A stretch of 64,000 nt of DNA, from contig NZ_LR027848.1 of NCBI RefSeq assembly GCF_900607235.1, forward strand, positions 186,001 through 250,000. Direction: 5' to 3'. The notes under the pieces were generated by a model. It did not search any database and had not been told where the DNA came from. It saw nothing but the letters and a program-made list of their open reading frames with translations. Numbering within the stretch: the stretch's first letter is position 1; each line of letters starts with the position of its first letter. The DNA is from Olivibacter jilunii (GTDB taxonomy: Bacteria > Bacteroidota > Bacteroidia > Sphingobacteriales > Sphingobacteriaceae). Shown here one piece after another: positions 1 through 64,000 of the stretch. The translations under genes were made by a program, and so were the position numbers.

Positions 1-443
1 CTTAAACTCAGCAATAAGAGCGAGGATAAAAAAATAGGAGACGAGGCGGCGGAAGCAATGGCTAAATGAGGTGAATCTAAAAATAAATCGACCGCCTTGT
101 ATGATATTAATGTATCCCATTCCCGGTAAATATTAAAATTAATAATATTGATCAGGGAGCAAGCGATTACTACGCTCCATACATACAGGCGAGATAGACG
201 TTGAGAAATATGCAAGCGATCAACCCAGACCCTCAAAATCAGCACTAAAGTGGGGATGGCACAAATATAAGCAGCCATGGAAGCGTCCATACGCATCCCA
301 TATGCAAATATTTTCAGGACTTCCATCCAAGGTAACAGGTGGAGTTGTTCGTGAAAATAAGCCAGAAAAAAGGCTCTACAAAGGATAGCAAAAAGCATCC
401 AAAAGGCGAAGTATCGCCATAGGATGCCGAATAATTTATTCAT
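1..443 (-). CDS. LTA synthase/sulfatase-family membrane protein, N-terminal part
   Basis: Reading the minus strand from an ATG at 443 gives 147 codons that run off the window edge without a stop. The start reads MNKLFGILWRYFAFW and is followed by several hydrophobic segments, with short loops such as KIFAYGMRMDAS and FNIYREWDTLIS between them. This pattern is typical of the N-terminal membrane region of Bacteroidota LTA-synthase-like sulfatase/phosphoglycerol transferases; the catalytic domain would lie outside the window. Family assignment is by recognition of the membrane part only, so the substrate (probably a lipid-headgroup phosphate) is unknown. Confidence 0.6.
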   Translation of the reverse strand, partial: MNKLFGILWRYFAFWMLFAILCRAFFLAYFHEQLHLLPWMEVLKIFAYGMRMDASMAAYICAIPTLVLILRVWVDRLHISQRLSRLYVWSVVIACSLINIINFNIYREWDTLISYKAVDLFLDSPHLAIASAASSPIFLSSLLLLSL

Positions 444-461
444 GAAAATATTAAAATCTTC

Positions 462-851
462 TTAAGGTCTATCGCCGGCAAAAGCGTAAGTAATTTCGGT
501 CTTTCCGTGAGGAACCGGATTCCCGTTATCATCAAGATTTACAAACACCAATTTATCAATGGTCAGGATACTCTTTCTTGTAATTTTGTTCCGTACTTCA
601 CAGGTCAGCGTAATTGAAGTAGTTCCAAAATGTGTAGCTTGAATACCCAATTCAATGATATCCCCAGCCTTTGCAGAACTCACAAAATTAATCTCCGAAA
701 TAAATTTCGTCACAACTTTGGAGTTCCCTAACTGCACAATGGCATAAATCACAGCCTCCTCGTCGATCCAGCGTAACAAGGTCCCGCCGAACAGGGTGCC
801 GTTTGGGTTTAAATCTTCGGGTTTTACCCATTTTCTTGTATGAAAATTCAT
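462..851 (-). CDS. Acyl-CoA thioesterase, hotdog fold (YciA/BFIT-like)
   Basis: The 129-aa protein is a single hotdog domain. It contains the family signature NPNGTLFGGTLLRWIDEEA at residues 15-33, with Asp30 in the place of the catalytic acid of YciA-type thioesterases. These enzymes hydrolyse acyl-CoA to free acid and CoA in the cytoplasm. The length fits a one-domain member. It lies 19 bp downstream of the start of the membrane protein on the same strand and is followed upstream by a repeat-rich gap, so it is probably transcribed alone or with that gene. Substrate chain length cannot be read from the sequence. Confidence 0.85.
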   Translation of the reverse strand: MNFHTRKWVKPEDLNPNGTLFGGTLLRWIDEEAVIYAIVQLGNSKVVTKFISEINFVSSAKAGDIIELGIQATHFGTTSITLTCEVRNKITRKSILTIDKLVFVNLDDNGNPVPHGKTEITYAFAGDRP

Positions 852-948
852 GTGTTAAAGGAGTAAGTTAAGGTGTAAGAGATAAGGTGTAAGGTATAAA
901 GCGATGGTAGCCTTACCGTAAACCTTACACCCTACGCCTTTTACCTTA
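852..948. repeat. Degenerate TAAGGTN intergenic repeat
   Basis: The gap is built from near-repeats of GTGTAAGGTATAA on one half and its complement (CCTTACACC, CCTTAC) on the other half, giving a loose strand-symmetric structure. It belongs to the intergenic repeat family described in the findings. Confidence 0.6.
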
Positions 949-2352
949 CTAAATATGAATTGCTCTATTTCCCGTCGCTGCTAGAGCTGCTTCTTTAAAT
1001 GATTCAGTAAATGTTGGGTGTGCATGGCAAATACGTGCAATATCTTCCGCTGACGCACGATATTCCATACCAACAACTGCTTCTGCAATCATGTCGGCCA
1101 CACGTGGTCCGATCATATGAACGCCTAAAATTTCATCGGTACCGGCATCGGCTAGCACTTTAACGAAACCTTCGGTATCCATGCTTGCGCGTGCTCTCCC
1201 ACTTGCTTTGAAAGGGAAAGACCCGGCTTTATACTTTATACCGTCGTTTTTTAACTGTTCTTCGGTTGCACCTACGCTGGCAACTTCCGGCCATGTATAT
1301 ACGACACCGGGAATAAGATTGTAATTGATATGTGGCTTTTGCCCGGCAATGAGTTCAGCAACATAAACACCTTCCTCCTCCGCTTTATGCGCAAGCATTG
1401 CCCCTCGAATCACATCACCAATTGCATATATACCGGCAACAGGCGTTTCCAAGTGCTCATTAACCGGCACTTTTTTACCTCGTTCTTCTAATTTAATACC
1501 AACGGCATCCAAATTCAAGCCTTCTGTATAGGCTGTACGTCCTACGGCTACTAAGCAGTAATCGCCCTCTACTTTTACCGGATTTCCTTTTGTATCTTCA
1601 GCAGTTACGGTGACTGTTTTTCCCTTTACACTTGCTCCGGTTACTTTATGACTTAACAAGAATTCAAAACCTAGATTTTTTAGCGATTTCTGCAATTCCT
1701 TTCCTAAGCCTTTATCCATTGTAGGAATAATGGAATCGAGGTACTCGATCACCGTCACTTTCGCACCCAAACGTGCATATACCGATCCCAGTTCCAAGCC
1801 AATAACCCCTCCACCGATCAAGACCAAATGTTTTGGCACTTCAGTTAGATTAAGTGCTTCTGTTGAGGTAATGATTCTTTTTTTGTCAATGGTAATAAAG
1901 GGTAATGATGCCGGTTTTGATCCCGTTGCAATAATGACGTTCTTCGTGGTAATTTCTTCCGTTGTTTTATCATCCTTCGTAATTTTGATGGTATTCTTGT
2001 CAACAAAAGAACCAACTCCTTGATAGGTCGTCACTTTATTCTTCTTCATCAGGAAGGTGATTCCTCCGGTTGTTTGCTCCACTACACCGTTCTTCCTTTT
2101 GATCATTTGCTTTAGGTCGACCTTCAAGTTACTCAGATTGATACCATGTTCTGCAAAATGTTTATTCGCGTTGTGGTAGTGTTCACTCGAATCGAGCAAG
2201 GCTTTGGATGGTATACATCCGACATTCAAGCAGGTACCTCCCAAGGTACTATATTTCTCAATAATGGCTGTTTTTAACCCTAGTTGACCGCAACGGATAG
2301 CGGCTACATAGCCTCCGGGTCCGCTGCCTATTACTACGACGTCGTATTGCAT
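949..2352 (-). CDS. lpdA: Dihydrolipoyl dehydrogenase (E3)
   Basis: The 467-aa flavoprotein reoxidises the dihydrolipoyl groups of 2-oxoacid dehydrogenase complexes with NAD+. FAD-binding GSGPGG lies at residues 9-14, the redox disulfide motif GGTCLNVGCIPSK gives Cys41 and Cys46, an NAD-binding GGGVIGLE motif follows near residue 180, and the C-terminal HAHPTFTE places the active-site pair at His445 and Glu450. Length is normal for the family. It is unlinked to the sucA-sucB operon 5 kb away, so it may serve several complexes. A TACCTTTG -7 element lies about 80 bp upstream. Confidence 0.97.
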   Translation of the reverse strand: MQYDVVVIGSGPGGYVAAIRCGQLGLKTAIIEKYSTLGGTCLNVGCIPSKALLDSSEHYHNANKHFAEHGINLSNLKVDLKQMIKRKNGVVEQTTGGITFLMKKNKVTTYQGVGSFVDKNTIKITKDDKTTEEITTKNVIIATGSKPASLPFITIDKKRIITSTEALNLTEVPKHLVLIGGGVIGLELGSVYARLGAKVTVIEYLDSIIPTMDKGLGKELQKSLKNLGFEFLLSHKVTGASVKGKTVTVTAEDTKGNPVKVEGDYCLVAVGRTAYTEGLNLDAVGIKLEERGKKVPVNEHLETPVAGIYAIGDVIRGAMLAHKAEEEGVYVAELIAGQKPHINYNLIPGVVYTWPEVASVGATEEQLKNDGIKYKAGSFPFKASGRARASMDTEGFVKVLADAGTDEILGVHMIGPRVADMIAEAVVGMEYRASAEDIARICHAHPTFTESFKEAALAATGNRAIHI

Positions 2353-2431
2353 GGATATAATTTATTTTCTTATCAATTTACAGATATTTTGCCAATTTCT
2401 GTTCACGAGCAAACAAAGTGAAATTGACAGT

Positions 2432-2439
2432 CAAAGGTA
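2432..2439 (-). promoter_or_regulatory. -7 element upstream of lpdA
   Basis: The minus strand reads TACCTTTG, an exact match to the Bacteroidota TAnnTTTG element. No TTG was seen at the expected distance, so this is a partial promoter match. Confidence 0.4.
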
Positions 2440-2666
2440 TGAATTCTTACCGCTAATTCCTTATAAAAGCGTGAATTGAATGATAAAACTTGGATAATTT
2501 GACTTTTTTATTGACTATCGGATTGTTCATTCAAGACCATGCGCTTTTAGAATCAACATATACCTTTTCTCATAATTTGCATAGTAACTTTGGTGCAGGC
2601 CAAGGTAGCTAAAAAACCGGTCTTAAATCATCCATTCTTATCTGTATGAATAGCTTAGCTTCATAG

Positions 2667-2702
2667 AAAAAGCCCTGTAAGTATGACACTTACAGGGCCT
2701 TT
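2667..2702 (-). terminator. Rho-independent terminator of the azurin gene
   Basis: A perfect 11-bp stem (2672-2682 with 2688-2698) has a 5-nt loop. On the minus strand it is followed by TTTTTC. It lies 20 bp beyond the stop of the azurin-like gene. Confidence 0.85.
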
Positions 2703-2719
2703 AAACTGTATATTAAGTT

Positions 2720-3265
2720 CTATTCAGCTACGATTTTACCTTGCATCGTTCCCCAGTGTCCGGGGAAACTACATATAAATTCGTATACACCTGCTTTTGG
2801 TAAGGTAAATTCGATTTCATCTGACTGACCTGGACCTAAAAGCTTCGTATGGGCAATAATCGAGGAAGCAAAAGTAGAAGGGATATATTCATCATCCTTC
2901 GCTTTGAAAGCTTCTCCTCCAAAGGCCGCGATGTCAGTACCTTGATCTAAGACAACGGCGTTATGTCCCATTGACTCGATCGGTTGTTGTCCAACATTCT
3001 TCAACGTAAGTTTTACCTTTTCTCCGGCCTTTACTTTGAACAAATCCTTATCGAAACGCATGTCATCAGAAGCCTGAAGCTCGATATGGCTTGTTACCTG
3101 CACATTTTCTATACCGGGAACAGTGGCAGCAGCCGGAGTCTCTGCCGGGGTACTTGAAGCAGCCGTCTCTTCATGTTCGTGGGTAGCATTTTTATTCTCA
3201 CCTCCACCACAAGCTGCTAAAAACAATGCCGCCGCTAAAGCCGGCACGATAAATACTTTCTTCAT
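2720..3265 (-). CDS. Azurin-like blue copper lipoprotein
   Basis: The 181-aa protein starts with a lipoprotein signal (LFLAAC, Cys19), then a low-complexity Thr/Ala/Pro/His/Glu linker to about residue 50, then a cupredoxin domain. Copper ligands can be placed at His101, Cys165, His170 and Met174; the C-x4-H-x3-M spacing is the same as in azurin. It likely carries electrons in the periplasm or at the cell surface, for example to a cytochrome oxidase or peroxidase. It is monocistronic, with its own terminator and a TAAGTTTG element upstream. The partner enzyme is not in this window. Confidence 0.92.
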   Translation of the reverse strand: MKKVFIVPALAAALFLAACGGGENKNATHEHEETAASSTPAETPAAATVPGIENVQVTSHIELQASDDMRFDKDLFKVKAGEKVKLTLKNVGQQPIESMGHNAVVLDQGTDIAAFGGEAFKAKDDEYIPSTFASSIIAHTKLLGPGQSDEIEFTLPKAGVYEFICSFPGHWGTMQGKIVAE

Positions 3266-3300
3266 TTCTTTTCTTTTTTGTTTTTCTTATTAGCTAATTA

Positions 3301-3308
3301 CAAACTTA
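3301..3308 (-). promoter_or_regulatory. -7 element upstream of the azurin-like gene
   Basis: The minus strand reads TAAGTTTG, matching TAnnTTTG, about 36 bp upstream of the azurin start. A convincing -33 TTG was not found. Confidence 0.45.
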
Positions 3309-3484
3309 TTAATAATTTATCAAAATCCTTTTGCTTCTCTTGAAATTGTACCACATTAAGCTTTTAGGTGTTAGCAATTAGGTATTAGCTTTCGGATGTC
3401 AGCTATCGGCTCTAGGGTATAAGGTTTGAGCACGTCACCAACTATTTTCCTACTTAACCACTTAACCACTTAACGATTCAACTA

Positions 3485-4654
3485 TTAAAGAATAGGATGT
3501 CGCTCAAAGGGCTTCGTCCGATCAAATAAATAACGATAAGTGTGATGCGTCTTATAAATGTGGGCGCCGATTTGCTGCGCCAAATTCATCATCTTGGGAT
3601 TAAAATCGCCTATCCAATTCATTTGTAACTCTTCGTAACCGGTTTTCGCTTTTTTGTTAATAAATACACGGGCCGACTCCATTACCAAACCCACCTCTAC
3701 CCCTTTACGCTGATGTTCGGGCACAATACCGAAAACTATACCGAAGAGCGTTTTGCAACGCTTAAACCATTTATTCCAAAGCAAAACAAACAGGCCTCGC
3801 AGCCCAATTTTCCCCTTTACATATTTCACTAATAGCTGGTTTACATCGGGTATGCTAATAAAGAAGCCTACAGGTTCTCCTTCGTAATAAGCAAACCATA
3901 GTCCGATCGGATCAACGATCGGTTTCAAATTCTTCATTAATTTGTTAGCCTGCTCTTCTGTCATCTTTCCTACCCCATCATGGTTCACCCAGGCCTTATT
4001 ATAAATCATTCGAAACTGTCGCGCTGCACGATCCAACTCGTGTCGCTTTACATGATCAAAATGGTAACCCTTCATTCCCAGGACACGTTTAGCCTTGGCC
4101 GCGTATCGATCATCTATGTTACCGTCTGTTAACCGTCTATAGGTATATTGTTTGAAATAGGTCTGAAAACCATAAGCTTCAAAAAGTGTTTGGTAAAAGG
4201 GCGGATTATAATTACTGCAATAGCAGGGTTCAACAAAACCGTCAACGAGCAGTCCCCACCAACGCTCCCTACTCCCAAAATTGATCGGACCGTCCATCGC
4301 TTCCATCCCTTGCTGTTTCAACCATTCCTTTGCGACGTCAAACAAGGCGAAGGCAGCCTCTTGATCATTAATGCATTCAAAAAATCCACAACCTCCCGTG
4401 GGTTGCGCATAGCTTTTGGCACTTATGGTATCAAAAAAGGCCGCTATTCGTCCGATTGCCTTTCCATGAGAATCAAACAAGACCCATCTGCAGCAATCGC
4501 CGATGGCAAAGAGGCCATTTTTTTGTCGGTCAAACACACTTTCTACATCTTCATTTAGCGGTTGTATATAGTTTTTATCAGAAGCATATAAAGACAAAGG
4601 TATTTCTAGAAAAATTTTAGCGAGTGCGGGAGTATCTACCTTTTTAATTTTCAT
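3485..4654 (-). CDS. GNAT-like hypothetical protein
   Basis: This 389-aa soluble protein is of a type common in Bacteroidota, with no characterised function that I know of. The first half (to about residue 200) contains conserved-looking aromatic segments such as FFECINDQEA and GPINFGSRERWWG. The second half looks like a GNAT fold: GLWFAYYEGEPVGFFISIPD is a typical beta4-beta5 stretch, and FGIVFGIVPEHQRKGVEVGL resembles the acetyl-CoA pyrophosphate loop (Q/RxxGxG/A variant). It is divergent from the head-GIN gene. A 22-bp hairpin lies just upstream of its start. Acetyltransferase activity is inferred only from the fold signature. Confidence 0.75.
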   Translation of the reverse strand: MKIKKVDTPALAKIFLEIPLSLYASDKNYIQPLNEDVESVFDRQKNGLFAIGDCCRWVLFDSHGKAIGRIAAFFDTISAKSYAQPTGGCGFFECINDQEAAFALFDVAKEWLKQQGMEAMDGPINFGSRERWWGLLVDGFVEPCYCSNYNPPFYQTLFEAYGFQTYFKQYTYRRLTDGNIDDRYAAKAKRVLGMKGYHFDHVKRHELDRAARQFRMIYNKAWVNHDGVGKMTEEQANKLMKNLKPIVDPIGLWFAYYEGEPVGFFISIPDVNQLLVKYVKGKIGLRGLFVLLWNKWFKRCKTLFGIVFGIVPEHQRKGVEVGLVMESARVFINKKAKTGYEELQMNWIGDFNPKMMNLAQQIGAHIYKTHHTYRYLFDRTKPFERHPIL

Positions 4655-5069
4655 TGGAATAAATTTGCTTTTAATGGCAATGAAGCTTGCATAAATTATT
4701 CACTGTCTTCTGTTTATAACAATTTATGCAGGTTTCATTCCTTTTTTATACGTCTACAAAACCATGGAAGATATATAATTTTGGCCCATGCTTGCAACTC
4801 TTACTTTATAGTCAGCTCACGAAAACCAGTCTGTTTTAAAACATAAGCGGTTAAGGCACTTTATCTTGTATAAATAAAAAGATTTGAAATTTGTTTTTAA
4901 ACGAATAAAGATAAAAAAAATGCAACGTTTTCCGACTTTATGCGTCTTATATAAAAATCACGCTACATTAGAAGCGATAAAAACAAACCAATAGATACAT
5001 GAAGGATACCGCTTTGCACTTATCGGGACGCAGTTGGTAAACCTCATGACCACTTAAAACAGTATTTAA
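4655..5069. other. Divergent intergenic region with a long hairpin
   Basis: This 415-bp AT-rich region separates two divergent genes. It contains a 22-bp stem hairpin (4679-4739) close to the GNAT-like start, and a plus-strand TAATTTTG match (4776-4783) that is far from the head-GIN start and so only weakly a promoter. No further ORF is supported. Confidence 0.55.
4679..4739. repeat. Long inverted repeat, 22-bp arms
   Basis: The arms 4679-4700 and 4718-4739 pair along 22 positions with two G-T wobbles and one mismatch, around a 17-nt loop. No T-run follows on either strand. It lies 25 bp upstream of the GNAT-like start, in its probable leader. Confidence 0.75.
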
Positions 5070-5792
5070 ATGAAAAGGTTATTCGGATCACTCGGATGGT
5101 TAGCAGTATTACTGCCTTTTATGTGCATGGGTATAGCACATGCAACCTTATTAAACAAGCTCGATGAAGAGCGCCGGGATGTTAGCGGTTTTAACAGCAT
5201 ACAGAACAGCGGGAGCTTCCACGTGTACATTAAAATGGGAAATACCGAATCGCTCAAATTAGAAGGCGATCCGGAAACCTTACAAAATGTAGAAACCGTA
5301 GTAGAACAGGGAGCACTTAAAATCCGCATGAAAAAAAACCTGAATTGGTTTTCGATCAATAAAGGACATGTATCGGTGTATATCACCGCTAAGCAGTTAA
5401 CCGGCTTATCTCAGAGTGGATCAGGAAAAATCGAAGTGTCCGGTACAATTACTTCGCCGGCACTTGACGTGAAAGTAAGTGGATCCGGCAATATATCCTG
5501 TACGGCCAAGGTAGATAATTTTGTTGCTGCTATCAGTGGTTCGGGACAACTTGATATTCAGGGGTCGACTGAAAGTAACGACATCCGGATTAGTGGTTCG
5601 GGCAAATTTAACGGGGCAAAATTAACGGCTAATAGCACGAATGTTAACATTAGTGGATCAGGTGATGCCTATGTGTTTACCAATCAGGAATTAAACGCCA
5701 AAATCAGTGGCTCCGGTTCCGTCCATTATGCAGGAAATGTAAAAAGTGTGAATGCTTCCACCTCCGGATCAGGCAAAGTTAGAAGGCTATAA
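5070..5792 (+). CDS. Head-GIN domain (DUF2807) exported protein
   Basis: The 240-aa protein has an N-terminal hydrophobic signal (WLAVLLPFMCMGIAHA) and a DUF2807 auto-transporter-like adhesin/head-GIN domain. The C-terminal half is a repeat array in which SGSG recurs about every 20 residues (SQSGSGKIEVSG, KVSGSGNISC, AISGSGQLDIQG and four further copies), which suggests a right-handed beta-solenoid. Its role in Bacteroidota is not established; it is thought to sit outside the inner membrane. It is monocistronic and followed by a 268-bp repeat-filled gap. Confidence 0.88.
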   Translation: MKRLFGSLGWLAVLLPFMCMGIAHATLLNKLDEERRDVSGFNSIQNSGSFHVYIKMGNTESLKLEGDPETLQNVETVVEQGALKIRMKKNLNWFSINKGHVSVYITAKQLTGLSQSGSGKIEVSGTITSPALDVKVSGSGNISCTAKVDNFVAAISGSGQLDIQGSTESNDIRISGSGKFNGAKLTANSTNVNISGSGDAYVFTNQELNAKISGSGSVHYAGNVKSVNASTSGSGKVRRL

Positions 5793-6060
5793 GGGGTGTG
5801 GGGTATAAGGTATAGGGTGTAAGGTATAAGGGATGAGGGGCAAGGTATAAGGAGTAAGGTATGGGGGTAAGGTAAATCCCCCCTGCTCATTGCTCTATTA
5901 AGTTATTTGGCAACTCAAGCCTGACTAGTTATAAGTTCTACGTTATAGGTTGTAAGTAAGGGTCAGTGCTACTCGTAACCATCATCACATTGGCTGATCC
6001 TATATCTTACGTCTACGATCAACCATTTCCCTACTCAACTATTTCCCTACAACTACTTCA
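5793..6060. repeat. Degenerate GGTATAAGGTGTAA repeat block
   Basis: The first 85 bp are loose tandem copies of a TAAGGTATAAGG-like unit. The rest has reading-matter-like motifs such as AACCATTTCCCTACTCAACTATTTCCCTAC. No ORF or terminator with a T-run was seen. It belongs to the family of intergenic repeats discussed in the findings. Confidence 0.6.
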
Positions 6061-7056
6061 CTAATTAAACTTCAACGCTTTTCCGAAATTATACCGAAGC
6101 TGGATCATTTGTTGGTTGCTGATCTCGCCTGGTGTAAAGTGCAAACTGAACATAAAGAAACCTTCCACATTTCCTTTTCTAAACGGTCGCCAGCCAAGAT
6201 CCAATCGATCGTAGCTATCTTTCGTGTAAAACCGGTCTCCGAATAGGATATCGTGTGCCTGCCCTTTATAAAAGGTATTATGTATAAACCAGGATCGGTA
6301 GGCGGCATGCAGGTCAGCAATGAATCCTTTTGGCGTACGGGTGTCATACTCTCCCCTTATACGATCCAATGATCCTAAACCACCGGCCGCAATCGTCAGT
6401 GAATCCAGCACCCATTGATCGCTCAAGTCGGCCCCGATCTGCAAAAGAGCAACCATATTATCCCGCACGGGGAACTCGCCATTAGACGTATTGGCCGTAT
6501 GCAGCATACTTAAATAATGTGAAAAGAAAAACAGGCCAGTTTGCGCTCTTCCGGACAAACCAACCATAAACTGTTCCCTTTTTTCAGCTGTTTGCCTACT
6601 GGTCCAATCAACCCATATCTGCTGATGGAAACTTCCCTTTCGATAACGGAAAAAGAGCCCTTCTATATTAGGCCGGTAATACATTAAGGTATCGTTCAAT
6701 ACGGCACGAGGATAGTCGCCCAATAGTTCGGAGCGCGGAAATGCACCAATATAAAAGGACAAGCCCCTGTTTTCGTAGTTATAGTAAAGGATTGGATTTA
6801 CTTTTTCGCCAAAAGGTTCCGCACCAAACTCCTGTAAAAAATTGACCCCAAAGCGGATACGATGCGTACTATCAAGCCGAAGCCCCACTTCGGGAGCAAA
6901 ACGCATGCCCAGTATCGACTGTGAATGGAGCTTCGCATTTAAATACTCTCGGTTATCAGCAAAGCCGAAAGCCTTCACCTGCCATTCAAACTCCTGTTGT
7001 CCTCTCGAAACAAAAAATGAAAGGCAATATAAAGTAACCAGTACTAATTTTTTCAT
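6061..7056 (-). CDS. Hypothetical outer-membrane beta-barrel protein
   Basis: I do not recognise a named family. The 331-aa protein has a Sec signal peptide (MKKLVLVTLYCLSFFVSRGQ, cleavage probably before QEFEW). Its body has alternating hydrophobic/polar strands rich in Tyr, Phe and Trp, for example LSFYIGAFPRSELL and GLFFRYRKGSFHQQIWVDW, and it ends with a strand finishing in an aromatic-rich tail (MIQLRYNFGKALKFN). This is what an outer-membrane beta-barrel looks like. It lies downstream of sucA-sucB but is separated by a terminator, so it is likely independent. Confidence 0.65.
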   Translation of the reverse strand: MKKLVLVTLYCLSFFVSRGQQEFEWQVKAFGFADNREYLNAKLHSQSILGMRFAPEVGLRLDSTHRIRFGVNFLQEFGAEPFGEKVNPILYYNYENRGLSFYIGAFPRSELLGDYPRAVLNDTLMYYRPNIEGLFFRYRKGSFHQQIWVDWTSRQTAEKREQFMVGLSGRAQTGLFFFSHYLSMLHTANTSNGEFPVRDNMVALLQIGADLSDQWVLDSLTIAAGGLGSLDRIRGEYDTRTPKGFIADLHAAYRSWFIHNTFYKGQAHDILFGDRFYTKDSYDRLDLGWRPFRKGNVEGFFMFSLHFTPGEISNQQMIQLRYNFGKALKFN

Positions 7057-7163
7057 ATTCTATAATGACACCCTTGGCAAGTTTCTATAGTTTGCCCGGG
7101 TAAACAAGCTGCGCCAATAATTCAACGAAAGGTTCTTGATGATCATTTAATATAGACATTCTC

Positions 7164-7199
7164 AAAAAAAAGCGGTTGAATAAATTCCAACCGCTTTTT
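7164..7199 (-). terminator. Rho-independent terminator after sucB
   Basis: A 12-bp perfect stem (7167-7178 with 7188-7199) has A/T runs on both sides, so it could act in both directions. It starts 18 bp after the sucB stop and insulates the next gene on the same strand. Confidence 0.85.
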
Positions 7200-7216
7200 A
7201 AAAGATAAGCTTTTTA

Positions 7217-8776
7217 TTAAATGCCCAATAATAAACGAGCAGGGTCTTCCAACAATTCCTTCACCCGAACCAAGAAACTAACAGATTCCCGTCCGTCAAC
7301 GATGCGGTGGTCATAAGACAGGGCGACATACATCATTGGGCGAATCACGACCTCACCATTAATGGCTACCGGACGTTCCACGATGTTATGCATTCCTAGG
7401 ATGGCTGATTGAGGGGCATTGATAATCGGTGTAGACATCATGGATCCGAACACACCACCGTTGGTGATGGTAAAGGTACCACCGGTCATTTCATCAATAG
7501 TCAATTTGTTATCCCGCGCTTTCAAGGCCAAATCGCGAACTGCTTTTTCGATTTCGTCTAGGGTCATGGACTCTGCATTACGGATTACCGGTACCACTAA
7601 ACCTTTCGGTGCAGAAACCGCGATAGAGATGTCCGCGAAATTGCTATATACAATCTCGTTATCCTCGATCCGTGCATTTACTGCAGGCCACTCCGCCAAG
7701 GCCGTCGTTACGGCTTTCGTGAAGAATGACATAAAGCCGAGGCCCACACCATATTTATCTTTGAATTTATCCTTATACTTTGCACGCAGATCCATGATCG
7801 GCTTCATGTCCACTTCGTTGAAAGTAGTCAGCATCGCCGTTTCATTTTTAACAGAAACTAAACGCTTGGCTATCGTCTTACGGAGTGAAGACATTTTCTC
7901 CCTACGTTCATCTCTCGAACCGGCAGCAGCTTTAGGTGCTGTTGTCGATGGTTCAGCCTTAGGAGCCGACGCTGTCGCTGCCGGTTTTGGCTCAACGGCC
8001 TTTTTCTCCGCTTTTAAGGCATCTTCTTTTGTAATACGTCCGTCCTTCCCGGTTCCTTTAATGGTACTTGGGTCAATTCCTTTTTCCTTTAAAATCTTAG
8101 CAGCAGCGGGTGAAGGTGTTCCGGCAGCATAGTTTTGTTCCTTTTCTTCTTCCTCTTCTTTTGCTGTAGCCGGAGCTGACGCGCTGCTTGGGGCCGCAGC
8201 TGCAGCGCCCTTACCAGACGGAATAATCTTACATACTACTGCACCTATAGCAAGGGTATCACCCTCTTGTGCAACAATCTGTAAAGTCCCTGCTACCTCA
8301 GCAGGCAGTTCGAAAGTTGCTTTATCAGATTCCAGTTCCGCCAAATCTTCATCCATCTCTACGTAATCACCGTCCTTTTTCAGCCATTGCGACAAGGTCA
8401 CTTCGGTGATCGACTCGCCCACAGTCGGCACTTTAATTTCAACAGGAGCTCCGGTTGAACCATTATCTTGAGTGGCCGGTTTTGCCTCCGGTGTAGCCGT
8501 TGGTGTAGTATTATTTTGTGTTGTGCTTGCGCCTTTACCATCTGCCTCTTCAATGGTGCAGACAACCGCACCAATCTCCAAGGTATCCCCTTCTTTAGCA
8601 ATAATACGGAGTATCCCAGCCTTTTCAGCCGGTAATTCAAAGGTGGCTTTATCGGATTCTAATTCAGCCAAATTTTCATCCATTTCTACATAGTCGCCAT
8701 CTTTTTTCAGCCATTGAGATAAGGTAACTTCCGTTATCGACTCGCCTACGGCTGGAACTTTTATTTCTATTGCCAT
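7217..8776 (-). CDS. sucB: 2-oxoglutarate dehydrogenase E2, two lipoyl domains
   Basis: The 519-aa dihydrolipoyl succinyltransferase transfers succinyl groups from lipoyl arms to CoA in the TCA cycle. There are two tandem lipoyl domains (about 1-75 and 112-187), each with [14 protein letters not shown] around the lipoyl lysine. An Ala/Pro/Lys/Glu linker, a peripheral subunit-binding domain (about 216-252, [28 protein letters not shown]) and the catalytic domain follow, ending in [16 protein letters not shown] with the catalytic His. Most OGDH E2 proteins carry a single lipoyl domain, so the duplication is notable. It lies 11 bp downstream of sucA. Confidence 0.95.
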
Positions 8777-8787
8777 AATCTTTTATG

Positions 8788-11601
8788 TTAGTCTACTTTT
8801 GCTGCTTCTTTAGTTGTCTTTTTTACTTGTTTTTTTGCTTCTGTTCCTGCGCTGTCGTCGGCGAAGGCGCGACTGATCAACGACAGTTGTTGTGCATTGT
8901 GTTGTTTCGAATAACCGGTAGCCGTACTGCTGCTCTCTTTACGCGAGATTACGTCCAGCTCCACGCTTGTTTTGCGATATTTACGGCAAATGTGTGGCCA
9001 AGCGCCCATGTTTTCCGGTTCTTCTTGCACCCAGTAGAACTTGGTTGCATTCTTATATTTCTGGCGGATAGCGCGTATTTTATCAGTAGGTGTCGGATAA
9101 AGCTGCTCCACTCGTATGATAGCAACATCCTTCCGTTTATCATCTTGCTGTTTTTGCAGCAAATCGAAATAAACCTTCCCTGTGCAGAAAAGCACACGTT
9201 TTACATCGGCTGTTTTTACGTAACTATCATCGATAATCTCCTGAAATTGACCTTCAGTAAAATCTTTCAGCTTACTCACCACCTTCGGATGTCTCAACAG
9301 ACTCTTTGGTGTAAATACGATTAATGGTTTTCTGAAATCACGATGCAATTGACGTCTAAGTAAGTGGAAAAAGTTTGCGGGCGTTGTGCAATTGGCTACT
9401 TGAATGTTATTTTCAGCGCAAGCTTCCAAGAAACGTTCGATACGTCCTGAAGAGTGTTCAGGGCCTTGTCCTTCATAACCATGAGGCAATAACATCACCA
9501 ATCCGTTAGAACGCTTCCATTTTGTTTCAGCACTTACTAAGTATTGGTCAACGATGATCTGCGCTCCATTGAAAAAGTCGCCAAATTGAGCTTCCCAAAT
9601 AGTGAGGCATTGGGGGTTTGCCAAAGCATAACCATACTCAAAGCCTAGCACACCATATTCAGAAAGTAAGGAGTTATAAATATCGAACTTAACATCGCCC
9701 TTGTTAATCGCTTTTAAAGGAATATACTCCTCTTCCGAATCTTCCAGCGTAATCACTGCATGACGGTGCGAGAAAGTACCGCGTTCAACATCCTGTCCGG
9801 AAATACGAACTCGAGATCCCTCTGCTAATAACGTTCCATAGGCCATTAGCTCTCCCATCGCCCAGTCGTACGAATCTTCTTCAATCATATTATAACGTGC
9901 TTCGAACAACTTTGCAGTTTTGCTGAAGAATTTTTTATCCTTTGGAAGCAGCGTAATTAATTTGGCGATTTCGATGAATTTCTTTTTATCAACCGCTGTA
10001 TTGGCCGGCTTAAAGATATCTTCATACTTAGCAGGCTTTAATCCTTTCCAAGCGCCGGAAAACATTGGGTTGGACTCGCTCAGGTTTTCTGCCTCTTTCG
10101 ATTCATCCAAGCGTTGTTGTAATAAGGCTTTGAAATCTTTCTCCATCTCCTTCGCCAAGTTAGCATCCACGCTGCCTTGTTCCATTAGCTTTTTATTATA
10201 GATTTCGCGGGGATTTGGATGTGAAGCAATCGCCTTATATAATTTCGGTTGGGTAAATTTAGGCTCATCTGCCTCATTATGTCCATAACGGCGGTAACAT
10301 AACACGTCGATATAAACATCCGTATGGTAACGCTGGCGATATTCCACCGCCATATTGATTGCAAATATTAAGGCTTCCACATCATCACCGTTTACATGGA
10401 AGACAGGGGAAAGGGTCACCTTTGCTAAATCTGTACAATAAGTAGATGAGCGCGCATCTTTAAAATTGGTGGTAAAGCCGATTTGGTTATTGATGACCAG
10501 GTGAATGGTTCCTCCGGTAGAGTATCCATCTAATTTTGACATTTGCGCCACTTCGTATACAATACCTTGACCTGCAATTGCAGCATCACCATGAATTAAA
10601 ATAGGGGCAATTTTCAATTTATCCCCATCGTATTTCATATCGATTTTAGAACGCACCAAGCCTTCTACCACTGGATTGACAGTTTCCAAATGGGAAGGAT
10701 TTGGACATAAACTTAAATGGACGTCCTTGCCGGTATTTGTTTTGATATCCGTTGAGAAACCCAGGTGATATTTTACATCTCCTCCGAAATCGGGTTCATC
10801 ACCCTGTGCAGCATAGGTTTTTCCTTCAAACTCAGAGAAAATATCTTTGTAGGTTTTTCCCATGATATTGGCCAGTACATTGAGTCGACCGCGGTGCGCC
10901 ATACCAATCACGAATTCCTGAATACCAAGATCAGCACCTTTCTCAATGATAGAATCCAGCGCCGGAATGACCGTTTCAGCTCCTTCCAGCGAAAACCGTT
11001 TCTGCCCCAAAAATTTGGTGCCTAAAAAGTTTTCAAAAACTACGGCTTCATTCAGTTTCTGAAGAATTCTTTTTTTCTTTTCAATAGGAAAATTTGGCTG
11101 GTTGCGTGTACTTTCCATATACTCTGTCAACCACTTCACTTTTTCAGGATGCCGAATATAGGTGAATTCAGCGCCGATCGATTGACAATAAGTTTCTTCG
11201 ATAAGCTGACGAATGTCGCGTAATTTAGCCGGACCTAAGCCAACTTCTACTCCGGCATTAAAAACGGTGTCCATATCCGCTTCCGATAAGCCGAAGGTTT
11301 CCAGCTCCTTTCCCGGATAATACGGTCTCCGTTCACGAACGGGGTTAGTTTTTGTAAACAAGTGTCCACGGTCACGGTAACCGTGAATCATATTTAATAC
11401 CCTTATTTCTTTCAGAGAATGCTCAGAAACGTCGCCGCCTTCCACCGGTTGCCCATGGCCTCCCGCCTGCTCTCCGAATTCAAATCCTTCAAAAAATTTC
11501 TGCCATCCAAAATCGACCGAATCGGGGTCTTCCTTATACGCTTTGTAGAGCGATTCTACGTAACTTGAGTCTGCGTTACTAAGATATGAAAGTCTGTCCA
11601 T
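8788..11601 (-). CDS. sucA: 2-oxoglutarate dehydrogenase E1
   Basis: The 937-aa thiamine-diphosphate enzyme decarboxylates 2-oxoglutarate and reductively succinylates the E2 lipoyl arm. It begins with the short helical segment typical of E1o (SYVESLYKAYKEDPDSVDFGWQ). The GMAHRGRLNVLAN and YRRYGHNEADEPKFTQP motifs belong to the ThDP/dehydrogenase domains, and the C-terminal transketolase-like domain includes the PHGYEGQGPEHSSGRIERFLE motif. Length is normal. It is the first gene of the sucA-sucB operon; a promoter-like element and an inverted repeat lie directly upstream. Confidence 0.97.
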   Translation of the reverse strand: MDRLSYLSNADSSYVESLYKAYKEDPDSVDFGWQKFFEGFEFGEQAGGHGQPVEGGDVSEHSLKEIRVLNMIHGYRDRGHLFTKTNPVRERRPYYPGKELETFGLSEADMDTVFNAGVEVGLGPAKLRDIRQLIEETYCQSIGAEFTYIRHPEKVKWLTEYMESTRNQPNFPIEKKKRILQKLNEAVVFENFLGTKFLGQKRFSLEGAETVIPALDSIIEKGADLGIQEFVIGMAHRGRLNVLANIMGKTYKDIFSEFEGKTYAAQGDEPDFGGDVKYHLGFSTDIKTNTGKDVHLSLCPNPSHLETVNPVVEGLVRSKIDMKYDGDKLKIAPILIHGDAAIAGQGIVYEVAQMSKLDGYSTGGTIHLVINNQIGFTTNFKDARSSTYCTDLAKVTLSPVFHVNGDDVEALIFAINMAVEYRQRYHTDVYIDVLCYRRYGHNEADEPKFTQPKLYKAIASHPNPREIYNKKLMEQGSVDANLAKEMEKDFKALLQQRLDESKEAENLSESNPMFSGAWKGLKPAKYEDIFKPANTAVDKKKFIEIAKLITLLPKDKKFFSKTAKLFEARYNMIEEDSYDWAMGELMAYGTLLAEGSRVRISGQDVERGTFSHRHAVITLEDSEEEYIPLKAINKGDVKFDIYNSLLSEYGVLGFEYGYALANPQCLTIWEAQFGDFFNGAQIIVDQYLVSAETKWKRSNGLVMLLPHGYEGQGPEHSSGRIERFLEACAENNIQVANCTTPANFFHLLRRQLHRDFRKPLIVFTPKSLLRHPKVVSKLKDFTEGQFQEIIDDSYVKTADVKRVLFCTGKVYFDLLQKQQDDKRKDVAIIRVEQLYPTPTDKIRAIRQKYKNATKFYWVQEEPENMGAWPHICRKYRKTSVELDVISRKESSSTATGYSKQHNAQQLSLISRAFADDSAGTEAKKQVKKTTKEAAKVD

Positions 11602-11617
11602 TTACTTTATAATACGA

Positions 11618-11687
11618 TGTGCTGACAAAGTTATAAAATATCTGACGGAATGCACATTAAATCAAATTTAATTATAACGTCAGCACA
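11618..11687. promoter_or_regulatory. sucA promoter region with inverted repeat
   Basis: The minus strand reads TAACTTTG at 11626-11633, a -7 match about 25 bp before the sucA ATG. It overlaps the left arm of an inverted repeat: TGTGCTGAC at 11618-11626 plus GTTATAA at 11630-11636 mirror 11672-11687 exactly except for a 3-nt insertion. The overlap of repeat arm and -7 element suggests an operator for a dimeric regulator; this is inference. Confidence 0.5.
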
Positions 11688-11754
11688 AAAATTTGCTTGA
11701 TAGTTACCGCACGGTGACGCACATTTTTTCTCAACAAGTTAAGCATGGAAATGT

Positions 11755-13059
11755 TTAGCTCGAATAAGACAATTGGGGGGTCCCCCAGCGTTTGACATAT
11801 TCGCCTTGGGCGTCTAGTAAATTTTGCAACTTCTTGATATCGCGAATACCATTATCCTTGGTACTGCTGCCAACACCGGCAATATGTGCCCAATTGCCAT
11901 AATTGGAGGCAGGGTTGTAATCAACCAGTTTGTCTTCAAAATAGGCAGCACCTAGCAGGTGGCTGATATTTAAGTTGCTTACGAGGTAATGTGCTACCAG
12001 CATCCGGGCAGTATGGGATATAAAACCTATTGTATTCAGCTGGTGCATGGCGGCATCGACGAAGGGATCGCCCGTCTCTCCTCGCTTCCACCGGTCGAAT
12101 AAAGCGTCCCCCACCAGTTCATAAGCGGGTATTTCATTAGAGAAACCTTGCTGTAAAAAGAACTTGTTACCATGCTTTTTAAACATGAAGCGAAAGTAAT
12201 CGCGCCACAACAAGCCGGTAATAATAGCTGCTGCTTGTTTTTTCGGCAGGCTTTTATCCTCATATTTTTTCACCGCATGATACACGGTATGCACCGACAA
12301 ACATCCCATTGCTATCCAAGGCGACAAGACGGTTCCTTCTTCAGAACCAAAAGAGCCTGTCAATGATGCCGTATCAGCACCTGCCAATAAAGTCTCCAGA
12401 CGCCTCAATCCCTCAGTTTCTCCGCCTTTAAAAGGCGATTGATCTGCTATTCCGATTAGATCAGCCGAAAAGCCGAGCGATGCCAAGGAAGGAATCTCGC
12501 TCGCTTCCAAATTATCGGGAACCTCAATTTTCACCGGCGTTTCTACCGAAGGTCGGATAGTTGTTTCCCGTTCTATTTTCTTTCTGAAGGTTGCAAAAGC
12601 ATCGGGAATATCTTTAATTGGAAAGGGTAAATCTTCTTTATGATATAACGTGTGTCCTATAAAATGGCGTAGATTAAGTCGCTTCTTCCACAACGCTTCC
12701 TCTACAAGTGTCGAGATATGCGTTTCTTCCTTGGCAACCTCGCGATGGTGATATACTTCCTTTACCTGATATCGCTCTGCCAATGTTGGCAATATTTCCT
12801 CAGGATAACCGGAAACGACTAATAAGTCGGCACCCAATGAACGCAGGGAAAGTCGGAGGTCCTGTACACTTTCCAAGATAAATTTTGCACGAATAACACC
12901 GGTTTTATGCATTCCATTTTTTAAAGGAGTAAATTGACGGGGGTCAAAAACATATACCGGCACCACCCTGTCTGCCTTAGCAAGCGCCTGCCATAATATT
13001 TCATTATCACGCACGCGTAAGTCATTTCTAAACCAAACAAGGATTGTATCTTTATTCAT
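11755..13059 (-). CDS. Cryptochrome DASH
   Basis: The 434-aa photolyase/cryptochrome protein starts with LVWFRNDLRVRDNEIL, followed by an antenna (photolyase) domain to about residue 130. The FAD-binding helical domain follows, with LLWRDYFRFMFKKHG and DAAMHQLNTIGFISHTARM. The DASH-like segment DYNPASNYGNWAHIAGVGSS replaces the QWAAG motif of CPD photolyases. Cry-DASH proteins repair CPDs in single-stranded DNA and may signal blue light. It is divergent from the photolyase operon at 13275-16388, so the two light-related transcription units share one intergenic region. Confidence 0.9.
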   Translation of the reverse strand: MNKDTILVWFRNDLRVRDNEILWQALAKADRVVPVYVFDPRQFTPLKNGMHKTGVIRAKFILESVQDLRLSLRSLGADLLVVSGYPEEILPTLAERYQVKEVYHHREVAKEETHISTLVEEALWKKRLNLRHFIGHTLYHKEDLPFPIKDIPDAFATFRKKIERETTIRPSVETPVKIEVPDNLEASEIPSLASLGFSADLIGIADQSPFKGGETEGLRRLETLLAGADTASLTGSFGSEEGTVLSPWIAMGCLSVHTVYHAVKKYEDKSLPKKQAAAIITGLLWRDYFRFMFKKHGNKFFLQQGFSNEIPAYELVGDALFDRWKRGETGDPFVDAAMHQLNTIGFISHTARMLVAHYLVSNLNISHLLGAAYFEDKLVDYNPASNYGNWAHIAGVGSSTKDNGIRDIKKLQNLLDAQGEYVKRWGTPQLSYSS

Positions 13060-13084
13060 TCTTAATATAGGAAACTTTTAATCT

Positions 13085-13117
13085 CAAATATACTGGTTTT
13101 TAAATTCATAAAACAAA
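13085..13117 (-). promoter_or_regulatory. Promoter of the cry-DASH gene
   Basis: On the minus strand TTTG (13117-13114) and TATATTTG (13092-13085) are separated by 21 bp, a full match to the Bacteroidota consensus. The -7 element ends 26 bp before the ATG. Confidence 0.65.
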
Positions 13118-13143
13118 AATAGCGGGATTCTCCGCAAGCTTTT

Positions 13144-13183
13144 ACACCGCGTTAACAAACCTTGTTTAAACATGGTGTTTTTT
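13144..13183 (+). terminator. Terminator-like hairpin in the divergent light-gene region
   Basis: Outer arms ACACC (13144-13148) and GGTGT (13174-13178) enclose a partly paired GTTAACAA / TTGTTTAAAC stem. It is followed by six T on the plus strand. No plus-strand gene lies upstream, so if real it would be an attenuator or the end of a short leader RNA before the gene at 13275. Confidence 0.4.
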
Positions 13184-13274
13184 AATGCTTTCCTTATGAA
13201 ATACTTATTTCATTTTAAACTAAACAGAAAGAACGATATAATTGTAGTTATAAACGTGACATAGGCCTTGCGAA

Positions 13275-14141
13275 ATGAATATACTAATTACCGGACTGAA
13301 CAATTATTTGGGGAAGCGATTGGCGTGGCATCTTGCCGATGAAGGGTACCAAACATCTTGCTTGGTGCGGAATGAGAAGCATTTCTTGGAAACGACGGAA
13401 GAGCATCCGAATGTATCCGTTATACGTGGAGACCTAGTACGCGAACGTTATACACCGACGATTGCGGAACAGATAGATGTGGCCATTTACCTCAGTCAGG
13501 ATTCTGCCGAATGGAGCGAGCAATACAAAAACCTCGAGCTTCTCTCGTTGATCAACTTTATTAAGCAAGCGAGAAAAAGCAATAGCCAACAACTTGTTTA
13601 TATTACGCGTTTGCGTACACCTTTTATAAAAGAAGTGCAACAGATTTTGACGGATAGTTATATTTCTTATACCATTGTTAGGATCAGCAATATTATCGGA
13701 AAAGAGTCTATCTTGATGGAAATGATGAAAAAGGTGTCGTCGCGCTTCATTATCTTTGCCAATCAGCGTTTGGTAAAAATGCGTGCGCAGCCGATTGCTC
13801 TGCAGGATTTGTTAACTTATCTAAGCTTTATCGTGCTTAATCCTGCCGCCTTTAATCAAAGCTTCGACATTGGTGGGCCCGACGTTCTGAGTTATAAAGA
13901 GATGCTGAAGGCTTACATGAAGCAGATACATATCAATAGGCCGATTGTTTCAGTACCAAGCTTTAATAACCGTCTGTCCGCTTTTTTTATCAGTCTCACG
14001 ACAGGTGTAAGCGTATCCACAGCGCGCGCCTTCGGCGAGAATATTACGCAAGATTTATTGTGCGAAAACAATCACATCCGTGATTTGTTTCCTCATGAAT
14101 GCCTGACATTTGAACAAGCGCTCAAAGCGGCGCTTGCTTAA
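13275..14141 (+). CDS. NAD(P)-binding SDR-like protein
   Basis: The 288-aa atypical short-chain dehydrogenase (NmrA/YbjT-like) starts directly with a Rossmann motif, MNILITGLNNYLGKRLAWHL; the usual GxxGxxG is reduced to GLNNYLG. VIRGDLVRE is the adenine-ribose-side acidic segment. The Tyr-x3-Lys catalytic motif is not obvious, so it may be a binding protein or non-classical reductase. It is first in a tight operon with a TIGR01777 epimerase (17-bp gap) and a photolyase. Such SDRs often accompany photolyase genes; their part in light responses is not known to me. Confidence 0.8.
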   Translation: MNILITGLNNYLGKRLAWHLADEGYQTSCLVRNEKHFLETTEEHPNVSVIRGDLVRERYTPTIAEQIDVAIYLSQDSAEWSEQYKNLELLSLINFIKQARKSNSQQLVYITRLRTPFIKEVQQILTDSYISYTIVRISNIIGKESILMEMMKKVSSRFIIFANQRLVKMRAQPIALQDLLTYLSFIVLNPAAFNQSFDIGGPDVLSYKEMLKAYMKQIHINRPIVSVPSFNNRLSAFFISLTTGVSVSTARAFGENITQDLLCENNHIRDLFPHECLTFEQALKAALA

Positions 14142-14158
14142 AGTTTAATACCGTACAC

Positions 14159-15082
14159 ATGAAGAGAATATTAATCACCGGGGCCTCGGGTATGGTCGGT
14201 GAGCACCTAACAGCAGCACTTACGAAAAAGGGGTACATCGTTCACGCCCTCGTACGCAAGCCACAACGGGATAGCGAACAGGTAAAATACTTTACCTGGA
14301 ATGTGGAGGAGGGTATAATAGACAAGACTTGTATAGAAGAGGTGGATGCGATTGTTCATCTCGCCGGTGAAAATATTGGAAAAAGACCGTGGAGTAAAAA
14401 TGTACGAACGAAGATCCTAAAAAGCCGCACCGATAGTATCGGACTTATTTATAAATTATTATCAACCGGTAATCACCAGGTAAAGCAGGTGGTATCGGCT
14501 TCCGGAACGGGCTATTACGGCAATAAACGGGACGAATTATTGAGTGAAGACCGTGTTCCCGCGGACGACTTCCTGGGTCAGACTTGTTTTGCCTGGGAGA
14601 TGGCCGTAGCAAAAGGTCGGTCGCTCGGGCTTCGTACGGTTTCTTTGAGGTGTGGTGTGGTGTTCGCCAAAGAAGGCGGTGCCTTATCCAAAATAGCTGC
14701 ACCTATTAAACTTGGACTTGGGGCTACTTTAGGAAGCGGAAAACAATATATTCCTTGGATCCATATCCAGGATGCCGTTAATATGTATATCTACGCTTTG
14801 GAGCACCCGGGATTACAGGGAGTCTACAACATGGTAGCTCCGGAACCTGTCACCAATAAACAATTAAATCAACAGATTGCAAAGATTTTAGGTAAACCGC
14901 TGTGGCTGCCGCCTGTCCCTGCTTTCGTCCTGAAATCCATTATGGGTAAAATGAGTGAGTTACTATTGGATAGTGCAAAAGTATCGCCCGACAAAATACT
15001 TAACGCTGGCTTTCGGTTTACCTATCCCACCATAGAAACTGCTTTAAAACATATTTTTGAAAGAGAAAAGAGGGATGAGTAG
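14159..15082 (+). CDS. TIGR01777 family epimerase (SDR39U1-like)
   Basis: The 307-aa atypical SDR has the NAD(P) motif GASGMVG near residue 8, the family-typical VDAIVHLAGENIGKRPWSK at about 60-80, SASGTGYYGN with the active-site Tyr, and a C-terminal DUF1731 tail (LLDSAKVSPDKILNAGFRF). Substrate is unknown in the family. The stop codon overlaps the photolyase start by 8 bp (ATGAGTAG), which indicates translational coupling in the operon. Confidence 0.9.
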   Translation: MKRILITGASGMVGEHLTAALTKKGYIVHALVRKPQRDSEQVKYFTWNVEEGIIDKTCIEEVDAIVHLAGENIGKRPWSKNVRTKILKSRTDSIGLIYKLLSTGNHQVKQVVSASGTGYYGNKRDELLSEDRVPADDFLGQTCFAWEMAVAKGRSLGLRTVSLRCGVVFAKEGGALSKIAAPIKLGLGATLGSGKQYIPWIHIQDAVNMYIYALEHPGLQGVYNMVAPEPVTNKQLNQQIAKILGKPLWLPPVPAFVLKSIMGKMSELLLDSAKVSPDKILNAGFRFTYPTIETALKHIFEREKRDE

Positions 15083-16388
15083 GAAAGAGCGCCCCTGTAT
15101 ATTCTGGTTCAGACGTGATCTACGCCTACAGGATAATCATGCGCTGTATGAGGCGTTGCGTAGCTGATACAAAGTCCAACCCGTATTCATTTTTGACACT
15201 GCGATATTGTCGAAGTTGGAAGATCACGATGATGCCCGAGTTTCATTTATCCATCGTGAGCTGAGAGCCATAAACAAACAGCTGGAACAACAAGGCTCCG
15301 GCATCGCCTTTTACCATGATGAACCAAATAAAGCTTGGGAAGAAATTGTAAAAAAATTCGATCCCATAGCGGTATATTTTAATCATGATTATGAACCTTA
15401 TGCGCGAAAGCGAGATAAAGAAATAAGTGATTTTCTTAGGCAATACCATATTGCCGTTTATACCTTTAAAGATCAGGTCATTTTTGAAAAGGAAGAAGTC
15501 CTGAAGAGTAATGGCGAACCTTATACCGTATTTACCCCTTATAGAAATTGTTGGCTCGCTCAATTAGGTGAATCCCATCTTAAAAATTATCCAAGTGAGC
15601 GTCACTTAGCGGCACTCCGATCTCATTGGCAAACGATTCCCACACTAAAAGAGCTAGGATTTGTTGCTACCAAACAAACTTTTCCGAGTAAAAGCTATAA
15701 GACGGTTATAGGCGATTATCACCATACACGCGATATCCCTGCGGACGAAAAAGGCACAAGCCATTTGAGTGTACACCTCCGTTTTGGGACGGTCAGTATT
15801 CGTTCACTGATAAAGGATGCACGACAAGCGAGCGAAAAAACATGGCTAAATGAGCTGATCTGGCGCGAGTTCTATATGATGATTTTATGGCACTTTCCTG
15901 AAACAGTTAACAAGGCCTTTAAATCTGCTTACGACCGAATTCATTGGCGTAATAATGAAAGCGAATTTGACGCGTGGTGCCAAGGGAAAACCGGTTATCC
16001 GCTGGTAGATGCCGGTATGCGGCAATTGAATGAGACGGGCTTTATGCATAATCGAGTACGGATGGTGGTGGCTAGTTTTTTGTGTAAACATTTGCTGATC
16101 GACTGGCGATGGGGAGAAGCCTATTTTGCGCGAAAATTACAGGATTATGAACAAAGCAGTAATGTAGGAAACTGGCAGTGGGCTGCCGGATCAGGCAACG
16201 ATGCGGCTCCTTATTTTAGGGTATTTAATCCGGAGATACAATTAAAAAAATTTGACCCCAAGCTCGTTTATGCAAAACGCTGGATTCCCGAATTGGATGA
16301 CCCCTTTCGCTATCCTAGCCCCATTATAGAACATAAAAAAGCCCGCGAGCGGGCTTTGGAGGTGTATAAAAGTGCTTTGAAGGATTAG
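15075..16388 (+). pseudogene. phrB: CPD photolyase interrupted by in-frame TGA at codon 31
   Basis: Translation from the ATG at 15075 gives the normal photolyase N-terminus (RPCIFWFRRDLRLQDNHAL), then TGA at 15165-15167. The same frame continues at once with YKVQPVFIFDTAIL and stays open to 16388, about 437 codons in all. The rest looks intact: ELIWREFYMMILWHFP, DAGMRQLNETGFMHNRVRM and NVGNWQWAAGSGNDAAPYFR are the FAD and substrate motifs of class I CPD photolyase. A TTG at 15207 could restart translation but would lose the first beta strand of the antenna domain. One base change (for example GGA to TGA), readthrough or a sequence error would each explain it. Confidence 0.85.
16337..16362 (-). 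terminator. Terminator of the FKBP genes inside the photolyase coding end
   Basis: A perfect 9-bp stem (16338-16346 with 16349-16357) with a 2-nt spacer is followed on the minus strand by TTTTTT. It lies within the last 17 codons of the convergent photolyase frame. Confidence 0.75.
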
Positions 16389-17338
16389 TCATCGTTCTCT
16401 GTCTTCCGCACAGAAATTTCGAAGTCCAACGCCGAAAATGGTGCTATCGAAGACGATCCGGAATATCCGTACGCTTGCGTTGAAGGTGTAAGAAAACGGA
16501 CCGTTCCTCCCTGATTTATTTTGGGAAGAACTTCCTTCCAAGCATTAACTGTATTAGATATTAAGACTGTCGCAGAGTCTGCACTTTGAAATTCGGTACC
16601 GTTCATTAAATGCAATTTATATGAGCAAGTAATTGTCGAATCAACCGTAATTGGATTACCGTCACCCTGCTCAGTAATTTGATAATATATTCCAGTCTCG
16701 GTTTTTGTAAAATCGGCAGTATCTAGTCCTGCAGCCTGCATTCTCTTTCGTATGGACAAGTCCTCATAAGCCGGCATACTCGCACTATCAATGACCCGAA
16801 TCACATAATCCATCGAAGCATTGGAAGGTATCCCCAAATCGGTGTTTCCATTTCGACCGTAAGGCAATAAGCGTGACGGGATAAGCACCCGGATTTGACC
16901 ATCCGTCTTCTTCAACATGCTTCGGATAGCCATTTTTAAGCCTTCTTCTCGTTCAATTTGCTGCTGATAGGCAGGGCTCGTGGAAATCGCGGTGCCCTGC
17001 GGAGCGGCCCCCAAGAAATAGCCCAAATAATCAAAATAACGACTGGCGGAAGCAAAGGTATCGGTTACGCTATAAACACCATCCAATGAGCGCACGGTAT
17101 AGACCAAGGCGTACCGACCGGTATAGTCGATATCATTCCCCTTTCCCTCTTCCAATATTTGATAATACATACCGCTATTGCCAAGCGGTTGAACCGTTAA
17201 GTTGTTAGCCCGTATATAGGAATCAATACTGACCGCATCAAGTTCTTCGATGCTTTGGTACTCCTGTTTCTTACAGGCTGCGAAAAGGCTCATGCCCAAT
17301 AAACTTAATAAGGATATTCTTTTGATAGAAAGGTTCAT
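16385..17338 (-). CDS. FKBP-type peptidyl-prolyl isomerase lipoprotein, two domains
   Basis: The 317-aa lipoprotein has a signal with FAAC (Cys22). It holds two FKBP-like modules. The first (about 45-190) has SGMYYQILEEGKG and VLIPSRLLPYGRNGN. The second (about 200-315) has TGIYYQITEQGDG, VRFLTPSTQAYGYSG and IAPFSALDFEISV. It should act as a prolyl isomerase or chaperone in the periplasm or on the outer membrane. The second module is nearer the canonical pattern. Its stop overlaps the photolyase stop by 4 bp (convergent). It lies 36 bp downstream of another FKBP lipoprotein, so the pair forms an operon. Confidence 0.88.
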   Translation of the reverse strand: MNLSIKRISLLSLLGMSLFAACKKQEYQSIEELDAVSIDSYIRANNLTVQPLGNSGMYYQILEEGKGNDIDYTGRYALVYTVRSLDGVYSVTDTFASASRYFDYLGYFLGAAPQGTAISTSPAYQQQIEREEGLKMAIRSMLKKTDGQIRVLIPSRLLPYGRNGNTDLGIPSNASMDYVIRVIDSASMPAYEDLSIRKRMQAAGLDTADFTKTETGIYYQITEQGDGNPITVDSTITCSYKLHLMNGTEFQSADSATVLISNTVNAWKEVLPKINQGGTVRFLTPSTQAYGYSGSSSIAPFSALDFEISVRKTENDD

Positions 17339-17374
17339 TTATACTTTATCTCTTGTCTCTAAATTATGTGAAAA

Positions 17375-17992
17375 TCAATTCTTACGCATTGTTTTGGGTT
17401 TGTCGGCATCGGTGATATCCAAGACTTCCAGTTCATAGTCAAGTGGCGAATTTTCCTTGACAATACCATAGGGACGGTCTTGATAGCCATATACGGAAGG
17501 TGTGATGATTCTTATTTTAGCACCGATACGTAAACCACCTTCCAATAATCCGCCAACACTTTTTGGATAAAAGGCAATTTTCCAAGCCAAAATCCGCCCG
17601 GTATCGGTTTCGGAAGTTAGCAACGGTTTATAAGGAATGGAATCCAAGCTTGTGTTTTCTTCAAAGACCGTGCTATCCAACATACGTGCTGTATATTTTA
17701 CCCGGATCAGTTTATTTTTCAGCTGCTCTTTGTTTGTTGCCGAATCGATCGTCAGATAATCGACAGCCGTAGTCCCCGAATCGCTCAAGACATACCAAAT
17801 ACCGGTCTCCTGATGAAGCTTGGCCGAATCGGACAAGCCATGTGCCGTAATATAAGAAGCAATCATAGGCGCTTCTCGCTCCAACACCAGCTGTTGATCA
17901 TAGACATAGACTTCCTCCTTATCGCATGAAACTGCCATAAGCCCCATTATAATAAAGAAAATGAGGGTGTAGAGTCTGCCCATAAAATTCAA
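17375..17992 (-). CDS. FKBP-type peptidyl-prolyl isomerase lipoprotein
   Basis: The 205-aa lipoprotein (MAVSC, Cys23) has one FKBP domain at about 60-195, including TGIWYVLSDSG, IRVKYTARMLDSTVFEEN and IITPSVYGYQDRPYG, with the family-typical NSPLDYELEVLDI ending. It is the first gene of a two-gene operon with the larger FKBP lipoprotein. Sequence similarity between the two suggests a local duplication. A TAACTTTG element lies at 18007-18014. Confidence 0.88.
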   Translation of the reverse strand: MNFMGRLYTLIFFIIMGLMAVSCDKEEVYVYDQQLVLEREAPMIASYITAHGLSDSAKLHQETGIWYVLSDSGTTAVDYLTIDSATNKEQLKNKLIRVKYTARMLDSTVFEENTSLDSIPYKPLLTSETDTGRILAWKIAFYPKSVGGLLEGGLRIGAKIRIITPSVYGYQDRPYGIVKENSPLDYELEVLDITDADKPKTMRKN

Positions 17993-18006
17993 TACAATGC
18001 TATTTG

Positions 18007-18014
18007 CAAAGTTA
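18007..18014 (-). promoter_or_regulatory. -7 element of the FKBP operon
   Basis: The minus strand reads TAACTTTG 15 bp before the ATG. No -33 TTG was found at the right distance. Confidence 0.45.
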
Positions 18015-18155
18015 TTGAATTAATTGGTTAAATGCATGTATTAACATTTTTTAACATTGATGCAAGCAATAAGCTTTAAGCCATAGGCGAGCGCCATTCA
18101 ACACTCGCCTTTTTGAACTTTTACTTTTTATTTTTGAATTTTTACTTTTTACTTT

Positions 18156-19727
18156 TTAATGCACATTCGACATATCCAGTTTAGCTTTCGCATTTTTCAG
18201 CATAAGGATAAAAGGCACACAGATTAAGAACATGATACCGATATATAAGAACACGTCCATGTAAGAAAGCACTGAAGCCTGGTTCATAAGCGACCCATCC
18301 ATCGCTTTCAGCGCGGCAGCTTTAGCTTGGTTGGGTGCCATACCATGTTGCATAAAATTACTTACCATCCCTTGATATCGCTGTTGAAACAAGGGATTGT
18401 TCGGGTTGATATGCTCAATTAAATTATTACGATGTAGGGCGTTTTGCCGGGTCATAAAGGTAGTAATCAAAGCGATACCGAAGGAACCACCTAACTGCCG
18501 CATCATCCCGGTGAAGGCTGCTCCTTGACCGATCTGCGCCCCTTTTAAGGTGGAAAGTGATAGGGTACTTACCGGAATGAATAGCATACTCATGGCTAAA
18601 CCGCGCAGCATCAGCATCCAAAAGAAATTGCCCTCCCCTGTATCCGGCGTTATAATACGAAAACCCCAAAAACAGAACATAAAGAAGAGAAACATTCCCA
18701 TAGCGGCCAGGTATTTTTGTTTCACCCCCCGCTGCAGGACCTGTCCGATGATCGGCATCATAAAGGCCGTGACCAATGAAGACGGCACCATCAAAAGACC
18801 CGCCTGATAAGCCGTCCAACCGAGGCTGTTTTGTGTATAAAGCGGAATAATGAATGTTGATCCGTACAAACCAAACCCCATAATAAAGGAAAGGATCGTG
18901 CCCACCCGTAAATTGGCATCTTTCAGTACGCGCAACTCGACAATCGGGTTTTTGACCGTGAGTTCGCGCCAGATAAATAAATAAACACAAGCCGCGCAAA
19001 GAATGGTAAAGGCCAAAATCATACTGTTATTGAACCAATCTTCTTCTTGTCCGCGTTCCAATACAAACTGCAACGATCCGACGGCCCCGGCCAGAAATAC
19101 AATCCCCCACCAGTCAATTTCCCGCGCCGACCGCTTCTCGCCGTATTTAGGACTTTTAACGAACTTAAGTGTCAGCATGGTTGCAATTACACCAATTGGA
19201 ATATTGATATAAAAGATGTAAGGCCAGCTATAATTTTCAACGATATACCCACCGAGCGGAGGTCCCAGCGTAGGTCCGACGATGACTCCCAAACCATACA
19301 AAGCCTGAGCCATGCTTCTCTTTTCAATCGGGTACACTTCCGTGATAATGGTTTGAGAGGTTACCAACAGGGCACCACCCCCTACCCCTTGTAGAAACCG
19401 GAATAAAATCAATTCCCACATGGCGGTTGAATTACCACACAGAAAAGAACATATGGTGAAAAGAATAACCGAGGCGGCGAAATAATTGCGCCGACCGAAT
19501 TGTTGAGAAAGGAAACTCGTTAGCGGCACTACGATGACGTTACCAATGGCATAAGCCGTAATGACCCAACCAATCTCGCTCAGCGTAGCGCCCATATTAC
19601 CGCGCATCTCATTGAGCGCAACATTGATGATGGTGGTATCCACAATCTCCAAGAGCGCACATAAAATAGCTGTTATGGTAATAATTGCCCGCCGCCAACC
19701 ATATTCAACTAAAGAATTTTGTTCCAT
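18156..19727 (-). CDS. DHA2-family MFS drug exporter (EmrB-like)
   Basis: The 523-aa inner-membrane transporter has a 14-helix pattern. Family features include TTIINVALNEMRGNMG in TM1, the loop motif QQFGRRNYFAAS, and the antiporter motif C GLGVIVGPTLGPPLGG in TM5. It probably exports drugs or other amphipathic compounds using the proton gradient. It is the last gene of the operon tetR-tolC-hlyD-mfs and completes a tripartite pump with the HlyD adaptor and TolC-like channel just upstream. Confidence 0.93.
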   Translation of the reverse strand: MEQNSLVEYGWRRAIITITAILCALLEIVDTTIINVALNEMRGNMGATLSEIGWVITAYAIGNVIVVPLTSFLSQQFGRRNYFAASVILFTICSFLCGNSTAMWELILFRFLQGVGGGALLVTSQTIITEVYPIEKRSMAQALYGLGVIVGPTLGPPLGGYIVENYSWPYIFYINIPIGVIATMLTLKFVKSPKYGEKRSAREIDWWGIVFLAGAVGSLQFVLERGQEEDWFNNSMILAFTILCAACVYLFIWRELTVKNPIVELRVLKDANLRVGTILSFIMGFGLYGSTFIIPLYTQNSLGWTAYQAGLLMVPSSLVTAFMMPIIGQVLQRGVKQKYLAAMGMFLFFMFCFWGFRIITPDTGEGNFFWMLMLRGLAMSMLFIPVSTLSLSTLKGAQIGQGAAFTGMMRQLGGSFGIALITTFMTRQNALHRNNLIEHINPNNPLFQQRYQGMVSNFMQHGMAPNQAKAAALKAMDGSLMNQASVLSYMDVFLYIGIMFLICVPFILMLKNAKAKLDMSNVH

Positions 19728-19823
19728 ATATTTTAAGATTTCAGCTTCCAGCCATCAGCAATCAGCTTTTTATTCAATACTTCCAATCTATAAATCCGAG
19801 AGCTGAAAGCTGATTTCCGATAG

Positions 19824-20936
19824 CTAATTAAGATGCACATCTACCAATACGTTCATTCCGGTACGGATTTTTTGAATCAATTCAGGACTTTGTCCCTCGT
19901 TAAAATCGATCCTCACCGGAATGCGCTGTACTACTTTCACAAAGTTACCGGAAGCGTTGTCGGGCGGTAACAAAGATTGAGCGGCACCGGTTGCCGGAGA
20001 GAAAGAAGCAACCACGCCTTCTAAGGTAGAGTCAGGATAAGCATCCACTTTAATAGACACTTTTTGTCCCGTTTTCATTTTAGTGAGTTGTGTCTCTTTA
20101 AAGTTTGCGATTACCCATTTTTCGGTAGTTGGAACAATGTTGAAAAGCGATTGCCCAGCTCCTAAAAATTGTCCCGGTTGCAAGTTCACTTTACCTACCT
20201 GACCGTCAATTGAAGCCGTAATCACGGTATAAGAAACATTTAACTTAGCTGCTTCCACTTCTGCTTCCCGTTGCTTAATGGTTGCCTCCGCTACCGATGC
20301 CTGCCCGGCACTAACGGATTTCTGCGTACCAACCGCAGCGGCTTGTCTTGCGGCCGATTGTTTCTGTGTTTGTAACACATCGAGCTGTCTTTGTGCCAAC
20401 TGTTTGGTGGCTAAAGCCTCTTCATACTGTTGTTGCGTAATGCTATGATCCTTAATCAGATTCTCGTAACGCTTAAAATCATTTTCTGCCCGCCAAAGAT
20501 TAACTTTTGCTGATTCAATCTGCGCTTCTACCGTGTTCACATTCACCTGAGAAGTACTGATATTGGCTTGGGCCACTTGAATACCCGCACCTGCTACATG
20601 GGCATTGCTCCGTGCGCTAGCCAATGAAGCCTCAGCCTGAGCTAAACTAACCTGATAATCCCGATCATCCAGGATCACCAAGGTATCTCCTTTATGCACC
20701 ATTTGGTTATCGCTTACGCGGACCTCCTTGATATAACCGGATACGCGCGGAATAACCGGACTGATCGTCGACACGATTTGTGCATCATCTGTTTCTTCGT
20801 GTTTCTGAGCGTGTAAATATTTAATTACACCATATGTTCCTCCCACTAGGATGAGCAGAACGAAAACAATCGCAAAACCCTTATTTCCGGATTTTTTTTC
20901 CGGTTCTTTTGCCGTAGTTTGATTATTGGTTTCCAT
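19824..20936 (-). CDS. HlyD-family membrane fusion protein (EmrA-like)
   Basis: The 370-aa periplasmic adaptor has a short cytoplasmic Lys/Glu-rich N-terminus and one transmembrane helix (FAIVFVLLILVGGTYGV). A lipoyl half-motif at about 60-90 (VIPRVSGYIKEVRVSDNQMV) is followed by a long Ala/Gln-rich coiled-coil hairpin (about 95-225), the second lipoyl half (ASIDGQVGKVNLQPGQF) and a beta-barrel domain. It bridges the MFS exporter and the outer-membrane channel. The intergenic space to the MFS gene is filled by TCAGC-rich repeats. Confidence 0.93.
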   Translation of the reverse strand: METNNQTTAKEPEKKSGNKGFAIVFVLLILVGGTYGVIKYLHAQKHEETDDAQIVSTISPVIPRVSGYIKEVRVSDNQMVHKGDTLVILDDRDYQVSLAQAEASLASARSNAHVAGAGIQVAQANISTSQVNVNTVEAQIESAKVNLWRAENDFKRYENLIKDHSITQQQYEEALATKQLAQRQLDVLQTQKQSAARQAAAVGTQKSVSAGQASVAEATIKQREAEVEAAKLNVSYTVITASIDGQVGKVNLQPGQFLGAGQSLFNIVPTTEKWVIANFKETQLTKMKTGQKVSIKVDAYPDSTLEGVVASFSPATGAAQSLLPPDNASGNFVKVVQRIPVRIDFNEGQSPELIQKIRTGMNVLVDVHLN

Positions 20937-20971
20937 ATTTTATTGCTAATACCTTTAAATCTCTTATTTGT

Positions 20972-22321
20972 TTATTCCCCTACGCTTACACCAGCGCTTT
21001 CATACAATTTATTATAAGCTACTACCGCATCGGCCTTTGCATATTCATAATCAATGCCTGCCTGTAAACGAGCCACATCGGCGTCCAACAAGTCGGTGGT
21101 AGTGGCTAGGCTGTTATCATATTTATTTTTAGTAATGCGATAATTCTCATTGGCTTGTTCCACGGCCTTTTCATATACTTGAATTTTTTTCAGGCTTTGC
21201 GTATAATCCTGATATGCTTTATGTATATCGATCCGTATCCCATCTTTCAATTGTTCCTGGTTCCATGCCAATTGTTCCTCCTGCGCTTTAGCCTGTTTAA
21301 CTTTTGCTCCTGCTTTGTAAAGCGAAGCTAAATTATAACTCAAACCTACCCCGGCATTTAGGGCGTTGGTAACGGTTAGTGCGTGTGGAACATTGATACC
21401 GACATATCCCGCCGAAACCGCAAAAGACGGGTAGTACGATCCTTTTGCTACTTTCACATTCGCATGTGCAGCATCTTGTCGGCTCGAGAGCGCCTTGAAA
21501 TCGGCGCGATTGTCCAAAGCCAGGCTTTCCCAGTCGGCCAGCGACTTGACTTGAGGTTTAACAGAAAGACCGGTGGTGTCTAAAACCAACCTGGTGCTTT
21601 CATCTAACCCCAGCATTAAATCAAAATTAAAATTTGTTATCTTCTCATTGTTCTCGGCATTCAGCAGCGCCAATTCTAAATTGCTTTCCTGAAGTTGAAC
21701 TTTTAAGAGGTCATTTCTAGCCACCAGACCGTTCGCCTCCATATTAGCGAAATCTTTTACGCGCTGCTTTGAAGTATTCAGGTTTTCTGTCACCAGTTTT
21801 ACCGCTGCTTGTGCTTTATATAAATTATAATACGCGGCAATGGTATTTTGTATCACCTCTTGCTTGTTCCGTTCGGCATCCAGTTCAGCTGCTTTTTCCA
21901 AATATTTAGCCGAAGCAATGCCATTAGTAATTTTACCACCGGCGAAAATCGGCAAGCTAGCGGTAGCCATCCCAAACATAGCTTGGCTAACATTCGGCAT
22001 TTCGCTACCCGAACCTTCCCCTGATTCTTCCGATCCGGATCCCTGTAACTTAAAATCCACATTCGGTTTATTAACCCGCATGTATTGTCCGGAAATATCA
22101 ATATCGGGCAGGCGGTTATCCTTCGCTTCTTGCAAAGAAGCTAAGGCCTGTTTAACCTTACTATCGCTCACTTTTAATTCTTTACTGTTTTCCAAGCTTA
22201 AATCAATCGCTTGTTGTAAAGTGAGCGTTCTTTGTTCCTGTGCTAACACCGTATTGCCTGCTATAACCAGCAAGCAACACCCTACTAAAAGTTTATTCAC
22301 TTTATTTATTATATTATCCAT
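20972..22321 (-). CDS. TolC-like outer-membrane efflux protein
   Basis: The ATG at 22321 gives a 449-aa protein with a clear signal peptide (LLVGCCLLVIAGNTVLAQ). A longer frame reaches 22468, but its extra 49 residues overlap tetR and lack signal character, so 22321 is preferred. Two OEP repeats follow, each starting with a helix like LQQAIDLSLENSKELKVSDSKV and ending in long coiled-coil helices. The gene lies 8 bp after the tetR stop. Confidence 0.92.
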   Translation of the reverse strand: MDNIINKVNKLLVGCCLLVIAGNTVLAQEQRTLTLQQAIDLSLENSKELKVSDSKVKQALASLQEAKDNRLPDIDISGQYMRVNKPNVDFKLQGSGSEESGEGSGSEMPNVSQAMFGMATASLPIFAGGKITNGIASAKYLEKAAELDAERNKQEVIQNTIAAYYNLYKAQAAVKLVTENLNTSKQRVKDFANMEANGLVARNDLLKVQLQESNLELALLNAENNEKITNFNFDLMLGLDESTRLVLDTTGLSVKPQVKSLADWESLALDNRADFKALSSRQDAAHANVKVAKGSYYPSFAVSAGYVGINVPHALTVTNALNAGVGLSYNLASLYKAGAKVKQAKAQEEQLAWNQEQLKDGIRIDIHKAYQDYTQSLKKIQVYEKAVEQANENYRITKNKYDNSLATTTDLLDADVARLQAGIDYEYAKADAVVAYNKLYESAGVSVGE

Positions 22322-22329
22322 TTTTGCTC

Positions 22330-22974
22330 TTATCTTTTTAATTCCGGTTGGGTCAGGTAAGCAATGAACATTTGCTTGAGATGATTCCGCAGTATTTTGA
22401 TTTTTTCCTGTTGAAAATTCTCGGCTTCCGAGCCTTCCAGCTTGGCATTTTGTGCTTCGTAGCGACAATTGGCGAGCATCTGATTCACACTTCCAATCAA
22501 TACGGAGGATAAAAAGAACACGTTTACATCCTTACGAAAAACACCAAGCCGCTGTCCCGCCTTTACAGCTCGCTCCATGAGCTTCCGGTTTTTGGTTTTC
22601 ATCTCAAAAATCATATCAAACAGCGGTCCTTCCTGTAAAATACTGGCTTCGCGGGTCATAAGTCGATTAAATCGTTGCCTACTGTAGAGCGTGTCAATAA
22701 ATACATCGATTATCTGTTCGACTTTTTCAAAGGCTGTACTGTCCTTTTCATAAAGAATACTCTCTAATTTGCCCGTAATAAACGTAAAGTGCTTTTTAAA
22801 AAGGGCTTCCAGCAATTTTTCTTTCGATCCGAAGTAGTAGGACACCATGGCTACATTGACTTCCGCGGCCTGTGCAATATCGCGGATGGAGGTCTTATCA
22901 TATCCCTTCTCTGAAAATAAACGAAGGGCGGTGTCCATAATCAAAAGCTGCTTCTCACTGTATTCAGTCATCAC
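22330..22974 (-). CDS. TetR/AcrR-family regulator of the efflux operon
   Basis: The 214-aa protein has a typical TetR helix-turn-helix in residues 8-55 (LFSEKGYDKTSIRDIAQAAEVN, VAMVSYYFGSKEKLLEALF) and an all-helical ligand domain. It is first in the operon with the TolC, HlyD and MFS genes. Two near-identical palindromic sites overlap its promoter, so autorepression of the whole operon, relieved by a pump substrate, is the likely control. Confidence 0.93.
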   Translation of the reverse strand: MMTEYSEKQLLIMDTALRLFSEKGYDKTSIRDIAQAAEVNVAMVSYYFGSKEKLLEALFKKHFTFITGKLESILYEKDSTAFEKVEQIIDVFIDTLYSRQRFNRLMTREASILQEGPLFDMIFEMKTKNRKLMERAVKAGQRLGVFRKDVNVFFLSSVLIGSVNQMLANCRYEAQNAKLEGSEAENFQQEKIKILRNHLKQMFIAYLTQPELKR

Positions 22975-23360
22975 TTAATGAATTAATGGGCGCAAAGTTA
23001 AACAAACGTTTAATTCAAACAAGCGTTTAACTCATTTGATAACATTAACGTAACACGCATCTGAAATAATCTATTGAAAATCAACAAATTATGAATTGTC
23101 TTTTTTTTGTAAAACGATTTCGTGTTGTTGAGTGACGGAATTAATGATGAATAACCGAACAAAGTGTGTTCATGAACACTTAAAAAACAGATAGTGAATA
23201 ATTAGCTAATGGGATAATTATTCATTAGTGTTAACTTCAAAGGGCATTATTCATAGTCAATTACTTTTTTATTGGCATTCATGAGCTCATTGCACTCGGT
23301 TCATGAGCTCCCCTAGGGTCGGTTAGCCAATGTAAGCAGAAAAACCATTGCCAATCGCTG
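22975..23360. other. Intergenic region upstream of the efflux operon
   Basis: Besides the tetR promoter/operators, this 386-bp AT-rich stretch holds a 14-bp perfect palindrome (23166-23179, GTGTTCATGAACAC), a 10-bp perfect inverted repeat (23195-23204 with 23215-23224), and two copies of TTCATGAGCTC exactly 22 bp apart (23278, 23300). No ORF was seen. Confidence 0.65.
22993..23030 (-). promoter_or_regulatory. tetR promoter with two tandem TetR operators
   Basis: On the minus strand TTG (23022-23020) and TAACTTTG (23000-22993) are 19 bp apart, a consensus promoter with a 5' leader of about 12 nt. Two palindromes overlap it: TTAAACAAACGTTTAA (22998-23013) and TCAAACAAGCGTTTAA (23015-23030). 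They share AAACAA-C-GTTT cores at 17-bp spacing. Confidence 0.75.
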
Positions 23361-23966
23361 CTAAATAAGTCTTCCTTTAATCACTAAAGTGCGCGCTAAT
23401 TTGTCGTGGACACACTGTTGCTTACGATCCATAAAGCCAATTAAATAACTCACGCCTAAAGTCAGTAAGCCTGTAATTTTGGCCATATTTCTCCAAAGCG
23501 CTCTTCCAAAGCCGATAGGATTGCCTTTCGTGTCGGTTACTTTAATTTGCAACAGCAATTTTCCAGGTGAAGCGTTTTTAGCGGAGCCCTCACCGATCAC
23601 ACATATAATGAATTTGAATAAAGGAACTGTCAATAGGCCGAAAAGGAGGTAAGTCCATTGCTCCTGTTTATGCTCGGCTTTGATCACAATCGCCAGGGCG
23701 AAACAACAGTAAATGAGAAAAGCGAAAAAATAGTCGATGGCCGCAGCTAGTAGCCTAACATCTAAGGTAGCATAGTATTGAGGCAGCGCCCGTTCGTATG
23801 CTATGCCCAATTTTGTACTGAGATCCGGAATTTCCCTCAGTTCTTTGTAATCATCCCAACCGTCTTCCTTGATAAAGTCTGTACCCACTAATCCCATCGT
23901 CCTTAGTTCCGATAAACTAAGTGGTCCAAATGGTTTGCCATTTTTTACTATGTAGTATGCTGTCAA
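23361..23966 (-). CDS. GYF_2-RDD membrane protein
   Basis: The 201-aa protein has an N-terminal GYF_2 domain (residues 1-50: YYIVKNGKPFGPLSLSEL) and an RDD domain with about four hydrophobic segments (LDVRLLAAAIDYFFAFLIYC, ASPGKLLLQIKVTD, and others). RDD proteins are inner-membrane proteins of uncertain role. It is on the same strand as the LiaF-like and PspC genes, separated by a repeat-rich gap. A TAATTTTG element lies at 23984-23991. Confidence 0.88.
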   Translation of the reverse strand: MTAYYIVKNGKPFGPLSLSELRTMGLVGTDFIKEDGWDDYKELREIPDLSTKLGIAYERALPQYYATLDVRLLAAAIDYFFAFLIYCCFALAIVIKAEHKQEQWTYLLFGLLTVPLFKFIICVIGEGSAKNASPGKLLLQIKVTDTKGNPIGFGRALWRNMAKITGLLTLGVSYLIGFMDRKQQCVHDKLARTLVIKGRLI

Positions 23967-24213
23967 ATTAAAAAGTAAAAAGTCAAAATTAAAAATTCAA
24001 AAAGCCTCCCTCCCGGAAGATGGCCCGCTCCAGCAGGGATGACCTGTCTCCCGGAGGGATGATAAAAAACATCCTACCTTACACCAATCTCATCCAACAG
24101 CTCATACCTAAAATCTAAAACGTTATGCGCTAAACCGCTAACGCCTAAAACCTAATACCTTAATACCTCATGCTCTAAGCCCTAAAGCTCATGCCCAAAA
24201 CCCTACACCTCCA
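23967..24213. repeat. Intergenic repeats (AAAAGTAAAAA and CTAAAACCTAA types)
   Basis: The left part carries AAAAAGTAAAAAGTC units whose complement also occurs at 18116-18160. The middle has CTCCCTCCCGGAAGATG and CTCCCGGAGGGATGA inverted copies around 24005-24062. The right part is made of CTAAAACCTAATACCTTAATACC-type units. Confidence 0.6.
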
Positions 24214-25170
24214 CTAATATCTTTTTACCGAAAATGAACTAAGCCCACCCTTTAAATCAATTAAATATTTATTTCCTGCCTGTTCAAAGCCTTCCGTTAT
24301 ATAAGACCCATCGTTCTGTTTAATAAATCCGGGAAATTCCTTAGAAGATAATCCGGACTTCACATCAATCCGGGCAGCGGCTTCCTTGGGAATTTCTATT
24401 TCTACGCTTGCTACACCTGACTCTGCGTCAATGATTGACTCGCCAATCGGCATACCCAGTTTTGTCTCAAAAGAAGCAGCGCCTCCTTTGAGCGTAAGGC
24501 GTTCAATTTTATATCGGCTTAAGTCGAAATCGACGGCTCCGGCTCCGACATCCACTCTGATAGTCCAAAGCGGGTTGGTATTCAAAGACATCTCAACCTC
24601 ATTGTTTCCCTCACCATCGATATTCCAGTTCTTTTTCTTTACATCCTTCATTCTAAAGGTCAATTCAGCCACCGAGTCTTTGGTAGTCGTTTGAAGTACA
24701 TGCCCCGAAAAAACACCACGCGAATGCGCGCTAAACAGTTCCGCGGCCTCCCCATCCATCTTGTACTCAACGGCACCACCTTTGATTTCGAGGTGGGCTT
24801 TTCGAATGCTTGGGCTATAGGGGCTCGAAAAATCCGCATTTTTCACCTCCCCGGCGATGTCGTTATCCCCCCGGTCTTTATTATCACCGCCGTCTTCATA
24901 GCTTATATGCCCTCCCCATATTCTACTCGGTTTTGATACCTGAAAGCCTATAAAAATCAAAACCGCAATAGTTGCAACCACTGAGATGGCATTGCCTACC
25001 CCATGCTTAGGTAACAGCAAGTTAACCCCCAGAATGATCAGAAACACCGGCCAAAAACGCCATAAACTCGACCAATAAAAAGAGATAACTCCCGTGTTAC
25101 TTAATAGCCACATGACGCCGATAAAAAGCAGCACCAATCCCCAATTTAATCTTTCTCTATTCATATTCAA
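24214..25170 (-). CDS. LiaF-like membrane protein with toast-rack-type domain
   Basis: The 318-aa protein starts with a LiaI/LiaF-like membrane region (DUF5668): LNWGLVLLFIGVMWLLSNTG, WPVFLIILGVNLLLP, AISVVATIAVLIFIGFQV. The rest (about 110-318) is a beta-rich soluble domain with repeating GG motifs (LEIKGGAVEYKM, LTLKGGAASFE, LKGGLSSFSV). In related systems such proteins join PspC in sensing or buffering envelope stress. It lies 83 bp downstream of the PspC gene. Confidence 0.83.
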   Translation of the reverse strand: MNMNRERLNWGLVLLFIGVMWLLSNTGVISFYWSSLWRFWPVFLIILGVNLLLPKHGVGNAISVVATIAVLIFIGFQVSKPSRIWGGHISYEDGGDNKDRGDNDIAGEVKNADFSSPYSPSIRKAHLEIKGGAVEYKMDGEAAELFSAHSRGVFSGHVLQTTTKDSVAELTFRMKDVKKKNWNIDGEGNNEVEMSLNTNPLWTIRVDVGAGAVDFDLSRYKIERLTLKGGAASFETKLGMPIGESIIDAESGVASVEIEIPKEAAARIDVKSGLSSKEFPGFIKQNDGSYITEGFEQAGNKYLIDLKGGLSSFSVKRY

Positions 25171-25253
25171 TATATCTTAACGGTCGACACCAAGGAGCAC
25201 GACCTATTGCTCCGTTTTATACCACAGCGTTACAGTTTGTTTTATGTACGCAG

Positions 25254-25802
25254 CTACGAAGGTTGTTCCGATTCGCTCTCTTCCGGTTTTTCCTTATCCT
25301 TAGGTTGTGCTATCAGTGGCTCTTCCGCTGCCTGACCTTTTCCGAGCTTGAAAGAGCTAAAGATGCTTATCAGTCCACCCACCACAAAAACAAGCGGCCA
25401 GTATTTGATAAGCTCCTCCCAAGTAATAAAATCCAATTGCAATAACAAAAAGAAAGTACCAATGAGCAGCAACGCGACGCCTACCGACCTTCGTTCCCTC
25501 TGTTTTCGCCGTTCCAAGTGATGGAATACATCCTCTCCTCCTACCGTAAACGTCTTCTCCATGTGCGGCCGGCCGTAGGGTTCCTGAAACCCGGGAAAAA
25601 CAAAAGGTTTACGAGGTACTACAATCCACATAATCACATAGGCGATCGGACCTATCAGGCCAATCCCCGCAGCACTAAAAAATATGCTGAGTACAAAAAT
25701 CACCCGTATCCAGGCCTTATCAATACCCAGATATTCCCCCAGGCCGGCACAGACGCCACCAAGCATGCCTTCCTGTTCATTTCTCCTAAGTTCCTTTTCC
25801 AT
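25254..25802 (-). CDS. PspC-domain protein
   Basis: The 182-aa protein starts with a PspC domain (LRRNEQEGMLGGVCAGLGEY, then a transmembrane segment, VIMWIVVPRKP). A basic loop (HHLERRKQRERR), two further hydrophobic segments and a charged tail follow. PspC proteins act in envelope-stress responses at the inner membrane. Pairing with the LiaF-like gene downstream supports that role; no PspA or PspF was seen. Confidence 0.88.
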   Translation of the reverse strand: MEKELRRNEQEGMLGGVCAGLGEYLGIDKAWIRVIFVLSIFFSAAGIGLIGPIAYVIMWIVVPRKPFVFPGFQEPYGRPHMEKTFTVGGEDVFHHLERRKQRERRSVGVALLLIGTFFLLLQLDFITWEELIKYWPLVFVVGGLISIFSSFKLGKGQAAEEPLIAQPKDKEKPEESESEQPS

Positions 25803-25947
25803 GGTTATAAGCTATATGCTGTAATTTTTAGCCATCGGAAATCAGCTTCACTTTAGGCTTGAGCCATAGACGATAAGCTTTAAGCTTGCCCACCATCACA
25901 TTGGCTAATCATTGGCTCATCGCCACATCACCGCTTCCAACACCCAA

Positions 25948-26655
25948 CTAAATCTCCAAATCGAGCGGCCTGATAACGATTTCATCCACATTAGCTCCTT
26001 TGCTCATCTTTAAGCAAGTCACTACGGCATCTGCAATATCCTCCGCTGCTACAAATTTCTCAGAAGGGATATCCACACCCTCCCAAGAAGAAGTATACGT
26101 AGAGCCCGGAATAATTTCTGTAACCTTAACCCCATATGTTCCAAGCTCTTGCCTCAATATAGCTGTTAGACCATGTACTGCATACTTTGTTACACTGTAT
26201 GAAGCAGCTTTTACAAAAGGCGATTTACCGGCTACCGATCCGACATTGAAAACGTGTCCACTCTTTCTTTGACACATTTTCTTACCAAAATAAACAGCCA
26301 AATAATGCGTACACAGCACGTTAACCGCCAAGTGATCGGCCAAAGATTCGGGTGATTCCTCCAAAAAGCCCCCCGGTACAAAAAGTCCGACGTTATTCAC
26401 TAAGACATCCAAGTGAGAAAAAAAAGCATCGGTTTGCAGGGCCAGTGCTTTCACTTGCTGCTGATCCTTACAATCTGCAACCTGATAATAAAAACGTTGA
26501 TTCGGATACCGGGATTCAAGCGCTGATTGTAAGGTAAGTAAGTCATTTTCTGTTCTGGCAGACAGCAAAATATCAAATCCTTCTTTTGCCAAAGCACAGG
26601 CAATGCTCTTTCCAATTCCTTTGGTGGCACCCGTAATGAGCGCACATTTTTTCAT
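25948..26655 (-). CDS. Classical short-chain dehydrogenase/reductase
   Basis: The 235-aa SDR has TGATKGIG at residues 8-15, NNVG at 87-90, and the catalytic Ser140, Tyr153 and Lys157. It is of the ketoacyl-ACP-reductase-like type, NAD(P)-dependent; substrate unknown. It is divergent from the MlaE gene and carries a TATATTTG promoter element at 26710-26717. The C-terminus (EIVIRPLDLEI) is typical of the family. Confidence 0.88.
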   Translation of the reverse strand: MKKCALITGATKGIGKSIACALAKEGFDILLSARTENDLLTLQSALESRYPNQRFYYQVADCKDQQQVKALALQTDAFFSHLDVLVNNVGLFVPGGFLEESPESLADHLAVNVLCTHYLAVYFGKKMCQRKSGHVFNVGSVAGKSPFVKAASYSVTKYAVHGLTAILRQELGTYGVKVTEIIPGSTYTSSWEGVDIPSEKFVAAEDIADAVVTCLKMSKGANVDEIVIRPLDLEI

Positions 26656-26709
26656 ATCGTTATAAATTATTAATGTTGATTGTTCGCTTTAGGCTCTTTG
26701 CCCAACAAA

Positions 26710-26717
26710 CAAATATA
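26710..26717 (-). promoter_or_regulatory. -7 element of the SDR gene
   Basis: The minus strand reads TATATTTG, about 55 bp before the ATG. Confidence 0.45.
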
Positions 26718-26759
26718 TCAAATTGCTGTTTGTATTTCTGTTTAGCCAGCCGAATCGCT

Positions 26760-26793
26760 AAATTGCATATGAATGCAATTTTATATAAGTTTG
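26760..26793 (+). promoter_or_regulatory. mlaE promoter overlapping a 9-bp inverted repeat
   Basis: TTG (26763-26765) and TAAGTTTG (26786-26793) are 20 bp apart, 29 bp before the ATG. A perfect inverted repeat, AAATTGCAT (26760-26768) and ATGCAATTT (26773-26781), covers the -33 element and the spacer. This is where a repressor would sit. Confidence 0.65.
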
Positions 26794-26822
26794 GTGATAA
26801 TATATTTTCTTGAGACACATAT

Positions 26823-27557
26823 ATGTTTTTTACGAGCTTCGGCAAATATCTTTTACTGTTAAAATCAGTTTTTAAAAAACCTGAAAAAGCGAGTATTTAC
26901 TGGAAAGAGATTATGCATGAGATGAACAGTATCGGCGTAGGCTCTTTGGGCTTGATCGCCATTATTTCTACGTTCATAGGTGCGGTTATGACCATGCAGA
27001 TCGCTTTTCAATTAGTGTCTGATCTTATTCCAAACTCCATCATAGGCCAAATCAACCGCGACTCGAGTATATTGGAATTAAGTCCTACCATCTCTGCGCT
27101 CGTTTTGGCAGGAAAAGTAGGTTCGTCCATCTCTTCCCAAATCGGTTCTATGCGTGTTACCGAACAGATTGATGCCTTGGAAATCATGGGAATTAATGCT
27201 CCCGGCTACTTAATTTTACCAAAGATCTTAGCGGGCATTACCATGGTACCGGTTCTGGTTATCCTATCTATATTTTTGGCACTGAGTGGTGGCTTGATCG
27301 GTGGCGCCCTTTCCGGAGCTGTAACGCCAGCTGATTATATTATGGGTATTACAGGAGACTTCAACGGCTATACCGTGGCGGTAGCCTTGGTAAAGGCATT
27401 TGTATTCGGTTTTGTGATTACATCCGTAGCTGCTTATCATGGTTTCTATGTAAAAGGAGGCGCTTTGGAAGTTGGGCAAGCGAGTACAAAAAGTGTCGTC
27501 GTCAGCTGTATTATGATCTTGGCCACGGATTATGTAATTACAGCGTTAATGCTCTAA
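26823..27557 (+). CDS. mlaE: MlaE-family lipid ABC transporter permease
   Basis: The 244-aa inner-membrane permease shows the MlaE/YrbE signature ELSPTISALVLAGKVGSSISSQIGSMRVTEQIDALEIMGI. Such permeases move phospholipids between inner and outer membranes with an MlaF ATPase and an MCE-domain MlaD protein. The ATPase gene follows 77 bp downstream, but no MCE protein is present here; in Bacteroidota it can be encoded elsewhere. The promoter is at 26763-26793. Confidence 0.93.
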   Translation: MFFTSFGKYLLLLKSVFKKPEKASIYWKEIMHEMNSIGVGSLGLIAIISTFIGAVMTMQIAFQLVSDLIPNSIIGQINRDSSILELSPTISALVLAGKVGSSISSQIGSMRVTEQIDALEIMGINAPGYLILPKILAGITMVPVLVILSIFLALSGGLIGGALSGAVTPADYIMGITGDFNGYTVAVALVKAFVFGFVITSVAAYHGFYVKGGALEVGQASTKSVVVSCIMILATDYVITALML

Positions 27558-27634
27558 AAAGCGATTAGTTATTACCATTAGCCCTTAGCTAAACGAGCTA
27601 ATATATAAAAGCTAACGGCTAAAAACCAAAAACA

Positions 27635-28387
27635 ATGATTAACGTTCAGGACATATATAAATCCTTTGGTGACAATGATGTGCTTAGAGGCATATCTGCC
27701 AAATTTGAAGCCGGTAAAATCAGTTTAATCATCGGAGGCTCCGGCTCAGGAAAGAGCACCTTACTCAAGTGCATGGTTGGTTTGCATGAGCCAAACAAAG
27801 GAAAAGTGCTTTATCAGGACCAGGACTTTACCCGGATGAATTTTGAAGAGCGTATTCCAATCCGAAAGGAAATTGGCATGCTTTTTCAAAACTCAGCCCT
27901 ATTCGATTCGATGACAGTAGAGGAGAATATCACTTTTCCTTTACAGATGTTCAGTGACATGAGCAAAAAAGAGCGCATTGAACGCGCTAATTTCTGTTTA
28001 GAACGTGTAAATCTGGAAGGGCGGAATAAACTTTATCCTGCAGAACTTTCAGGCGGGATGAAAAAACGGGTTGGGATTGCCCGAGCCATTGCCATGACGC
28101 CCAAATACCTTTTTTGCGATGAGCCCAATTCCGGTCTGGATCCACGTACTTCCATTGTCATTGACGAACTAATCCAAGACATTACAGAAGAATACAACAC
28201 AACAACCGTTGTTGTTACACATGATATGAACTCGGTAATGGGCATCGGTCAATATATATTATTTCTATATCAAGGAGAAAAGAAATGGGAAGGATCGAAC
28301 AAAGAAATTGCCCATACCGACGTTGAGGAGCTAAACGATTTTGTTTTCGCCAGTCCATTCATGAAAATAGCCAAGGAGAAGTTTTAG
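27635..28387 (+). CDS. mlaF: MlaF-family ABC transporter ATPase
   Basis: The 250-aa ATPase has Walker A GGSGSGKST (34-42), the signature LSGGM (138-142) and Walker B YLFCDEP (158-164), then the H-loop VVVTHDMNS. It energises lipid transport with the MlaE permease upstream. The two are likely co-transcribed despite the repeat-containing gap between them. Confidence 0.93.
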   Translation: MINVQDIYKSFGDNDVLRGISAKFEAGKISLIIGGSGSGKSTLLKCMVGLHEPNKGKVLYQDQDFTRMNFEERIPIRKEIGMLFQNSALFDSMTVEENITFPLQMFSDMSKKERIERANFCLERVNLEGRNKLYPAELSGGMKKRVGIARAIAMTPKYLFCDEPNSGLDPRTSIVIDELIQDITEEYNTTTVVVTHDMNSVMGIGQYILFLYQGEKKWEGSNKEIAHTDVEELNDFVFASPFMKIAKEKF

Positions 28388-28500
28388 TAAAGCTGTAGGC
28401 TATATGCATTAGGCCTTAGGAGCGTAAGATTCTAGGCTTATTGCTTTGTAGCTTGGAACTTATCGCTTCCACCTAGCCTATAGCATAAAGCTTAATACCT
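28388..28500. repeat. Degenerate AGGCTATAGC inverted-repeat block
   Basis: AGCTGTAGGCTATATGC near the left end is mirrored imperfectly by TAGCCTATAGCATAAAGC at the right end, so the block can fold back on itself. It sits between mlaF and the methyltransferase gene. Confidence 0.55.
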
Positions 28501-28522
28501 CTTATAACCAATAACAAATCAT

Positions 28523-28530
28523 TATCTTTG
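28523..28530 (+). promoter_or_regulatory. -7 element of the methyltransferase gene
   Basis: TATCTTTG lies 16 bp before the TTG start, giving a very short leader. No clear -33 element. Confidence 0.5.
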
Positions 28531-28546
28531 CCAAAAAATTAACGCT

Positions 28547-29440
28547 TTGACACAGACATCCAGCATACAGCTTTTGACTCCTCAATATTGGAAAGACTAT
28601 GAATTGATTGATTCCGGAAATTTTGAAAAATTGGAACGCTTCGGTCAGCTTGTACTGATTCGTCCGGAACCGCAAGCAGTTTGGCCAAAAGCGCTGAATG
28701 AAGGAGAATGGAACAAACTTCACCATATCCGTTTCAAAGGCCGTTCGGCTACTACCGGAGACTGGCTCAAGAAGGATGCTAAAATAGCTGATAGATGGCA
28801 TATCACCTATAAAAATCCTGACGTAGAAATTAAGTTCCGGCTGGGACTTACCTCCTTTAAACACGTAGGCATATTCCCCGAGCAAGCGGTTAATTGGGAC
28901 TATATCTCATCGACTGTCAAATCCTTTAAAACGCCAAAGCCAAAAGTTTTAAACCTCTTTGCTTACACCGGCGGAGCTTCGTTGATCGCTCGGGCCGCAG
29001 GCGCCGATACGACTCATGTTGACTCCATTAAACAAGTGGTTACCTGGGCAAATGAAAACCAGGAACTCTCGGGTTTAGCAGATATACGCTGGGTTGTAGA
29101 AGACGCTTTAAAATTTGTTAAGCGCGAACTAAAAAGAGGGAATAAATATAATGGTATTATCCTTGATCCACCAGCTTACGGCCACGGCCCCAAAGGGGAG
29201 AAATGGAAATTAGAAGACCACATTACCGAAATGATGTTGGATGTGGTTAAGTTATTAGACCCCAAGGAACATTTTTTAATCCTCAACACATATTCCCTAG
29301 GTTTTTCCTCTGTAATCGTGGAAAATCTTATCAAAAGCGCTTTCCCTTCGGTCAAAAATTTAGAGACGGGCGAATTATTCCTTCAAGCCACTGCTGGAAG
29401 TAAATTACCTTTAGGCGTATTTGGAAAATTCAGAAGCTAA
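28547..29440 (+). CDS. Class I SAM-dependent rRNA methyltransferase (RlmI-like)
   Basis: The 297-aa protein starts at a TTG. The region around it has a -7 element just upstream and no better ATG, which supports this start. It resembles the catalytic part of RlmI/RlmK-type methyltransferases, without a PUA domain: SAM motif VLNLFAYTGGAS (residues about 136-147), DSIKQVVTWANENQEL, and the catalytic-loop region IILDPPAYGHGPKGEKW. Probable target is a base in 23S rRNA, but this is by family only. Confidence 0.85.
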   Translation: MTQTSSIQLLTPQYWKDYELIDSGNFEKLERFGQLVLIRPEPQAVWPKALNEGEWNKLHHIRFKGRSATTGDWLKKDAKIADRWHITYKNPDVEIKFRLGLTSFKHVGIFPEQAVNWDYISSTVKSFKTPKPKVLNLFAYTGGASLIARAAGADTTHVDSIKQVVTWANENQELSGLADIRWVVEDALKFVKRELKRGNKYNGIILDPPAYGHGPKGEKWKLEDHITEMMLDVVKLLDPKEHFLILNTYSLGFSSVIVENLIKSAFPSVKNLETGELFLQATAGSKLPLGVFGKFRS

Positions 29441-29552
29441 CGTGAAATAGCACCACCTACAGTTGCTTACAATTAATACTTAAGTCGCGGCCCTTTTTCA
29501 GTCCGGATAATATCCCTTTTATTATTGTCGTTACTTTTATTTTGGAAATCAG

Positions 29553-29610
29553 TAGGATTTTATTCGGACCTTGTTCGGAGCTTATTCGGATAAAAGCAAA
29601 TAAAATCCTA
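29553..29610. repeat. 11-bp tandem repeats in the loop of a 12-bp inverted repeat
   Basis: TTCGGA occurs at 29563, 29574 and 29585, exactly 11 bp apart, as three units TTATTCGGACC, TTGTTCGGAGC and TTATTCGGATA. They lie between perfect 12-bp arms TAGGATTTTATT (29553-29564) and AATAAAATCCTA (29599-29610). The structure is about 110 bp upstream of the DUF6266 gene. Confidence 0.8.
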
Positions 29611-29661
29611 ATTTTTTCCGAATTTTAATAAAATAGTTACTAGTTTAGTAGTATAAATCGT

Positions 29662-29686
29662 ATATCAACATCTCTAAAGTTGATAT
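29662..29686 (+). promoter_or_regulatory. 8-bp inverted repeat before the DUF6266 gene
   Basis: ATATCAAC (29662-29669) and GTTGATAT (29679-29686) form a perfect palindrome with a 9-bp spacer, 31 bp before the ATG. It could be a leader hairpin or an operator. Confidence 0.5.
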
Positions 29687-29717
29687 TGTATCTAGGAACC
29701 TTTAATGATAATCCGTC

Positions 29718-30365
29718 ATGGGAAGAGTAACTAATGGAGCTAACGGCCCAATTTCAGGAAAAGTAGGAAGCGTTGTATTCTGCAAGTGGAAAGGAATCGA
29801 CTATGTTCGTGGATTACCGCGTATCAACAAAAACCGAAAACCTACCAAATCACAAGCCAAGCAGCGCAGCAAGTTTAGCTTTATGCAAGAAAAGTTGAAA
29901 CCCATAGTTCCTCTTGTTCGTTTAGGTTTTATGAACTACGCGACTAATAGAACCGGTCACAATTCAGCCATGTCGTATAACTTGAAGGAAGCTGTTTTAG
30001 AAACAACCGATGGTTATAAATTGGACTACGAAAAGTTCTGTTTTAGCAAAGGAATCCTTCCTCCACCCGAAGGTGTTCAGGTCGAGCAGAAGAATAAGAA
30101 GCTTTATATTAGTTGGAAAAATACATCCATAGACTCTAAACTGAACCGGAACCGAACCATGCTGCTCTTATATCCGGAAGACAGGTTAACTTTCGCAGAA
30201 GCAAAACAATTCGGGAATTGTAGGTTTGAACTGCATGACGAGATCGCACTACCTGCAGGACTTAAAATTGGCACGAAGCTTCACCTTTATTTGTCATTTT
30301 TTGCTACGGATGGTAGCAACAATAGTTCAGATAGCGTATACGCGGGCGTTATAGAAATTCAATAA
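29718..30365 (+). CDS. DUF6266 family protein
   Basis: The 215-aa protein belongs to a Bacteroidota-restricted family of unknown function. The start MGRVTNGANGPISGKVGSVVF and the segment GIDYVRGLPRINKNRKPTKSQAKQRSKF are family hallmarks; the start is positively charged and without a signal peptide. The C-terminal half is a beta-rich, fibronectin-like segment (VEQKNKKLYISWKNTS). Members often occur in several copies per genome. Here it stands alone behind the repeat hairpin at 29553-29610. Confidence 0.85.
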   Translation: MGRVTNGANGPISGKVGSVVFCKWKGIDYVRGLPRINKNRKPTKSQAKQRSKFSFMQEKLKPIVPLVRLGFMNYATNRTGHNSAMSYNLKEAVLETTDGYKLDYEKFCFSKGILPPPEGVQVEQKNKKLYISWKNTSIDSKLNRNRTMLLLYPEDRLTFAEAKQFGNCRFELHDEIALPAGLKIGTKLHLYLSFFATDGSNNSSDSVYAGVIEIQ

Positions 30366-30484
30366 TTTTCCTACCTTTACTTTAAGCAGGTTCTTATTCC
30401 CTGTCGAATAACATTATTTGACACGACGGTCCTCTTTTGTTGCTAAAACGGTAACAAGACACTCCTTTGTACGTCTTAATAATC

Positions 30485-30619
30485 ATGGAACACAACGAAA
30501 TCCCAAAAAAGAATAAATTCATTGTCTGGCTTAAACGGCTTGGTTTCTGGGGTTTTCTTTTCTTTTTACTGAAAGGAATTTTGTGGCTGATATTGGGCTA
30601 CTGGGTGTTTAAGCAATAG
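30485..30619 (+). CDS. 44-aa single-pass membrane peptide
   Basis: An ATG at 30485 opens a 44-codon frame: a charged N-terminus (MEHNEIPKKNKFIVWLKRLG) followed by one hydrophobic helix (FWGFLFFLLKGILWLILGYW) and a short tail. The positive-inside pattern suggests the N-terminus stays in the cytoplasm. I do not know the family. It lies between DUF6266 and the ECF sigma gene on the same strand. Confidence 0.6.
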   Translation: MEHNEIPKKNKFIVWLKRLGFWGFLFFLLKGILWLILGYWVFKQ

Positions 30620-30680
30620 TAAAGCCAGCTATTTTTTAATTTTTAGTTTTTTATGCTTACTATTGCTATGAACAAACCTA

Positions 30681-31271
30681 ATGCATATCATGATTCATTC
30701 ACACGAAGAGGAAAAAAGTCTAATTCTTCTTATCAAGGATGGGAATGAAGTTGCCTTTCGCCAAATTTATGATCGCTATCGAACAAAAATTGTCAGTTTT
30801 GCCTATCGGTTTCTAAAAAATGAAGAAGATGCAGAAGAAGTCATGCAAGAAACCTTCATTCGCTTTTGGCAAGCAAGGGATAGATTGGATCATAGCTTTA
30901 CCGCAGCACCACTTTTATTTACTATTTCCCGTCGACTTGTATTAAATGAATTGCGAAAAATTGCCCAATCGGAGAAGGCTATTGCGGAGTTATTGGAAAA
31001 ATCCGACAGACTAGATCATCTTTCGCAGGATATCATGGCTGCAAAAGAAATCGATGAAAAATCTAAAGAAGCGCTGAATCAACTTTCACCACAACAGAAA
31101 ACAATTTTCTGCCTCAGTAGGTATGAAGGACTAAGCCATGATCAAATTGCCGAACGATTACAAATCTCTCCTCATACGGTTAACAATCATTTGGTAGAAG
31201 GCCTGAAAAAAATCCGAAAACATTTGTTACGATACGGCTTAATCCATTTTTTTCTCCTTTTCTATTTTTGA
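30681..31271 (+). CDS. ECF sigma factor, FecI-like, for the SusCD locus
   Basis: The 196-aa protein has a sigma region 2 (YDRYRTKIVSFAYRFLKNEEDAEEVMQETFIRFW) and region 4 (LSPQQKTIFCLSRYEGLSHDQIAERLQISPHTVNNHL). An ATG at 30690 is an equally possible start. It is followed by a FecR anti-sigma gene and an STN-domain SusC, the standard trans-envelope signalling trio: substrate binding at the outer membrane frees this factor to transcribe the locus. Confidence 0.95.
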   Translation: MHIMIHSHEEEKSLILLIKDGNEVAFRQIYDRYRTKIVSFAYRFLKNEEDAEEVMQETFIRFWQARDRLDHSFTAAPLLFTISRRLVLNELRKIAQSEKAIAELLEKSDRLDHLSQDIMAAKEIDEKSKEALNQLSPQQKTIFCLSRYEGLSHDQIAERLQISPHTVNNHLVEGLKKIRKHLLRYGLIHFFLLFYF

Positions 31272-31363
31272 TTTAAAAAATTTTCCCGGTAGCCTAGTTA
31301 TCCTTTAGCTTTCCTGTGTATTGACTTATAAAGAGCTTTGACGAAGCTTCAAAAAGGTCACAT

Positions 31364-32359
31364 ATGGATCAAACACGCCTACGCGAACTATTGGAAAAAC
31401 TAGCGAGTGATCGCATTACGGCAGAGGAGCTGCATAGGTTAATGCAGGCTGTTCAGGACGACACCTATACAGAGGAGCTTGATCAGGCATTAAGGCGGTT
31501 TCAGGATTTACCGATCATCCCCCACTTGGATGACCAAGAACAATCCCTCAAAAGTTATCAGCAGATTACTTCCGATAAGCGATTTTTACAAGCTCGCAAA
31601 CAAAAACGCCTCTATCTGACTTGGGTTGCGGCTTCACTGGCCTTGATATTAGTCGGTGCGCTTTTATATCAAAGGCTGTCTTCTCCACGGGAACATTTAC
31701 GGAATGCATTTACCACTACCTGGACGGCCCCATTGGGCGAGCAACGACAAATTGAGTTGCCTGACGGTACCTCCGTTTGGCTAAATGCAGGTAGCCGATT
31801 AGATATTCCGCGCAACTATAACGATAACGATAGGCGCGTGGTTTTAGCCGGAGAAGCTTATTTTGATGTTCAATCCAACAAACAAAAGCCATTCACTGTG
31901 GAAACAGGTTCTCTTATCACTAAAGTATTGGGAACCGCATTCAACATTAACAGCTTCGATGCATCGCATATCGCTGTAACAGTCCGGCAAGGGAAAATAG
32001 CCGTTCAGCATCAGGCTGAAACTGTATCCTTGTTAACCGCAAATCAACAGTTGATTTATAATGTCCATACCAATCACAAGCAAGTACATGATGTAAATGC
32101 CACTGCTATGATTGCTTGGATTCATCAGCGATTGCGCTTCGATAACATAAGCATGGCAGATGCAGGAAAGGCCTTGGAAAGATGGAGTAACAAGACCTTC
32201 ATTTATCGTAATGACGCCATCCGCGGTTGTCATTTTACCGTGTCCTTCCATGAAGGAGAGAATTTGCGGGAAATGTTAAATGTCATTAGTGCACTGAACA
32301 ACTTTAAATATGAAATAAAAAATGACACCGTGTACCTCGATGGTAATGGCTGTGAATAG
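31364..32359 (+). CDS. FecR-family anti-sigma factor
   Basis: The 331-aa inner-membrane protein has a cytoplasmic N-terminus of about 82 residues that would hold the sigma factor. One transmembrane helix follows (VAASLALILVGALLY), then a periplasmic FecR domain (about 110-205: LPDGTSVWLNAGSRLDIP, VVLAGEAYFDVQ, GTAFNINSF) and a C-terminal DUF4974-type domain (RLRFDNISMADAGKALERW). The latter would receive the signal from the STN domain of the SusC encoded next. Confidence 0.94.
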   Translation: MDQTRLRELLEKLASDRITAEELHRLMQAVQDDTYTEELDQALRRFQDLPIIPHLDDQEQSLKSYQQITSDKRFLQARKQKRLYLTWVAASLALILVGALLYQRLSSPREHLRNAFTTTWTAPLGEQRQIELPDGTSVWLNAGSRLDIPRNYNDNDRRVVLAGEAYFDVQSNKQKPFTVETGSLITKVLGTAFNINSFDASHIAVTVRQGKIAVQHQAETVSLLTANQQLIYNVHTNHKQVHDVNATAMIAWIHQRLRFDNISMADAGKALERWSNKTFIYRNDAIRGCHFTVSFHEGENLREMLNVISALNNFKYEIKNDTVYLDGNGCE

Positions 32360-32420
32360 CGTTCCGCTTAAACCCTAAAAAAAAATGATGAACAGACGAA
32401 CATATCCTCCCTAAAAAGGC

Positions 32421-32483
32421 AGTCACATTGGCGGCAACCAATGTGACTACACATGCAAATAAGGGATTCTTGCGGCAATCCCT
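32421..32483 (+). promoter_or_regulatory. Two hairpins in the susC leader
   Basis: The first hairpin has perfect 11-bp arms (32421-32431 with 32438-32448) around CGGCAA. The second has 7-bp arms AGGGATT (32462-32468) and AATCCCT (32477-32483). Both present GCGGCAA at or next to the loop. Neither is followed by a T-run, so they are not ordinary terminators. Confidence 0.6.
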
Positions 32484-32532
32484 CAGTATTAAACCCAATC
32501 TTAACTAGAGATAAGCTTAATTATGCAAAATT

Positions 32533-35500
32533 ATGAATTTTAAACCAACCTATCTCATTTTTATTATGAGAACAGCCAGTCTTATAGCCTTTTTGATACT
32601 TTTTTCTTTTGGCCTGTTGCTAGCTGAAAAAACCAAAGGCCAATCCATTTATAAGGACTACATTTCCTTTTCTCATCAAGGCTCGCTGGAAAGCGCCCTT
32701 TTAAAGATCGAGTCGCTCAGCAACTATCGTTTCGCCTATAAAGCCAAAGAGGTAAAAAACTACCAAACGATATCGATATCACCCGCCAAACGTTCAGTTG
32801 CCAATGTTCTGGATAGGTTATTAAAAGGCACCTCTTTATCATATCAATTGCAAGGCGATTATATCCTGCTGAAAGAGAAGAAGGAAGGTCTGCCAAAGTC
32901 CATTAGTGATCAGCAGGATTTTCCTGTTAGCGGAAAAGTGCTTGATGAGGCAAAACAGCCCTTAATTGGCGTATCCATTAAAGTAAAAGGCACCAATGTA
33001 GCCAGTCGTACCGACGATCAAGGCCACTTTATGGTCAACGCCACTCCTCAATCCATTCTGTCTATTAGCTACTTAGGCTACGAATCCCAAGAAGTGGCAG
33101 TTGGAAATGGGCAAGACTTACAGATTGTACTTAAATCAATAGAGGCCGCTTTGGACGAAGTGGTGGTAGTTGGCTATGGAACACAACGTAAACGCGATTT
33201 AACCGGTGCCGTTGGGCAAGTGAGCGGCACGGACCTCCGTAATATGCCAATTCGAAATGCGACAGAGGCCCTACAAGGTCAAACGGCAGGTGTACAAATC
33301 ACTTCTACCGGCGGAAGCCCCGGCACACCTCCTGCTGTTCGAATTCGTGGAATAGGTACGGTAAACGATAACAATCCACTCTATGTGGTAGATGGACTTC
33401 CTCAGAATGACATCGGTTGGTTAAATCCCAATGATATTGTGTCCATTGAAGTCTTAAAAGATGCGTCGGCTACCGCCATATACGGTTCAAGGGCAGCCAA
33501 TGGGGTCGTTATGGTTACCACGGCGAAGGGGAACGCTGATGGTGACAAGCTAAACAGCCAAATATCACTGGATAGTTATATCGGCATCCAAAATCCGATA
33601 AAAACTTATGAGATGATGAACGCTTCGGAGTTTATGGACTACAAGAATCTAGCAAATATCAATGCAGGTTTAGATCCCTATTTTTCGGAACAAAACAAGG
33701 CAGAGGTGTTACAATTTCTGCGTGCCAACACAGGAAGTGAAGCGGGTACCAATTGGTGGCAAGCGATCAATAATAAGAATGCCTTAGTGCAAAATCATGA
33801 TATCGCCATTTCCGGTGGTGTTAAAGATTTAGCCTATCGGACCAGCTTGAGTTATATGGATCAAGAAGGGATTATCAATGGATCGGACTATGATCGATTA
33901 TCTTGGCGGACTAATTTCAACCATAATTTACGCAGCTGGCTAAAACTATCGGGGAATATTGGACTCATTAATGAAGGTAGAGGCAATGTGCTTGAAAACA
34001 GCCCAGGTTTCAATACCGCTTTTATCGCTTTCGTAGCCGATCCGATCTCACCCGTGTATCGGACTAATTTAGTAGACGTTCCCGACTTTTTACGATCGGG
34101 ATTGTTCCTTGATCGCATTGATCAAAACAATCCATGGTCGTTTTACAGTCCCATTTTAATGACTAACAAGGAGAATCCGGTAGCCCAGACCGAGATCTAC
34201 AAAAACAATCGATGGAAGGGAACGGCTATTAAGGGAGGTGGATCAATTGACATACAGCCCTTAAGCTGGTTAAAACTGAGAAGTAACTTTGGCGTGGATT
34301 TAGCCAGAGGGACCTCGGATTATTTTTCACCGAAATATTATTTAGATGGCGATCAATTCAATGTGGACGCCACGGTAAGTAAATCCAATTCAAAGACGGA
34401 TTACTATGTGTGGGAGAACACAGCCACATTTGATAAAGAATTCGCCGATCACCACGTAACGTTCTTGGTGGGTACCTCGGCAGAACAATGGAAAAGCGAA
34501 TCCTCCAGCGCCTCGAAACAAGGGTTAGTATCCAATGATCCCAGTCAGTGGATCATTGATGCCGGCACCATTAATCCGCAGGCATCCGGTACCAAATGGG
34601 AGATGGCACTTAATTCTTACTTCAGTCGGCTTTTCTACGCTTATAAGGACCGCTATATGCTTACGGCAAATTTCCGCTACGATGGTTCCTCCAACTTTGG
34701 CGAGGATAAAAAATGGGGAGCTTTTCCTTCACTTTCCGCTGGATGGAATTTTGCTGAAGAAGACTTTATTAAGCAATGGTCGTGGCTCAATTTAGGGAAG
34801 CTTCGGGTAAGTTGGGGAAAGATAGGTAACCAAAACATCAGTCGAGGTGCTTATCTAACCACCTTTTCGGGCAATATGGGCTATTATCTATTCGGTCCAC
34901 GCAATCCACAGTTAATCGGTGGCAGTAATTACATCGGAAATGCGGGGATAAAATGGGAGCAGACTGAGCAGCTGGATATTGGCTTAGATTTAGCCTTCTT
35001 GAACAACAAGCTGAACCTAACAATAGATGCCTATCGCAAAACCACGGATGGGATGTTACTGAATGTTCCTTTGCCGGCTTACCTCGGCTTTCCGAATAGT
35101 CCCTGGTCCAACGCCGGTGGCGTCCGTAATAGCGGATTGGAATTCGATCTTTCGTACCGTAATAAAATCGGAGATTTTGGTTATTCCATTGCTGCCAATG
35201 CATCAACCTTTAAAAACAAGGTCTTGAGTTTAGGTGGGGGTGAGCCTATTACCGGTGGTGGTTGGATCAGCTACACAACTACCCTGACCGAAGAAGGCAT
35301 GCCGATCGGTTATTTCTACGGCTTCAGGACAAATGGCATTTTCCAATCGCAACAAGAAGCCGATGATTATATTCAAGAAGGCGCCCGTCCAGGAGATTTG
35401 CGTTTTGTAGATGTCAACGGTGACGGGACCATCAACAATGCCGATCGCACGAATTTGGGTGATCCCTTTCCTGATCTGACCTACGGACTCCGTTTAGGAG

Positions 35501-35964
35501 CAGATTATAAGCACTTCGACTTTCAGCTGTTAATGCAAGGTACCTTAGGCAATAAAATCATGAACATTGCTAAGATCGACATGAAGTCGGGAGTAGGCTG
35601 GTACAATGCGCCGAAAGAGTTGTTAACCGAGGCCTGGTCACCAAGTAATCCAAGTCACACGCAGTTCGCGATCAACGCTTCCAATCAGAACAATTTGCAA
35701 ATATCCGATTGGTTAGTGGAAAATGGGTCATACCTACGGATAAAGAGTGTGCAATTAGGGTATACGCTGCCGGATGCTTGGCTAGCAAAGGCCAAAATTC
35801 AACGTATTCGCGTGTGGACAGGAGCGTACAACCTCCTCACCTTCACTTCCTATTCAGGTCTCGACCCTGAGATTGGCAGCGGTTCCCCCTTAAGTATGGG
35901 AGTAGATCAAGGTTATTACCCACAGGCAAGATCATTTATGTTTGGTATCAATGCAAACTTTTAG
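32533..35964 (+). CDS. SusC/RagA TonB-dependent transporter with STN domain
   Basis: The 1143-aa outer-membrane transporter has a signal peptide (LIAFLILFSFGLLLA; the Met at 32566 is an alternative start). An STN signalling domain (about 40-115) is followed by a carboxypeptidase-like barrel extension (VSGKVLDEAKQPLIGVSIKVKG), the TonB-box-like EVVVVGYGTQ, a plug (LQGQTAGVQITSTGGSPG, VRIRGIGTVNDNNPLYVVDG) and a 22-strand barrel. It imports an unknown, probably glycosidic, ligand with the SusD encoded 3 bp downstream. The STN domain ties it to the FecR/ECF pair. Confidence 0.96.
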   Translation: MNFKPTYLIFIMRTASLIAFLILFSFGLLLAEKTKGQSIYKDYISFSHQGSLESALLKIESLSNYRFAYKAKEVKNYQTISISPAKRSVANVLDRLLKGTSLSYQLQGDYILLKEKKEGLPKSISDQQDFPVSGKVLDEAKQPLIGVSIKVKGTNVASRTDDQGHFMVNATPQSILSISYLGYESQEVAVGNGQDLQIVLKSIEAALDEVVVVGYGTQRKRDLTGAVGQVSGTDLRNMPIRNATEALQGQTAGVQITSTGGSPGTPPAVRIRGIGTVNDNNPLYVVDGLPQNDIGWLNPNDIVSIEVLKDASATAIYGSRAANGVVMVTTAKGNADGDKLNSQISLDSYIGIQNPIKTYEMMNASEFMDYKNLANINAGLDPYFSEQNKAEVLQFLRANTGSEAGTNWWQAINNKNALVQNHDIAISGGVKDLAYRTSLSYMDQEGIINGSDYDRLSWRTNFNHNLRSWLKLSGNIGLINEGRGNVLENSPGFNTAFIAFVADPISPVYRTNLVDVPDFLRSGLFLDRIDQNNPWSFYSPILMTNKENPVAQTEIYKNNRWKGTAIKGGGSIDIQPLSWLKLRSNFGVDLARGTSDYFSPKYYLDGDQFNVDATVSKSNSKTDYYVWENTATFDKEFADHHVTFLVGTSAEQWKSESSSASKQGLVSNDPSQWIIDAGTINPQASGTKWEMALNSYFSRLFYAYKDRYMLTANFRYDGSSNFGEDKKWGAFPSLSAGWNFAEEDFIKQWSWLNLGKLRVSWGKIGNQNISRGAYLTTFSGNMGYYLFGPRNPQLIGGSNYIGNAGIKWEQTEQLDIGLDLAFLNNKLNLTIDAYRKTTDGMLLNVPLPAYLGFPNSPWSNAGGVRNSGLEFDLSYRNKIGDFGYSIAANASTFKNKVLSLGGGEPITGGGWISYTTTLTEEGMPIGYFYGFRTNGIFQSQQEADDYIQEGARPGDLRFVDVNGDGTINNADRTNLGDPFPDLTYGLRLGADYKHFDFQLLMQGTLGNKIMNIAKIDMKSGVGWYNAPKELLTEAWSPSNPSHTQFAINASNQNNLQISDWLVENGSYLRIKSVQLGYTLPDAWLAKAKIQRIRVWTGAYNLLTFTSYSGLDPEIGSGSPLSMGVDQGYYPQARSFMFGINANF

Positions 35965-35967
35965 ACA

Positions 35968-37632
35968 ATGAAAAGAACGATAACGTATATAGTCATAACG
36001 GCTTTCGGCCTTATCGCCAGCTGTAAGCGTGACTTTTTGGAAAGAGACCCTTACGGCGTACTGGACGAAACAGATTATTTTAAGACCGACGGTGCCGGCT
36101 TAAAGTTGGTGACGGGCTGTTACCAACCAATGCAAGACGGATGGGGTTACACCGTTAACAAAGTAGCGATTGGCGATGAAAGTGTCGATAATGCCGATGC
36201 GGGAGGTTCCGATCCCGGCGATCGGCCGCAAACAACGGAAGTAGGGCGCGGTCGACCTCTTTCTTCCAATCCCCTATTATTTGAAACGTGGAGTAATCGA
36301 TATCGTGGTATTGGCAGATGTAATATCGCCCTTGATGCGCTGAAACGAGAAAGAAGTAACTTAGTGGAAAACGGAGCACCCCTTCCAAGTGAAGCACTTG
36401 CCCGTTATTTTGCCGAAATAAAGTTTTTGCGCGCTTGGTATTATTTCGATTTAATTACTGTATTCAAGGAAGTTCCCCTCTTAGTTGCTGTTGAAGACCC
36501 TTCTACACGAAAGGGGAAGGCCAGCATCGAAGAGCTCCGCAACCAGTTGTACATCGATTTAGACGAGGCTATTGCCGAGCCCAATTTTCCACGATCGTCC
36601 GAATTACCCGACAATGAAACCGGACGAGCCACCAAAGATGCAGCTTATACGCTTAAGGCACGAGCTGCACTTTTTTTTGCCGGATTAATGGAACAGGGCA
36701 AAATGGAGGGAGATGCATTAGGTGAATATCTCATCGCAAAAGAAATGGCGGGAGAGGTCGTTAACAACGGACAGCTCCAATTGCTACCCGATTTTCAGGA
36801 CTTATTTAGAGGTGATTATCAAGTCGGCCCCTTCTCAAAGGAATGCATTTTCGGTGTGCTGCGAAAATTCGATCCAGCTTTTGGCTTAGCGGGCGACCCC
36901 TTTGCTATTATGAATGTAGGCAGAAATAATGTAGGCGGCTGGGGAGGAAATACCCCAACGCGCGATCTGGCAGCGGCATATGATCCGGCTGATCCACGCA
37001 AAATGTTTACCATTATCAGTCATAACGACATTTTCAAAACTTCCAGCGGAGGAGAGGAAATACACAACTATCGCGGTTATTTTAACGACTATAATTTGCA
37101 ACAGAGTCGTAAAGCCTTTGTACCACAAGCCTATCGGCAACAAAACGACTTGCAACGTAGCAATTGGCAGCCGTATTGGATCCGCTATTCCGAGGTATTG
37201 CTTATCTATGCAGAAGCCATTATACGAACAGGTGGCAATCACGCAGAAGCATTGAACTACCTGAACGAAGTACGTCACCGTGCCTACGTAACGACCTCCA
37301 AAGTTGATGAACCCGCTATTTATCGCTTGTTTGCAACCGGTCTCAAAGCCATCGATGAGGCTACTTTTGCAAGCCGTTACGCCATAAAGACCTCTGATGA
37401 TATCTTGCAAGCCATAAAGAAGGAGCGTCGATTCGAATTAGCCCTCGAGGGATTCCGACTATACGATCTAATACGTTGGGGTGAATACGCGAACACTATG
37501 AAAGCCTTCCACCAAAAATACGGCTTTGCCGATAAAGGACGTGATGCCAGTGAAAACAGCTGGCCTTTCCCTATACCTCAAATTGAAATTGATCGCTCCA
37601 ATGGAGTATTAGTACAAAACAGCAATTACTAA
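35968..37632 (+). CDS. SusD/RagB surface lipoprotein
   Basis: The 554-aa lipoprotein (LIASC, Cys19) has the SusD N-terminal region (DFLERDPYGVLDETDYFKTD, FLRAWYYFDLITVFKEVPL) and the C-terminal RagB/SusD part (IRYSEVLLIYAEAIIRTGG, EALNYLNEVRHRA, ERRFELALEGFRLYDLIRWGE). It caps the SusC channel and binds ligand at the cell surface. The downstream Gfo/Idh/MocA gene starts 1 bp after its stop, so the enzymes are in the same transcript. Confidence 0.95.
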   Translation: MKRTITYIVITAFGLIASCKRDFLERDPYGVLDETDYFKTDGAGLKLVTGCYQPMQDGWGYTVNKVAIGDESVDNADAGGSDPGDRPQTTEVGRGRPLSSNPLLFETWSNRYRGIGRCNIALDALKRERSNLVENGAPLPSEALARYFAEIKFLRAWYYFDLITVFKEVPLLVAVEDPSTRKGKASIEELRNQLYIDLDEAIAEPNFPRSSELPDNETGRATKDAAYTLKARAALFFAGLMEQGKMEGDALGEYLIAKEMAGEVVNNGQLQLLPDFQDLFRGDYQVGPFSKECIFGVLRKFDPAFGLAGDPFAIMNVGRNNVGGWGGNTPTRDLAAAYDPADPRKMFTIISHNDIFKTSSGGEEIHNYRGYFNDYNLQQSRKAFVPQAYRQQNDLQRSNWQPYWIRYSEVLLIYAEAIIRTGGNHAEALNYLNEVRHRAYVTTSKVDEPAIYRLFATGLKAIDEATFASRYAIKTSDDILQAIKKERRFELALEGFRLYDLIRWGEYANTMKAFHQKYGFADKGRDASENSWPFPIPQIEIDRSNGVLVQNSNY

Positions 37633-37633
37633 C

Positions 37634-39136
37634 ATGGATTTAACACGAAGAAAATTTATAAAAGAAAGCACCGCCTTGGCGGGATTCACCATTGTTTCCA
37701 GTCATGTCTTGGGTAAAACTTTGGGATACGTGGCGCCTAGCGACAAGCTGAATATAGCCGGCATAGGTGTTGGCGGCATGGGTCGCCGCAATTTAGCTAA
37801 CATGAACACTGAAAATATTGTCGCCCTTTGCGACGTAGACTGGAAATATGCACAAAAGACTTTTCAGGATTACCCGAAGGCAAAACAATATAAAGATTGG
37901 CGGAAACTATTTGATGAAATGGGAAATTCTATTGATGCCGTTATGGTAGCAACTCCCGACCACAATCATGCCGTCATTACTGCCCATGCTATTACTTTGG
38001 GAAAACACTGTTACACGCAAAAGCCGCTTAGCCATTCTGTATATGAATCGCGTCTCTTAACCAATCTAGCCTCTAAGTATAGAGTAGCCACACAGATGGG
38101 TAACCAAGGCAACTCTTTTGACTGGTGCCGACAGGTTGCCGAATGGATTCAATCCGATATTATCGGAGAAGTGGAAGAAGTACACTGTTGGACCAATCGC
38201 CCGATTTGGCCACAAGGATTGATGCAACCCGGCGATGCCATGCCTGTGCCAGATACCCTTTCCTGGGATCTTTTCTTAGGCCCCGCCAGCAAACGTCCGT
38301 ACCACAGTGTTTATACGCCCTGGAACTGGAGAGGTTGGTGGGATTTCGGTACCGGCGCATTAGGCGATATGGCCTGCCATATTATGGATCCCATTTATTG
38401 GGCTTTAGATTTAAAGTACCCCATTAAAGTTAATGGCAGTTCAACGCTCAGTAATTTGTATTCACCACCTCATGCACAAATGGTGCAGTATACTTTTCCG
38501 GAGCGACCGAAAAAAAGAAAAGTAAAAATGCCGGAAGTAAAGGTTCATTGGTATGACGGGGGATTGATGCCCGAAAGACCGGTGGAACTCAGTCCCGGCA
38601 TGATGTTAGGCGACGAGAATGGTGGTATTCTCTTCATTGGTAAAAAAGGAAAAATCATGACCGGATGTTATGGCATGAACCCAACCCTTTTACCAGTGAG
38701 CGAAATGGAACATTTTGAGCAGCCGACGCCTTGGATTCCGCGGATTAAAGGTGGAAATGGAGATATTTGGAGTACCAATGCCCACGAGCAGGAATGGATT
38801 CGCGCAGCCAAGGAATCTCCGGAAAATCGCACGGAGGCCAGTTCGCATTTTGGATTCTCCGGACCATTTAATGAGATGGTGGTGATGGGTGTATTAGCTG
38901 TTCGACTACAGGGCCTACACCGCGACCTGCTGTGGGATGGTGAAAATATGACCTTTACCAATATTGGAGATCAGGATAAAATCAACATCGTTTCGGTGGA
39001 CGAGTTTAAAGTAGTTGATGGTGATCCCCGATTTGATCGTCGTTTTACGGAGTTCGGAGCTAAATCCATTGCAAACGAATGGATAAAGCATACTTACCAT
39101 AACGGATTCCAATTGCCCGAAATGCCGATCGACTAA
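37634..39136 (+). CDS. Exported Gfo/Idh/MocA family oxidoreductase
   Basis: The 500-aa NAD(P)-dependent oxidoreductase starts with a Tat-type signal (LTRRKFIKESTALAGFTIV). The Rossmann motif is GIGVGGMG (43-50), and the TQKPL segment has the family's conserved Lys130. The protein is longer than standard members (about 350 aa), like other Tat-exported Bacteroidota forms. Family members oxidise or reduce sugar hydroxyls, including C3 of glycosides; in GH109 the same fold cleaves via a 3-keto intermediate. Export of a nucleotide-dependent enzyme suggests a tightly bound cofactor. Confidence 0.92.
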   Translation: MDLTRRKFIKESTALAGFTIVSSHVLGKTLGYVAPSDKLNIAGIGVGGMGRRNLANMNTENIVALCDVDWKYAQKTFQDYPKAKQYKDWRKLFDEMGNSIDAVMVATPDHNHAVITAHAITLGKHCYTQKPLSHSVYESRLLTNLASKYRVATQMGNQGNSFDWCRQVAEWIQSDIIGEVEEVHCWTNRPIWPQGLMQPGDAMPVPDTLSWDLFLGPASKRPYHSVYTPWNWRGWWDFGTGALGDMACHIMDPIYWALDLKYPIKVNGSSTLSNLYSPPHAQMVQYTFPERPKKRKVKMPEVKVHWYDGGLMPERPVELSPGMMLGDENGGILFIGKKGKIMTGCYGMNPTLLPVSEMEHFEQPTPWIPRIKGGNGDIWSTNAHEQEWIRAAKESPENRTEASSHFGFSGPFNEMVVMGVLAVRLQGLHRDLLWDGENMTFTNIGDQDKINIVSVDEFKVVDGDPRFDRRFTEFGAKSIANEWIKHTYHNGFQLPEMPID

Positions 39137-39217
39137 TATGGTTTAATAAGTAATCGCCGGTGTCGTTGATCTGTTATGCGATCGACGGTACCGGTCTTAA
39201 ATATAAGAGAATTCATC

Positions 39218-40087
39218 ATGAAAAGATTAGAAAGGAACCTGATAACCGTATTTTTTACCGCCTGCTTAATTCTATACAATTTTCATTACGCGGCAGCACA
39301 ATCCCCAGAGGTAAAGACCGATTGGAAACTTGCCGTCCAGTCGTATACCTTCCATAAGTTTACACTGATGGAAACCTTAGATAAAGTACAAACTTTGGGA
39401 CTGCACTACCTTGAAGTTTACCCGGGGCATCCCTTGGGCGCAGGGTTTGGCGAATTAAACTTTTCGCCGAGTTTATCAAAAGAAAATCAAGAGAAATTAA
39501 ATCAAGAGGCTGCAAAACGAGGTATAAGGATCATTGCCATGGGAGTGGTTGTAACGGAAGCTGCCGAATGGGAAGCTTATTTTTCCTTTGCCGCAGCCAT
39601 GCATATGGAGTACATTAGTGCCGAACCGGCCTTGGCCGATTGGGACTTGGTCGAAAAGCTTGTCAAAAAGTATAATATAAAACTGGCTGTCCATAACCAT
39701 CCCAAGCCTTCATTGTATTGGAGTCCTAACGATTTATTGAAGGTGATCGGTCACCGCGATGCGAGGATCGGCTCTTGCGCAGATGTGGGCCATTGGAGAC
39801 GAGAAGGGCTGAATCCGCTGGAATGCCTTAGGAAGTTAAAGGGGCGTATACATGCACTCCATTTCAAAGACATCACCTCTGGTAAGCGTTCAGCGCACGA
39901 GGAAATGCCCGATACAATCTGGGGTACCGGCATACTCGATGTAAAAGCTATGTTAGCTGAACTAAAACAACAAAATTTCAAAGGAACCTTGGCCATCGAA
40001 TATGAAAACAATTGGGAAAATTCGGTACCTGATATACAAAAAAATTTAACTTATTATTCCCAGGCTTTAAAGGAAATTAATCCATAA
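39218..40087 (+). CDS. Secreted xylose-isomerase-like TIM barrel (AP_endonuc_2)
   Basis: I chose the ATG at 39218 over the upstream frame start at 39176 because it gives a clean signal peptide (NLITVFFTACLILYNFHYAAA). The mature protein is a sugar isomerase/epimerase-type TIM barrel: SYTFHKFTLMETLDKVQTLG, LEVYPGH, AVHNHPKP, DVGHWRREG, ALHFKD and LAIEYENNW carry the metal-ligand Glu/His/Asp positions of the fold. This family includes 3-keto-sugar isomerases/epimerases and C-glycoside-cleaving beta-eliminases. Here it follows the Gfo/Idh/MocA gene and precedes a GMC oxidoreductase. Confidence 0.88.
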   Translation: MKRLERNLITVFFTACLILYNFHYAAAQSPEVKTDWKLAVQSYTFHKFTLMETLDKVQTLGLHYLEVYPGHPLGAGFGELNFSPSLSKENQEKLNQEAAKRGIRIIAMGVVVTEAAEWEAYFSFAAAMHMEYISAEPALADWDLVEKLVKKYNIKLAVHNHPKPSLYWSPNDLLKVIGHRDARIGSCADVGHWRREGLNPLECLRKLKGRIHALHFKDITSGKRSAHEEMPDTIWGTGILDVKAMLAELKQQNFKGTLAIEYENNWENSVPDIQKNLTYYSQALKEINP

Positions 40088-40157
40088 AGGCACAAGCTAA
40101 GCATCTGTAACAGGAAATAACTAAATTGCTGCAGGTATCATTATAAACAAAAAGAGC

Positions 40158-41870
40158 ATGAATATATCGGGGAAGGCGAAAGCGCAGCACACGTATGATG
40201 TCATTGTAATCGGTTCGGGCATCAGCGGTGGTTGGGCGGCCAAAGAATTTTGTGAGAAAGGGTATAAAACGTTGGTATTAGAACGGGGTCGAATGGTCAA
40301 ACACCTGGAAGATTATCCTACGGCGATGCAGGATCCTTGGCAATTCACACATCGAGGAGAGCTACCGGAAGCGGTGACGACTAACAATCCCATTGTGTCC
40401 CGTTGCTATGCTTTTGACGAAACAACACAACACTTTTTTGTAAAAGATCAGGAACACCCATATGTGCAGGAGAAGCCGTTCGACTGGATAAGGGGCTATC
40501 AAGTTGGCGGCAAGTCCCTACTTTGGGCACGACAAACGCAGCGTTGGAGTGATTATGAATTTGAAGCCCCGGCACGGGACGGTTTTGCGATAGACTGGCC
40601 CATTCGCTATAAAGACCTGGCACCATGGTACAGTTATGTAGAAAAGTTTGTTGGAATCAGCGGGACCAAAGATCAGATTCCGAACCTTCCCGATAGCGAA
40701 GTGCTTCCTGCTTTCGAGATGAATGCTCTAGAGAAGCACCTTAAAGAACGAATAAAAGCCTCTTATCCCAATCGCCATGTCATCATTGGTCGTTGTGCCC
40801 ACCTCACGGCACCACAAAAAATTCATGTAGCCCAAGGAAGAGGCCAATGTATGGCTCGGCACCTCTGCCATCGGGGATGCCCATTCGGTGCTTACTTTAG
40901 CAGTAATTCATCCACACTACCCTGGGCCGATGCTACAGGTAATCTGACCTTATTGACCAATCAAGTGGTGGAATCTATTCTGTACGATGAACAAAAGGGC
41001 AAAGCAATCGGTGTGCGTACTGTGGATAGCAAAACAAAACTTGTAAAGGAGTTTTATGCACGCATTATTTTTGTTAACGCATCCGCTCTTAACACCAATC
41101 TTATCCTATTAAATTCGAAGTCAGCCCGCTTCCCCCAAGGGTTGGGCAATGACAACGGCTTACTTGGCCATTACATTGCCTTTCATAATTATCGTGGCAA
41201 TATATTGGCCAGCTTTGATGGGCTTCGCGATCAATATTATTACGGACGACGCCCCACCAGCATTTTTATGCCTTCCTTTCGCAATGTATTCCGGCAGGAG
41301 ACCGACTTTCTACGAGGTTATATGATCGCCTTCAGCGCTAGTAGAGCAGGATGGAGCCAACAGCTGGAAGGAATTGGAAGTGATTATAAAGATCAACTCA
41401 CAGAGGCCGGTCCGTGGCAGGTTTTCATGATGATGCAAGGAGAAACCATCCCTCGATATGAAAATCATGTCCGCCTAAGTAACCATGAAAAAGATCCGTG
41501 GGGCATTCCGCAATTGATTACATCCGTTGACTATACGGATAATGACGTAAAACTTATGCACGATTTTCTGGAACAGGGCTCTGCTATGCTCGAGCAATCC
41601 GGTTGTAAGGTCGCAGCAAGGATTGACCGTAAAGATGCACCGGGCTTGGATATACATGAAATGGGCGGGGCACGCATGGGAAAGGACCCCAAAACATCGT
41701 TGTTGAATAAGTGGAATCAACTTCATCAATGTAAAAATGTATTTGTTACCGATGGTGCCTGTATGACCTCAACCGGTAATCAAAATCCATCCCTGACCTA
41801 TATGGCACTTACAGCAAGAGCAGTAGATTATGCCGCTACGGCACTTCAAAAGAACGATGGAACCGTTTGA
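40158..41870 (+). CDS. GMC-family FAD oxidoreductase (glycoside 3-dehydrogenase-like)
   Basis: The 570-aa flavoprotein has FAD-binding GSGISGG near residue 19, the GYQVGGKSLLWARQTQRW segment, and an active-site pair at His500 (HEMGGARMG) and Asn543 (GNQNPSLTYMALTARA). Cys231, Cys237 and Cys241 recall the iron-sulfur-binding cysteines of bacterial FAD glucose dehydrogenases. It most resembles glucoside 3-dehydrogenase catalytic subunits. No signal peptide is visible, and no Tat-carrying small subunit is encoded nearby, although neighbouring enzymes are exported. Substrate is inferred, not shown. Confidence 0.9.
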   Translation: MNISGKAKAQHTYDVIVIGSGISGGWAAKEFCEKGYKTLVLERGRMVKHLEDYPTAMQDPWQFTHRGELPEAVTTNNPIVSRCYAFDETTQHFFVKDQEHPYVQEKPFDWIRGYQVGGKSLLWARQTQRWSDYEFEAPARDGFAIDWPIRYKDLAPWYSYVEKFVGISGTKDQIPNLPDSEVLPAFEMNALEKHLKERIKASYPNRHVIIGRCAHLTAPQKIHVAQGRGQCMARHLCHRGCPFGAYFSSNSSTLPWADATGNLTLLTNQVVESILYDEQKGKAIGVRTVDSKTKLVKEFYARIIFVNASALNTNLILLNSKSARFPQGLGNDNGLLGHYIAFHNYRGNILASFDGLRDQYYYGRRPTSIFMPSFRNVFRQETDFLRGYMIAFSASRAGWSQQLEGIGSDYKDQLTEAGPWQVFMMMQGETIPRYENHVRLSNHEKDPWGIPQLITSVDYTDNDVKLMHDFLEQGSAMLEQSGCKVAARIDRKDAPGLDIHEMGGARMGKDPKTSLLNKWNQLHQCKNVFVTDGACMTSTGNQNPSLTYMALTARAVDYAATALQKNDGTV

Positions 41871-41888
41871 CATCCATAAATTCCAAAT

Positions 41889-43598
41889 ATGAAAAGACGA
41901 GATTTTATAACAGGCATCACTATAGGCAGCACCTTTTTAGCCAATATCCCTTACCTATCAAATGCATCAGCTCATGCGCATGAAAAGCACAAACAGAAAG
42001 AGCTTAAGTCCGACATTGTCATCGTTGGCGGAGGCTTAGGCGGATGCGCGGCAGCTTTAGCCGCGCTGCGCCATGGATTGTGCGTTACACTGAGTGAAGA
42101 AACCGATTGGTTGGGAGGTCAGCTCAGTCAACAAGGCGTACCTCCCGACGAGCACCAATGGATTGAAACCCATGGTGCACCCGCCTCATACCGCGCTTTT
42201 CGTGATCGCATACGTACGTTTTATAAACGCAATTATCCATTAACGACCGAAGCAAAACAGCGCACCCATTTAAATCCCGGAGATGGTTCCGTTTCACGCC
42301 TATGCCATGAGCCTAGAGTGGCTGTTGCCGTCCTATTGGAGATGTTAATGCCTTATTTAAGCTCCGGTAAATTAACCTTACTCACGGATTATCGAGTTAT
42401 AAAAGCCGCTATTCATCAAGATCAGGTCACCGCAGTACTTGTGAAACATCGGCATGAGGATCATGAACTTACTTTAAATGGTCATTATTTTATCGATGCT
42501 ACCGAGCTCGGTGATCTGCTCCCATTAACCGGTACGGAATACGTTACAGGTACCGAATCCAAAAAGGAAACGAACGAGCTGCATGCCCCGGAAGTCGGCA
42601 AGCCTGAAAACCAACAGGCTTTTACTATGTGTTTGGCTATGGACTATCAACAAGGAGAAAACCACGTGATTGATAAGCCGGAACAATATGATTTTTGGCG
42701 TGATTTCATACCGAAGATGGTCCCCTCCTGGTCGGGTAAATTGTTGGATCTCTCCTATTCCAATCCGCGTACATTGCAGGCCACTACACTCGGCTTCAAT
42801 CCAACCGGTGAAGCGACCAATAAAGCGTTAAACCTTTGGAATTATCGAAAAATCATCAACAGACACAATTTTTTACCCGGGGCCTTTGGCGGTGACCTCA
42901 GTATAATGAATTGGCCACAGAACGATTATTTTTTGGGTAACTTGATCGATGTACCGCCCGCCGTATATGCAAAGCACCTGAAAGCAGCAAAGCAGTTAAG
43001 TTTATCCCTATTTTACTGGTTACAGACGGCCGCTCCAAGGTCCGATGGTGGTGAAGGGTGGCCCGGCCTTCGTTTACGGGGTGATGTATTAGGGACCGCT
43101 GACGGGTTAGCTAAGTACCCGTATATACGCGAATCGAGACGAATAAAAGCAACCTTTACCATTCTCGAAGAACATGTGGGAAAGGAAAACAGAGGTTTGG
43201 TTGCCGGACAATCCGCAGCTAGTAAAGCCGCTGATTTTTTTGACAGCGTGGGTATCGGGTACTATCATATCGATCTCCACCCGAGCAGTGGTGGCGATAA
43301 TTATATCGATTTTAGTTCGCTCCCCTTTCAAATTCCTTTAGGTGCATTCCTTCCCATACGCATGAAAAACCTGCTCGCCGCCAATAAAAATATTGGAACC
43401 ACTCATATTACAAACGGCTGTTATCGTTTGCATCCCGTGGAATGGAGTATCGGAGAAGCCGTTGGTTTGTTAAGTGCCTATGTTATTCGAAAGAAATTAA
43501 CACCCCATCAGGTTAGAAATGATCAGCAGCTATTGAACGATTTTCAGCGTTTCGTTCGAAAGGAAGGGATAGAGACCAATTGGCCGAACGCTATATGA
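41889..43598 (+). CDS. Exported FAD-dependent oxidoreductase (FAD_oxidored type)
   Basis: The 569-aa protein starts with a twin-arginine-like signal (MKRRDFITGITIGSTFLAN) and an FAD-binding GGGLGGCAAALAAL motif at about residue 47. DWLGGQLSQQGVP follows, which is typical of the FAD_oxidored (PF12831-like) family. The C-terminal NKNIGTTHITNGCYRLHPVEW segment completes the FAD site. The reaction is unknown; family members sit in many polysaccharide/glycoside loci of Bacteroidota. It ends the operon and is 18 bp after the GMC gene. Confidence 0.88.
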   Translation: MKRRDFITGITIGSTFLANIPYLSNASAHAHEKHKQKELKSDIVIVGGGLGGCAAALAALRHGLCVTLSEETDWLGGQLSQQGVPPDEHQWIETHGAPASYRAFRDRIRTFYKRNYPLTTEAKQRTHLNPGDGSVSRLCHEPRVAVAVLLEMLMPYLSSGKLTLLTDYRVIKAAIHQDQVTAVLVKHRHEDHELTLNGHYFIDATELGDLLPLTGTEYVTGTESKKETNELHAPEVGKPENQQAFTMCLAMDYQQGENHVIDKPEQYDFWRDFIPKMVPSWSGKLLDLSYSNPRTLQATTLGFNPTGEATNKALNLWNYRKIINRHNFLPGAFGGDLSIMNWPQNDYFLGNLIDVPPAVYAKHLKAAKQLSLSLFYWLQTAAPRSDGGEGWPGLRLRGDVLGTADGLAKYPYIRESRRIKATFTILEEHVGKENRGLVAGQSAASKAADFFDSVGIGYYHIDLHPSSGGDNYIDFSSLPFQIPLGAFLPIRMKNLLAANKNIGTTHITNGCYRLHPVEWSIGEAVGLLSAYVIRKKLTPHQVRNDQQLLNDFQRFVRKEGIETNWPNAI

Positions 43599-43623
43599 GA
43601 GCCCAAAGTCCAAGAACATTATT

Positions 43624-44397
43624 TTATTTAGTATCCATATACAGGGCCTCGACTTCTAGATCGCTAAGTCGTCTGTTATAAAACCTAAGGTCATCCATTT
43701 GTCCCTTGAAATATGTTAAATAATTTCCTGCGTGGCTGCCATAATTCCATTCTGCCCCTACCGTTTCCTGATTAACATCGTCTTTCTCGGCCAGACTCCA
43801 ATTGGGCAAATATAATGACGATAGCTCTTTTTCATTATCGACATAGACTTCAACCAGTTCTTCGGCATCGGACCAACGCACAACAATGTGATGCCAAGAA
43901 TTAGGACGGAGAACAGAATCTGTGTATAATGGCTCCGGCCACCCTTCGCCGGTGGGCACTCCCCATCTAAAAAGCGAAAGAAGCGATATTTTTCCTTCTT
44001 CAATTACAAGTCTATATCGGTATAAGGCAAGTGTATGAACACCGCCAACAAAAAGCGGTAATTGCTTATTTAAATGAACATCTGGACTCTGTAACCAAAA
44101 AGAAAGAGTACCGATTGAATCAGCTAAGCCAGCATCCAGATCCAAATAATTTCCATCTAGACAAAGTGCGGAATTAGGGTTTCCAAAACGGTCAGTTGTA
44201 TATTTTGCCCCATGTGTATCATAATTTAAGCCTGATATCGTTTCAATGCTATTTCCGGAAAATGGGAAGTTATATCGCAAGCCATTTCGCAAATCAACGT
44301 CTTCAACTGGATCTAACCTCGCCTCTTTATTACAGGAAAACAAAATGATTAAAGTTATTAAACTGACAAAATGGTGAAGGGTAAATCGTGTTTTCAT
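43624..44397 (-). CDS. LamG-domain lipoprotein
   Basis: The 257-aa lipoprotein (ILFSC, Cys22) has a concanavalin/LamG-type jelly roll at about 45-255. It includes LCLDGNYLDLDAGLADSIGTLSFWLQ, NSWHHIVVRWSDAEELVEVYVDNE and the ending GQMDDLRFYNRRLSDLEVEALY. Such domains bind glycans or protein surfaces. It is convergent with the oxidoreductase operon (25-bp gap) and has a -7 element of its own, so it could be a surface glycan-binding protein of the locus or unrelated. Confidence 0.85.
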   Translation of the reverse strand: MKTRFTLHHFVSLITLIILFSCNKEARLDPVEDVDLRNGLRYNFPFSGNSIETISGLNYDTHGAKYTTDRFGNPNSALCLDGNYLDLDAGLADSIGTLSFWLQSPDVHLNKQLPLFVGGVHTLALYRYRLVIEEGKISLLSLFRWGVPTGEGWPEPLYTDSVLRPNSWHHIVVRWSDAEELVEVYVDNEKELSSLYLPNWSLAEKDDVNQETVGAEWNYGSHAGNYLTYFKGQMDDLRFYNRRLSDLEVEALYMDTK

Positions 44398-44418
44398 AAG
44401 GTTTTTTTATTCCGAAAC

Positions 44419-44426
44419 CAAAATTA
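44419..44426 (-). promoter_or_regulatory. -7 element of the LamG lipoprotein gene
   Basis: The minus strand reads TAATTTTG, 22 bp before the ATG. Confidence 0.4.
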
Positions 44427-44912
44427 TCTAAAAGACAGAGATTAAAAATCTCAATTCCGGCATCTGTAAAAAAAATGTATATTTTAACTTTCCAATCTGC
44501 ACATTATTGCACTATAGCTTGATTTATTCTTTCCTCCATTCCTCACTCTCATCACAAAAAATAAAGCGGATATCTCACGACAACCGCTTTACACTAACTA
44601 AACTAAACAACTATATAAACAATCTATATAGATACTTTATGAACAAAAAAACCTAACGTTTATAACCTTAACTCGGAATAAAAGAATCCGGCTTCTACAA
44701 TGTGTTATGAAACCGGAAACTTTAACCAACCAAACCAAACATGAACCATGTTATTTTTCAAGCCTACAAACTTCTTTTATTTAGAACGATTATCGATAGT
44801 GCAAGTATAAAGTTTATTTAGAACAAGTACAAATAATAAAGTTATTTTCATGATATCCCCTTCATTATCAATATCATTCATTCTACTACATAGGTATGCG
44901 GTAAATTTATTT

Positions 44913-44920
44913 TATTTTTG
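44913..44920 (+). promoter_or_regulatory. -7 element of the gene at 44951
   Basis: TATTTTTG fits TAnnTTTG and ends 30 bp before the ATG at 44951. It overlaps the upstream alternative start at 44918, which argues against that start. Confidence 0.5.
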
Positions 44921-44950
44921 TATTACCTTACCGTTTCTATTCTAAACTTT

Positions 44951-45994
44951 ATGATTAAAATAGGTTTTCGATCGCCTTTTAGGCTATTGCTTTTCATCCC
45001 CGCCTTGCTAGCACTTGCGGGTTATTCCTGCGCTCAGGTTAATACGGTAAGCGACAAGCTGGCGCTCGCAGATACCTTACAAAGCCAAGCAAGCTTCGAT
45101 GATACGACAGTGGATAGTATCAGTTACTACCAAAAGTTACTAGCACTTGCCAATGGCGATACGGCAAACCGATGGCCAGTGAGTCCACAGCCCTTGCCTT
45201 TAAAAGGCGCTTTGCTTCCCGAACATCGGATTATCGCTTACTATGGAAACCTATATTCTAAGCGCATGGGAATACTAGGTGAACTTCCACCGAAAGAAAT
45301 GATCAGGCGGCTCAATGAGGAAGTTGTACGTTGGAACGATGCCGATAGCAGCACCAAAGCCATTGCCGCCCTGCATTATATCGCGGTAACCGCCCAAAGT
45401 GACGCCGGTAGAGATGGTAAACACCGCCTGCGCATGCCCGACAAACAAATAGATTCCGTTCTGAATATTGCTCGGCAACATGGTAACTTGCCTGTATTTT
45501 TAGATATACAAGTCGCCTTAAGTACTTTGCAGGAAGAGATTCCGAGGTTGGAAAAATACCTGCGACTGCCTCAGGTACATTTGGGAATCGATCCGGAATT
45601 TTCAATGAAGGATGGGAGCAAACCCGGTACCCGGATCGGCAGCTTCGATGCCAGGGATATCAATTATGCGGCCGATTTTTTAGCTCGTTTAGTAAAAGAA
45701 AGCCAATTACCTCCAAAATTACTCGTTGTACATCGTTTCACTGCCGGTATGGTGCGAGACTATAAGAACATTAAATTACGCCCCGAAGTGCAGGTTGTTA
45801 TCGAGATGGATGGCTGGGGACCTCCCGCTCTAAAGAAAGCAACTTACCGCCAATTTATCTACCGGGAGCCCGTGCAATTTACCGGTTTTAAATTATTTTA
45901 TAAAAACGATTTAAAACAGGCTCCAAAAAGAATGCTGACTCCAACTGAATTATTGCAGTTGAAGCCAGCACCAAGTTATATACAATATCAATAA
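44951..45994 (+). CDS. Hypothetical exported protein
   Basis: I do not recognise a characterised family. The ATG at 44951 gives 347 residues with an N-terminal signal (FRLLLFIPALLALAGYSCA; a Cys is near the cleavage region but the lipobox is poor). The body has ALLPEHRIIAYYGNLYSKRMGILG, LHYIAVTAQSDAGRDGKHR, LDIQVALSTLQEEIPRLEKYL, VHLGIDPEFSM and LVVHRFTAGMVRD. Alternating beta strands and helices with acidic strand ends suggest a TIM-barrel-like fold of an exported glycosidase-like protein, but that is a guess. It ends in a terminator overlapping the msrA stop. Confidence 0.7.
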   Translation: MIKIGFRSPFRLLLFIPALLALAGYSCAQVNTVSDKLALADTLQSQASFDDTTVDSISYYQKLLALANGDTANRWPVSPQPLPLKGALLPEHRIIAYYGNLYSKRMGILGELPPKEMIRRLNEEVVRWNDADSSTKAIAALHYIAVTAQSDAGRDGKHRLRMPDKQIDSVLNIARQHGNLPVFLDIQVALSTLQEEIPRLEKYLRLPQVHLGIDPEFSMKDGSKPGTRIGSFDARDINYAADFLARLVKESQLPPKLLVVHRFTAGMVRDYKNIKLRPEVQVVIEMDGWGPPALKKATYRQFIYREPVQFTGFKLFYKNDLKQAPKRMLTPTELLQLKPAPSYIQYQ

Positions 45995-45999
45995 TACAT

Positions 46000-46028
46000 G
46001 CCTAATTGATCGATCACTTAGGCTTTTT
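46000..46028 (+). terminator. Terminator overlapping the msrA stop
   Basis: GCCTAA (46000-46005) pairs with TTAGGC (46018-46023), with an inner TGATCGATCA palindrome, followed by TTTTT on the plus strand. It lies 5 bp after the plus-strand gene's stop, and its right arm includes the msrA stop codon on the other strand. Confidence 0.65.
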
Positions 46029-46536
46029 CCAAGCTCTTAAGAAATTTTTGCAATTTGGGTTGTATTACAGCCGCGCAATAAGGATTATCCGGGTTATTAT
46101 TAAAATAGTCGTGGTGATAGTCCTCTGCTTCATAAAAAGTTCTAGCCTCTACCACCTCTGTTACAATGGGATCGTCAAAAATCTTCTCTTCTGTCAGTTT
46201 GTTGATTAAGGTCTCGGCCTCAAACTTTTGTTCCGGGCTATGATAAAATACCGCTGAACGGTATTGCGTTCCTATATCGTTCCCCTGTCTGTTCAAGGTA
46301 GTGGGGTCATGGGTTTTAAAAAATATGCCCAATAGTTTCTTATAAGAGATCTTTTGCGGATCGTAGTCAATCTGTACTACTTCTGCATGCCCGGTTTCTC
46401 CTGTACAAACTTCCTTATAAGTGGGATTTTCTTTATGTCCTCCCATATAGCCGGGTAGCACGGAATTAACGCCGTCAAGCTGCTGAAAAATAACCTCTGT
46501 GCACCAGAAGCAGCCTCCTCCAAATGTCGCCTTCAT
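46018..46536 (-). CDS. msrA: Peptide-methionine (S)-S-oxide reductase
   Basis: The 172-aa enzyme reduces methionine-S-sulfoxide in damaged proteins using thioredoxin. The catalytic motif GGCFWCTE places the nucleophile at Cys9. GYMGGHKENPTYKEVCTGETGHAEVVQIDYDP and RQGNDIGTQYRSAVFYH are conserved family segments. No signal peptide, so it is cytoplasmic. No MsrB domain is fused. It is monocistronic. Confidence 0.95.
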   Translation of the reverse strand: MKATFGGGCFWCTEVIFQQLDGVNSVLPGYMGGHKENPTYKEVCTGETGHAEVVQIDYDPQKISYKKLLGIFFKTHDPTTLNRQGNDIGTQYRSAVFYHSPEQKFEAETLINKLTEEKIFDDPIVTEVVEARTFYEAEDYHHDYFNNNPDNPYCAAVIQPKLQKFLKSLEKA

Positions 46537-46752
46537 AAACCTAAATTAAGAATCCAAAGTAAATACCATCCCACCGGGACGGTCGTAAGCTGCCAGCCGT
46601 AAGCTATCAGCTTTCATTATTGTTATCAATTTATAAAATTTTTCACACTTTAAGCCAGTTGGTATAACATATGACTTAAGGCTTGCATTTAAACCGCTTA
46701 GTCATCGATCTTATACTTTTGCTCTTAGTAACAGGCAATTTGCAGGAGATCA
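46537..46752. repeat. Degenerate AAGCTATCAGC / CTTAAGGCTTGC repeats
   Basis: The gap has units such as GTAAGCTGCCAGCCGTAAGCTATCAGC and ACTTTAAGCC, ACTTAAGGC. No terminator with a T-run or ORF is clear. It belongs to the intergenic repeat family. Confidence 0.5.
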
Positions 46753-49461
46753 TTAAAACAATGATTGTTGTCCACTATCATCCAAGTCGATATCATCCGG
46801 ATTGGTAATTTCCAAGTCAATTTTTGGCTTTGGCTTCTCGGATGGCTCCGAAGGAGCTACCGTTTCGTCCTCTACCCTTTCCTCATCCGGGTCTGCTATT
46901 GCATCTTCCCTCTTTTTCTCTTCATCATGTCCGGTTACATACGCTTCTTCTCCAGACAACAACGTAACTTTTTTGACATCGTGTGAACTAAGCCTATTTC
47001 CCTGTGCCTTCATTCCTTTCACATCAACAATTTCATTCAAATGTTGTTCGATTGTTTCCGGAATTTGCGTCTTTCCTTTTAATACATCCAATTTAATGAT
47101 TGGATCCTTTCCATTTGTAAGAAGTACCAATTTAGAACCAGCCTCCTCGTTGATAATGGAGGTTGTTTTACCGACGGGTGTATTTTCGAAAACGAATCGT
47201 TTTACGAGGTAGTTTCCGGTCTTGCCATCGATATGTATTGCAGTAAAAACTTGCTCCGGATTATATTTCTCAATTCGCAGCATTTTCGGATCGAAATGAT
47301 TCGTAAGCTCAAAACTGCTTAAGCTATAGGTGCCATCGGGCATTACGATCAATATGCGATCATCCCCATCAAATTCGCCTAAATACTTCCCTCGGCCATC
47401 TACATTCAACCGATTCAGCACCTCATCGAACCAGATTTTCCGTCCGGCTAAGGTAGAGACACCCTTTGATTTCAGGATAATCTTCTTAATGGGATATTTG
47501 CTAACAATGTTACCCTGCGAGGCCCTACCCTTAATCGCAATTTCGGCAAAGTCTAGATCAAACTGTAGTTTTCTCAGTTTGGAATGCGGCTTAAGCTGTA
47601 CATTTACTATCTCAGCCTCCCCGTTCGGATTTGCAGTAAAATAAAGCACCTTTGATCCTTTACTTCCTTTGGTCAGATCGTATTCCTTATCTCTCGTAAC
47701 ACCTAGTATCGAAAAGCGTTTGACATAGGATATACCTGTTTTTGCGTCCCGATAGATCATGTTATAGACCGTACGCTCATCTCCCTTTTTGAAAACACCA
47801 ACATGAATGATATCCTTCCCAACAAACACTTTATCCTGCACTTTGGTTACCAGGCAAGTACCGTTCTCTAGGAATGTGATAATATCATCGATATCCGAAC
47901 AATCACCAACATATTCATCTTTCTTTAAACCTGTTCCAACAAAACCATCTGCTCGATTTACGTATAGCTTAACATTGGCTAAGGCCACTTGTGAAGCTTC
48001 GACTTTTTCGAATATGCGAATCTCTGTTCTCCGCTCACGACCTTTACCATATTTATCCTTCAATTTTTGGAACCAGGCGATTGCATAATCCGTTAGATGC
48101 TTAAGGTTGTATTTGACTTCCTTTATCTCATCCTCTAAAACTTTCATCTGCTCATCCGCCTTTTTCACGTCGAAGCGGGTGATGCTACTCATCGGTTTAT
48201 CGATTAGTTTTTTATAATCCTCAGGAAGTATTTCGCGATAGAAGCGGTCAAAGAAGGGTGTGAACAAACGATTTAAGACGTCCACAACAATCTCAAAATT
48301 ACCCGCGTTCTCATAATCAGGATGCTTATACATCCCTTCCTGAATAAAGATCTTTAGTAAGGAGCTGAAGAAAATCTTTTCCAGCAATTCATTTAGGCGA
48401 ATCTCCAATTCCTGCTTGAGTAGACCTTTTGTATGTTTTGTATTTTCGATAAGCACATCATTAACACTCATAAAATGTGGCTTATCATCACGAATGACAC
48501 AGGTATTCGGTGATATAGAAACTTCGCAATCAGTAAAGGCATAAAGCGCATCAATTGTTACATCCGGAGAAATCCCGGGGGCTAAATGCACTACAATTTC
48601 CACTGTTGCGGCTGTATTATCTTCTATTTTTTTGATTTTAATTTTACCTTTATCGTTTGCAGCGATTACGCTATCGATCAAACCTCCGGTTGTAGTTCCA
48701 TAAGGGATTTCAGTAATAGCTAGGGTCTTTTTGTCGCGCTCTTCAATGCGTGCTCTCACTTTTACCTTTCCACCGCGCATGCCTTCGTTATAGGCGGAGA
48801 CATCAGCCAATCCACCTGTCGGAAAATCCGGCACAAGGTTGGGGCGTCCGCCACGAAGAACTTCAATCGATCCATCCAGCAATTCTACAAAGTTATGAGG
48901 CATAATTTTCGTAGCCAAACCGACCGCAATACCTTCAGCACCTTGAGCTAATAATAAGGGGAATTTAACCGGTAAGGTAACCGGTTCACGATTTCTACCA
49001 TCATAACTCAATTGCCACTCGGTGGTATCCGGGTTGAAAACAACGTCATTGGCAAATTTACTCAGACGTCCTTCTATATAACGAGGCGCTGCTGCAGAAT
49101 CACCCGTTGTAGGATCCCCCCAGTTTCCCTGACAATCGATGAGCAGATTTTTCTGCCCGATCTGAACCATGGCATCACCAATTGAGGCATCGCCATGTGG
49201 ATGGTATTTCATGGTATTACCGATCACATTGGCGGCCTTGTTAAAGCGCCCGTCATCCATTTCTTTTAATGAATGGAGAATACGACGTTGTACCGGCTTT
49301 AAACCGTCGTTGATATGCGGCACCGCCCGATCAAGTATGACATACGAAGCATAATCCAAAAACCAATTCTCGTACAAACCGGATATTGGAATCGTTTGGT
49401 TATGGCTTAAAGCCTCGTCGTTATTTCCTGAAAGTTCGTTATTGTCTGTTTCTTCGCTCAT
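46753..49461 (-). CDS. parC: DNA topoisomerase IV subunit A
   Basis: The 902-aa type II topoisomerase A subunit has the catalytic tyrosine at Tyr128 in AAPRYIEGRLS and the upstream YHPHGDASIGDAMV segment. A coiled-coil (about 420-470) and a C-terminal beta-pinwheel with divergent blades follow, for example KGSKVLYFTANPNG and VKGMKAQGNRLS. An acidic Pro/Asp-rich tail ends in DDSGQQSLF. The pinwheel lacks a clear GyrA-box, which supports ParC. Its partner parE is 10 kb away on the same strand. Confidence 0.93.
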   Translation of the reverse strand: MSEETDNNELSGNNDEALSHNQTIPISGLYENWFLDYASYVILDRAVPHINDGLKPVQRRILHSLKEMDDGRFNKAANVIGNTMKYHPHGDASIGDAMVQIGQKNLLIDCQGNWGDPTTGDSAAAPRYIEGRLSKFANDVVFNPDTTEWQLSYDGRNREPVTLPVKFPLLLAQGAEGIAVGLATKIMPHNFVELLDGSIEVLRGGRPNLVPDFPTGGLADVSAYNEGMRGGKVKVRARIEERDKKTLAITEIPYGTTTGGLIDSVIAANDKGKIKIKKIEDNTAATVEIVVHLAPGISPDVTIDALYAFTDCEVSISPNTCVIRDDKPHFMSVNDVLIENTKHTKGLLKQELEIRLNELLEKIFFSSLLKIFIQEGMYKHPDYENAGNFEIVVDVLNRLFTPFFDRFYREILPEDYKKLIDKPMSSITRFDVKKADEQMKVLEDEIKEVKYNLKHLTDYAIAWFQKLKDKYGKGRERRTEIRIFEKVEASQVALANVKLYVNRADGFVGTGLKKDEYVGDCSDIDDIITFLENGTCLVTKVQDKVFVGKDIIHVGVFKKGDERTVYNMIYRDAKTGISYVKRFSILGVTRDKEYDLTKGSKGSKVLYFTANPNGEAEIVNVQLKPHSKLRKLQFDLDFAEIAIKGRASQGNIVSKYPIKKIILKSKGVSTLAGRKIWFDEVLNRLNVDGRGKYLGEFDGDDRILIVMPDGTYSLSSFELTNHFDPKMLRIEKYNPEQVFTAIHIDGKTGNYLVKRFVFENTPVGKTTSIINEEAGSKLVLLTNGKDPIIKLDVLKGKTQIPETIEQHLNEIVDVKGMKAQGNRLSSHDVKKVTLLSGEEAYVTGHDEEKKREDAIADPDEERVEDETVAPSEPSEKPKPKIDLEITNPDDIDLDDSGQQSLF

Positions 49462-49940
49462 TTTTTTATAGCCTTTAGGTATTAGCTTTTAGCAATTTGC
49501 TTACTATTTCCGATGCCATTTTTTGTCATTGTGACGGTAATAACTCCTTAAAGCTATTCATGACATCATTAAGCGCCGTAAAAATACTAAACATTTTGGT
49601 ATTTAAGAGAGGAATTATGGGTAGCAAGTTCAGCATTTCAAAAGGAACTTTTATTTAGTTACTTTTATTCGTTATTGTTTGTTTTAAAAGGCACTCATGC
49701 TACTTCGTAGTTTTTTCGCGAATTCATTCTTTTTAAAGGAGCTCAAGCTTTTTCAAGGTCCGTAAAAGGTAACCAAAACCTACCGTAGGAAGCTCATGAA
49801 CACCTTTAAAATAAGCAATGTGTGAATAAACTCATCGCTTGGAACTTTGCTACAGACAGACGTAAAATCATATCCGTCCAAAACGTTAAATAATAATTAG
49901 GAAATATGGGAGCTCCGTTGGTCGGTTTACTTAAAAAATA
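49462..49940. other. AT-rich region upstream of parC
   Basis: The first 40 bp are of the TTTAGGTATTAGCTTTTAGCAA repeat type. The rest is AT-rich with AAGCTCATGAA at 49790-49800, the complement of a motif at 23278 and 23300 with one change. No ORF or consensus promoter is clear. Confidence 0.4.
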
Positions 49941-49996
49941 GAACGATTATTTTAACTTCTTTCTTTCTCCGCGAAATAAAGAAGCAAAGAAAGCTC

Positions 49997-50061
49997 GCCG
50001 CTTTAAAATTTACAGGAACGGATCGTGCCTCCTCGTGCTATTTGTAAATTTTGGAGGCGGC
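49997..50061. repeat. Hairpin inside the 400-bp element
   Basis: AAAATTTACA (50005-50014) pairs with TGTAAATTTT (50043-50052), and GCCGC (49997-50001) with GCGGC (50057-50061). The stem is about 15-16 bp with a small internal asymmetry. The loop holds two GTGC copies. Confidence 0.65.
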
Positions 50062-50088
50062 ATTTTTTAGAACGTAGGGCTTTTACTT

Positions 50089-50304
50089 TTAACCGGACGT
50101 ATTATTATCTTCAGCCCTAATATAGCCCTGTGCGTGGGTAAAATGGCCTTGGAGGATACCGAAGCAACGAGCAGCAAAGCATTTGCATCGCTGATCATGT
50201 TGCACTACCCAAGCGGATTGAGGAAGTGAAACGGCTCCAATACGCGCCATGAATGCTTTGCCATCAGATGCAAGGTAGCCTACACACGCCTTGATTTTGC
50301 TCAA
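50089..50304 (-). other. Questionable 71-aa frame inside the 400-bp element
   Basis: A TTG-started frame reads KIKACVGYLASDGKAFMA with Cys-rich later parts (DQRCKCFAARCFG). The frame stays open for 71 codons although the surroundings are non-coding. It may be a short protein carried by the repeat element or a fossil. There is no recognisable domain. Confidence 0.25.
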
Positions 50305-50339
50305 CTTTTATCAAGAAAAGTTGAATAAAATAATCGTTC

Positions 50340-50676
50340 CTTTAATATAAACAATTTATCTATGTGTTAAATTGATCCCTGTTTTAGGTTAGAAAGCCGA
50401 TAGTCATATTAAATTTATACCAACACCCATGGAAACTTTTGCTTTCCCAATAAAAATAGAGCCTCTTATAGCCGAAAACCTCCTCTTTTTTGTCCAGAAA
50501 ATTTATTTTGGACAGGTGTGACGTAAAATAAAATTGACTAAAATAAACGTTTTTAATACAAACACCATCGTAGATGCTAAAAGCGAAACGCCTGTTTTAG
50601 TGAAAAAGCCAATAATCACATTCCTTTATTTGTATCCTATGCCCGAATGGGTTAAATTTAAATTTTATTTTACGAC
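50340..50676. repeat. Region with inverted and direct repeats before the M28 gene
   Basis: CGTAAAATAAAATT at 50522-50535 is mirrored exactly at 50661-50674, immediately before the peptidase ATG. A TGTCCA-TGGACA hairpin lies at 50491-50514. A degenerate direct repeat links 50378-50420 with 50591-50641 (CCTGTTTTAG, then AAAGCC-ATA-TCA-ATT). No promoter with a good consensus was found. Confidence 0.5.
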
Positions 50677-52320
50677 ATGAAGAAAACTGTATACGCATTA
50701 GCGCTTATTATTCCCTCTTTATTCGCTTGTAACAGCGGAGAAAAAGGGGCTGGTACAACCGATTCAGCGGCTTTTAAACAAATCGATGAAGCAAGTCTTG
50801 CACAATATGTGAAGGATTTATCGAGCGATAGCCTCGAAGGTAGAAAGCCATTTACCAAGGGAGAAGAAAAGACCATCCAGTATATCAAACGGGCTTTTGA
50901 AGACATAGGCCTCGAACCGGGGAATAAGGATAGTTATTTCCAGGAAGTGCCTATGGTGGAAATTAAATCAAATCCGAAAGCCATTCTGTCCTTTACGGGA
51001 TCTAAAGGGAAAGTAGATTTTAAATTGCTAGACGAAGTTGTTTTAGGTAGTCGAAGAGTTCAGCCTGCTATTGAAGTTAAAAGCTCGGATGTGGTATTCG
51101 CCGGATTCGGTATCGTTGCTCCGGAGTTCAACTGGAATGATTATGCAGGACTCGATGTAAAAGGAAAAACAGTTGTGGTCATGGTAAATGATCCCGGATT
51201 TTACAACAAGGACCTATTCAAAGGAGAAACGATGACTTATTACGGTCGTTGGACCTATAAATTCGAAGAAGCGGCCCGGCAAGGTGCGACAGGCGTGTTG
51301 ATTATTCATAATACAGAAGCTGCAAGTTACGGGTGGAACGTGGTAAGAAGCGGCTGGAGTGGACCGCAGCTCAATCTACAAACCGAAGACAATGGCGCTT
51401 CGAGATGTGCTTTTGAAGGTTGGTTAACTGCCGATGCCACCAAAAGGCTATTTGAACTTGCCAGCGTGTCCATGGATGTTTTGGAGCAAGCTAAAAAGCC
51501 GGGGTTCAAGGCGGTAGACTTAAAGCTAACGACAGGCACCACCATTACGCAAGAAACGAAAAAGTCCATGTCCAATAATGTAGTAGCAAAATTAAAAGGA
51601 AGTAAACGTCCGGATGAATACATTATATACTCGGCACATTGGGATCACCTAGGCATCGGAGAGGCCATCGAAGGCGATTCTATTTATAACGGTGCGGTTG
51701 ATAACGCCACCGGCGTAGCAGGTCTATTTGAGATTGCAAAAGCCTTTAAAGCTGCAAAGACAGCTCCTGAGCGTTCGGTACTTTTTATTGCTTTGACAGG
51801 CGAGGAAGAGGGATTATTGGGATCCGAGTTTTACGCAACCCATCCGATTTATCCATTGGCAAAGACAGTAGCCAACATTAATATGGATGCTTTAGCACCC
51901 ATTGGCAGGACTAAAGATCTCATTGTAACCGGGCTCGGACAATCGGAAATGGACGACTATGCGGCAGTTGCAGCAAAAAAACAGGGAAGAACAATTAAAC
52001 CGGATTCGAATCCATCTGCCGGACATTTCTTCCGTTCAGATCATTTCAATTTTGCAAAGGTTGGTATACCCGCATTATATCCAAGTACCGGCGATGATGT
52101 ATTAGGAAAGGGCGAAGAATTTGGTTTAGCACAAAAAGAAGCATATAATGAAAAACGCTATCATCAACCTGCTGACGAATTCGATGACGCATGGAAGTTG
52201 GATGGTATGGTAGAAGATTTACGCTTATTCTTTGATGTGGGCTATACGCTGACTCAGGAAAGCAGCTTTCCAAAATGGAAAGAGGGCTCGGAATTCAAAG
52301 CGGCCGGTGAGAAACGCTAA
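50677..52320 (+). CDS. M28-family metallopeptidase lipoprotein
   Basis: The 547-aa lipoprotein (LFAC, Cys18) is a di-zinc aminopeptidase-type enzyme. An inserted PA domain covers about residues 130-290 (VFAGFGIVAPEFNWNDYAGLDVKG, AARQGATGVLIIH). Zinc and catalytic residues can be placed at His321 (YSAHWDHLG), Asp342 (GAVDNATG), Glu376/Glu377 (LTGEEEG), Asp404 (NINMDA) and His456 (FRSDHFNF). It should trim peptides at the cell surface or in the periplasm. It is convergent with the aldo/keto reductase gene; a long inverted repeat lies between them. Confidence 0.94.
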   Translation: MKKTVYALALIIPSLFACNSGEKGAGTTDSAAFKQIDEASLAQYVKDLSSDSLEGRKPFTKGEEKTIQYIKRAFEDIGLEPGNKDSYFQEVPMVEIKSNPKAILSFTGSKGKVDFKLLDEVVLGSRRVQPAIEVKSSDVVFAGFGIVAPEFNWNDYAGLDVKGKTVVVMVNDPGFYNKDLFKGETMTYYGRWTYKFEEAARQGATGVLIIHNTEAASYGWNVVRSGWSGPQLNLQTEDNGASRCAFEGWLTADATKRLFELASVSMDVLEQAKKPGFKAVDLKLTTGTTITQETKKSMSNNVVAKLKGSKRPDEYIIYSAHWDHLGIGEAIEGDSIYNGAVDNATGVAGLFEIAKAFKAAKTAPERSVLFIALTGEEEGLLGSEFYATHPIYPLAKTVANINMDALAPIGRTKDLIVTGLGQSEMDDYAAVAAKKQGRTIKPDSNPSAGHFFRSDHFNFAKVGIPALYPSTGDDVLGKGEEFGLAQKEAYNEKRYHQPADEFDDAWKLDGMVEDLRLFFDVGYTLTQESSFPKWKEGSEFKAAGEKR

Positions 52321-52326
52321 TTGCGT

Positions 52327-52380
52327 GTTGCCAGTTATGGGTTGAAAGCTTTCGGCAACTTGTAACCCGTAACTGGCAAC
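52327..52380. repeat. 17-bp-arm inverted repeat between convergent genes
   Basis: The arms 52327-52343 and 52364-52380 pair at all 17 positions with one T-G wobble; the 20-nt loop contains GAAAGCTTTC. There is no T-run. It fills the 70-bp gap between the M28 peptidase and aldo/keto reductase genes, so it may serve as a bidirectional 3' barrier. Confidence 0.75.
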
Positions 52381-52390
52381 TAACTTATAC

Positions 52391-53380
52391 TTAATATTCC
52401 GGCAATAGCGGTGCCGTTCCCATAATATCATCAATTTTCGCCAATAACTCAGGTGTTAATTTTGGAAGGATTTCCAAGGCCTTTAGATTTTCTTGAAGCT
52501 GGCTATCCTTTGTTGCACCAAGAATCGCGGTTGTCACATTTGAATTCGTAAGCGTCCAGGCAATGGAAAGAGTTGCCAAACTGGCCCCTAATTCATCGGC
52601 TACCTTTTTCAGGTTCTTCACAGCTCCGAGCTTTTGATCCGTATAGGACTTATCTTTCAGCCATTCATAGCCTTCCAGTGCCAAACGCGACCCCTCCGGA
52701 ATGCCTTCATTGTACTTCCCGGTTAATAGCCCCGAAGCCAAGGGGCTCCAGATGGTAGTTCCCATGCCAAGATTACGGAAGATAGGCAAATAATCAACCT
52801 CTATTTTTTGTCGATGGAATAAGTTGTACTCAGGCTGCTCAACGGCCGGCGGTTCCAAGTTCAATTTGGCAGCAACGGCATAGGCCTCTACAATTTCCGC
52901 AGCGCTCCATTCACTGGTACCCCAATAGAGAACCTTCCCCTGCTGAATTAATGTGTTCATAGTACGAACCACTTCTTCCATCGGTGTATTTTTATCAGGA
53001 CGATGGCAATAATAGAGATCAAGGTACTCAACCTGTAAACGTTGCAAGGCTTCGTGACAAGCTTCCACGATATGCTTGCGGCTTAATCCATACTGATTTG
53101 GCTTTTTATCGGGTCCTTTCCAGCCGAAGAAGACTTTACTGGAGACAACATAGGAAGAGCGCTCCCAGCTTTTTGCTTTTAACACCCTTCCCATCATTCT
53201 TTCTGATTCACCTCGTGAGTAAACTTCCGCATTATCAAAAAAATTAACCCCGGCGTCATAAGCGATACCCATTAGACGGTCACTTAAGGTATCATCCACT
53301 TGCCGCGCAAAGGTTACCCAAGAACCAAAGGACAGTGCACTTAACTGTAGCCCCGTACGGCCCATTCTTCTATATTCCAT
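52391..53380 (-). CDS. Aldo/keto reductase, KCNAB-like
   Basis: The 329-aa NADPH-dependent reductase is a TIM barrel with the catalytic tetrad Asp49, Tyr54 (DNAEVY), Lys82 (VSSKVF) and His126 (YYCHRPD). The C-terminal TAILGATKDSQLQENLKALE binds NADPH. It resembles the voltage-gated K+ channel beta-subunit group. Substrate unknown. It lies downstream of a SusCD pair on the same strand but a terminator separates them, so it is probably independent. Confidence 0.93.
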   Translation of the reverse strand: MEYRRMGRTGLQLSALSFGSWVTFARQVDDTLSDRLMGIAYDAGVNFFDNAEVYSRGESERMMGRVLKAKSWERSSYVVSSKVFFGWKGPDKKPNQYGLSRKHIVEACHEALQRLQVEYLDLYYCHRPDKNTPMEEVVRTMNTLIQQGKVLYWGTSEWSAAEIVEAYAVAAKLNLEPPAVEQPEYNLFHRQKIEVDYLPIFRNLGMGTTIWSPLASGLLTGKYNEGIPEGSRLALEGYEWLKDKSYTDQKLGAVKNLKKVADELGASLATLSIAWTLTNSNVTTAILGATKDSQLQENLKALEILPKLTPELLAKIDDIMGTAPLLPEY

Positions 53381-53505
53381 ACTGTTATTGTTAACTGATT
53401 TCTGTAAAACTAATGAATGGCCGTAAAAGTTTTGAAAAAAACGGAAATGATGACAGGAAGCTGATTCGTTAGTAGAGAAATAGTTGAATGGGGAACTAAG
53501 CGTTT

Positions 53506-53541
53506 AAAAAAAATCACCCAGCCGAATAGTGACTGGGTGAT
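53506..53541 (-). terminator. Terminator of the second SusCD operon
   Basis: ATCACCCAG (53513-53521) pairs exactly with CTGGGTGAT (53533-53541), followed on the minus strand by eight T. It lies 30 bp after the SusD stop. Confidence 0.88.
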
Positions 53542-53571
53542 CCATTTTCCGAGGTCTCTTTTCGTTAAAAA

Positions 53572-55461
53572 TTAGTACCCTGGATTCTGTACTAGCTTTG
53601 CATTTCGATTCATTTCGTCGCGATGGATACTAATAAAGTACATTTTATCTAACCATTGGCGGTTTTCGATACCGGGATCGAGCTCCGAGGGCGTATACGT
53701 GTAATTATAATTTTCGGGGTCGTACTTATAAACACGCACCTGCTTACCATCTTTCAGCGTTCCAAATATGCGGATGATTCTGATTTTGTTTCCTAAAGTT
53801 GTAGGCGCAATCATCCATCTTCTCGCATCAAAGAAGCGATGTTCTTCGTAGGCTAACTCTACCCGTCTTTCATTTCTATAACGTTGCCGCAGTGCATCAC
53901 CGGATTCGGTTACTGCCGGCATGCCTGCACGGAAACGAATTTTATTTAACCAGTTACGCGCCTCTCCATCTTCGCCCAATTCTATACAGGCTTCTACGTA
54001 GTTTAATACGGCTTCTGTGTACTTCAATACCGGCCAGGGGATAAATTGACGCGTGTTTTGGTCAACCACAGCCGGATCCGGATCGGTAAATTTGCGGAAG
54101 TAATAACCGGTATGCGTGCCGTTCCAATCTTCAATTGGACTGTTTCTGGTATCCAATCCATATTGCGTCACCACTTGTCCGGAAGCATTAGTTACCTGAT
54201 ACTGCCCTGTCTGTATCTGATTATTAGGATCGCGTCCTTTCACATCATCCGTACGTGGTTTCCAATCCGATCCATCGTGTAAAATGGTGGCATACATTCT
54301 GGGATCCCTATTTTGGTAAGGGGCGGCTTTATGTACGGGGTTATCCCAACTAAAGCGCGAGCCATCGATCATCTCGTAATCGTCTACCAAATTCTGTATT
54401 GGCGTATTTCCTGCCCAGTTATGATAACCATTCGGTCCATTATTTCTTCCGAGCCAGTTACCTGCCTCGTCTTTCAGGTCGACGAAAAAGCGTCCCAATA
54501 GTATTTCTCGTCCACCATCTCCCGCAACGGCCCTGCTACCACCCCCCAACGACAACACCATGTAGTTTTCCGTTCCTTCTTCCGGACTAACGGGACCCGT
54601 TAAGTCCATTTTATAGGCAAATGCCGACTGGTCCACTACTGCCTTTGCAGCATCTTTCGCTTTTTGCCAGCGCTCCATCCGATTTCCACTTACATAGCCC
54701 AAGTATTCCTTATTACTATAACCTGCTATGGTTGGGGATTTAGCGGAGGCCGTAGGTATATCATGTAAATCGCTCGCAGCATATACCAGTACTCGAGCCT
54801 TCAATGCCATCGCCGCCACATTGGTTGCCCTACCCGTGCTCGCTGTGAGCCCGTTCAATAAATTAATCGCCGTATCACAATCCGCTACGATGAAATTGAC
54901 GCATTCCTCATACGTATTACGAGGAACGGTATAATCTGCTTCCCCTAATTCATAAGGACGATTAATGAGTGGCACTGCTCCATAAAAACGAAGCAATTGC
55001 TGATAATAATAGGCTCTTAAAAAGTGTGCTTCTCCCTTTAAACGCTCTACCAGGTTATTGGTATTTTCAAACTGTGGCGTCGCTAGATTTTTCAAGGCAA
55101 TATTGGTTGCCCGGATGCGCATGTAGAGCGAATCCCATAGATACGTTCTCTTGATCATCCCTTGATCAGCGGGGTTTGAACGAGATTCTGTAATGGTATT
55201 TATTCCTCTTCCGGGATGGGTAAACATCGATTCGTCGGTCATGGACGACTGCATTTCTTCTTCAAAGCCCCCCTGCCCGATTCCATTATACATCTCAAGG
55301 ATAAATGCTTCTGCCAGACCGGCATCACTCCATACCACTTGTTGAGGCACTTCGGTCATCGGCTCCGTGTTCAAAAAATCAGTTTTACAGGAGACTATTC
55401 CCAGTAAAAACAAGGCTATAACACCTAATATTCTATATGACTTCTTCATGATTTCTTTCAT
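53572..55461 (-). CDS. SusD/RagB surface lipoprotein (second locus)
   Basis: The 629-aa lipoprotein signal is MKKSYRILGVIALFLLGIVSC, which favours the ATG at 55449; the first ATG at 55461 overlaps the SusC stop by one base. SusD features are DFLNTEPMTEVPQ, FLRAYYYQQLLRFYGAVPL, VLKYTEAVLNYVEACIELG and ERRVELAYEEHRFFDARRWM. It caps the SusC encoded upstream. The locus has no sigma, hybrid sensor, or degradative enzyme next to it. Confidence 0.94.
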   Translation of the reverse strand: MKEIMKKSYRILGVIALFLLGIVSCKTDFLNTEPMTEVPQQVVWSDAGLAEAFILEMYNGIGQGGFEEEMQSSMTDESMFTHPGRGINTITESRSNPADQGMIKRTYLWDSLYMRIRATNIALKNLATPQFENTNNLVERLKGEAHFLRAYYYQQLLRFYGAVPLINRPYELGEADYTVPRNTYEECVNFIVADCDTAINLLNGLTASTGRATNVAAMALKARVLVYAASDLHDIPTASAKSPTIAGYSNKEYLGYVSGNRMERWQKAKDAAKAVVDQSAFAYKMDLTGPVSPEEGTENYMVLSLGGGSRAVAGDGGREILLGRFFVDLKDEAGNWLGRNNGPNGYHNWAGNTPIQNLVDDYEMIDGSRFSWDNPVHKAAPYQNRDPRMYATILHDGSDWKPRTDDVKGRDPNNQIQTGQYQVTNASGQVVTQYGLDTRNSPIEDWNGTHTGYYFRKFTDPDPAVVDQNTRQFIPWPVLKYTEAVLNYVEACIELGEDGEARNWLNKIRFRAGMPAVTESGDALRQRYRNERRVELAYEEHRFFDARRWMIAPTTLGNKIRIIRIFGTLKDGKQVRVYKYDPENYNYTYTPSELDPGIENRQWLDKMYFISIHRDEMNRNAKLVQNPGY

Positions 55462-58400
55462 TAAAAGGTTACCGCCAATCCTGTATTAATAATGCGTGAT
55501 TGCGGATAATACTGTCCCAATACGTTGGTTGATTCCGGATCATAAGCCTTCATTTTACTGAAGGTTAGCAAATTGAATCCACTTACGTATACCCTCAGGT
55601 TACTGATCCCTATTTTTTCGCCGATTGTGGTTGGCAGGGTATAGCCTAATTCCAGATTCTTCAAGCGGATATAGTTAGTGCTTTGCAACCAATAGGTATT
55701 GTTATAGGAATAGTATTGATCGCTCCGATCTGTAATGCGTGGATGTTCGCTGCTTGGGTTGTCAACCGTCCATCTGTTTTCGTAAAATTCCAATAAGTAG
55801 TTCCCGATGGCCCCCGATTCGTCCGAACCGACCCGGAGTTCACCACCCATAGCACCTTGGAATAAGATAGTCAGGTCGAAGTTTTTATATTGCATACCAA
55901 TATTCAAACCACCCTGAAAAGTAGGCTGTCTATTCTTATCACGCCGAACACGGTCGTCCGGTGTAATTTTTCCATCTCCGTCAAAATCTTGATACTTCAT
56001 GTCCCCCGGACGTAGGTTATTGGTAATCGCACTATAATCCAATGTATTAGCCGCAATATCAGCCTCATCGCGGAACACACCGTCATAAATATAATATAGT
56101 TGAGCATCTGTTACCCTTCCCGTTGTACGCTGCCATTCAGGTGCCCCCGGTGCTTCGTCCCAAAACTTGATTTTGTTTTTGGTATAACCTCCATTGACGT
56201 TAATGTTATACTTAAAATCTCCTGCTGCACCATTATAACCAATATTGAACTCCCATCCTTTGTTATCCACTTTTCCGATATTTTCAGCAGGTAGTGTCAT
56301 ACCGGTACTTTGCGGTATCGAAGCATTTCGCTGCCATAAAATATTCGAACGTTTATTCATAAATACATCAAACTCAAAATTGATCTTACCATCGAGGAGC
56401 TGACCGTCCAAACCTAAGTTATAATTATCAGCAACTTCCCATGTTACCATTGTGTTAGGAACACGCGATTCATATAATGATTTAACCAATAAACCATCAA
56501 CGATATAGGTGCCGTATCCATAGGTTGAGTAATACTGGTATTCTTGCAATCTAGCGTCATCCTCTAAGTATTGCCCTTCTGCGTAGTTATTTTTGAAGTA
56601 TATATTATCATTACCCATTCGACCCCATGAACCGCGGAGCTTTAAATAGTTGATGAAAGAAATATTCTCTTTCCAGAAATTCTCTTCTGAGATTCGCCAA
56701 CCTGCGAGAACACCCGGGAAGAAGCCGAAACGACTGTTTTCCGGGAACATATAAGAGCCATCGTATCGCCATAGAAATTCAGCAATATATTTTTCTTTAT
56801 AGTTATATCCAACCCTACCAAAATAATTCAGTCTTGCGCGTTTCCAGGCTCCGCCGTTGTTATTCTTTTCGCGCTCTCCTCCTGCGATCAGCTGATCAAT
56901 AGCGGTTGAAATAAAATAGCGTCTGTAGGCATTGAAGTTTTCGTTATCGATCGTTTCGCGGTTCACCCCTGCCATTACATTAAAGGTATGATCACCGAAA
57001 GAGCGGTCGTAATTCAAAACACCTCCGAGAAGAATGTTTAATTGATCTTCGTTTGCCTGTGTCAAGCGAGGATCGGCAGGGCCACGTCTACCACGCACCA
57101 GTTGCGGTGTTACCCCATCGTCTTCATATGCTCCTTGCCAAGTATAAAGATTCCAGGGAGTCTCCCATTTCTTCGATTGCTTGATATATTTATCAATGGC
57201 CGCCGTACCTGTAAATTTCAACCCTTCAATCCAAGGGAAGGTAATATCGACCTGGCCATTTGTTTGAAAAAAGTACTGCTTATTATTGTCGTAACCGGTT
57301 TGGTCGGTTGTGATCACTACGGGATTCTCTCCGTTTTCTATATCAGGACCGGGTAAACCATTTGGCCAAAAGGCAGGCATGGTAGGATTACCACGCATCA
57401 ACATCCTGAAAATAGTTCCGGCGGATTTAGTTGGGTAATTCCTGTTTTCCTGACGTCCCAATACACCGATTTTCGTTGTCACATACTTACTGATTGTTGC
57501 GTCGAGGTTGATCCGCAGATCATATTGCTTATAGCCGGTAGCTGAATTTTTGTAGTAACCATCTTGATTTTGATAACCGATGGACGTTAAATATTTAAAG
57601 TTATCAGAACCACCGGTCAACTGTACATTATGTCTTGCCTGAGGCGACCAATTTTTCAGCGTAGCATCGTACCAATCGGTATTGGGATGTCCCCATGGGT
57701 CGGACCCATCTTTGAATTTTTCGAAATCTGCCGGAAGAAATGGTGCGGTAAGAACCGATCCGTTGGAGCGCGTGTAGGAGCCTGTTTCTCTAAAGGCGCT
57801 GTTTGCTGCCTGCCATTCGTTCACAGGAAGTTTAAAAACCTCCAGTTCATTCCGCATTTCGGCATACTGCGCAGCGTCTGCCAATTCGGGGATCACCGTT
57901 GGTTGCGCAAAGCCTTGATTGTAGGTATAAGATAGAAGAGGTCGGCCGGACTTACCTCTTTTGGTTGTTACTAGTATGACCCCGTTAGCAGCACGAGCAC
58001 CATAAATAGCTGCTGCAGCATCTTTCAACACCGAAATGTTATCTATATCTGCCGGATTCAGCCGTTCAATCCCCCCTTGTCTTGCCGGTATACCGTCAAT
58101 AACAATGAGCGGGCTACTATTTCCCAAGGTATTTGTTCCCCGGATCTTAATGTTAGAACCATCACCTCCCGGCTCGCCGCTGCTTTGAGTTGCGATGACA
58201 CCAGGCATTCTACCTGCCAATGAATTTGAGACATTGAGCGAAGGTGACTTGACCAATTCTTCACTTTTTACTGATACGACCGAACCGGTAACGGTTTCTT
58301 TCTTTTGTGTTCCATAACCCACCACCACGACCTCGTCGAGATTGGCAATATCGTCCTGAAGGGTGACGGTTATTGATTTGCGGTTATTTACGGGCTCTTC

Positions 58401-58721
58401 CAGTGTTTTATAGCCCACCATGGTAAAAACCAAGGTAGCATTAGCCGGCACCCCCTCTAAGCTAAATTTCCCGTCGACATCGGTAGTTGTTCCTTTTTGT
58501 GAGCCCTTTACCAATACACTTACACCGGGTATTCCCTCGTTGCCTGTCATGGAATTGACTTTTCCGGTGATTGTTGATTGTTGCTTAACGGCCGAGAGAT
58601 TATCCTTAACTTCCCTCGCTAGCCAATTGGTTTTTGCCAAAGCTTCATAAGGTGCGTGAAATCCCGCTACCAAAAGAGCCCCGCATAATACACGCTTAAA
58701 ATCACTTCGATTTAAGTTCAT
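55461..58721 (-). CDS. SusC/RagA TonB-dependent transporter without STN domain
   Basis: The 1086-aa transporter starts with a signal region (VLCGALLVAGFHAPYEALA), then goes directly to the carboxypeptidase-like extension (ITGKVNSMTGNEGIPGVSVLVKG), the TonB-box-like EVVVVGYGTQ, plug motifs (GRMPGVIATQSSGEPGGDGS, IKIRGTNTLGNSSPLIVIDG) and the barrel, ending in YPQSRIINTGLAVTF. The absence of an STN domain means that regulation differs from the first SusCD locus. The ligand is unknown. Confidence 0.95.
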   Translation of the reverse strand: MNLNRSDFKRVLCGALLVAGFHAPYEALAKTNWLAREVKDNLSAVKQQSTITGKVNSMTGNEGIPGVSVLVKGSQKGTTTDVDGKFSLEGVPANATLVFTMVGYKTLEEPVNNRKSITVTLQDDIANLDEVVVVGYGTQKKETVTGSVVSVKSEELVKSPSLNVSNSLAGRMPGVIATQSSGEPGGDGSNIKIRGTNTLGNSSPLIVIDGIPARQGGIERLNPADIDNISVLKDAAAAIYGARAANGVILVTTKRGKSGRPLLSYTYNQGFAQPTVIPELADAAQYAEMRNELEVFKLPVNEWQAANSAFRETGSYTRSNGSVLTAPFLPADFEKFKDGSDPWGHPNTDWYDATLKNWSPQARHNVQLTGGSDNFKYLTSIGYQNQDGYYKNSATGYKQYDLRINLDATISKYVTTKIGVLGRQENRNYPTKSAGTIFRMLMRGNPTMPAFWPNGLPGPDIENGENPVVITTDQTGYDNNKQYFFQTNGQVDITFPWIEGLKFTGTAAIDKYIKQSKKWETPWNLYTWQGAYEDDGVTPQLVRGRRGPADPRLTQANEDQLNILLGGVLNYDRSFGDHTFNVMAGVNRETIDNENFNAYRRYFISTAIDQLIAGGEREKNNNGGAWKRARLNYFGRVGYNYKEKYIAEFLWRYDGSYMFPENSRFGFFPGVLAGWRISEENFWKENISFINYLKLRGSWGRMGNDNIYFKNNYAEGQYLEDDARLQEYQYYSTYGYGTYIVDGLLVKSLYESRVPNTMVTWEVADNYNLGLDGQLLDGKINFEFDVFMNKRSNILWQRNASIPQSTGMTLPAENIGKVDNKGWEFNIGYNGAAGDFKYNINVNGGYTKNKIKFWDEAPGAPEWQRTTGRVTDAQLYYIYDGVFRDEADIAANTLDYSAITNNLRPGDMKYQDFDGDGKITPDDRVRRDKNRQPTFQGGLNIGMQYKNFDLTILFQGAMGGELRVGSDESGAIGNYLLEFYENRWTVDNPSSEHPRITDRSDQYYSYNNTYWLQSTNYIRLKNLELGYTLPTTIGEKIGISNLRVYVSGFNLLTFSKMKAYDPESTNVLGQYYPQSRIINTGLAVTF

Positions 58722-59065
58722 AATAGCTGGTTTGTTTATAATGTTAAAAGTCTATAATTGTACTAATCACAATTATTCCGCGCGACTAGTAGAATCATAT
58801 GTTAGTTTATTGGTTTTTGTAAATTCTAATAAAGTTCTAATTCGGTTGCCGTAAACATAAACAATGATCCTATAGGATGCAAGAAAAAATTAGAAATTGT
58901 GTATAAGTTACAATAAGTAGTAAAGAAGTATTTTTACTTATGGAAAAAAGAGAAACGTCCTGTTCGAGGGATTGGAAAATATCTACAAAAAAAAGCGATT
59001 CGTGGATGAATCACTTTGCAGAAAGGAGGGCCTTTGGCTTACATAAGGCGCACCTTAACAATTAA
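58722..59065. other. Region between susC and purU
   Basis: It contains the purU terminator (58987-59016), a 12-bp perfect palindrome ATCCTATAGGAT (58867-58878) and AAGTA-TTTT-TACTT nearby, both upstream of the SusC gene. No consensus promoter or ORF was found. Confidence 0.5.
58987..59016 (-). terminator. Terminator of parE-purU
   Basis: GAATCACTT (59008-59016) and AAGCGATTC (58993-59001) form a 9-bp stem with one G-T pair, followed on the minus strand by eight T. Confidence 0.82.
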
Positions 59066-59905
59066 TTACTCAAAAACAACCGTTTTATTACCGGTTACAA
59101 AGACTCTGTCCTCGATAATCAACGACAGTGCTTTACTTAAAACCGCCTTTTCTATTTCTTTTCCTGCTTTGCGCATATCGTCAGCTGTATACGTATGGTT
59201 GACCGGTTTTACGTCTTGTGCAATAATCGGTCCTTCATCCAGATCGTCTGTTACAAAATGGGCCGTAGCACCGATAATTTTTACCCCGCGGGTATATGCT
59301 TGCTGATAGGGGTTCGCTCCAATGAAGGCCGGTAAGAAGGAATGATGAATGTTGATGATCTTTCCTTGATAATGCGCGATAAAAACAGGTGATAAAATGC
59401 GCATGAACTTGGCTAATACAACATAATCCGGACTGTAGCTATAAATTGTTTTATGCAGCTCCTTTTCAAATTCATCCTTTGTTTTCCCTTCATGGCTTAC
59501 AAAGTGATAAGGTACATTAAAACGCTCGGTAAAAGACCGCAGGTGATCGTAATTTCCGATAACGCAACAGACATCGGCACCCAGTGTATTGAAAAAATAG
59601 CGCACCAGTGTATCGCCCAAGCAGTGCGGTTCTTTGGTGACCAGTATGGCAAGGCGCTTCTGTTTTGGCGGATTCACCTTTACAGAAGCACCTTTAGGTA
59701 GGATCATCAATAACTCCTGCATTAATTTTTCAGGGTCAACGGCCTTTCCCATGCAAACGATGCGCGAAAAAAAACGTTTGGTACTTTCGTCCACATACTC
59801 ACGCATGGTAGTTATATTCAAACCATATTTTGCTACGACGTGTGCGATGGACGAAACTAAACCGACCGCATCGGTACAGTGAACAAGTATCAGGGTCTGT
59901 TCCAT
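59066..59905 (-). CDS. purU: Formyltetrahydrofolate deformylase
   Basis: The 279-aa enzyme hydrolyses 10-formyl-THF to formate and THF, feeding purT-type purine synthesis and balancing one-carbon pools. An N-terminal ACT domain covers about 1-80 (LVHCTDAVGLVSSIAHVV). The formyltransferase domain follows, with NIHHSFLPAFIGANPYQQAY and GATAHFVTDDLDEGPII holding the catalytic Asn/His/Asp positions. It starts 4 bp after the parE stop, so the two share a transcript. Confidence 0.94.
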   Translation of the reverse strand: MEQTLILVHCTDAVGLVSSIAHVVAKYGLNITTMREYVDESTKRFFSRIVCMGKAVDPEKLMQELLMILPKGASVKVNPPKQKRLAILVTKEPHCLGDTLVRYFFNTLGADVCCVIGNYDHLRSFTERFNVPYHFVSHEGKTKDEFEKELHKTIYSYSPDYVVLAKFMRILSPVFIAHYQGKIINIHHSFLPAFIGANPYQQAYTRGVKIIGATAHFVTDDLDEGPIIAQDVKPVNHTYTADDMRKAGKEIEKAVLSKALSLIIEDRVFVTGNKTVVFE

Positions 59906-59909
59906 TTCG

Positions 59910-61790
59910 TTAAACCGCTGCCTTCAATTCATCGGCAAGCTTAGCGGCCGCAGCCTCTTCTTCTAAAACATCCTGCTCGATACGTAGGTTGTTCACGATA
60001 TGTTTTTGCCGATCCGGCGTATTTTTACCCATATAGTATTCAAGCAATTGCTGAATTTTCTGATCTTTGGACAAGATCACAGGATCTAAGCGCATGTCTT
60101 TACCAATGAAAAGACCAAACTCATCGGGCGAAATCTCTCCCAATCCTTTAAATCGGGTAATTTCCGGCTTGCCACCTAATTTTATAATCGCCCGTTGACG
60201 CTCTTCATCACTATAGCAATAGATCGTTTCCTTTTTGTTTCTCACCCGGAATAAAGGGGTTTGCAAAATAGAAACATGTCCTGCCTTTACCAAATCAGGA
60301 AAAAATTGCAGGAAAAAGGTCATTAACAATAGGCGTATGTGCATTCCGTCAACATCTGCATCTGTTGCAATCACAATATTATTGTAGCGGAGACCGTCTA
60401 TACCATCCTCAATATTCAGGGCATGTTGGAGTAAATTAAACTCTTCGTTCTCATACACCACCTTTTTCGTTAGCCCAAAGGCGTTCAAGGGCTTCCCCTT
60501 CAAACTAAATACCGCTTGTGTTTGTACGTCCCTGGATTTGGTAATAGAACCACTGGCAGAATCACCTTCGGTTATAAATAAGGTAGTTTCCTGATTACGC
60601 TCGTTTTTATCGTCATAGTGAATCTTACAGTCGCGTAACTTTCTATTATGCAGGGAGGCTTTTTTTGCCCGCTCGTTGGCCAATTTCTTGATGCCGGCTA
60701 TGTCCTTACGTTCCCGTTCAGATTGTAGAATACGCTTCAATAAAGCGTCCGCCGTATCGGGATGTTTGTGCAAGTAATCGTCCAGCGATTTCTTTACAAA
60801 GTCGTTAATAAAGGTGCGCACGGTTGGTCCATCGGGGCCGATACTTTGCGATCCCAGTTTAGTTTTCGTTTGCGATTCAAAAACAGGTTCCTGCACTTTG
60901 ATGGCAATGGCCCCAATTACGGAAGCCCTGATATCCGATGCATCAAATTCCTTTTTATAGAACTCACGTACGGTTTTCACGACAGCCTCTCTGAAGGCAG
61001 CCTGATGCGTACCCCCTTGCGTAGTATGCTGCCCATTTACGAAAGAGTAATACTCTTCTCCATATTGTTGCCCATGTGTCAACGCGATCTCAATATCCTC
61101 TCCCTTTAAGTGAATAATGGGATAGCGCATACCTTCCACATCAATATTACGCTCTAATAAGTCGCGCAAGCCATTTTCCGAAACAAATTTTTGTCCGTTG
61201 AAATTTACCGTCAATCCCGTGTTCAGGAACACGTAATTCCAAATCATATTTTCAACGAACTCGGGCCTATATTTATAGTTTCTAAAGATGCTATCGTCTG
61301 GAACAAAGGTGACCGCGGTGCCATTGCGCTGCGTGGTTTCTTTTTCCTCATCTTTCAAGAGTTCTCCTTTGCTGAATTCAGCAATACGCGTACGACCCGC
61401 TCGATACGATTGTACGACAAAGGATGAAGAGAGCGCGTTGACTGCTTTCGTACCGACTCCGTTTAGTCCCACCGATTTTTGAAAAGCTTTGCTATCATAT
61501 TTTCCACCTGTATTGATCTTGGAGACAACATCAACCACACTTCCGATCGGAATACCACGACCGTAATCGCGTACGGAGACTTTTAACTCACTGACACTGA
61601 TATCGATTGTTTTTCCCGCCCCCATTACAAATTCATCAATGGAGTTATCAACCACTTCTTTCAAAAGCACATAAATTCCATCATCGTATGCTGATCCATC
61701 GCCCAACTTACCGATATACATACCTGGCCGCAACCGGATATGTTCTTTCCAATCGAGCGAGCGTATACTGTCTTCGTTGTAATTTGTCAT
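59910..61790 (-). CDS. parE: DNA topoisomerase IV subunit B
   Basis: The 626-aa ATPase subunit has the GHKL segments [15 protein letters not shown] and [11 protein letters not shown], a transducer region, and a TOPRIM domain with the [14 protein letters not shown] and [17 protein letters not shown] motifs. It pairs with ParC at 46753-49461 for decatenation. The last about 60 residues are Ala/Glu-rich. It heads an operon with purU. Confidence 0.95.
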
Positions 61791-61908
61791 ATTTTAGTTA
61801 TCAGTTATCCGCAACCAGCCATCAGCTGTATTACTTCATTACTTTATTGACTACTAAATATCAATCGACCATTGGCTAATAATTACATAGCTCATTGGCT
61901 AATTGTAC
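61791..61908. repeat. Degenerate intergenic repeat (CAGTTATC / CATTGGCTAA types)
   Basis: Near-copies of TTATCAGTTATCCGC and CATTGGCTAATAATTACATAGCTCATTGGCTAAT occur; CATTGGCTAA is repeated twice within 30 bp. No coding potential. Confidence 0.5.
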
Positions 61909-62409
61909 CTATCTTCCAAAATCATCTTGCACCCGTACGATATCATCTTCATCCGAAGGATTATCGATATCTGTATGTTGCCATATTTCTGCCAACACAC
62001 CCCATCCGTCTAAGCCTACCAAACGATGGCGCTCTCCTTTTTCAAGCTTGATGACATCACCGGGATGTTTTGTCTTCACTTCATTCTCCACGTCTGTATC
62101 ACTTATTACCACACCAACGTCTCCTTTAACAACTTGCCATATCTCCGCACGGCGGTGATGGTATTGCCATGACAAACGTTTTTGTGGTGCTACAACTAAT
62201 ATTTTTGGACTTAATTTCCCTGATATTTTTAGGTCTTGCACATTCAGCCCGTTGAAGTATGTATCTGCAAACTGTTGCGCCTGGTTCTCGTCGATCACAA
62301 AAAAACCACCCCATGGACGTGTCTGATCCTGTTTATCGATGTGAAAACCCTGTTTTTTAAGTGTTTCTTCTATTTCGGCAAAAATTTCCTGTTTAGCTAT
62401 GTCTGTCAT
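61909..62409 (-). CDS. Cupin protein, mannose-6-phosphate isomerase type II-like
   Basis: The 166-aa protein has a cupin core at about 70-150: RLSWQYHHRRAEIWQVVKGDVGV contains the first metal-binding motif, and GERHRLVGLDGWGVLAEIW the second. It matches the C-terminal domain of bifunctional mannose-6-phosphate isomerase/GDP-mannose pyrophosphorylase. The N-terminal RPWGGFFVI segment also occurs there. Similar stand-alone proteins are often labelled phosphoheptose isomerase in Bacteroidota, which the sequence does not support. Confidence 0.8.
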   Translation of the reverse strand: MTDIAKQEIFAEIEETLKKQGFHIDKQDQTRPWGGFFVIDENQAQQFADTYFNGLNVQDLKISGKLSPKILVVAPQKRLSWQYHHRRAEIWQVVKGDVGVVISDTDVENEVKTKHPGDVIKLEKGERHRLVGLDGWGVLAEIWQHTDIDNPSDEDDIVRVQDDFGR

Positions 62410-62532
62410 GGTTCTTATTTTTTGCTAAGATAATGAGTTTTTTTGAATTCAAAGGTTATCTTCCCTACACCCCAGGTTAAGGTTTGCGTCTTAATTCGTT
62501 TTGCTCGTATTCGTATTTCAAAAATATTATGC

Positions 62533-62559
62533 TTGCATAATAAAAAATCAGTAAATTTG
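62533..62559 (+). promoter_or_regulatory. Promoter of the acyl-CoA dehydrogenase gene
   Basis: TTG (62533-62535) and TAAATTTG (62552-62559) are 16 bp apart, slightly short of the usual spacing, and the -7 element ends 17 bp before the ATG. Confidence 0.55.
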
Positions 62560-62576
62560 GAACAAACCCTAGCATT

Positions 62577-63725
62577 ATGAATTTCGAATTAACTGAAGAA
62601 CAATTGCTTATCAGAGACGCAGCACGCGATTTTGCTCAAACTGAACTAAAACCCGGTGTAATAGAACGTGATGAAAAACAACAATTTCCAGCAGACCAAG
62701 TCAAAAAACTTGGCGAATTAGGTTTTCTTGGGATGATGACCGATCCTGCCTATAATGGGGCAGGACTTGATACAGTCTCTTATGTGCTCGTTATGGAAGA
62801 ATTGTCTAAAATTGATGCATCGACTTCCGTTGTCGTATCAGTAAACAATTCCCTGGTATGTTACGGCTTAGAGAAATTCGGATCAGAAGAGCAGAAAGAA
62901 AAATACCTAAAGCCACTGGCTGCGGGAACACAGATCGGTGCTTTTTGTCTCTCCGAGCCCGAAGCCGGCTCGGATGCCACTTCGCAAAAAACGATTGCGG
63001 AAGATAAGGGAGACTACTACCTACTTAACGGAACTAAAAATTGGATTACCAATGGGAGCAACGCTGCTGTGTATCTCGTAATCGCACAAACACACCCCAA
63101 CCTTGGGCATCGCGGGATCAACGCTTTCATCGTAGAAAAAGATTCCCCTGGATTCACAATTGGGCCCAAGGAAAATAAGCTGGGAATACGGGGCTCAGAC
63201 ACCCATTCCTTACAATTTTCGGATGTCAAAGTACCAAAGGAAAACAGAATTGGAGCAGACGGTTTTGGCTTTAAATTCGCCATGAAAACGTTAGAAGGCG
63301 GCCGAATCGGCATAGCAGCGCAGGCATTAGGTATTGCCTCCGGTGCTTACGAGCTAGCGCTCAAATACGCAAAGGAAAGAACAACCTTTGGAAAACCCAT
63401 TGCCGAGCATCAAGCCATTCAATTCAAGTTGGCAGACATGTATACGCAAATAGAAGCTGCACGTTTGTTGTGCCTGAAGGCCGCATGGCTGAAAGATCAG
63501 CATCAACCCTATGCGGAAGCTGCGGCGGTGGCTAAACTTTTTGCCTCTGATACGGCCATGCGCATAACCGTAGAAGCGGTACAGATTCATGGAGGCTATG
63601 GTTTTGTGAAGGAATATCATGTTGAGCGGCTCATGCGCGATGCCAAGATAACGCAAATCTATGAGGGCACCTCAGAAATCCAGCGTATGGTGATTGCTCG
63701 GTCTATATTAAAAGAGGGCTTTTAG
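62577..63725 (+). CDS. Acyl-CoA dehydrogenase
   Basis: The 382-aa FAD enzyme introduces a 2,3-double bond in short-chain acyl-CoA during beta-oxidation, passing electrons to ETF. FAD/substrate motifs are FCLSEPEAGSDA and WITNGSNAAVYLV. The catalytic glutamate is Glu363 in QIYEGTSEIQRMVIAR. It is closest in pattern to butyryl-CoA-type dehydrogenases. No ETF gene is in the window. Length is standard. Confidence 0.95.
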   Translation: MNFELTEEQLLIRDAARDFAQTELKPGVIERDEKQQFPADQVKKLGELGFLGMMTDPAYNGAGLDTVSYVLVMEELSKIDASTSVVVSVNNSLVCYGLEKFGSEEQKEKYLKPLAAGTQIGAFCLSEPEAGSDATSQKTIAEDKGDYYLLNGTKNWITNGSNAAVYLVIAQTHPNLGHRGINAFIVEKDSPGFTIGPKENKLGIRGSDTHSLQFSDVKVPKENRIGADGFGFKFAMKTLEGGRIGIAAQALGIASGAYELALKYAKERTTFGKPIAEHQAIQFKLADMYTQIEAARLLCLKAAWLKDQHQPYAEAAAVAKLFASDTAMRITVEAVQIHGGYGFVKEYHVERLMRDAKITQIYEGTSEIQRMVIARSILKEGF

Positions 63726-63807
63726 TATCACTTCTAATAATAAGCGAAAGATTAGTATTTTAGCGGCATGGATATTGAACGATATCCGAATGCTTAATAA
63801 TAATACG

Positions 63808-64000
63808 ATGAATATTGCGCGTTTTCTTTTCCTTAGCTTGTTCACAGCCCTCGCTTTTACAAGTTGCACAGACAAAACAAACCAGCTTACCAACGGTGTG
63901 TGGAGAGGTGCTTTACAAACGGATAATTCGGTGGATATCCCCTTCAATTTCGAAATATATGATTCCTTGGGGGTTAAACAAATGGCCTTTTTGAACGGGA
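63808..64000 (+). CDS. Exported lipoprotein, N-terminal part (TlpA-like?)
   Basis: The ATG at 63808 gives a lipoprotein signal (FLFLSLFTALAFTSC) and is preferred to the ATG at 63790, which only adds MLNNNT. The frame continues to the window edge with NGVWRGALQTDNSVDIPFNFEIYDS. This beta-sandwich-like start resembles the N-terminal region of TlpA/ResA-type thioredoxin lipoproteins of Bacteroidota; the thioredoxin domain would be outside the window. Confidence 0.6.
   Translation, partial: MNIARFLFLSLFTALAFTSCTDKTNQLTNGVWRGALQTDNSVDIPFNFEIYDSLGVKQMAFLNG

Follow-up and report, generated by a model that had tools for sequence, protein, structure and literature searches.

A SusCD locus of Olivibacter jilunii with a putative redox route to glycoside opening

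Background

Annotation of polysaccharide utilization loci looks for carbohydrate-active enzymes (CAZymes). A SusCD pair accompanied only by oxidoreductases and a TIM barrel would count as incomplete, yet entire glycoside classes may be within the reach of such loci. One such locus lies in the window analyzed here, a 64-kb stretch of the genome of Olivibacter jilunii, and raises the question of how a glycoside could be opened by an uptake operon in which no hydrolase is recognized. The initial annotation proposed a complete locus for the oxidative cleavage of O- or C-glycosides. In our analysis the uptake system, the 3-oxidation family (NF058561) and the metal-dependent TIM barrel of this proposal are retained, while its GMC 3-oxidase, the equal standing of C-glycosides, the plant origin of the substrate and its completeness are not. 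We consider it rather probable that the locus is an inducible operon that takes up a glycoside and opens it by redox chemistry rather than by hydrolysis. The oxidize-then-cleave chemistry is already known; as far as our searches show, the combination of SusCD, Gfo/Idh/MocA dehydrogenase (hereafter Gfo), TIM barrel, Fe-S type GMC and PF12831 enzyme is new.

Results and discussion

Gene content of the locus

Eight genes lie head to tail on the forward strand between positions 30681 and 43598, in the order given by the initial annotation, with which the Pfam and NCBIfam assignments agree. An ECF sigma factor (30681 to 31271; PF04542, PF08281) is followed by a FecR-type anti-sigma factor (31364 to 32359; PF04773, PF16344), an STN-SusC TonB-linked outer membrane transporter (32533 to 35964; STN domain PF07660, PF07715, and 919 bits against TIGR04056, cut-off 368) and a SusD surface lipoprotein (35968 to 37632; PF07980, PF14322). 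Downstream are the Gfo dehydrogenase (37634 to 39136), a secreted PF01261 TIM barrel (39176 to 40087, with a likely start at 39218), a GMC flavoprotein (40158 to 41870; PF05199, PF00732) and a PF12831 FAD oxidoreductase (41889 to 43598). The successive gaps measure 92, 173, 3, 1, 39 (81 with the TIM start at 39218), 70 and 18 bp. Scanning positions 40000 to 44500 for promoters and terminators returned no excess over shuffled sequences (9 against 8.8 and 4 against 4.9, respectively). Compared with solved structures, the SusD protein matched general SusD relatives only (best E-value 2.3e-27), with no hint of the substrate, and the DUF6266 gene had no match in PHROGs.

Neither Pfam (ten proteins) nor NCBIfam (seven proteins) returned a glycoside hydrolase, polysaccharide lyase, esterase or DUF1080 domain, which bears out the original observation that the operon has no recognized hydrolase, lyase or esterase. 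The label 'hydrolase-free' needs qualifying, because the Gfo/Idh/MocA fold is also home to the NAD-dependent GH109 glycosidases; the Gfo protein of the window has a weak match on the GH109 side of the PDB (6t2b, E-value 9.9e-4).

A glycoside 3-dehydrogenase and its neighborhoods

Judged by its sequence, the Gfo protein is a member of the BT_2158 glycoside 3-dehydrogenase family. It scores 844 bits against the curated BT_2158 'glycoside 3-dehydrogenase' model NF058561 (cut-off 750) over 487 of 487 positions and matches the PDB entry 8tdf with an E-value of 2.2e-172. The alignments to 8tdf and 8tdh keep the KP and GDMACH motifs, present in the window protein as QKP, with K130, and as GDMACH starting at residue 244; we take the lysine of xKP and the D-x-x-x-H motif to be the catalytic residues. 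All 29 relatives checked, a set separate from L136 and L226, contain GDMACH and an RR-x-F/L leader, and their xKP motif reads QKP in 26, EKP in two and does not match the pattern in one. The window protein itself begins with a Tat-type leader (TRRKFI), and TatC is encoded in the genome. These features suggest that the enzyme would oxidize a glycoside at C3.

The Bacteroides thetaiotaomicron operon BT2156-BT2160, a 3-keto pathway for glucosinolates and disaccharides, shares with the window a BT_2158-family Gfo with a Tat-type leader, a sugar-phosphate-isomerase-type protein and the oxidize-then-cleave logic; the window differs in lacking the DUF1080 and second Gfo genes and in having its own SusCD, GMC and PF12831 genes. 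A review and a mouse study describe this operon as encoding a sugar phosphate isomerase, a glycosyl hydrolase and two oxidoreductases and report from Liou et al. that isothiocyanate formation requires BT2158 together with BT2156 or BT2157 (PMC12385236, PMC10734470); according to the review, expressing BT2157 and BT2158 alone is not sufficient in B. fragilis (PMC12385236). Mutants deleted for BT2157 or BT2158 were not impaired in growth on raffinose-family sugars, despite transposon data suggesting a defect (PMC11501099). In our comparisons the operon is represented by a stand-in (L243, in the order Gfo-Gfo-DUF1080-TIM), whose TIM barrel is distantly related to that of the window (E-value 3e-5 in a one-sequence comparison).

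The gene contexts of Gfo relatives covered all 22 matches in other genomes of the family and all nine in the class. Genes outside the window were labelled by BLAST at 1e-8 against the ten window proteins and nine DUF1080 and PF13618 references from the same genome, so that a gene left unlabelled may still be present. The usual neighbor of Gfo is a DUF1080 gene or a second Gfo. Among the 22 family relatives, nine belong to a SusCD locus of the window type and eight, L136 included, adjoin DUF1080; in the class, DUF1080 is beside Gfo or one gene off in eight of nine. A TIM barrel of the window type was labelled beside Gfo in none of the 22 and in one of the nine; in a distant genome (L226) Gfo adjoins a 52% relative of the window TIM barrel and a DUF1080 gene. 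The nine family loci that share the SusCD-Gfo order, their likeness to the window being judged on SusCD and Gfo, continue with a second Gfo, read from the sequence in six and recognized from size and place in three, and none has a BLAST-labelled DUF1080 beside Gfo. In such loci, growth and gene deletion could put the idea to a direct test.

The TIM barrel as candidate eliminase or hydratase

Translation from the second ATG (39218) gives the TIM barrel what looks by eye like a Sec-type leader. In a phmmer alignment, H132, H134, D163 and H189 of 8bvk face H173, H175, D203 and H229 of the window protein. We infer from its length of 259 residues and the agreeing residue numbers that 8bvk is AtOGE, for which H132, D163 and H189 are given as metal ligands, H134 as catalytic and E233 as a fourth, weak ligand (PMC10628242). 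The counterpart of E233 lies outside the 8bvk alignment; E275 is a candidate by position and is kept in at least 90% of the TIM relatives. All ten aligned TIM proteins (10 of 10) carry the HNH and the later His, and at least 90% of them the Asp and the Glu. The initial annotation had named missing metal ligands as the finding that would speak against it; H173, D203 and H229 are present, which is weak evidence because such ligands are common to epimerases and hydratases. The protein has little sequence similarity to AtOGE (28 bits, E-value 1.1e-5, 99 residues). When the predicted model was used for a fold search, 3p6l (Z 39.9) was far closer than AtOGE, which is absent among the best 50 VIA matches listed, and epimerases, IolE and AtHYD were level with DgpB and CGD (Z 23.6 to 26). 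The protein may thus be a 3-keto-glycoside beta-eliminase or a 3-keto-glycal hydratase, and we favor it as the enzyme that would eliminate the aglycone.

The GlycDH-AtOGE-AtHYD-Gfo operon of Agrobacterium tumefaciens likewise groups oxidoreductases with a TIM barrel in which the same four residues (H, H, D, H) align; it has two TIM barrels against one in the window, and SusCD uptake and exported enzymes are found in the window only. In a different division of labor, the window TIM barrel would be an AtHYD-like hydratase and the bond would be cut by a DUF1080 lyase or hydrolase encoded elsewhere in the genome. We hold this less probable, at something under an even chance by a clear distance. 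The genome has 14 DUF1080 matches, all above the cut-off and none inside the window; DUF1080 genes accompany Gfo in the family and class contexts counted above, and AtHYD (8ro4, Z 24.4) is as close in fold as the eliminases. Against it, the window protein keeps the H-x-H pair of AtOGE (in a comparison made with AtOGE), and the nine SusCD-Gfo loci with a second Gfo in place of a labelled DUF1080 argue that some loci can do without a DUF1080 gene close by.

In the puerarin dgp and other C-glycoside (CGE) operons, too, 3-oxidation by Gfo is followed by a TIM-barrel eliminase, as proposed for the window. C-glycosides had been given equal weight with O-glycosides. Where C-glycoside eliminases have Glu among their metal ligands (PMC10628242), the window protein has His, and no CGE beta subunit was found among the operon proteins by Pfam or NCBIfam. 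We therefore set aside C-glycosides as an equal candidate; O- or S-glycosides fit better because of the OGE-type His ligand and the missing beta subunit, and the substrate would be one of these.

A pathway of the inositol or cyclitol type, with IolG- and IolE-like oxidation and dehydration that merely resemble glycoside 3-oxidation, is very improbable. It draws on weak NCBIfam matches (Gfo to IolG, 57 bits; TIM barrel to IolE, 39.8 bits) and on IolE structures at Z 24 to 25 in the fold search. Both scores are far under their cut-offs of 355 and 290, while the Gfo protein exceeds that of NF058561, and on these scores we set the pathway aside.

Two flavoenzymes at the end of the operon

The GMC protein had been read as a 3-oxidase. 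Aligned to fructose dehydrogenase, it shows C231, C237 and C241 and the pair H500 and N543; in the relatives the three cysteines bind a 3Fe-4S cluster and the His/Asn pair acts in catalysis. In the PDB the window protein matches fructose and glucose dehydrogenases best (E-values 2.5e-27 and 3.1e-23), and pyranose oxidases reach 1.7e-6 at best. With three cysteines like those in 3Fe-4S sugar dehydrogenases, the enzyme is probably not an O2-dependent 3-oxidase, and an enzyme of the G3Ox or pyranose oxidase type was rejected. No leader was seen in the GMC protein, and neither a small subunit (PF13618) nor a cytochrome gene was found among the operon proteins. Three PF13618 genes occur elsewhere in the genome, each already adjoining another GMC gene, and PF13618 was near 10 of 86 GMCs of at least 65% identity when searched with an HMM seeded with three sequences. 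The survey of GMC stretches covered 80 of 584 confirmed ones. With no small subunit for the GMC and no separate hydratase or lyase, the locus does not merit the word 'complete'.

LacA is an Fe-S GMC, as the GMC of the window would be. LacABC, the lactose 3-dehydrogenase that works with DUF1080 in Caulobacter and Pedobacter, is described as a dehydrogenase oxidizing glycosides in the periplasm, and none of ten DUF1080 genes of a Pedobacter strain had a phenotype on lactose (PMC9007349). The window operon differs in lacking the cytochrome, the small-subunit gene and DUF1080.

The last enzyme (PF12831, 314 bits) starts with a Tat-type leader (KRRDFI) and has no close relative in the PDB. For its predicted model (pLDDT 81), the best 50 matches listed share the common FAD-binding domain only (VIA Z at most 17.4, 176 to 297 of 569 residues), and Foldseek TM-scores by query reach 0.35, which gives no pointer to an activity. 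PF12831 relatives occur in 37 of 301 family genomes, the own one included, in varied sugar loci, and a literature search found no work on PF12831 as an FAD-dependent oxidoreductase; SusCD-Gfo loci would give it a testable pathway context. Contexts were read in 34 regions out of the 39 matches in other genomes; some of these regions are truncated by contig ends, which in L155 cut into the FAD gene. The FAD gene directly follows GMC in two of these, both in sister genomes, and in none outside the genus.

Two of the four sister genomes have GMC-FAD at the same site, 80-82% and 71-73% identical to the window's, and have no SusC, SusD, Gfo or TIM barrel of the window type there; the segment from ECF to TIM (30614 to 40145) is missing from this site (L122, L123) by blastn. 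Since GMC-FAD is kept in both without the other genes, the two enzymes have a use of their own. This distribution, together with the absence of the gene pair outside the genus, gives some ground for regarding GMC and PF12831 as a separate downstream two-gene unit and SusCD-Gfo-TIM alone as the glycoside pathway, a reading that we find possible but unlikely; it overlaps with the others, and its probability is not to be added to theirs. On the other side, the gaps in the window are just 70 and 18 bp, and in the sister genome G052 (L123) GMC is immediately preceded by the decayed 3' end of a TIM gene (48.5 bits, E-value 4e-9, against 25.4 bits for the best of 500 shuffled TIM proteins). The genes were therefore lost there, the TIM-GMC order is older than that split, and we dropped an insertion of the ECF-to-TIM segment into the window genome. 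The other sister, G063, has no TIM remnant (best TIM match 18.9 bits) and would likewise have lost the genes. GMC also follows in three of the nine homologous SusCD-Gfo loci of another genus; in the tree, built with FastTree only, these belong to a different GMC clade, a sign that the genes were joined there independently a second time.

A possible redox cycle

The gene order, the Gfo family, the TIM ligand positions, the Fe-S type cysteines of the GMC and the leaders, all read from the DNA itself, would fit an operon that opens its glycoside as follows. SusCD would import the glycoside into the periplasm, and the STN domain of SusC and FecR would release the ECF sigma factor, which would switch on the operon. 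The Tat-exported Gfo, with bound NAD, would oxidize the sugar at C3. In the secreted, metal-dependent TIM barrel, His175 would take the C2 proton and the aglycone would leave by beta-elimination, giving a 2-hydroxy-3-keto-glycal. Addition of water and reduction of the 3-keto group by the same Gfo would return the free sugar and NAD. The GMC flavoprotein may be a second sugar oxidant that feeds electrons into the respiratory chain; an oxidized product may be the substrate of the PF12831 enzyme.

More speculatively, and to our mind doubtful, the two flavoenzymes could add a new respiratory branch to 3-keto-glycoside catabolism, in which the GMC, without its usual small subunit, oxidizes the sugar for energy and PF12831 processes the oxidized sugar or the 3-keto-glycal. 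If this were true, the cell would draw electrons from glycosides while cutting them, and a function would be suggested for the PF12831 relatives in varied sugar loci.

On the opposite strand, a convergent gene for a LamG/concanavalin-like protein (43624 to 44397; PF13385), of uncertain role and absent from the initial annotation, closes the range from 30681 to 44397. Two homologues of this protein follow the FAD gene at the same site in one sister locus (L122).

Organization of the locus

Within the 6.7 Mb genome, the window (C1:186001-250000) hosts a real, ordered and predicted oxidative glycoside locus, whose chemistry is of a known kind and whose relatives are conserved. The open reading frames at 30681-43598 all lie in one direction and follow the order given by the initial annotation, which was also right about the short spacing (1-81 bp from SusC onwards). 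Pfam and NCBIfam confirmed the gene identities (ECF sigma factor, FecR, STN-SusC, SusD, Gfo/Idh/MocA, PF01261 TIM barrel, GMC and PF12831 flavoenzyme) and returned no hydrolase, lyase or esterase domain in the operon proteins. None of the 14 matches of the genome to DUF1080, a lyase/hydrolase-type domain, lies in the window. This gene combination did not appear among the papers listed by the literature searches, and the description of the locus as complete is not supported.

A LamG-type protein (43624-44397; Pfam/NCBIfam) is encoded convergently to the flavoenzyme gene; the sister genome G063 has two homologues in the corresponding position. At 30483-30613, between a DUF6266 gene and the operon, lies a short conserved stretch with an apparent reading frame of about 43 codons, which the sister genomes G063 and G052 share in the same position.

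Enzymes of the operon

The Gfo protein covers the whole NF058561 model (BT_2158_fam glycoside 3-dehydrogenase) with 844 bits against a cut-off of 750, and is the only one of the 29 matches in its genome above that cut-off. Its solved relatives are 8tdf (E 2.2e-172) and 8tdh (E 1.4e-168). The leader carries a Tat-like TRRKFI motif, and TatC was found in the genome. BT2158 is described as a periplasmic glycoside 3-dehydrogenase whose mutant does not grow on trehalose, leucrose or palatinose (PMC11300592). Another GMC-Gfo pair occurs in the same genome (contig C2, region L178, 8934-12682) and is immediately followed by a PF13618 small subunit; its GMC shares 48% identity and its Gfo reaches 478 bits to BT_2158_fam, under the cut-off.

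The best solved relative of the TIM barrel is 3p6l from Parabacteroides distasonis (339 bits; entry title sugar phosphate isomerase/epimerase), which is also similar in fold (VIA Z 39.9, 1.4 A over 261 residues, among the matches listed). Although 8bvk matches weakly (28 bits), it carries His at residues 132, 134 and 189 and Asp at 163, which face H173, H175, H229 and D203 of the window protein, respectively. Since these identities agree with the numbers given in a passage on the Agrobacterium tumefaciens O-glycoside eliminase AtOGE (PMC10628242), we infer that 8bvk is AtOGE. The HNH residues are invariant in all ten aligned TIM proteins, including the BT2156-like protein of region L243. The same source places Glu at the AtOGE-H132 position in C-glycoside eliminases; the window protein has His there, and the C-glycoside option of the initial annotation is thus not supported. 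Because the fold is common to epimerases, IolE and the hydratase AtHYD, with similar structural scores (Z 23.6-26, among the matches listed), beta-elimination is a putative activity of the TIM barrel. TIM relatives as close as that of region L226 (52%, see below) are rare, with one match outside the window's genome at E 1e-95 among 395 class genomes.

Among solved structures, the GMC comes closest to fructose dehydrogenase and FAD glucose dehydrogenase (the large subunit in each case), and pyranose oxidases match far more weakly. C231, C237, C241 and the His/Asn pair can be aligned with fructose dehydrogenase. By resemblance, the GMC would be an electron-transfer dehydrogenase rather than the 3-oxidase proposed initially, and a role as O2-oxidase is not supported. 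We saw no leader on the GMC and no PF13618 subunit adjoining it; the three PF13618 genes of the genome adjoin other GMCs. The genome has seven GMCs related to this one, itself counted. The orphan state is usual among its relatives, since a small subunit is near only 10 of the 86 with at least 65% identity, as detected with a limited HMM seeded with three sequences. The closest paralogue (70%) is the last gene of a row on contig C7 (region L175, 5792-11207) that also has a Gfo and two proteins of 257 and 500 aa, the larger of which resembles a GSDH-cytochrome c protein annotated in region L127.

For the PF12831 flavoenzyme, solved structures gave three matches, none of them close (E 0.007-0.009). 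The matches listed for its AlphaFold2 model (24 sequences, pLDDT 81, pTM 0.86) are to FAD-binding domains from many different families, with none closer. Of 301 family genomes, 37 (its own counted) carry relatives, which sit in sugar loci of various kinds: in L127 behind an AGE-type epimerase and a GluP-type transporter (annotated there; by size in other loci), directly after SusD in L129, L136, L138 and L144, beside DUF1080 and a 76% Gfo in L136, and alongside GHL10 or NAGPA proteins in L137 and L147. It directly follows a GMC in two of 34 fetched regions, both from sister genomes.

Conservation and history

With E 1e-150 as threshold, 19 of the 301 family genomes, counting the window's own, contain Gfo relatives, and we examined all 22 places outside that genome. 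Nine (L197-L202, L204, L207, L208) have the same SusC (67-72%), SusD (70-77%) and Gfo (78-85%), then a second Gfo, which is about 326 aa long. The six second Gfo sequences examined have an IGLDT-type motif in common, and those of L197 and L202 matched no NCBIfam model above its cut-off. DUF1080 adjoins Gfo in eight places, and five have neither feature; a window-type TIM barrel was labelled beside Gfo in none of the 22. Among nine further places in the class, DUF1080 is beside Gfo or one gene away in eight, and L226 has DUF1080-Gfo-TIM (Gfo 79%, TIM 52%) and, behind it, an ECF-FecR-SusC (48%)-SusD (40%) row of its own.

A GMC follows the second Gfo in L200, L202 and L207. In the FastTree phylogeny these GMCs fall in a different supported group (99-100) from the window GMC and its two sisters (support 99), so that a GMC probably joined this cassette twice.

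Across five genomes of the genus, G063 and G052 keep the GMC (82%, 80%) and the flavoenzyme (73%, 71%) at the corresponding site, with the same genes upstream, but window-type SusC, SusD, Gfo and TIM genes are absent there; G015 and G037 have no flavoenzyme match at E 1e-100. Directly upstream of the GMC, G052 retains a decayed TIM 3' end with an in-frame stop (L123, reverse complement 9047-9190; 57% identity over 42 residues, 48.5 bits, E 4e-9), above the best of 500 shuffled proteins (25.4 bits). This remnant indicates that the TIM-GMC order is old and that the upstream genes were lost in G052, where a distant SusC-SusD pair (33%, 26%) lies right behind the flavoenzyme and the window-type pair is lost. 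A similar remnant was sought in G063 and none was found.

Proposed pathway

In the best reading, SusCD would import the glycoside, NAD-Gfo would oxidize it at C3, the TIM barrel would perform metal-assisted beta-elimination, and hydration would precede reduction by the same Gfo, with the GMC as respiratory oxidant. We propose this redox-neutral cycle because of a passage published with the BT2158 literature (PMC11300592). O- or S-glycosides fit better as substrates than C-glycosides.

As relayed from Liou et al. by a review (PMC12385236) and a mouse study (PMC10734470), isothiocyanate formation needs BT2158 with BT2156 or BT2157, a requirement that parallels the Gfo and TIM pair of the window without DUF1080. 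However, BT2157 and BT2158 alone are reported as insufficient in B. fragilis (PMC12385236), and the BT2156-like protein of L243 is no close relative of the window TIM barrel. Deletion of BT2157 or BT2158 left growth on raffinose-family sugars unimpaired, contrary to what transposon data had suggested (PMC11501099). For a GMC-type dehydrogenase acting in a pathway of this sort, the closest precedent is LacABC, which is linked with DUF1080 in Caulobacter and Pedobacter; none of the ten DUF1080 genes in the Pedobacter strain showed a lactose phenotype (PMC9007349).

Elsewhere in the window, the minus strand carries a further SusC-SusD pair followed by an aldo/keto reductase (52391-58721).
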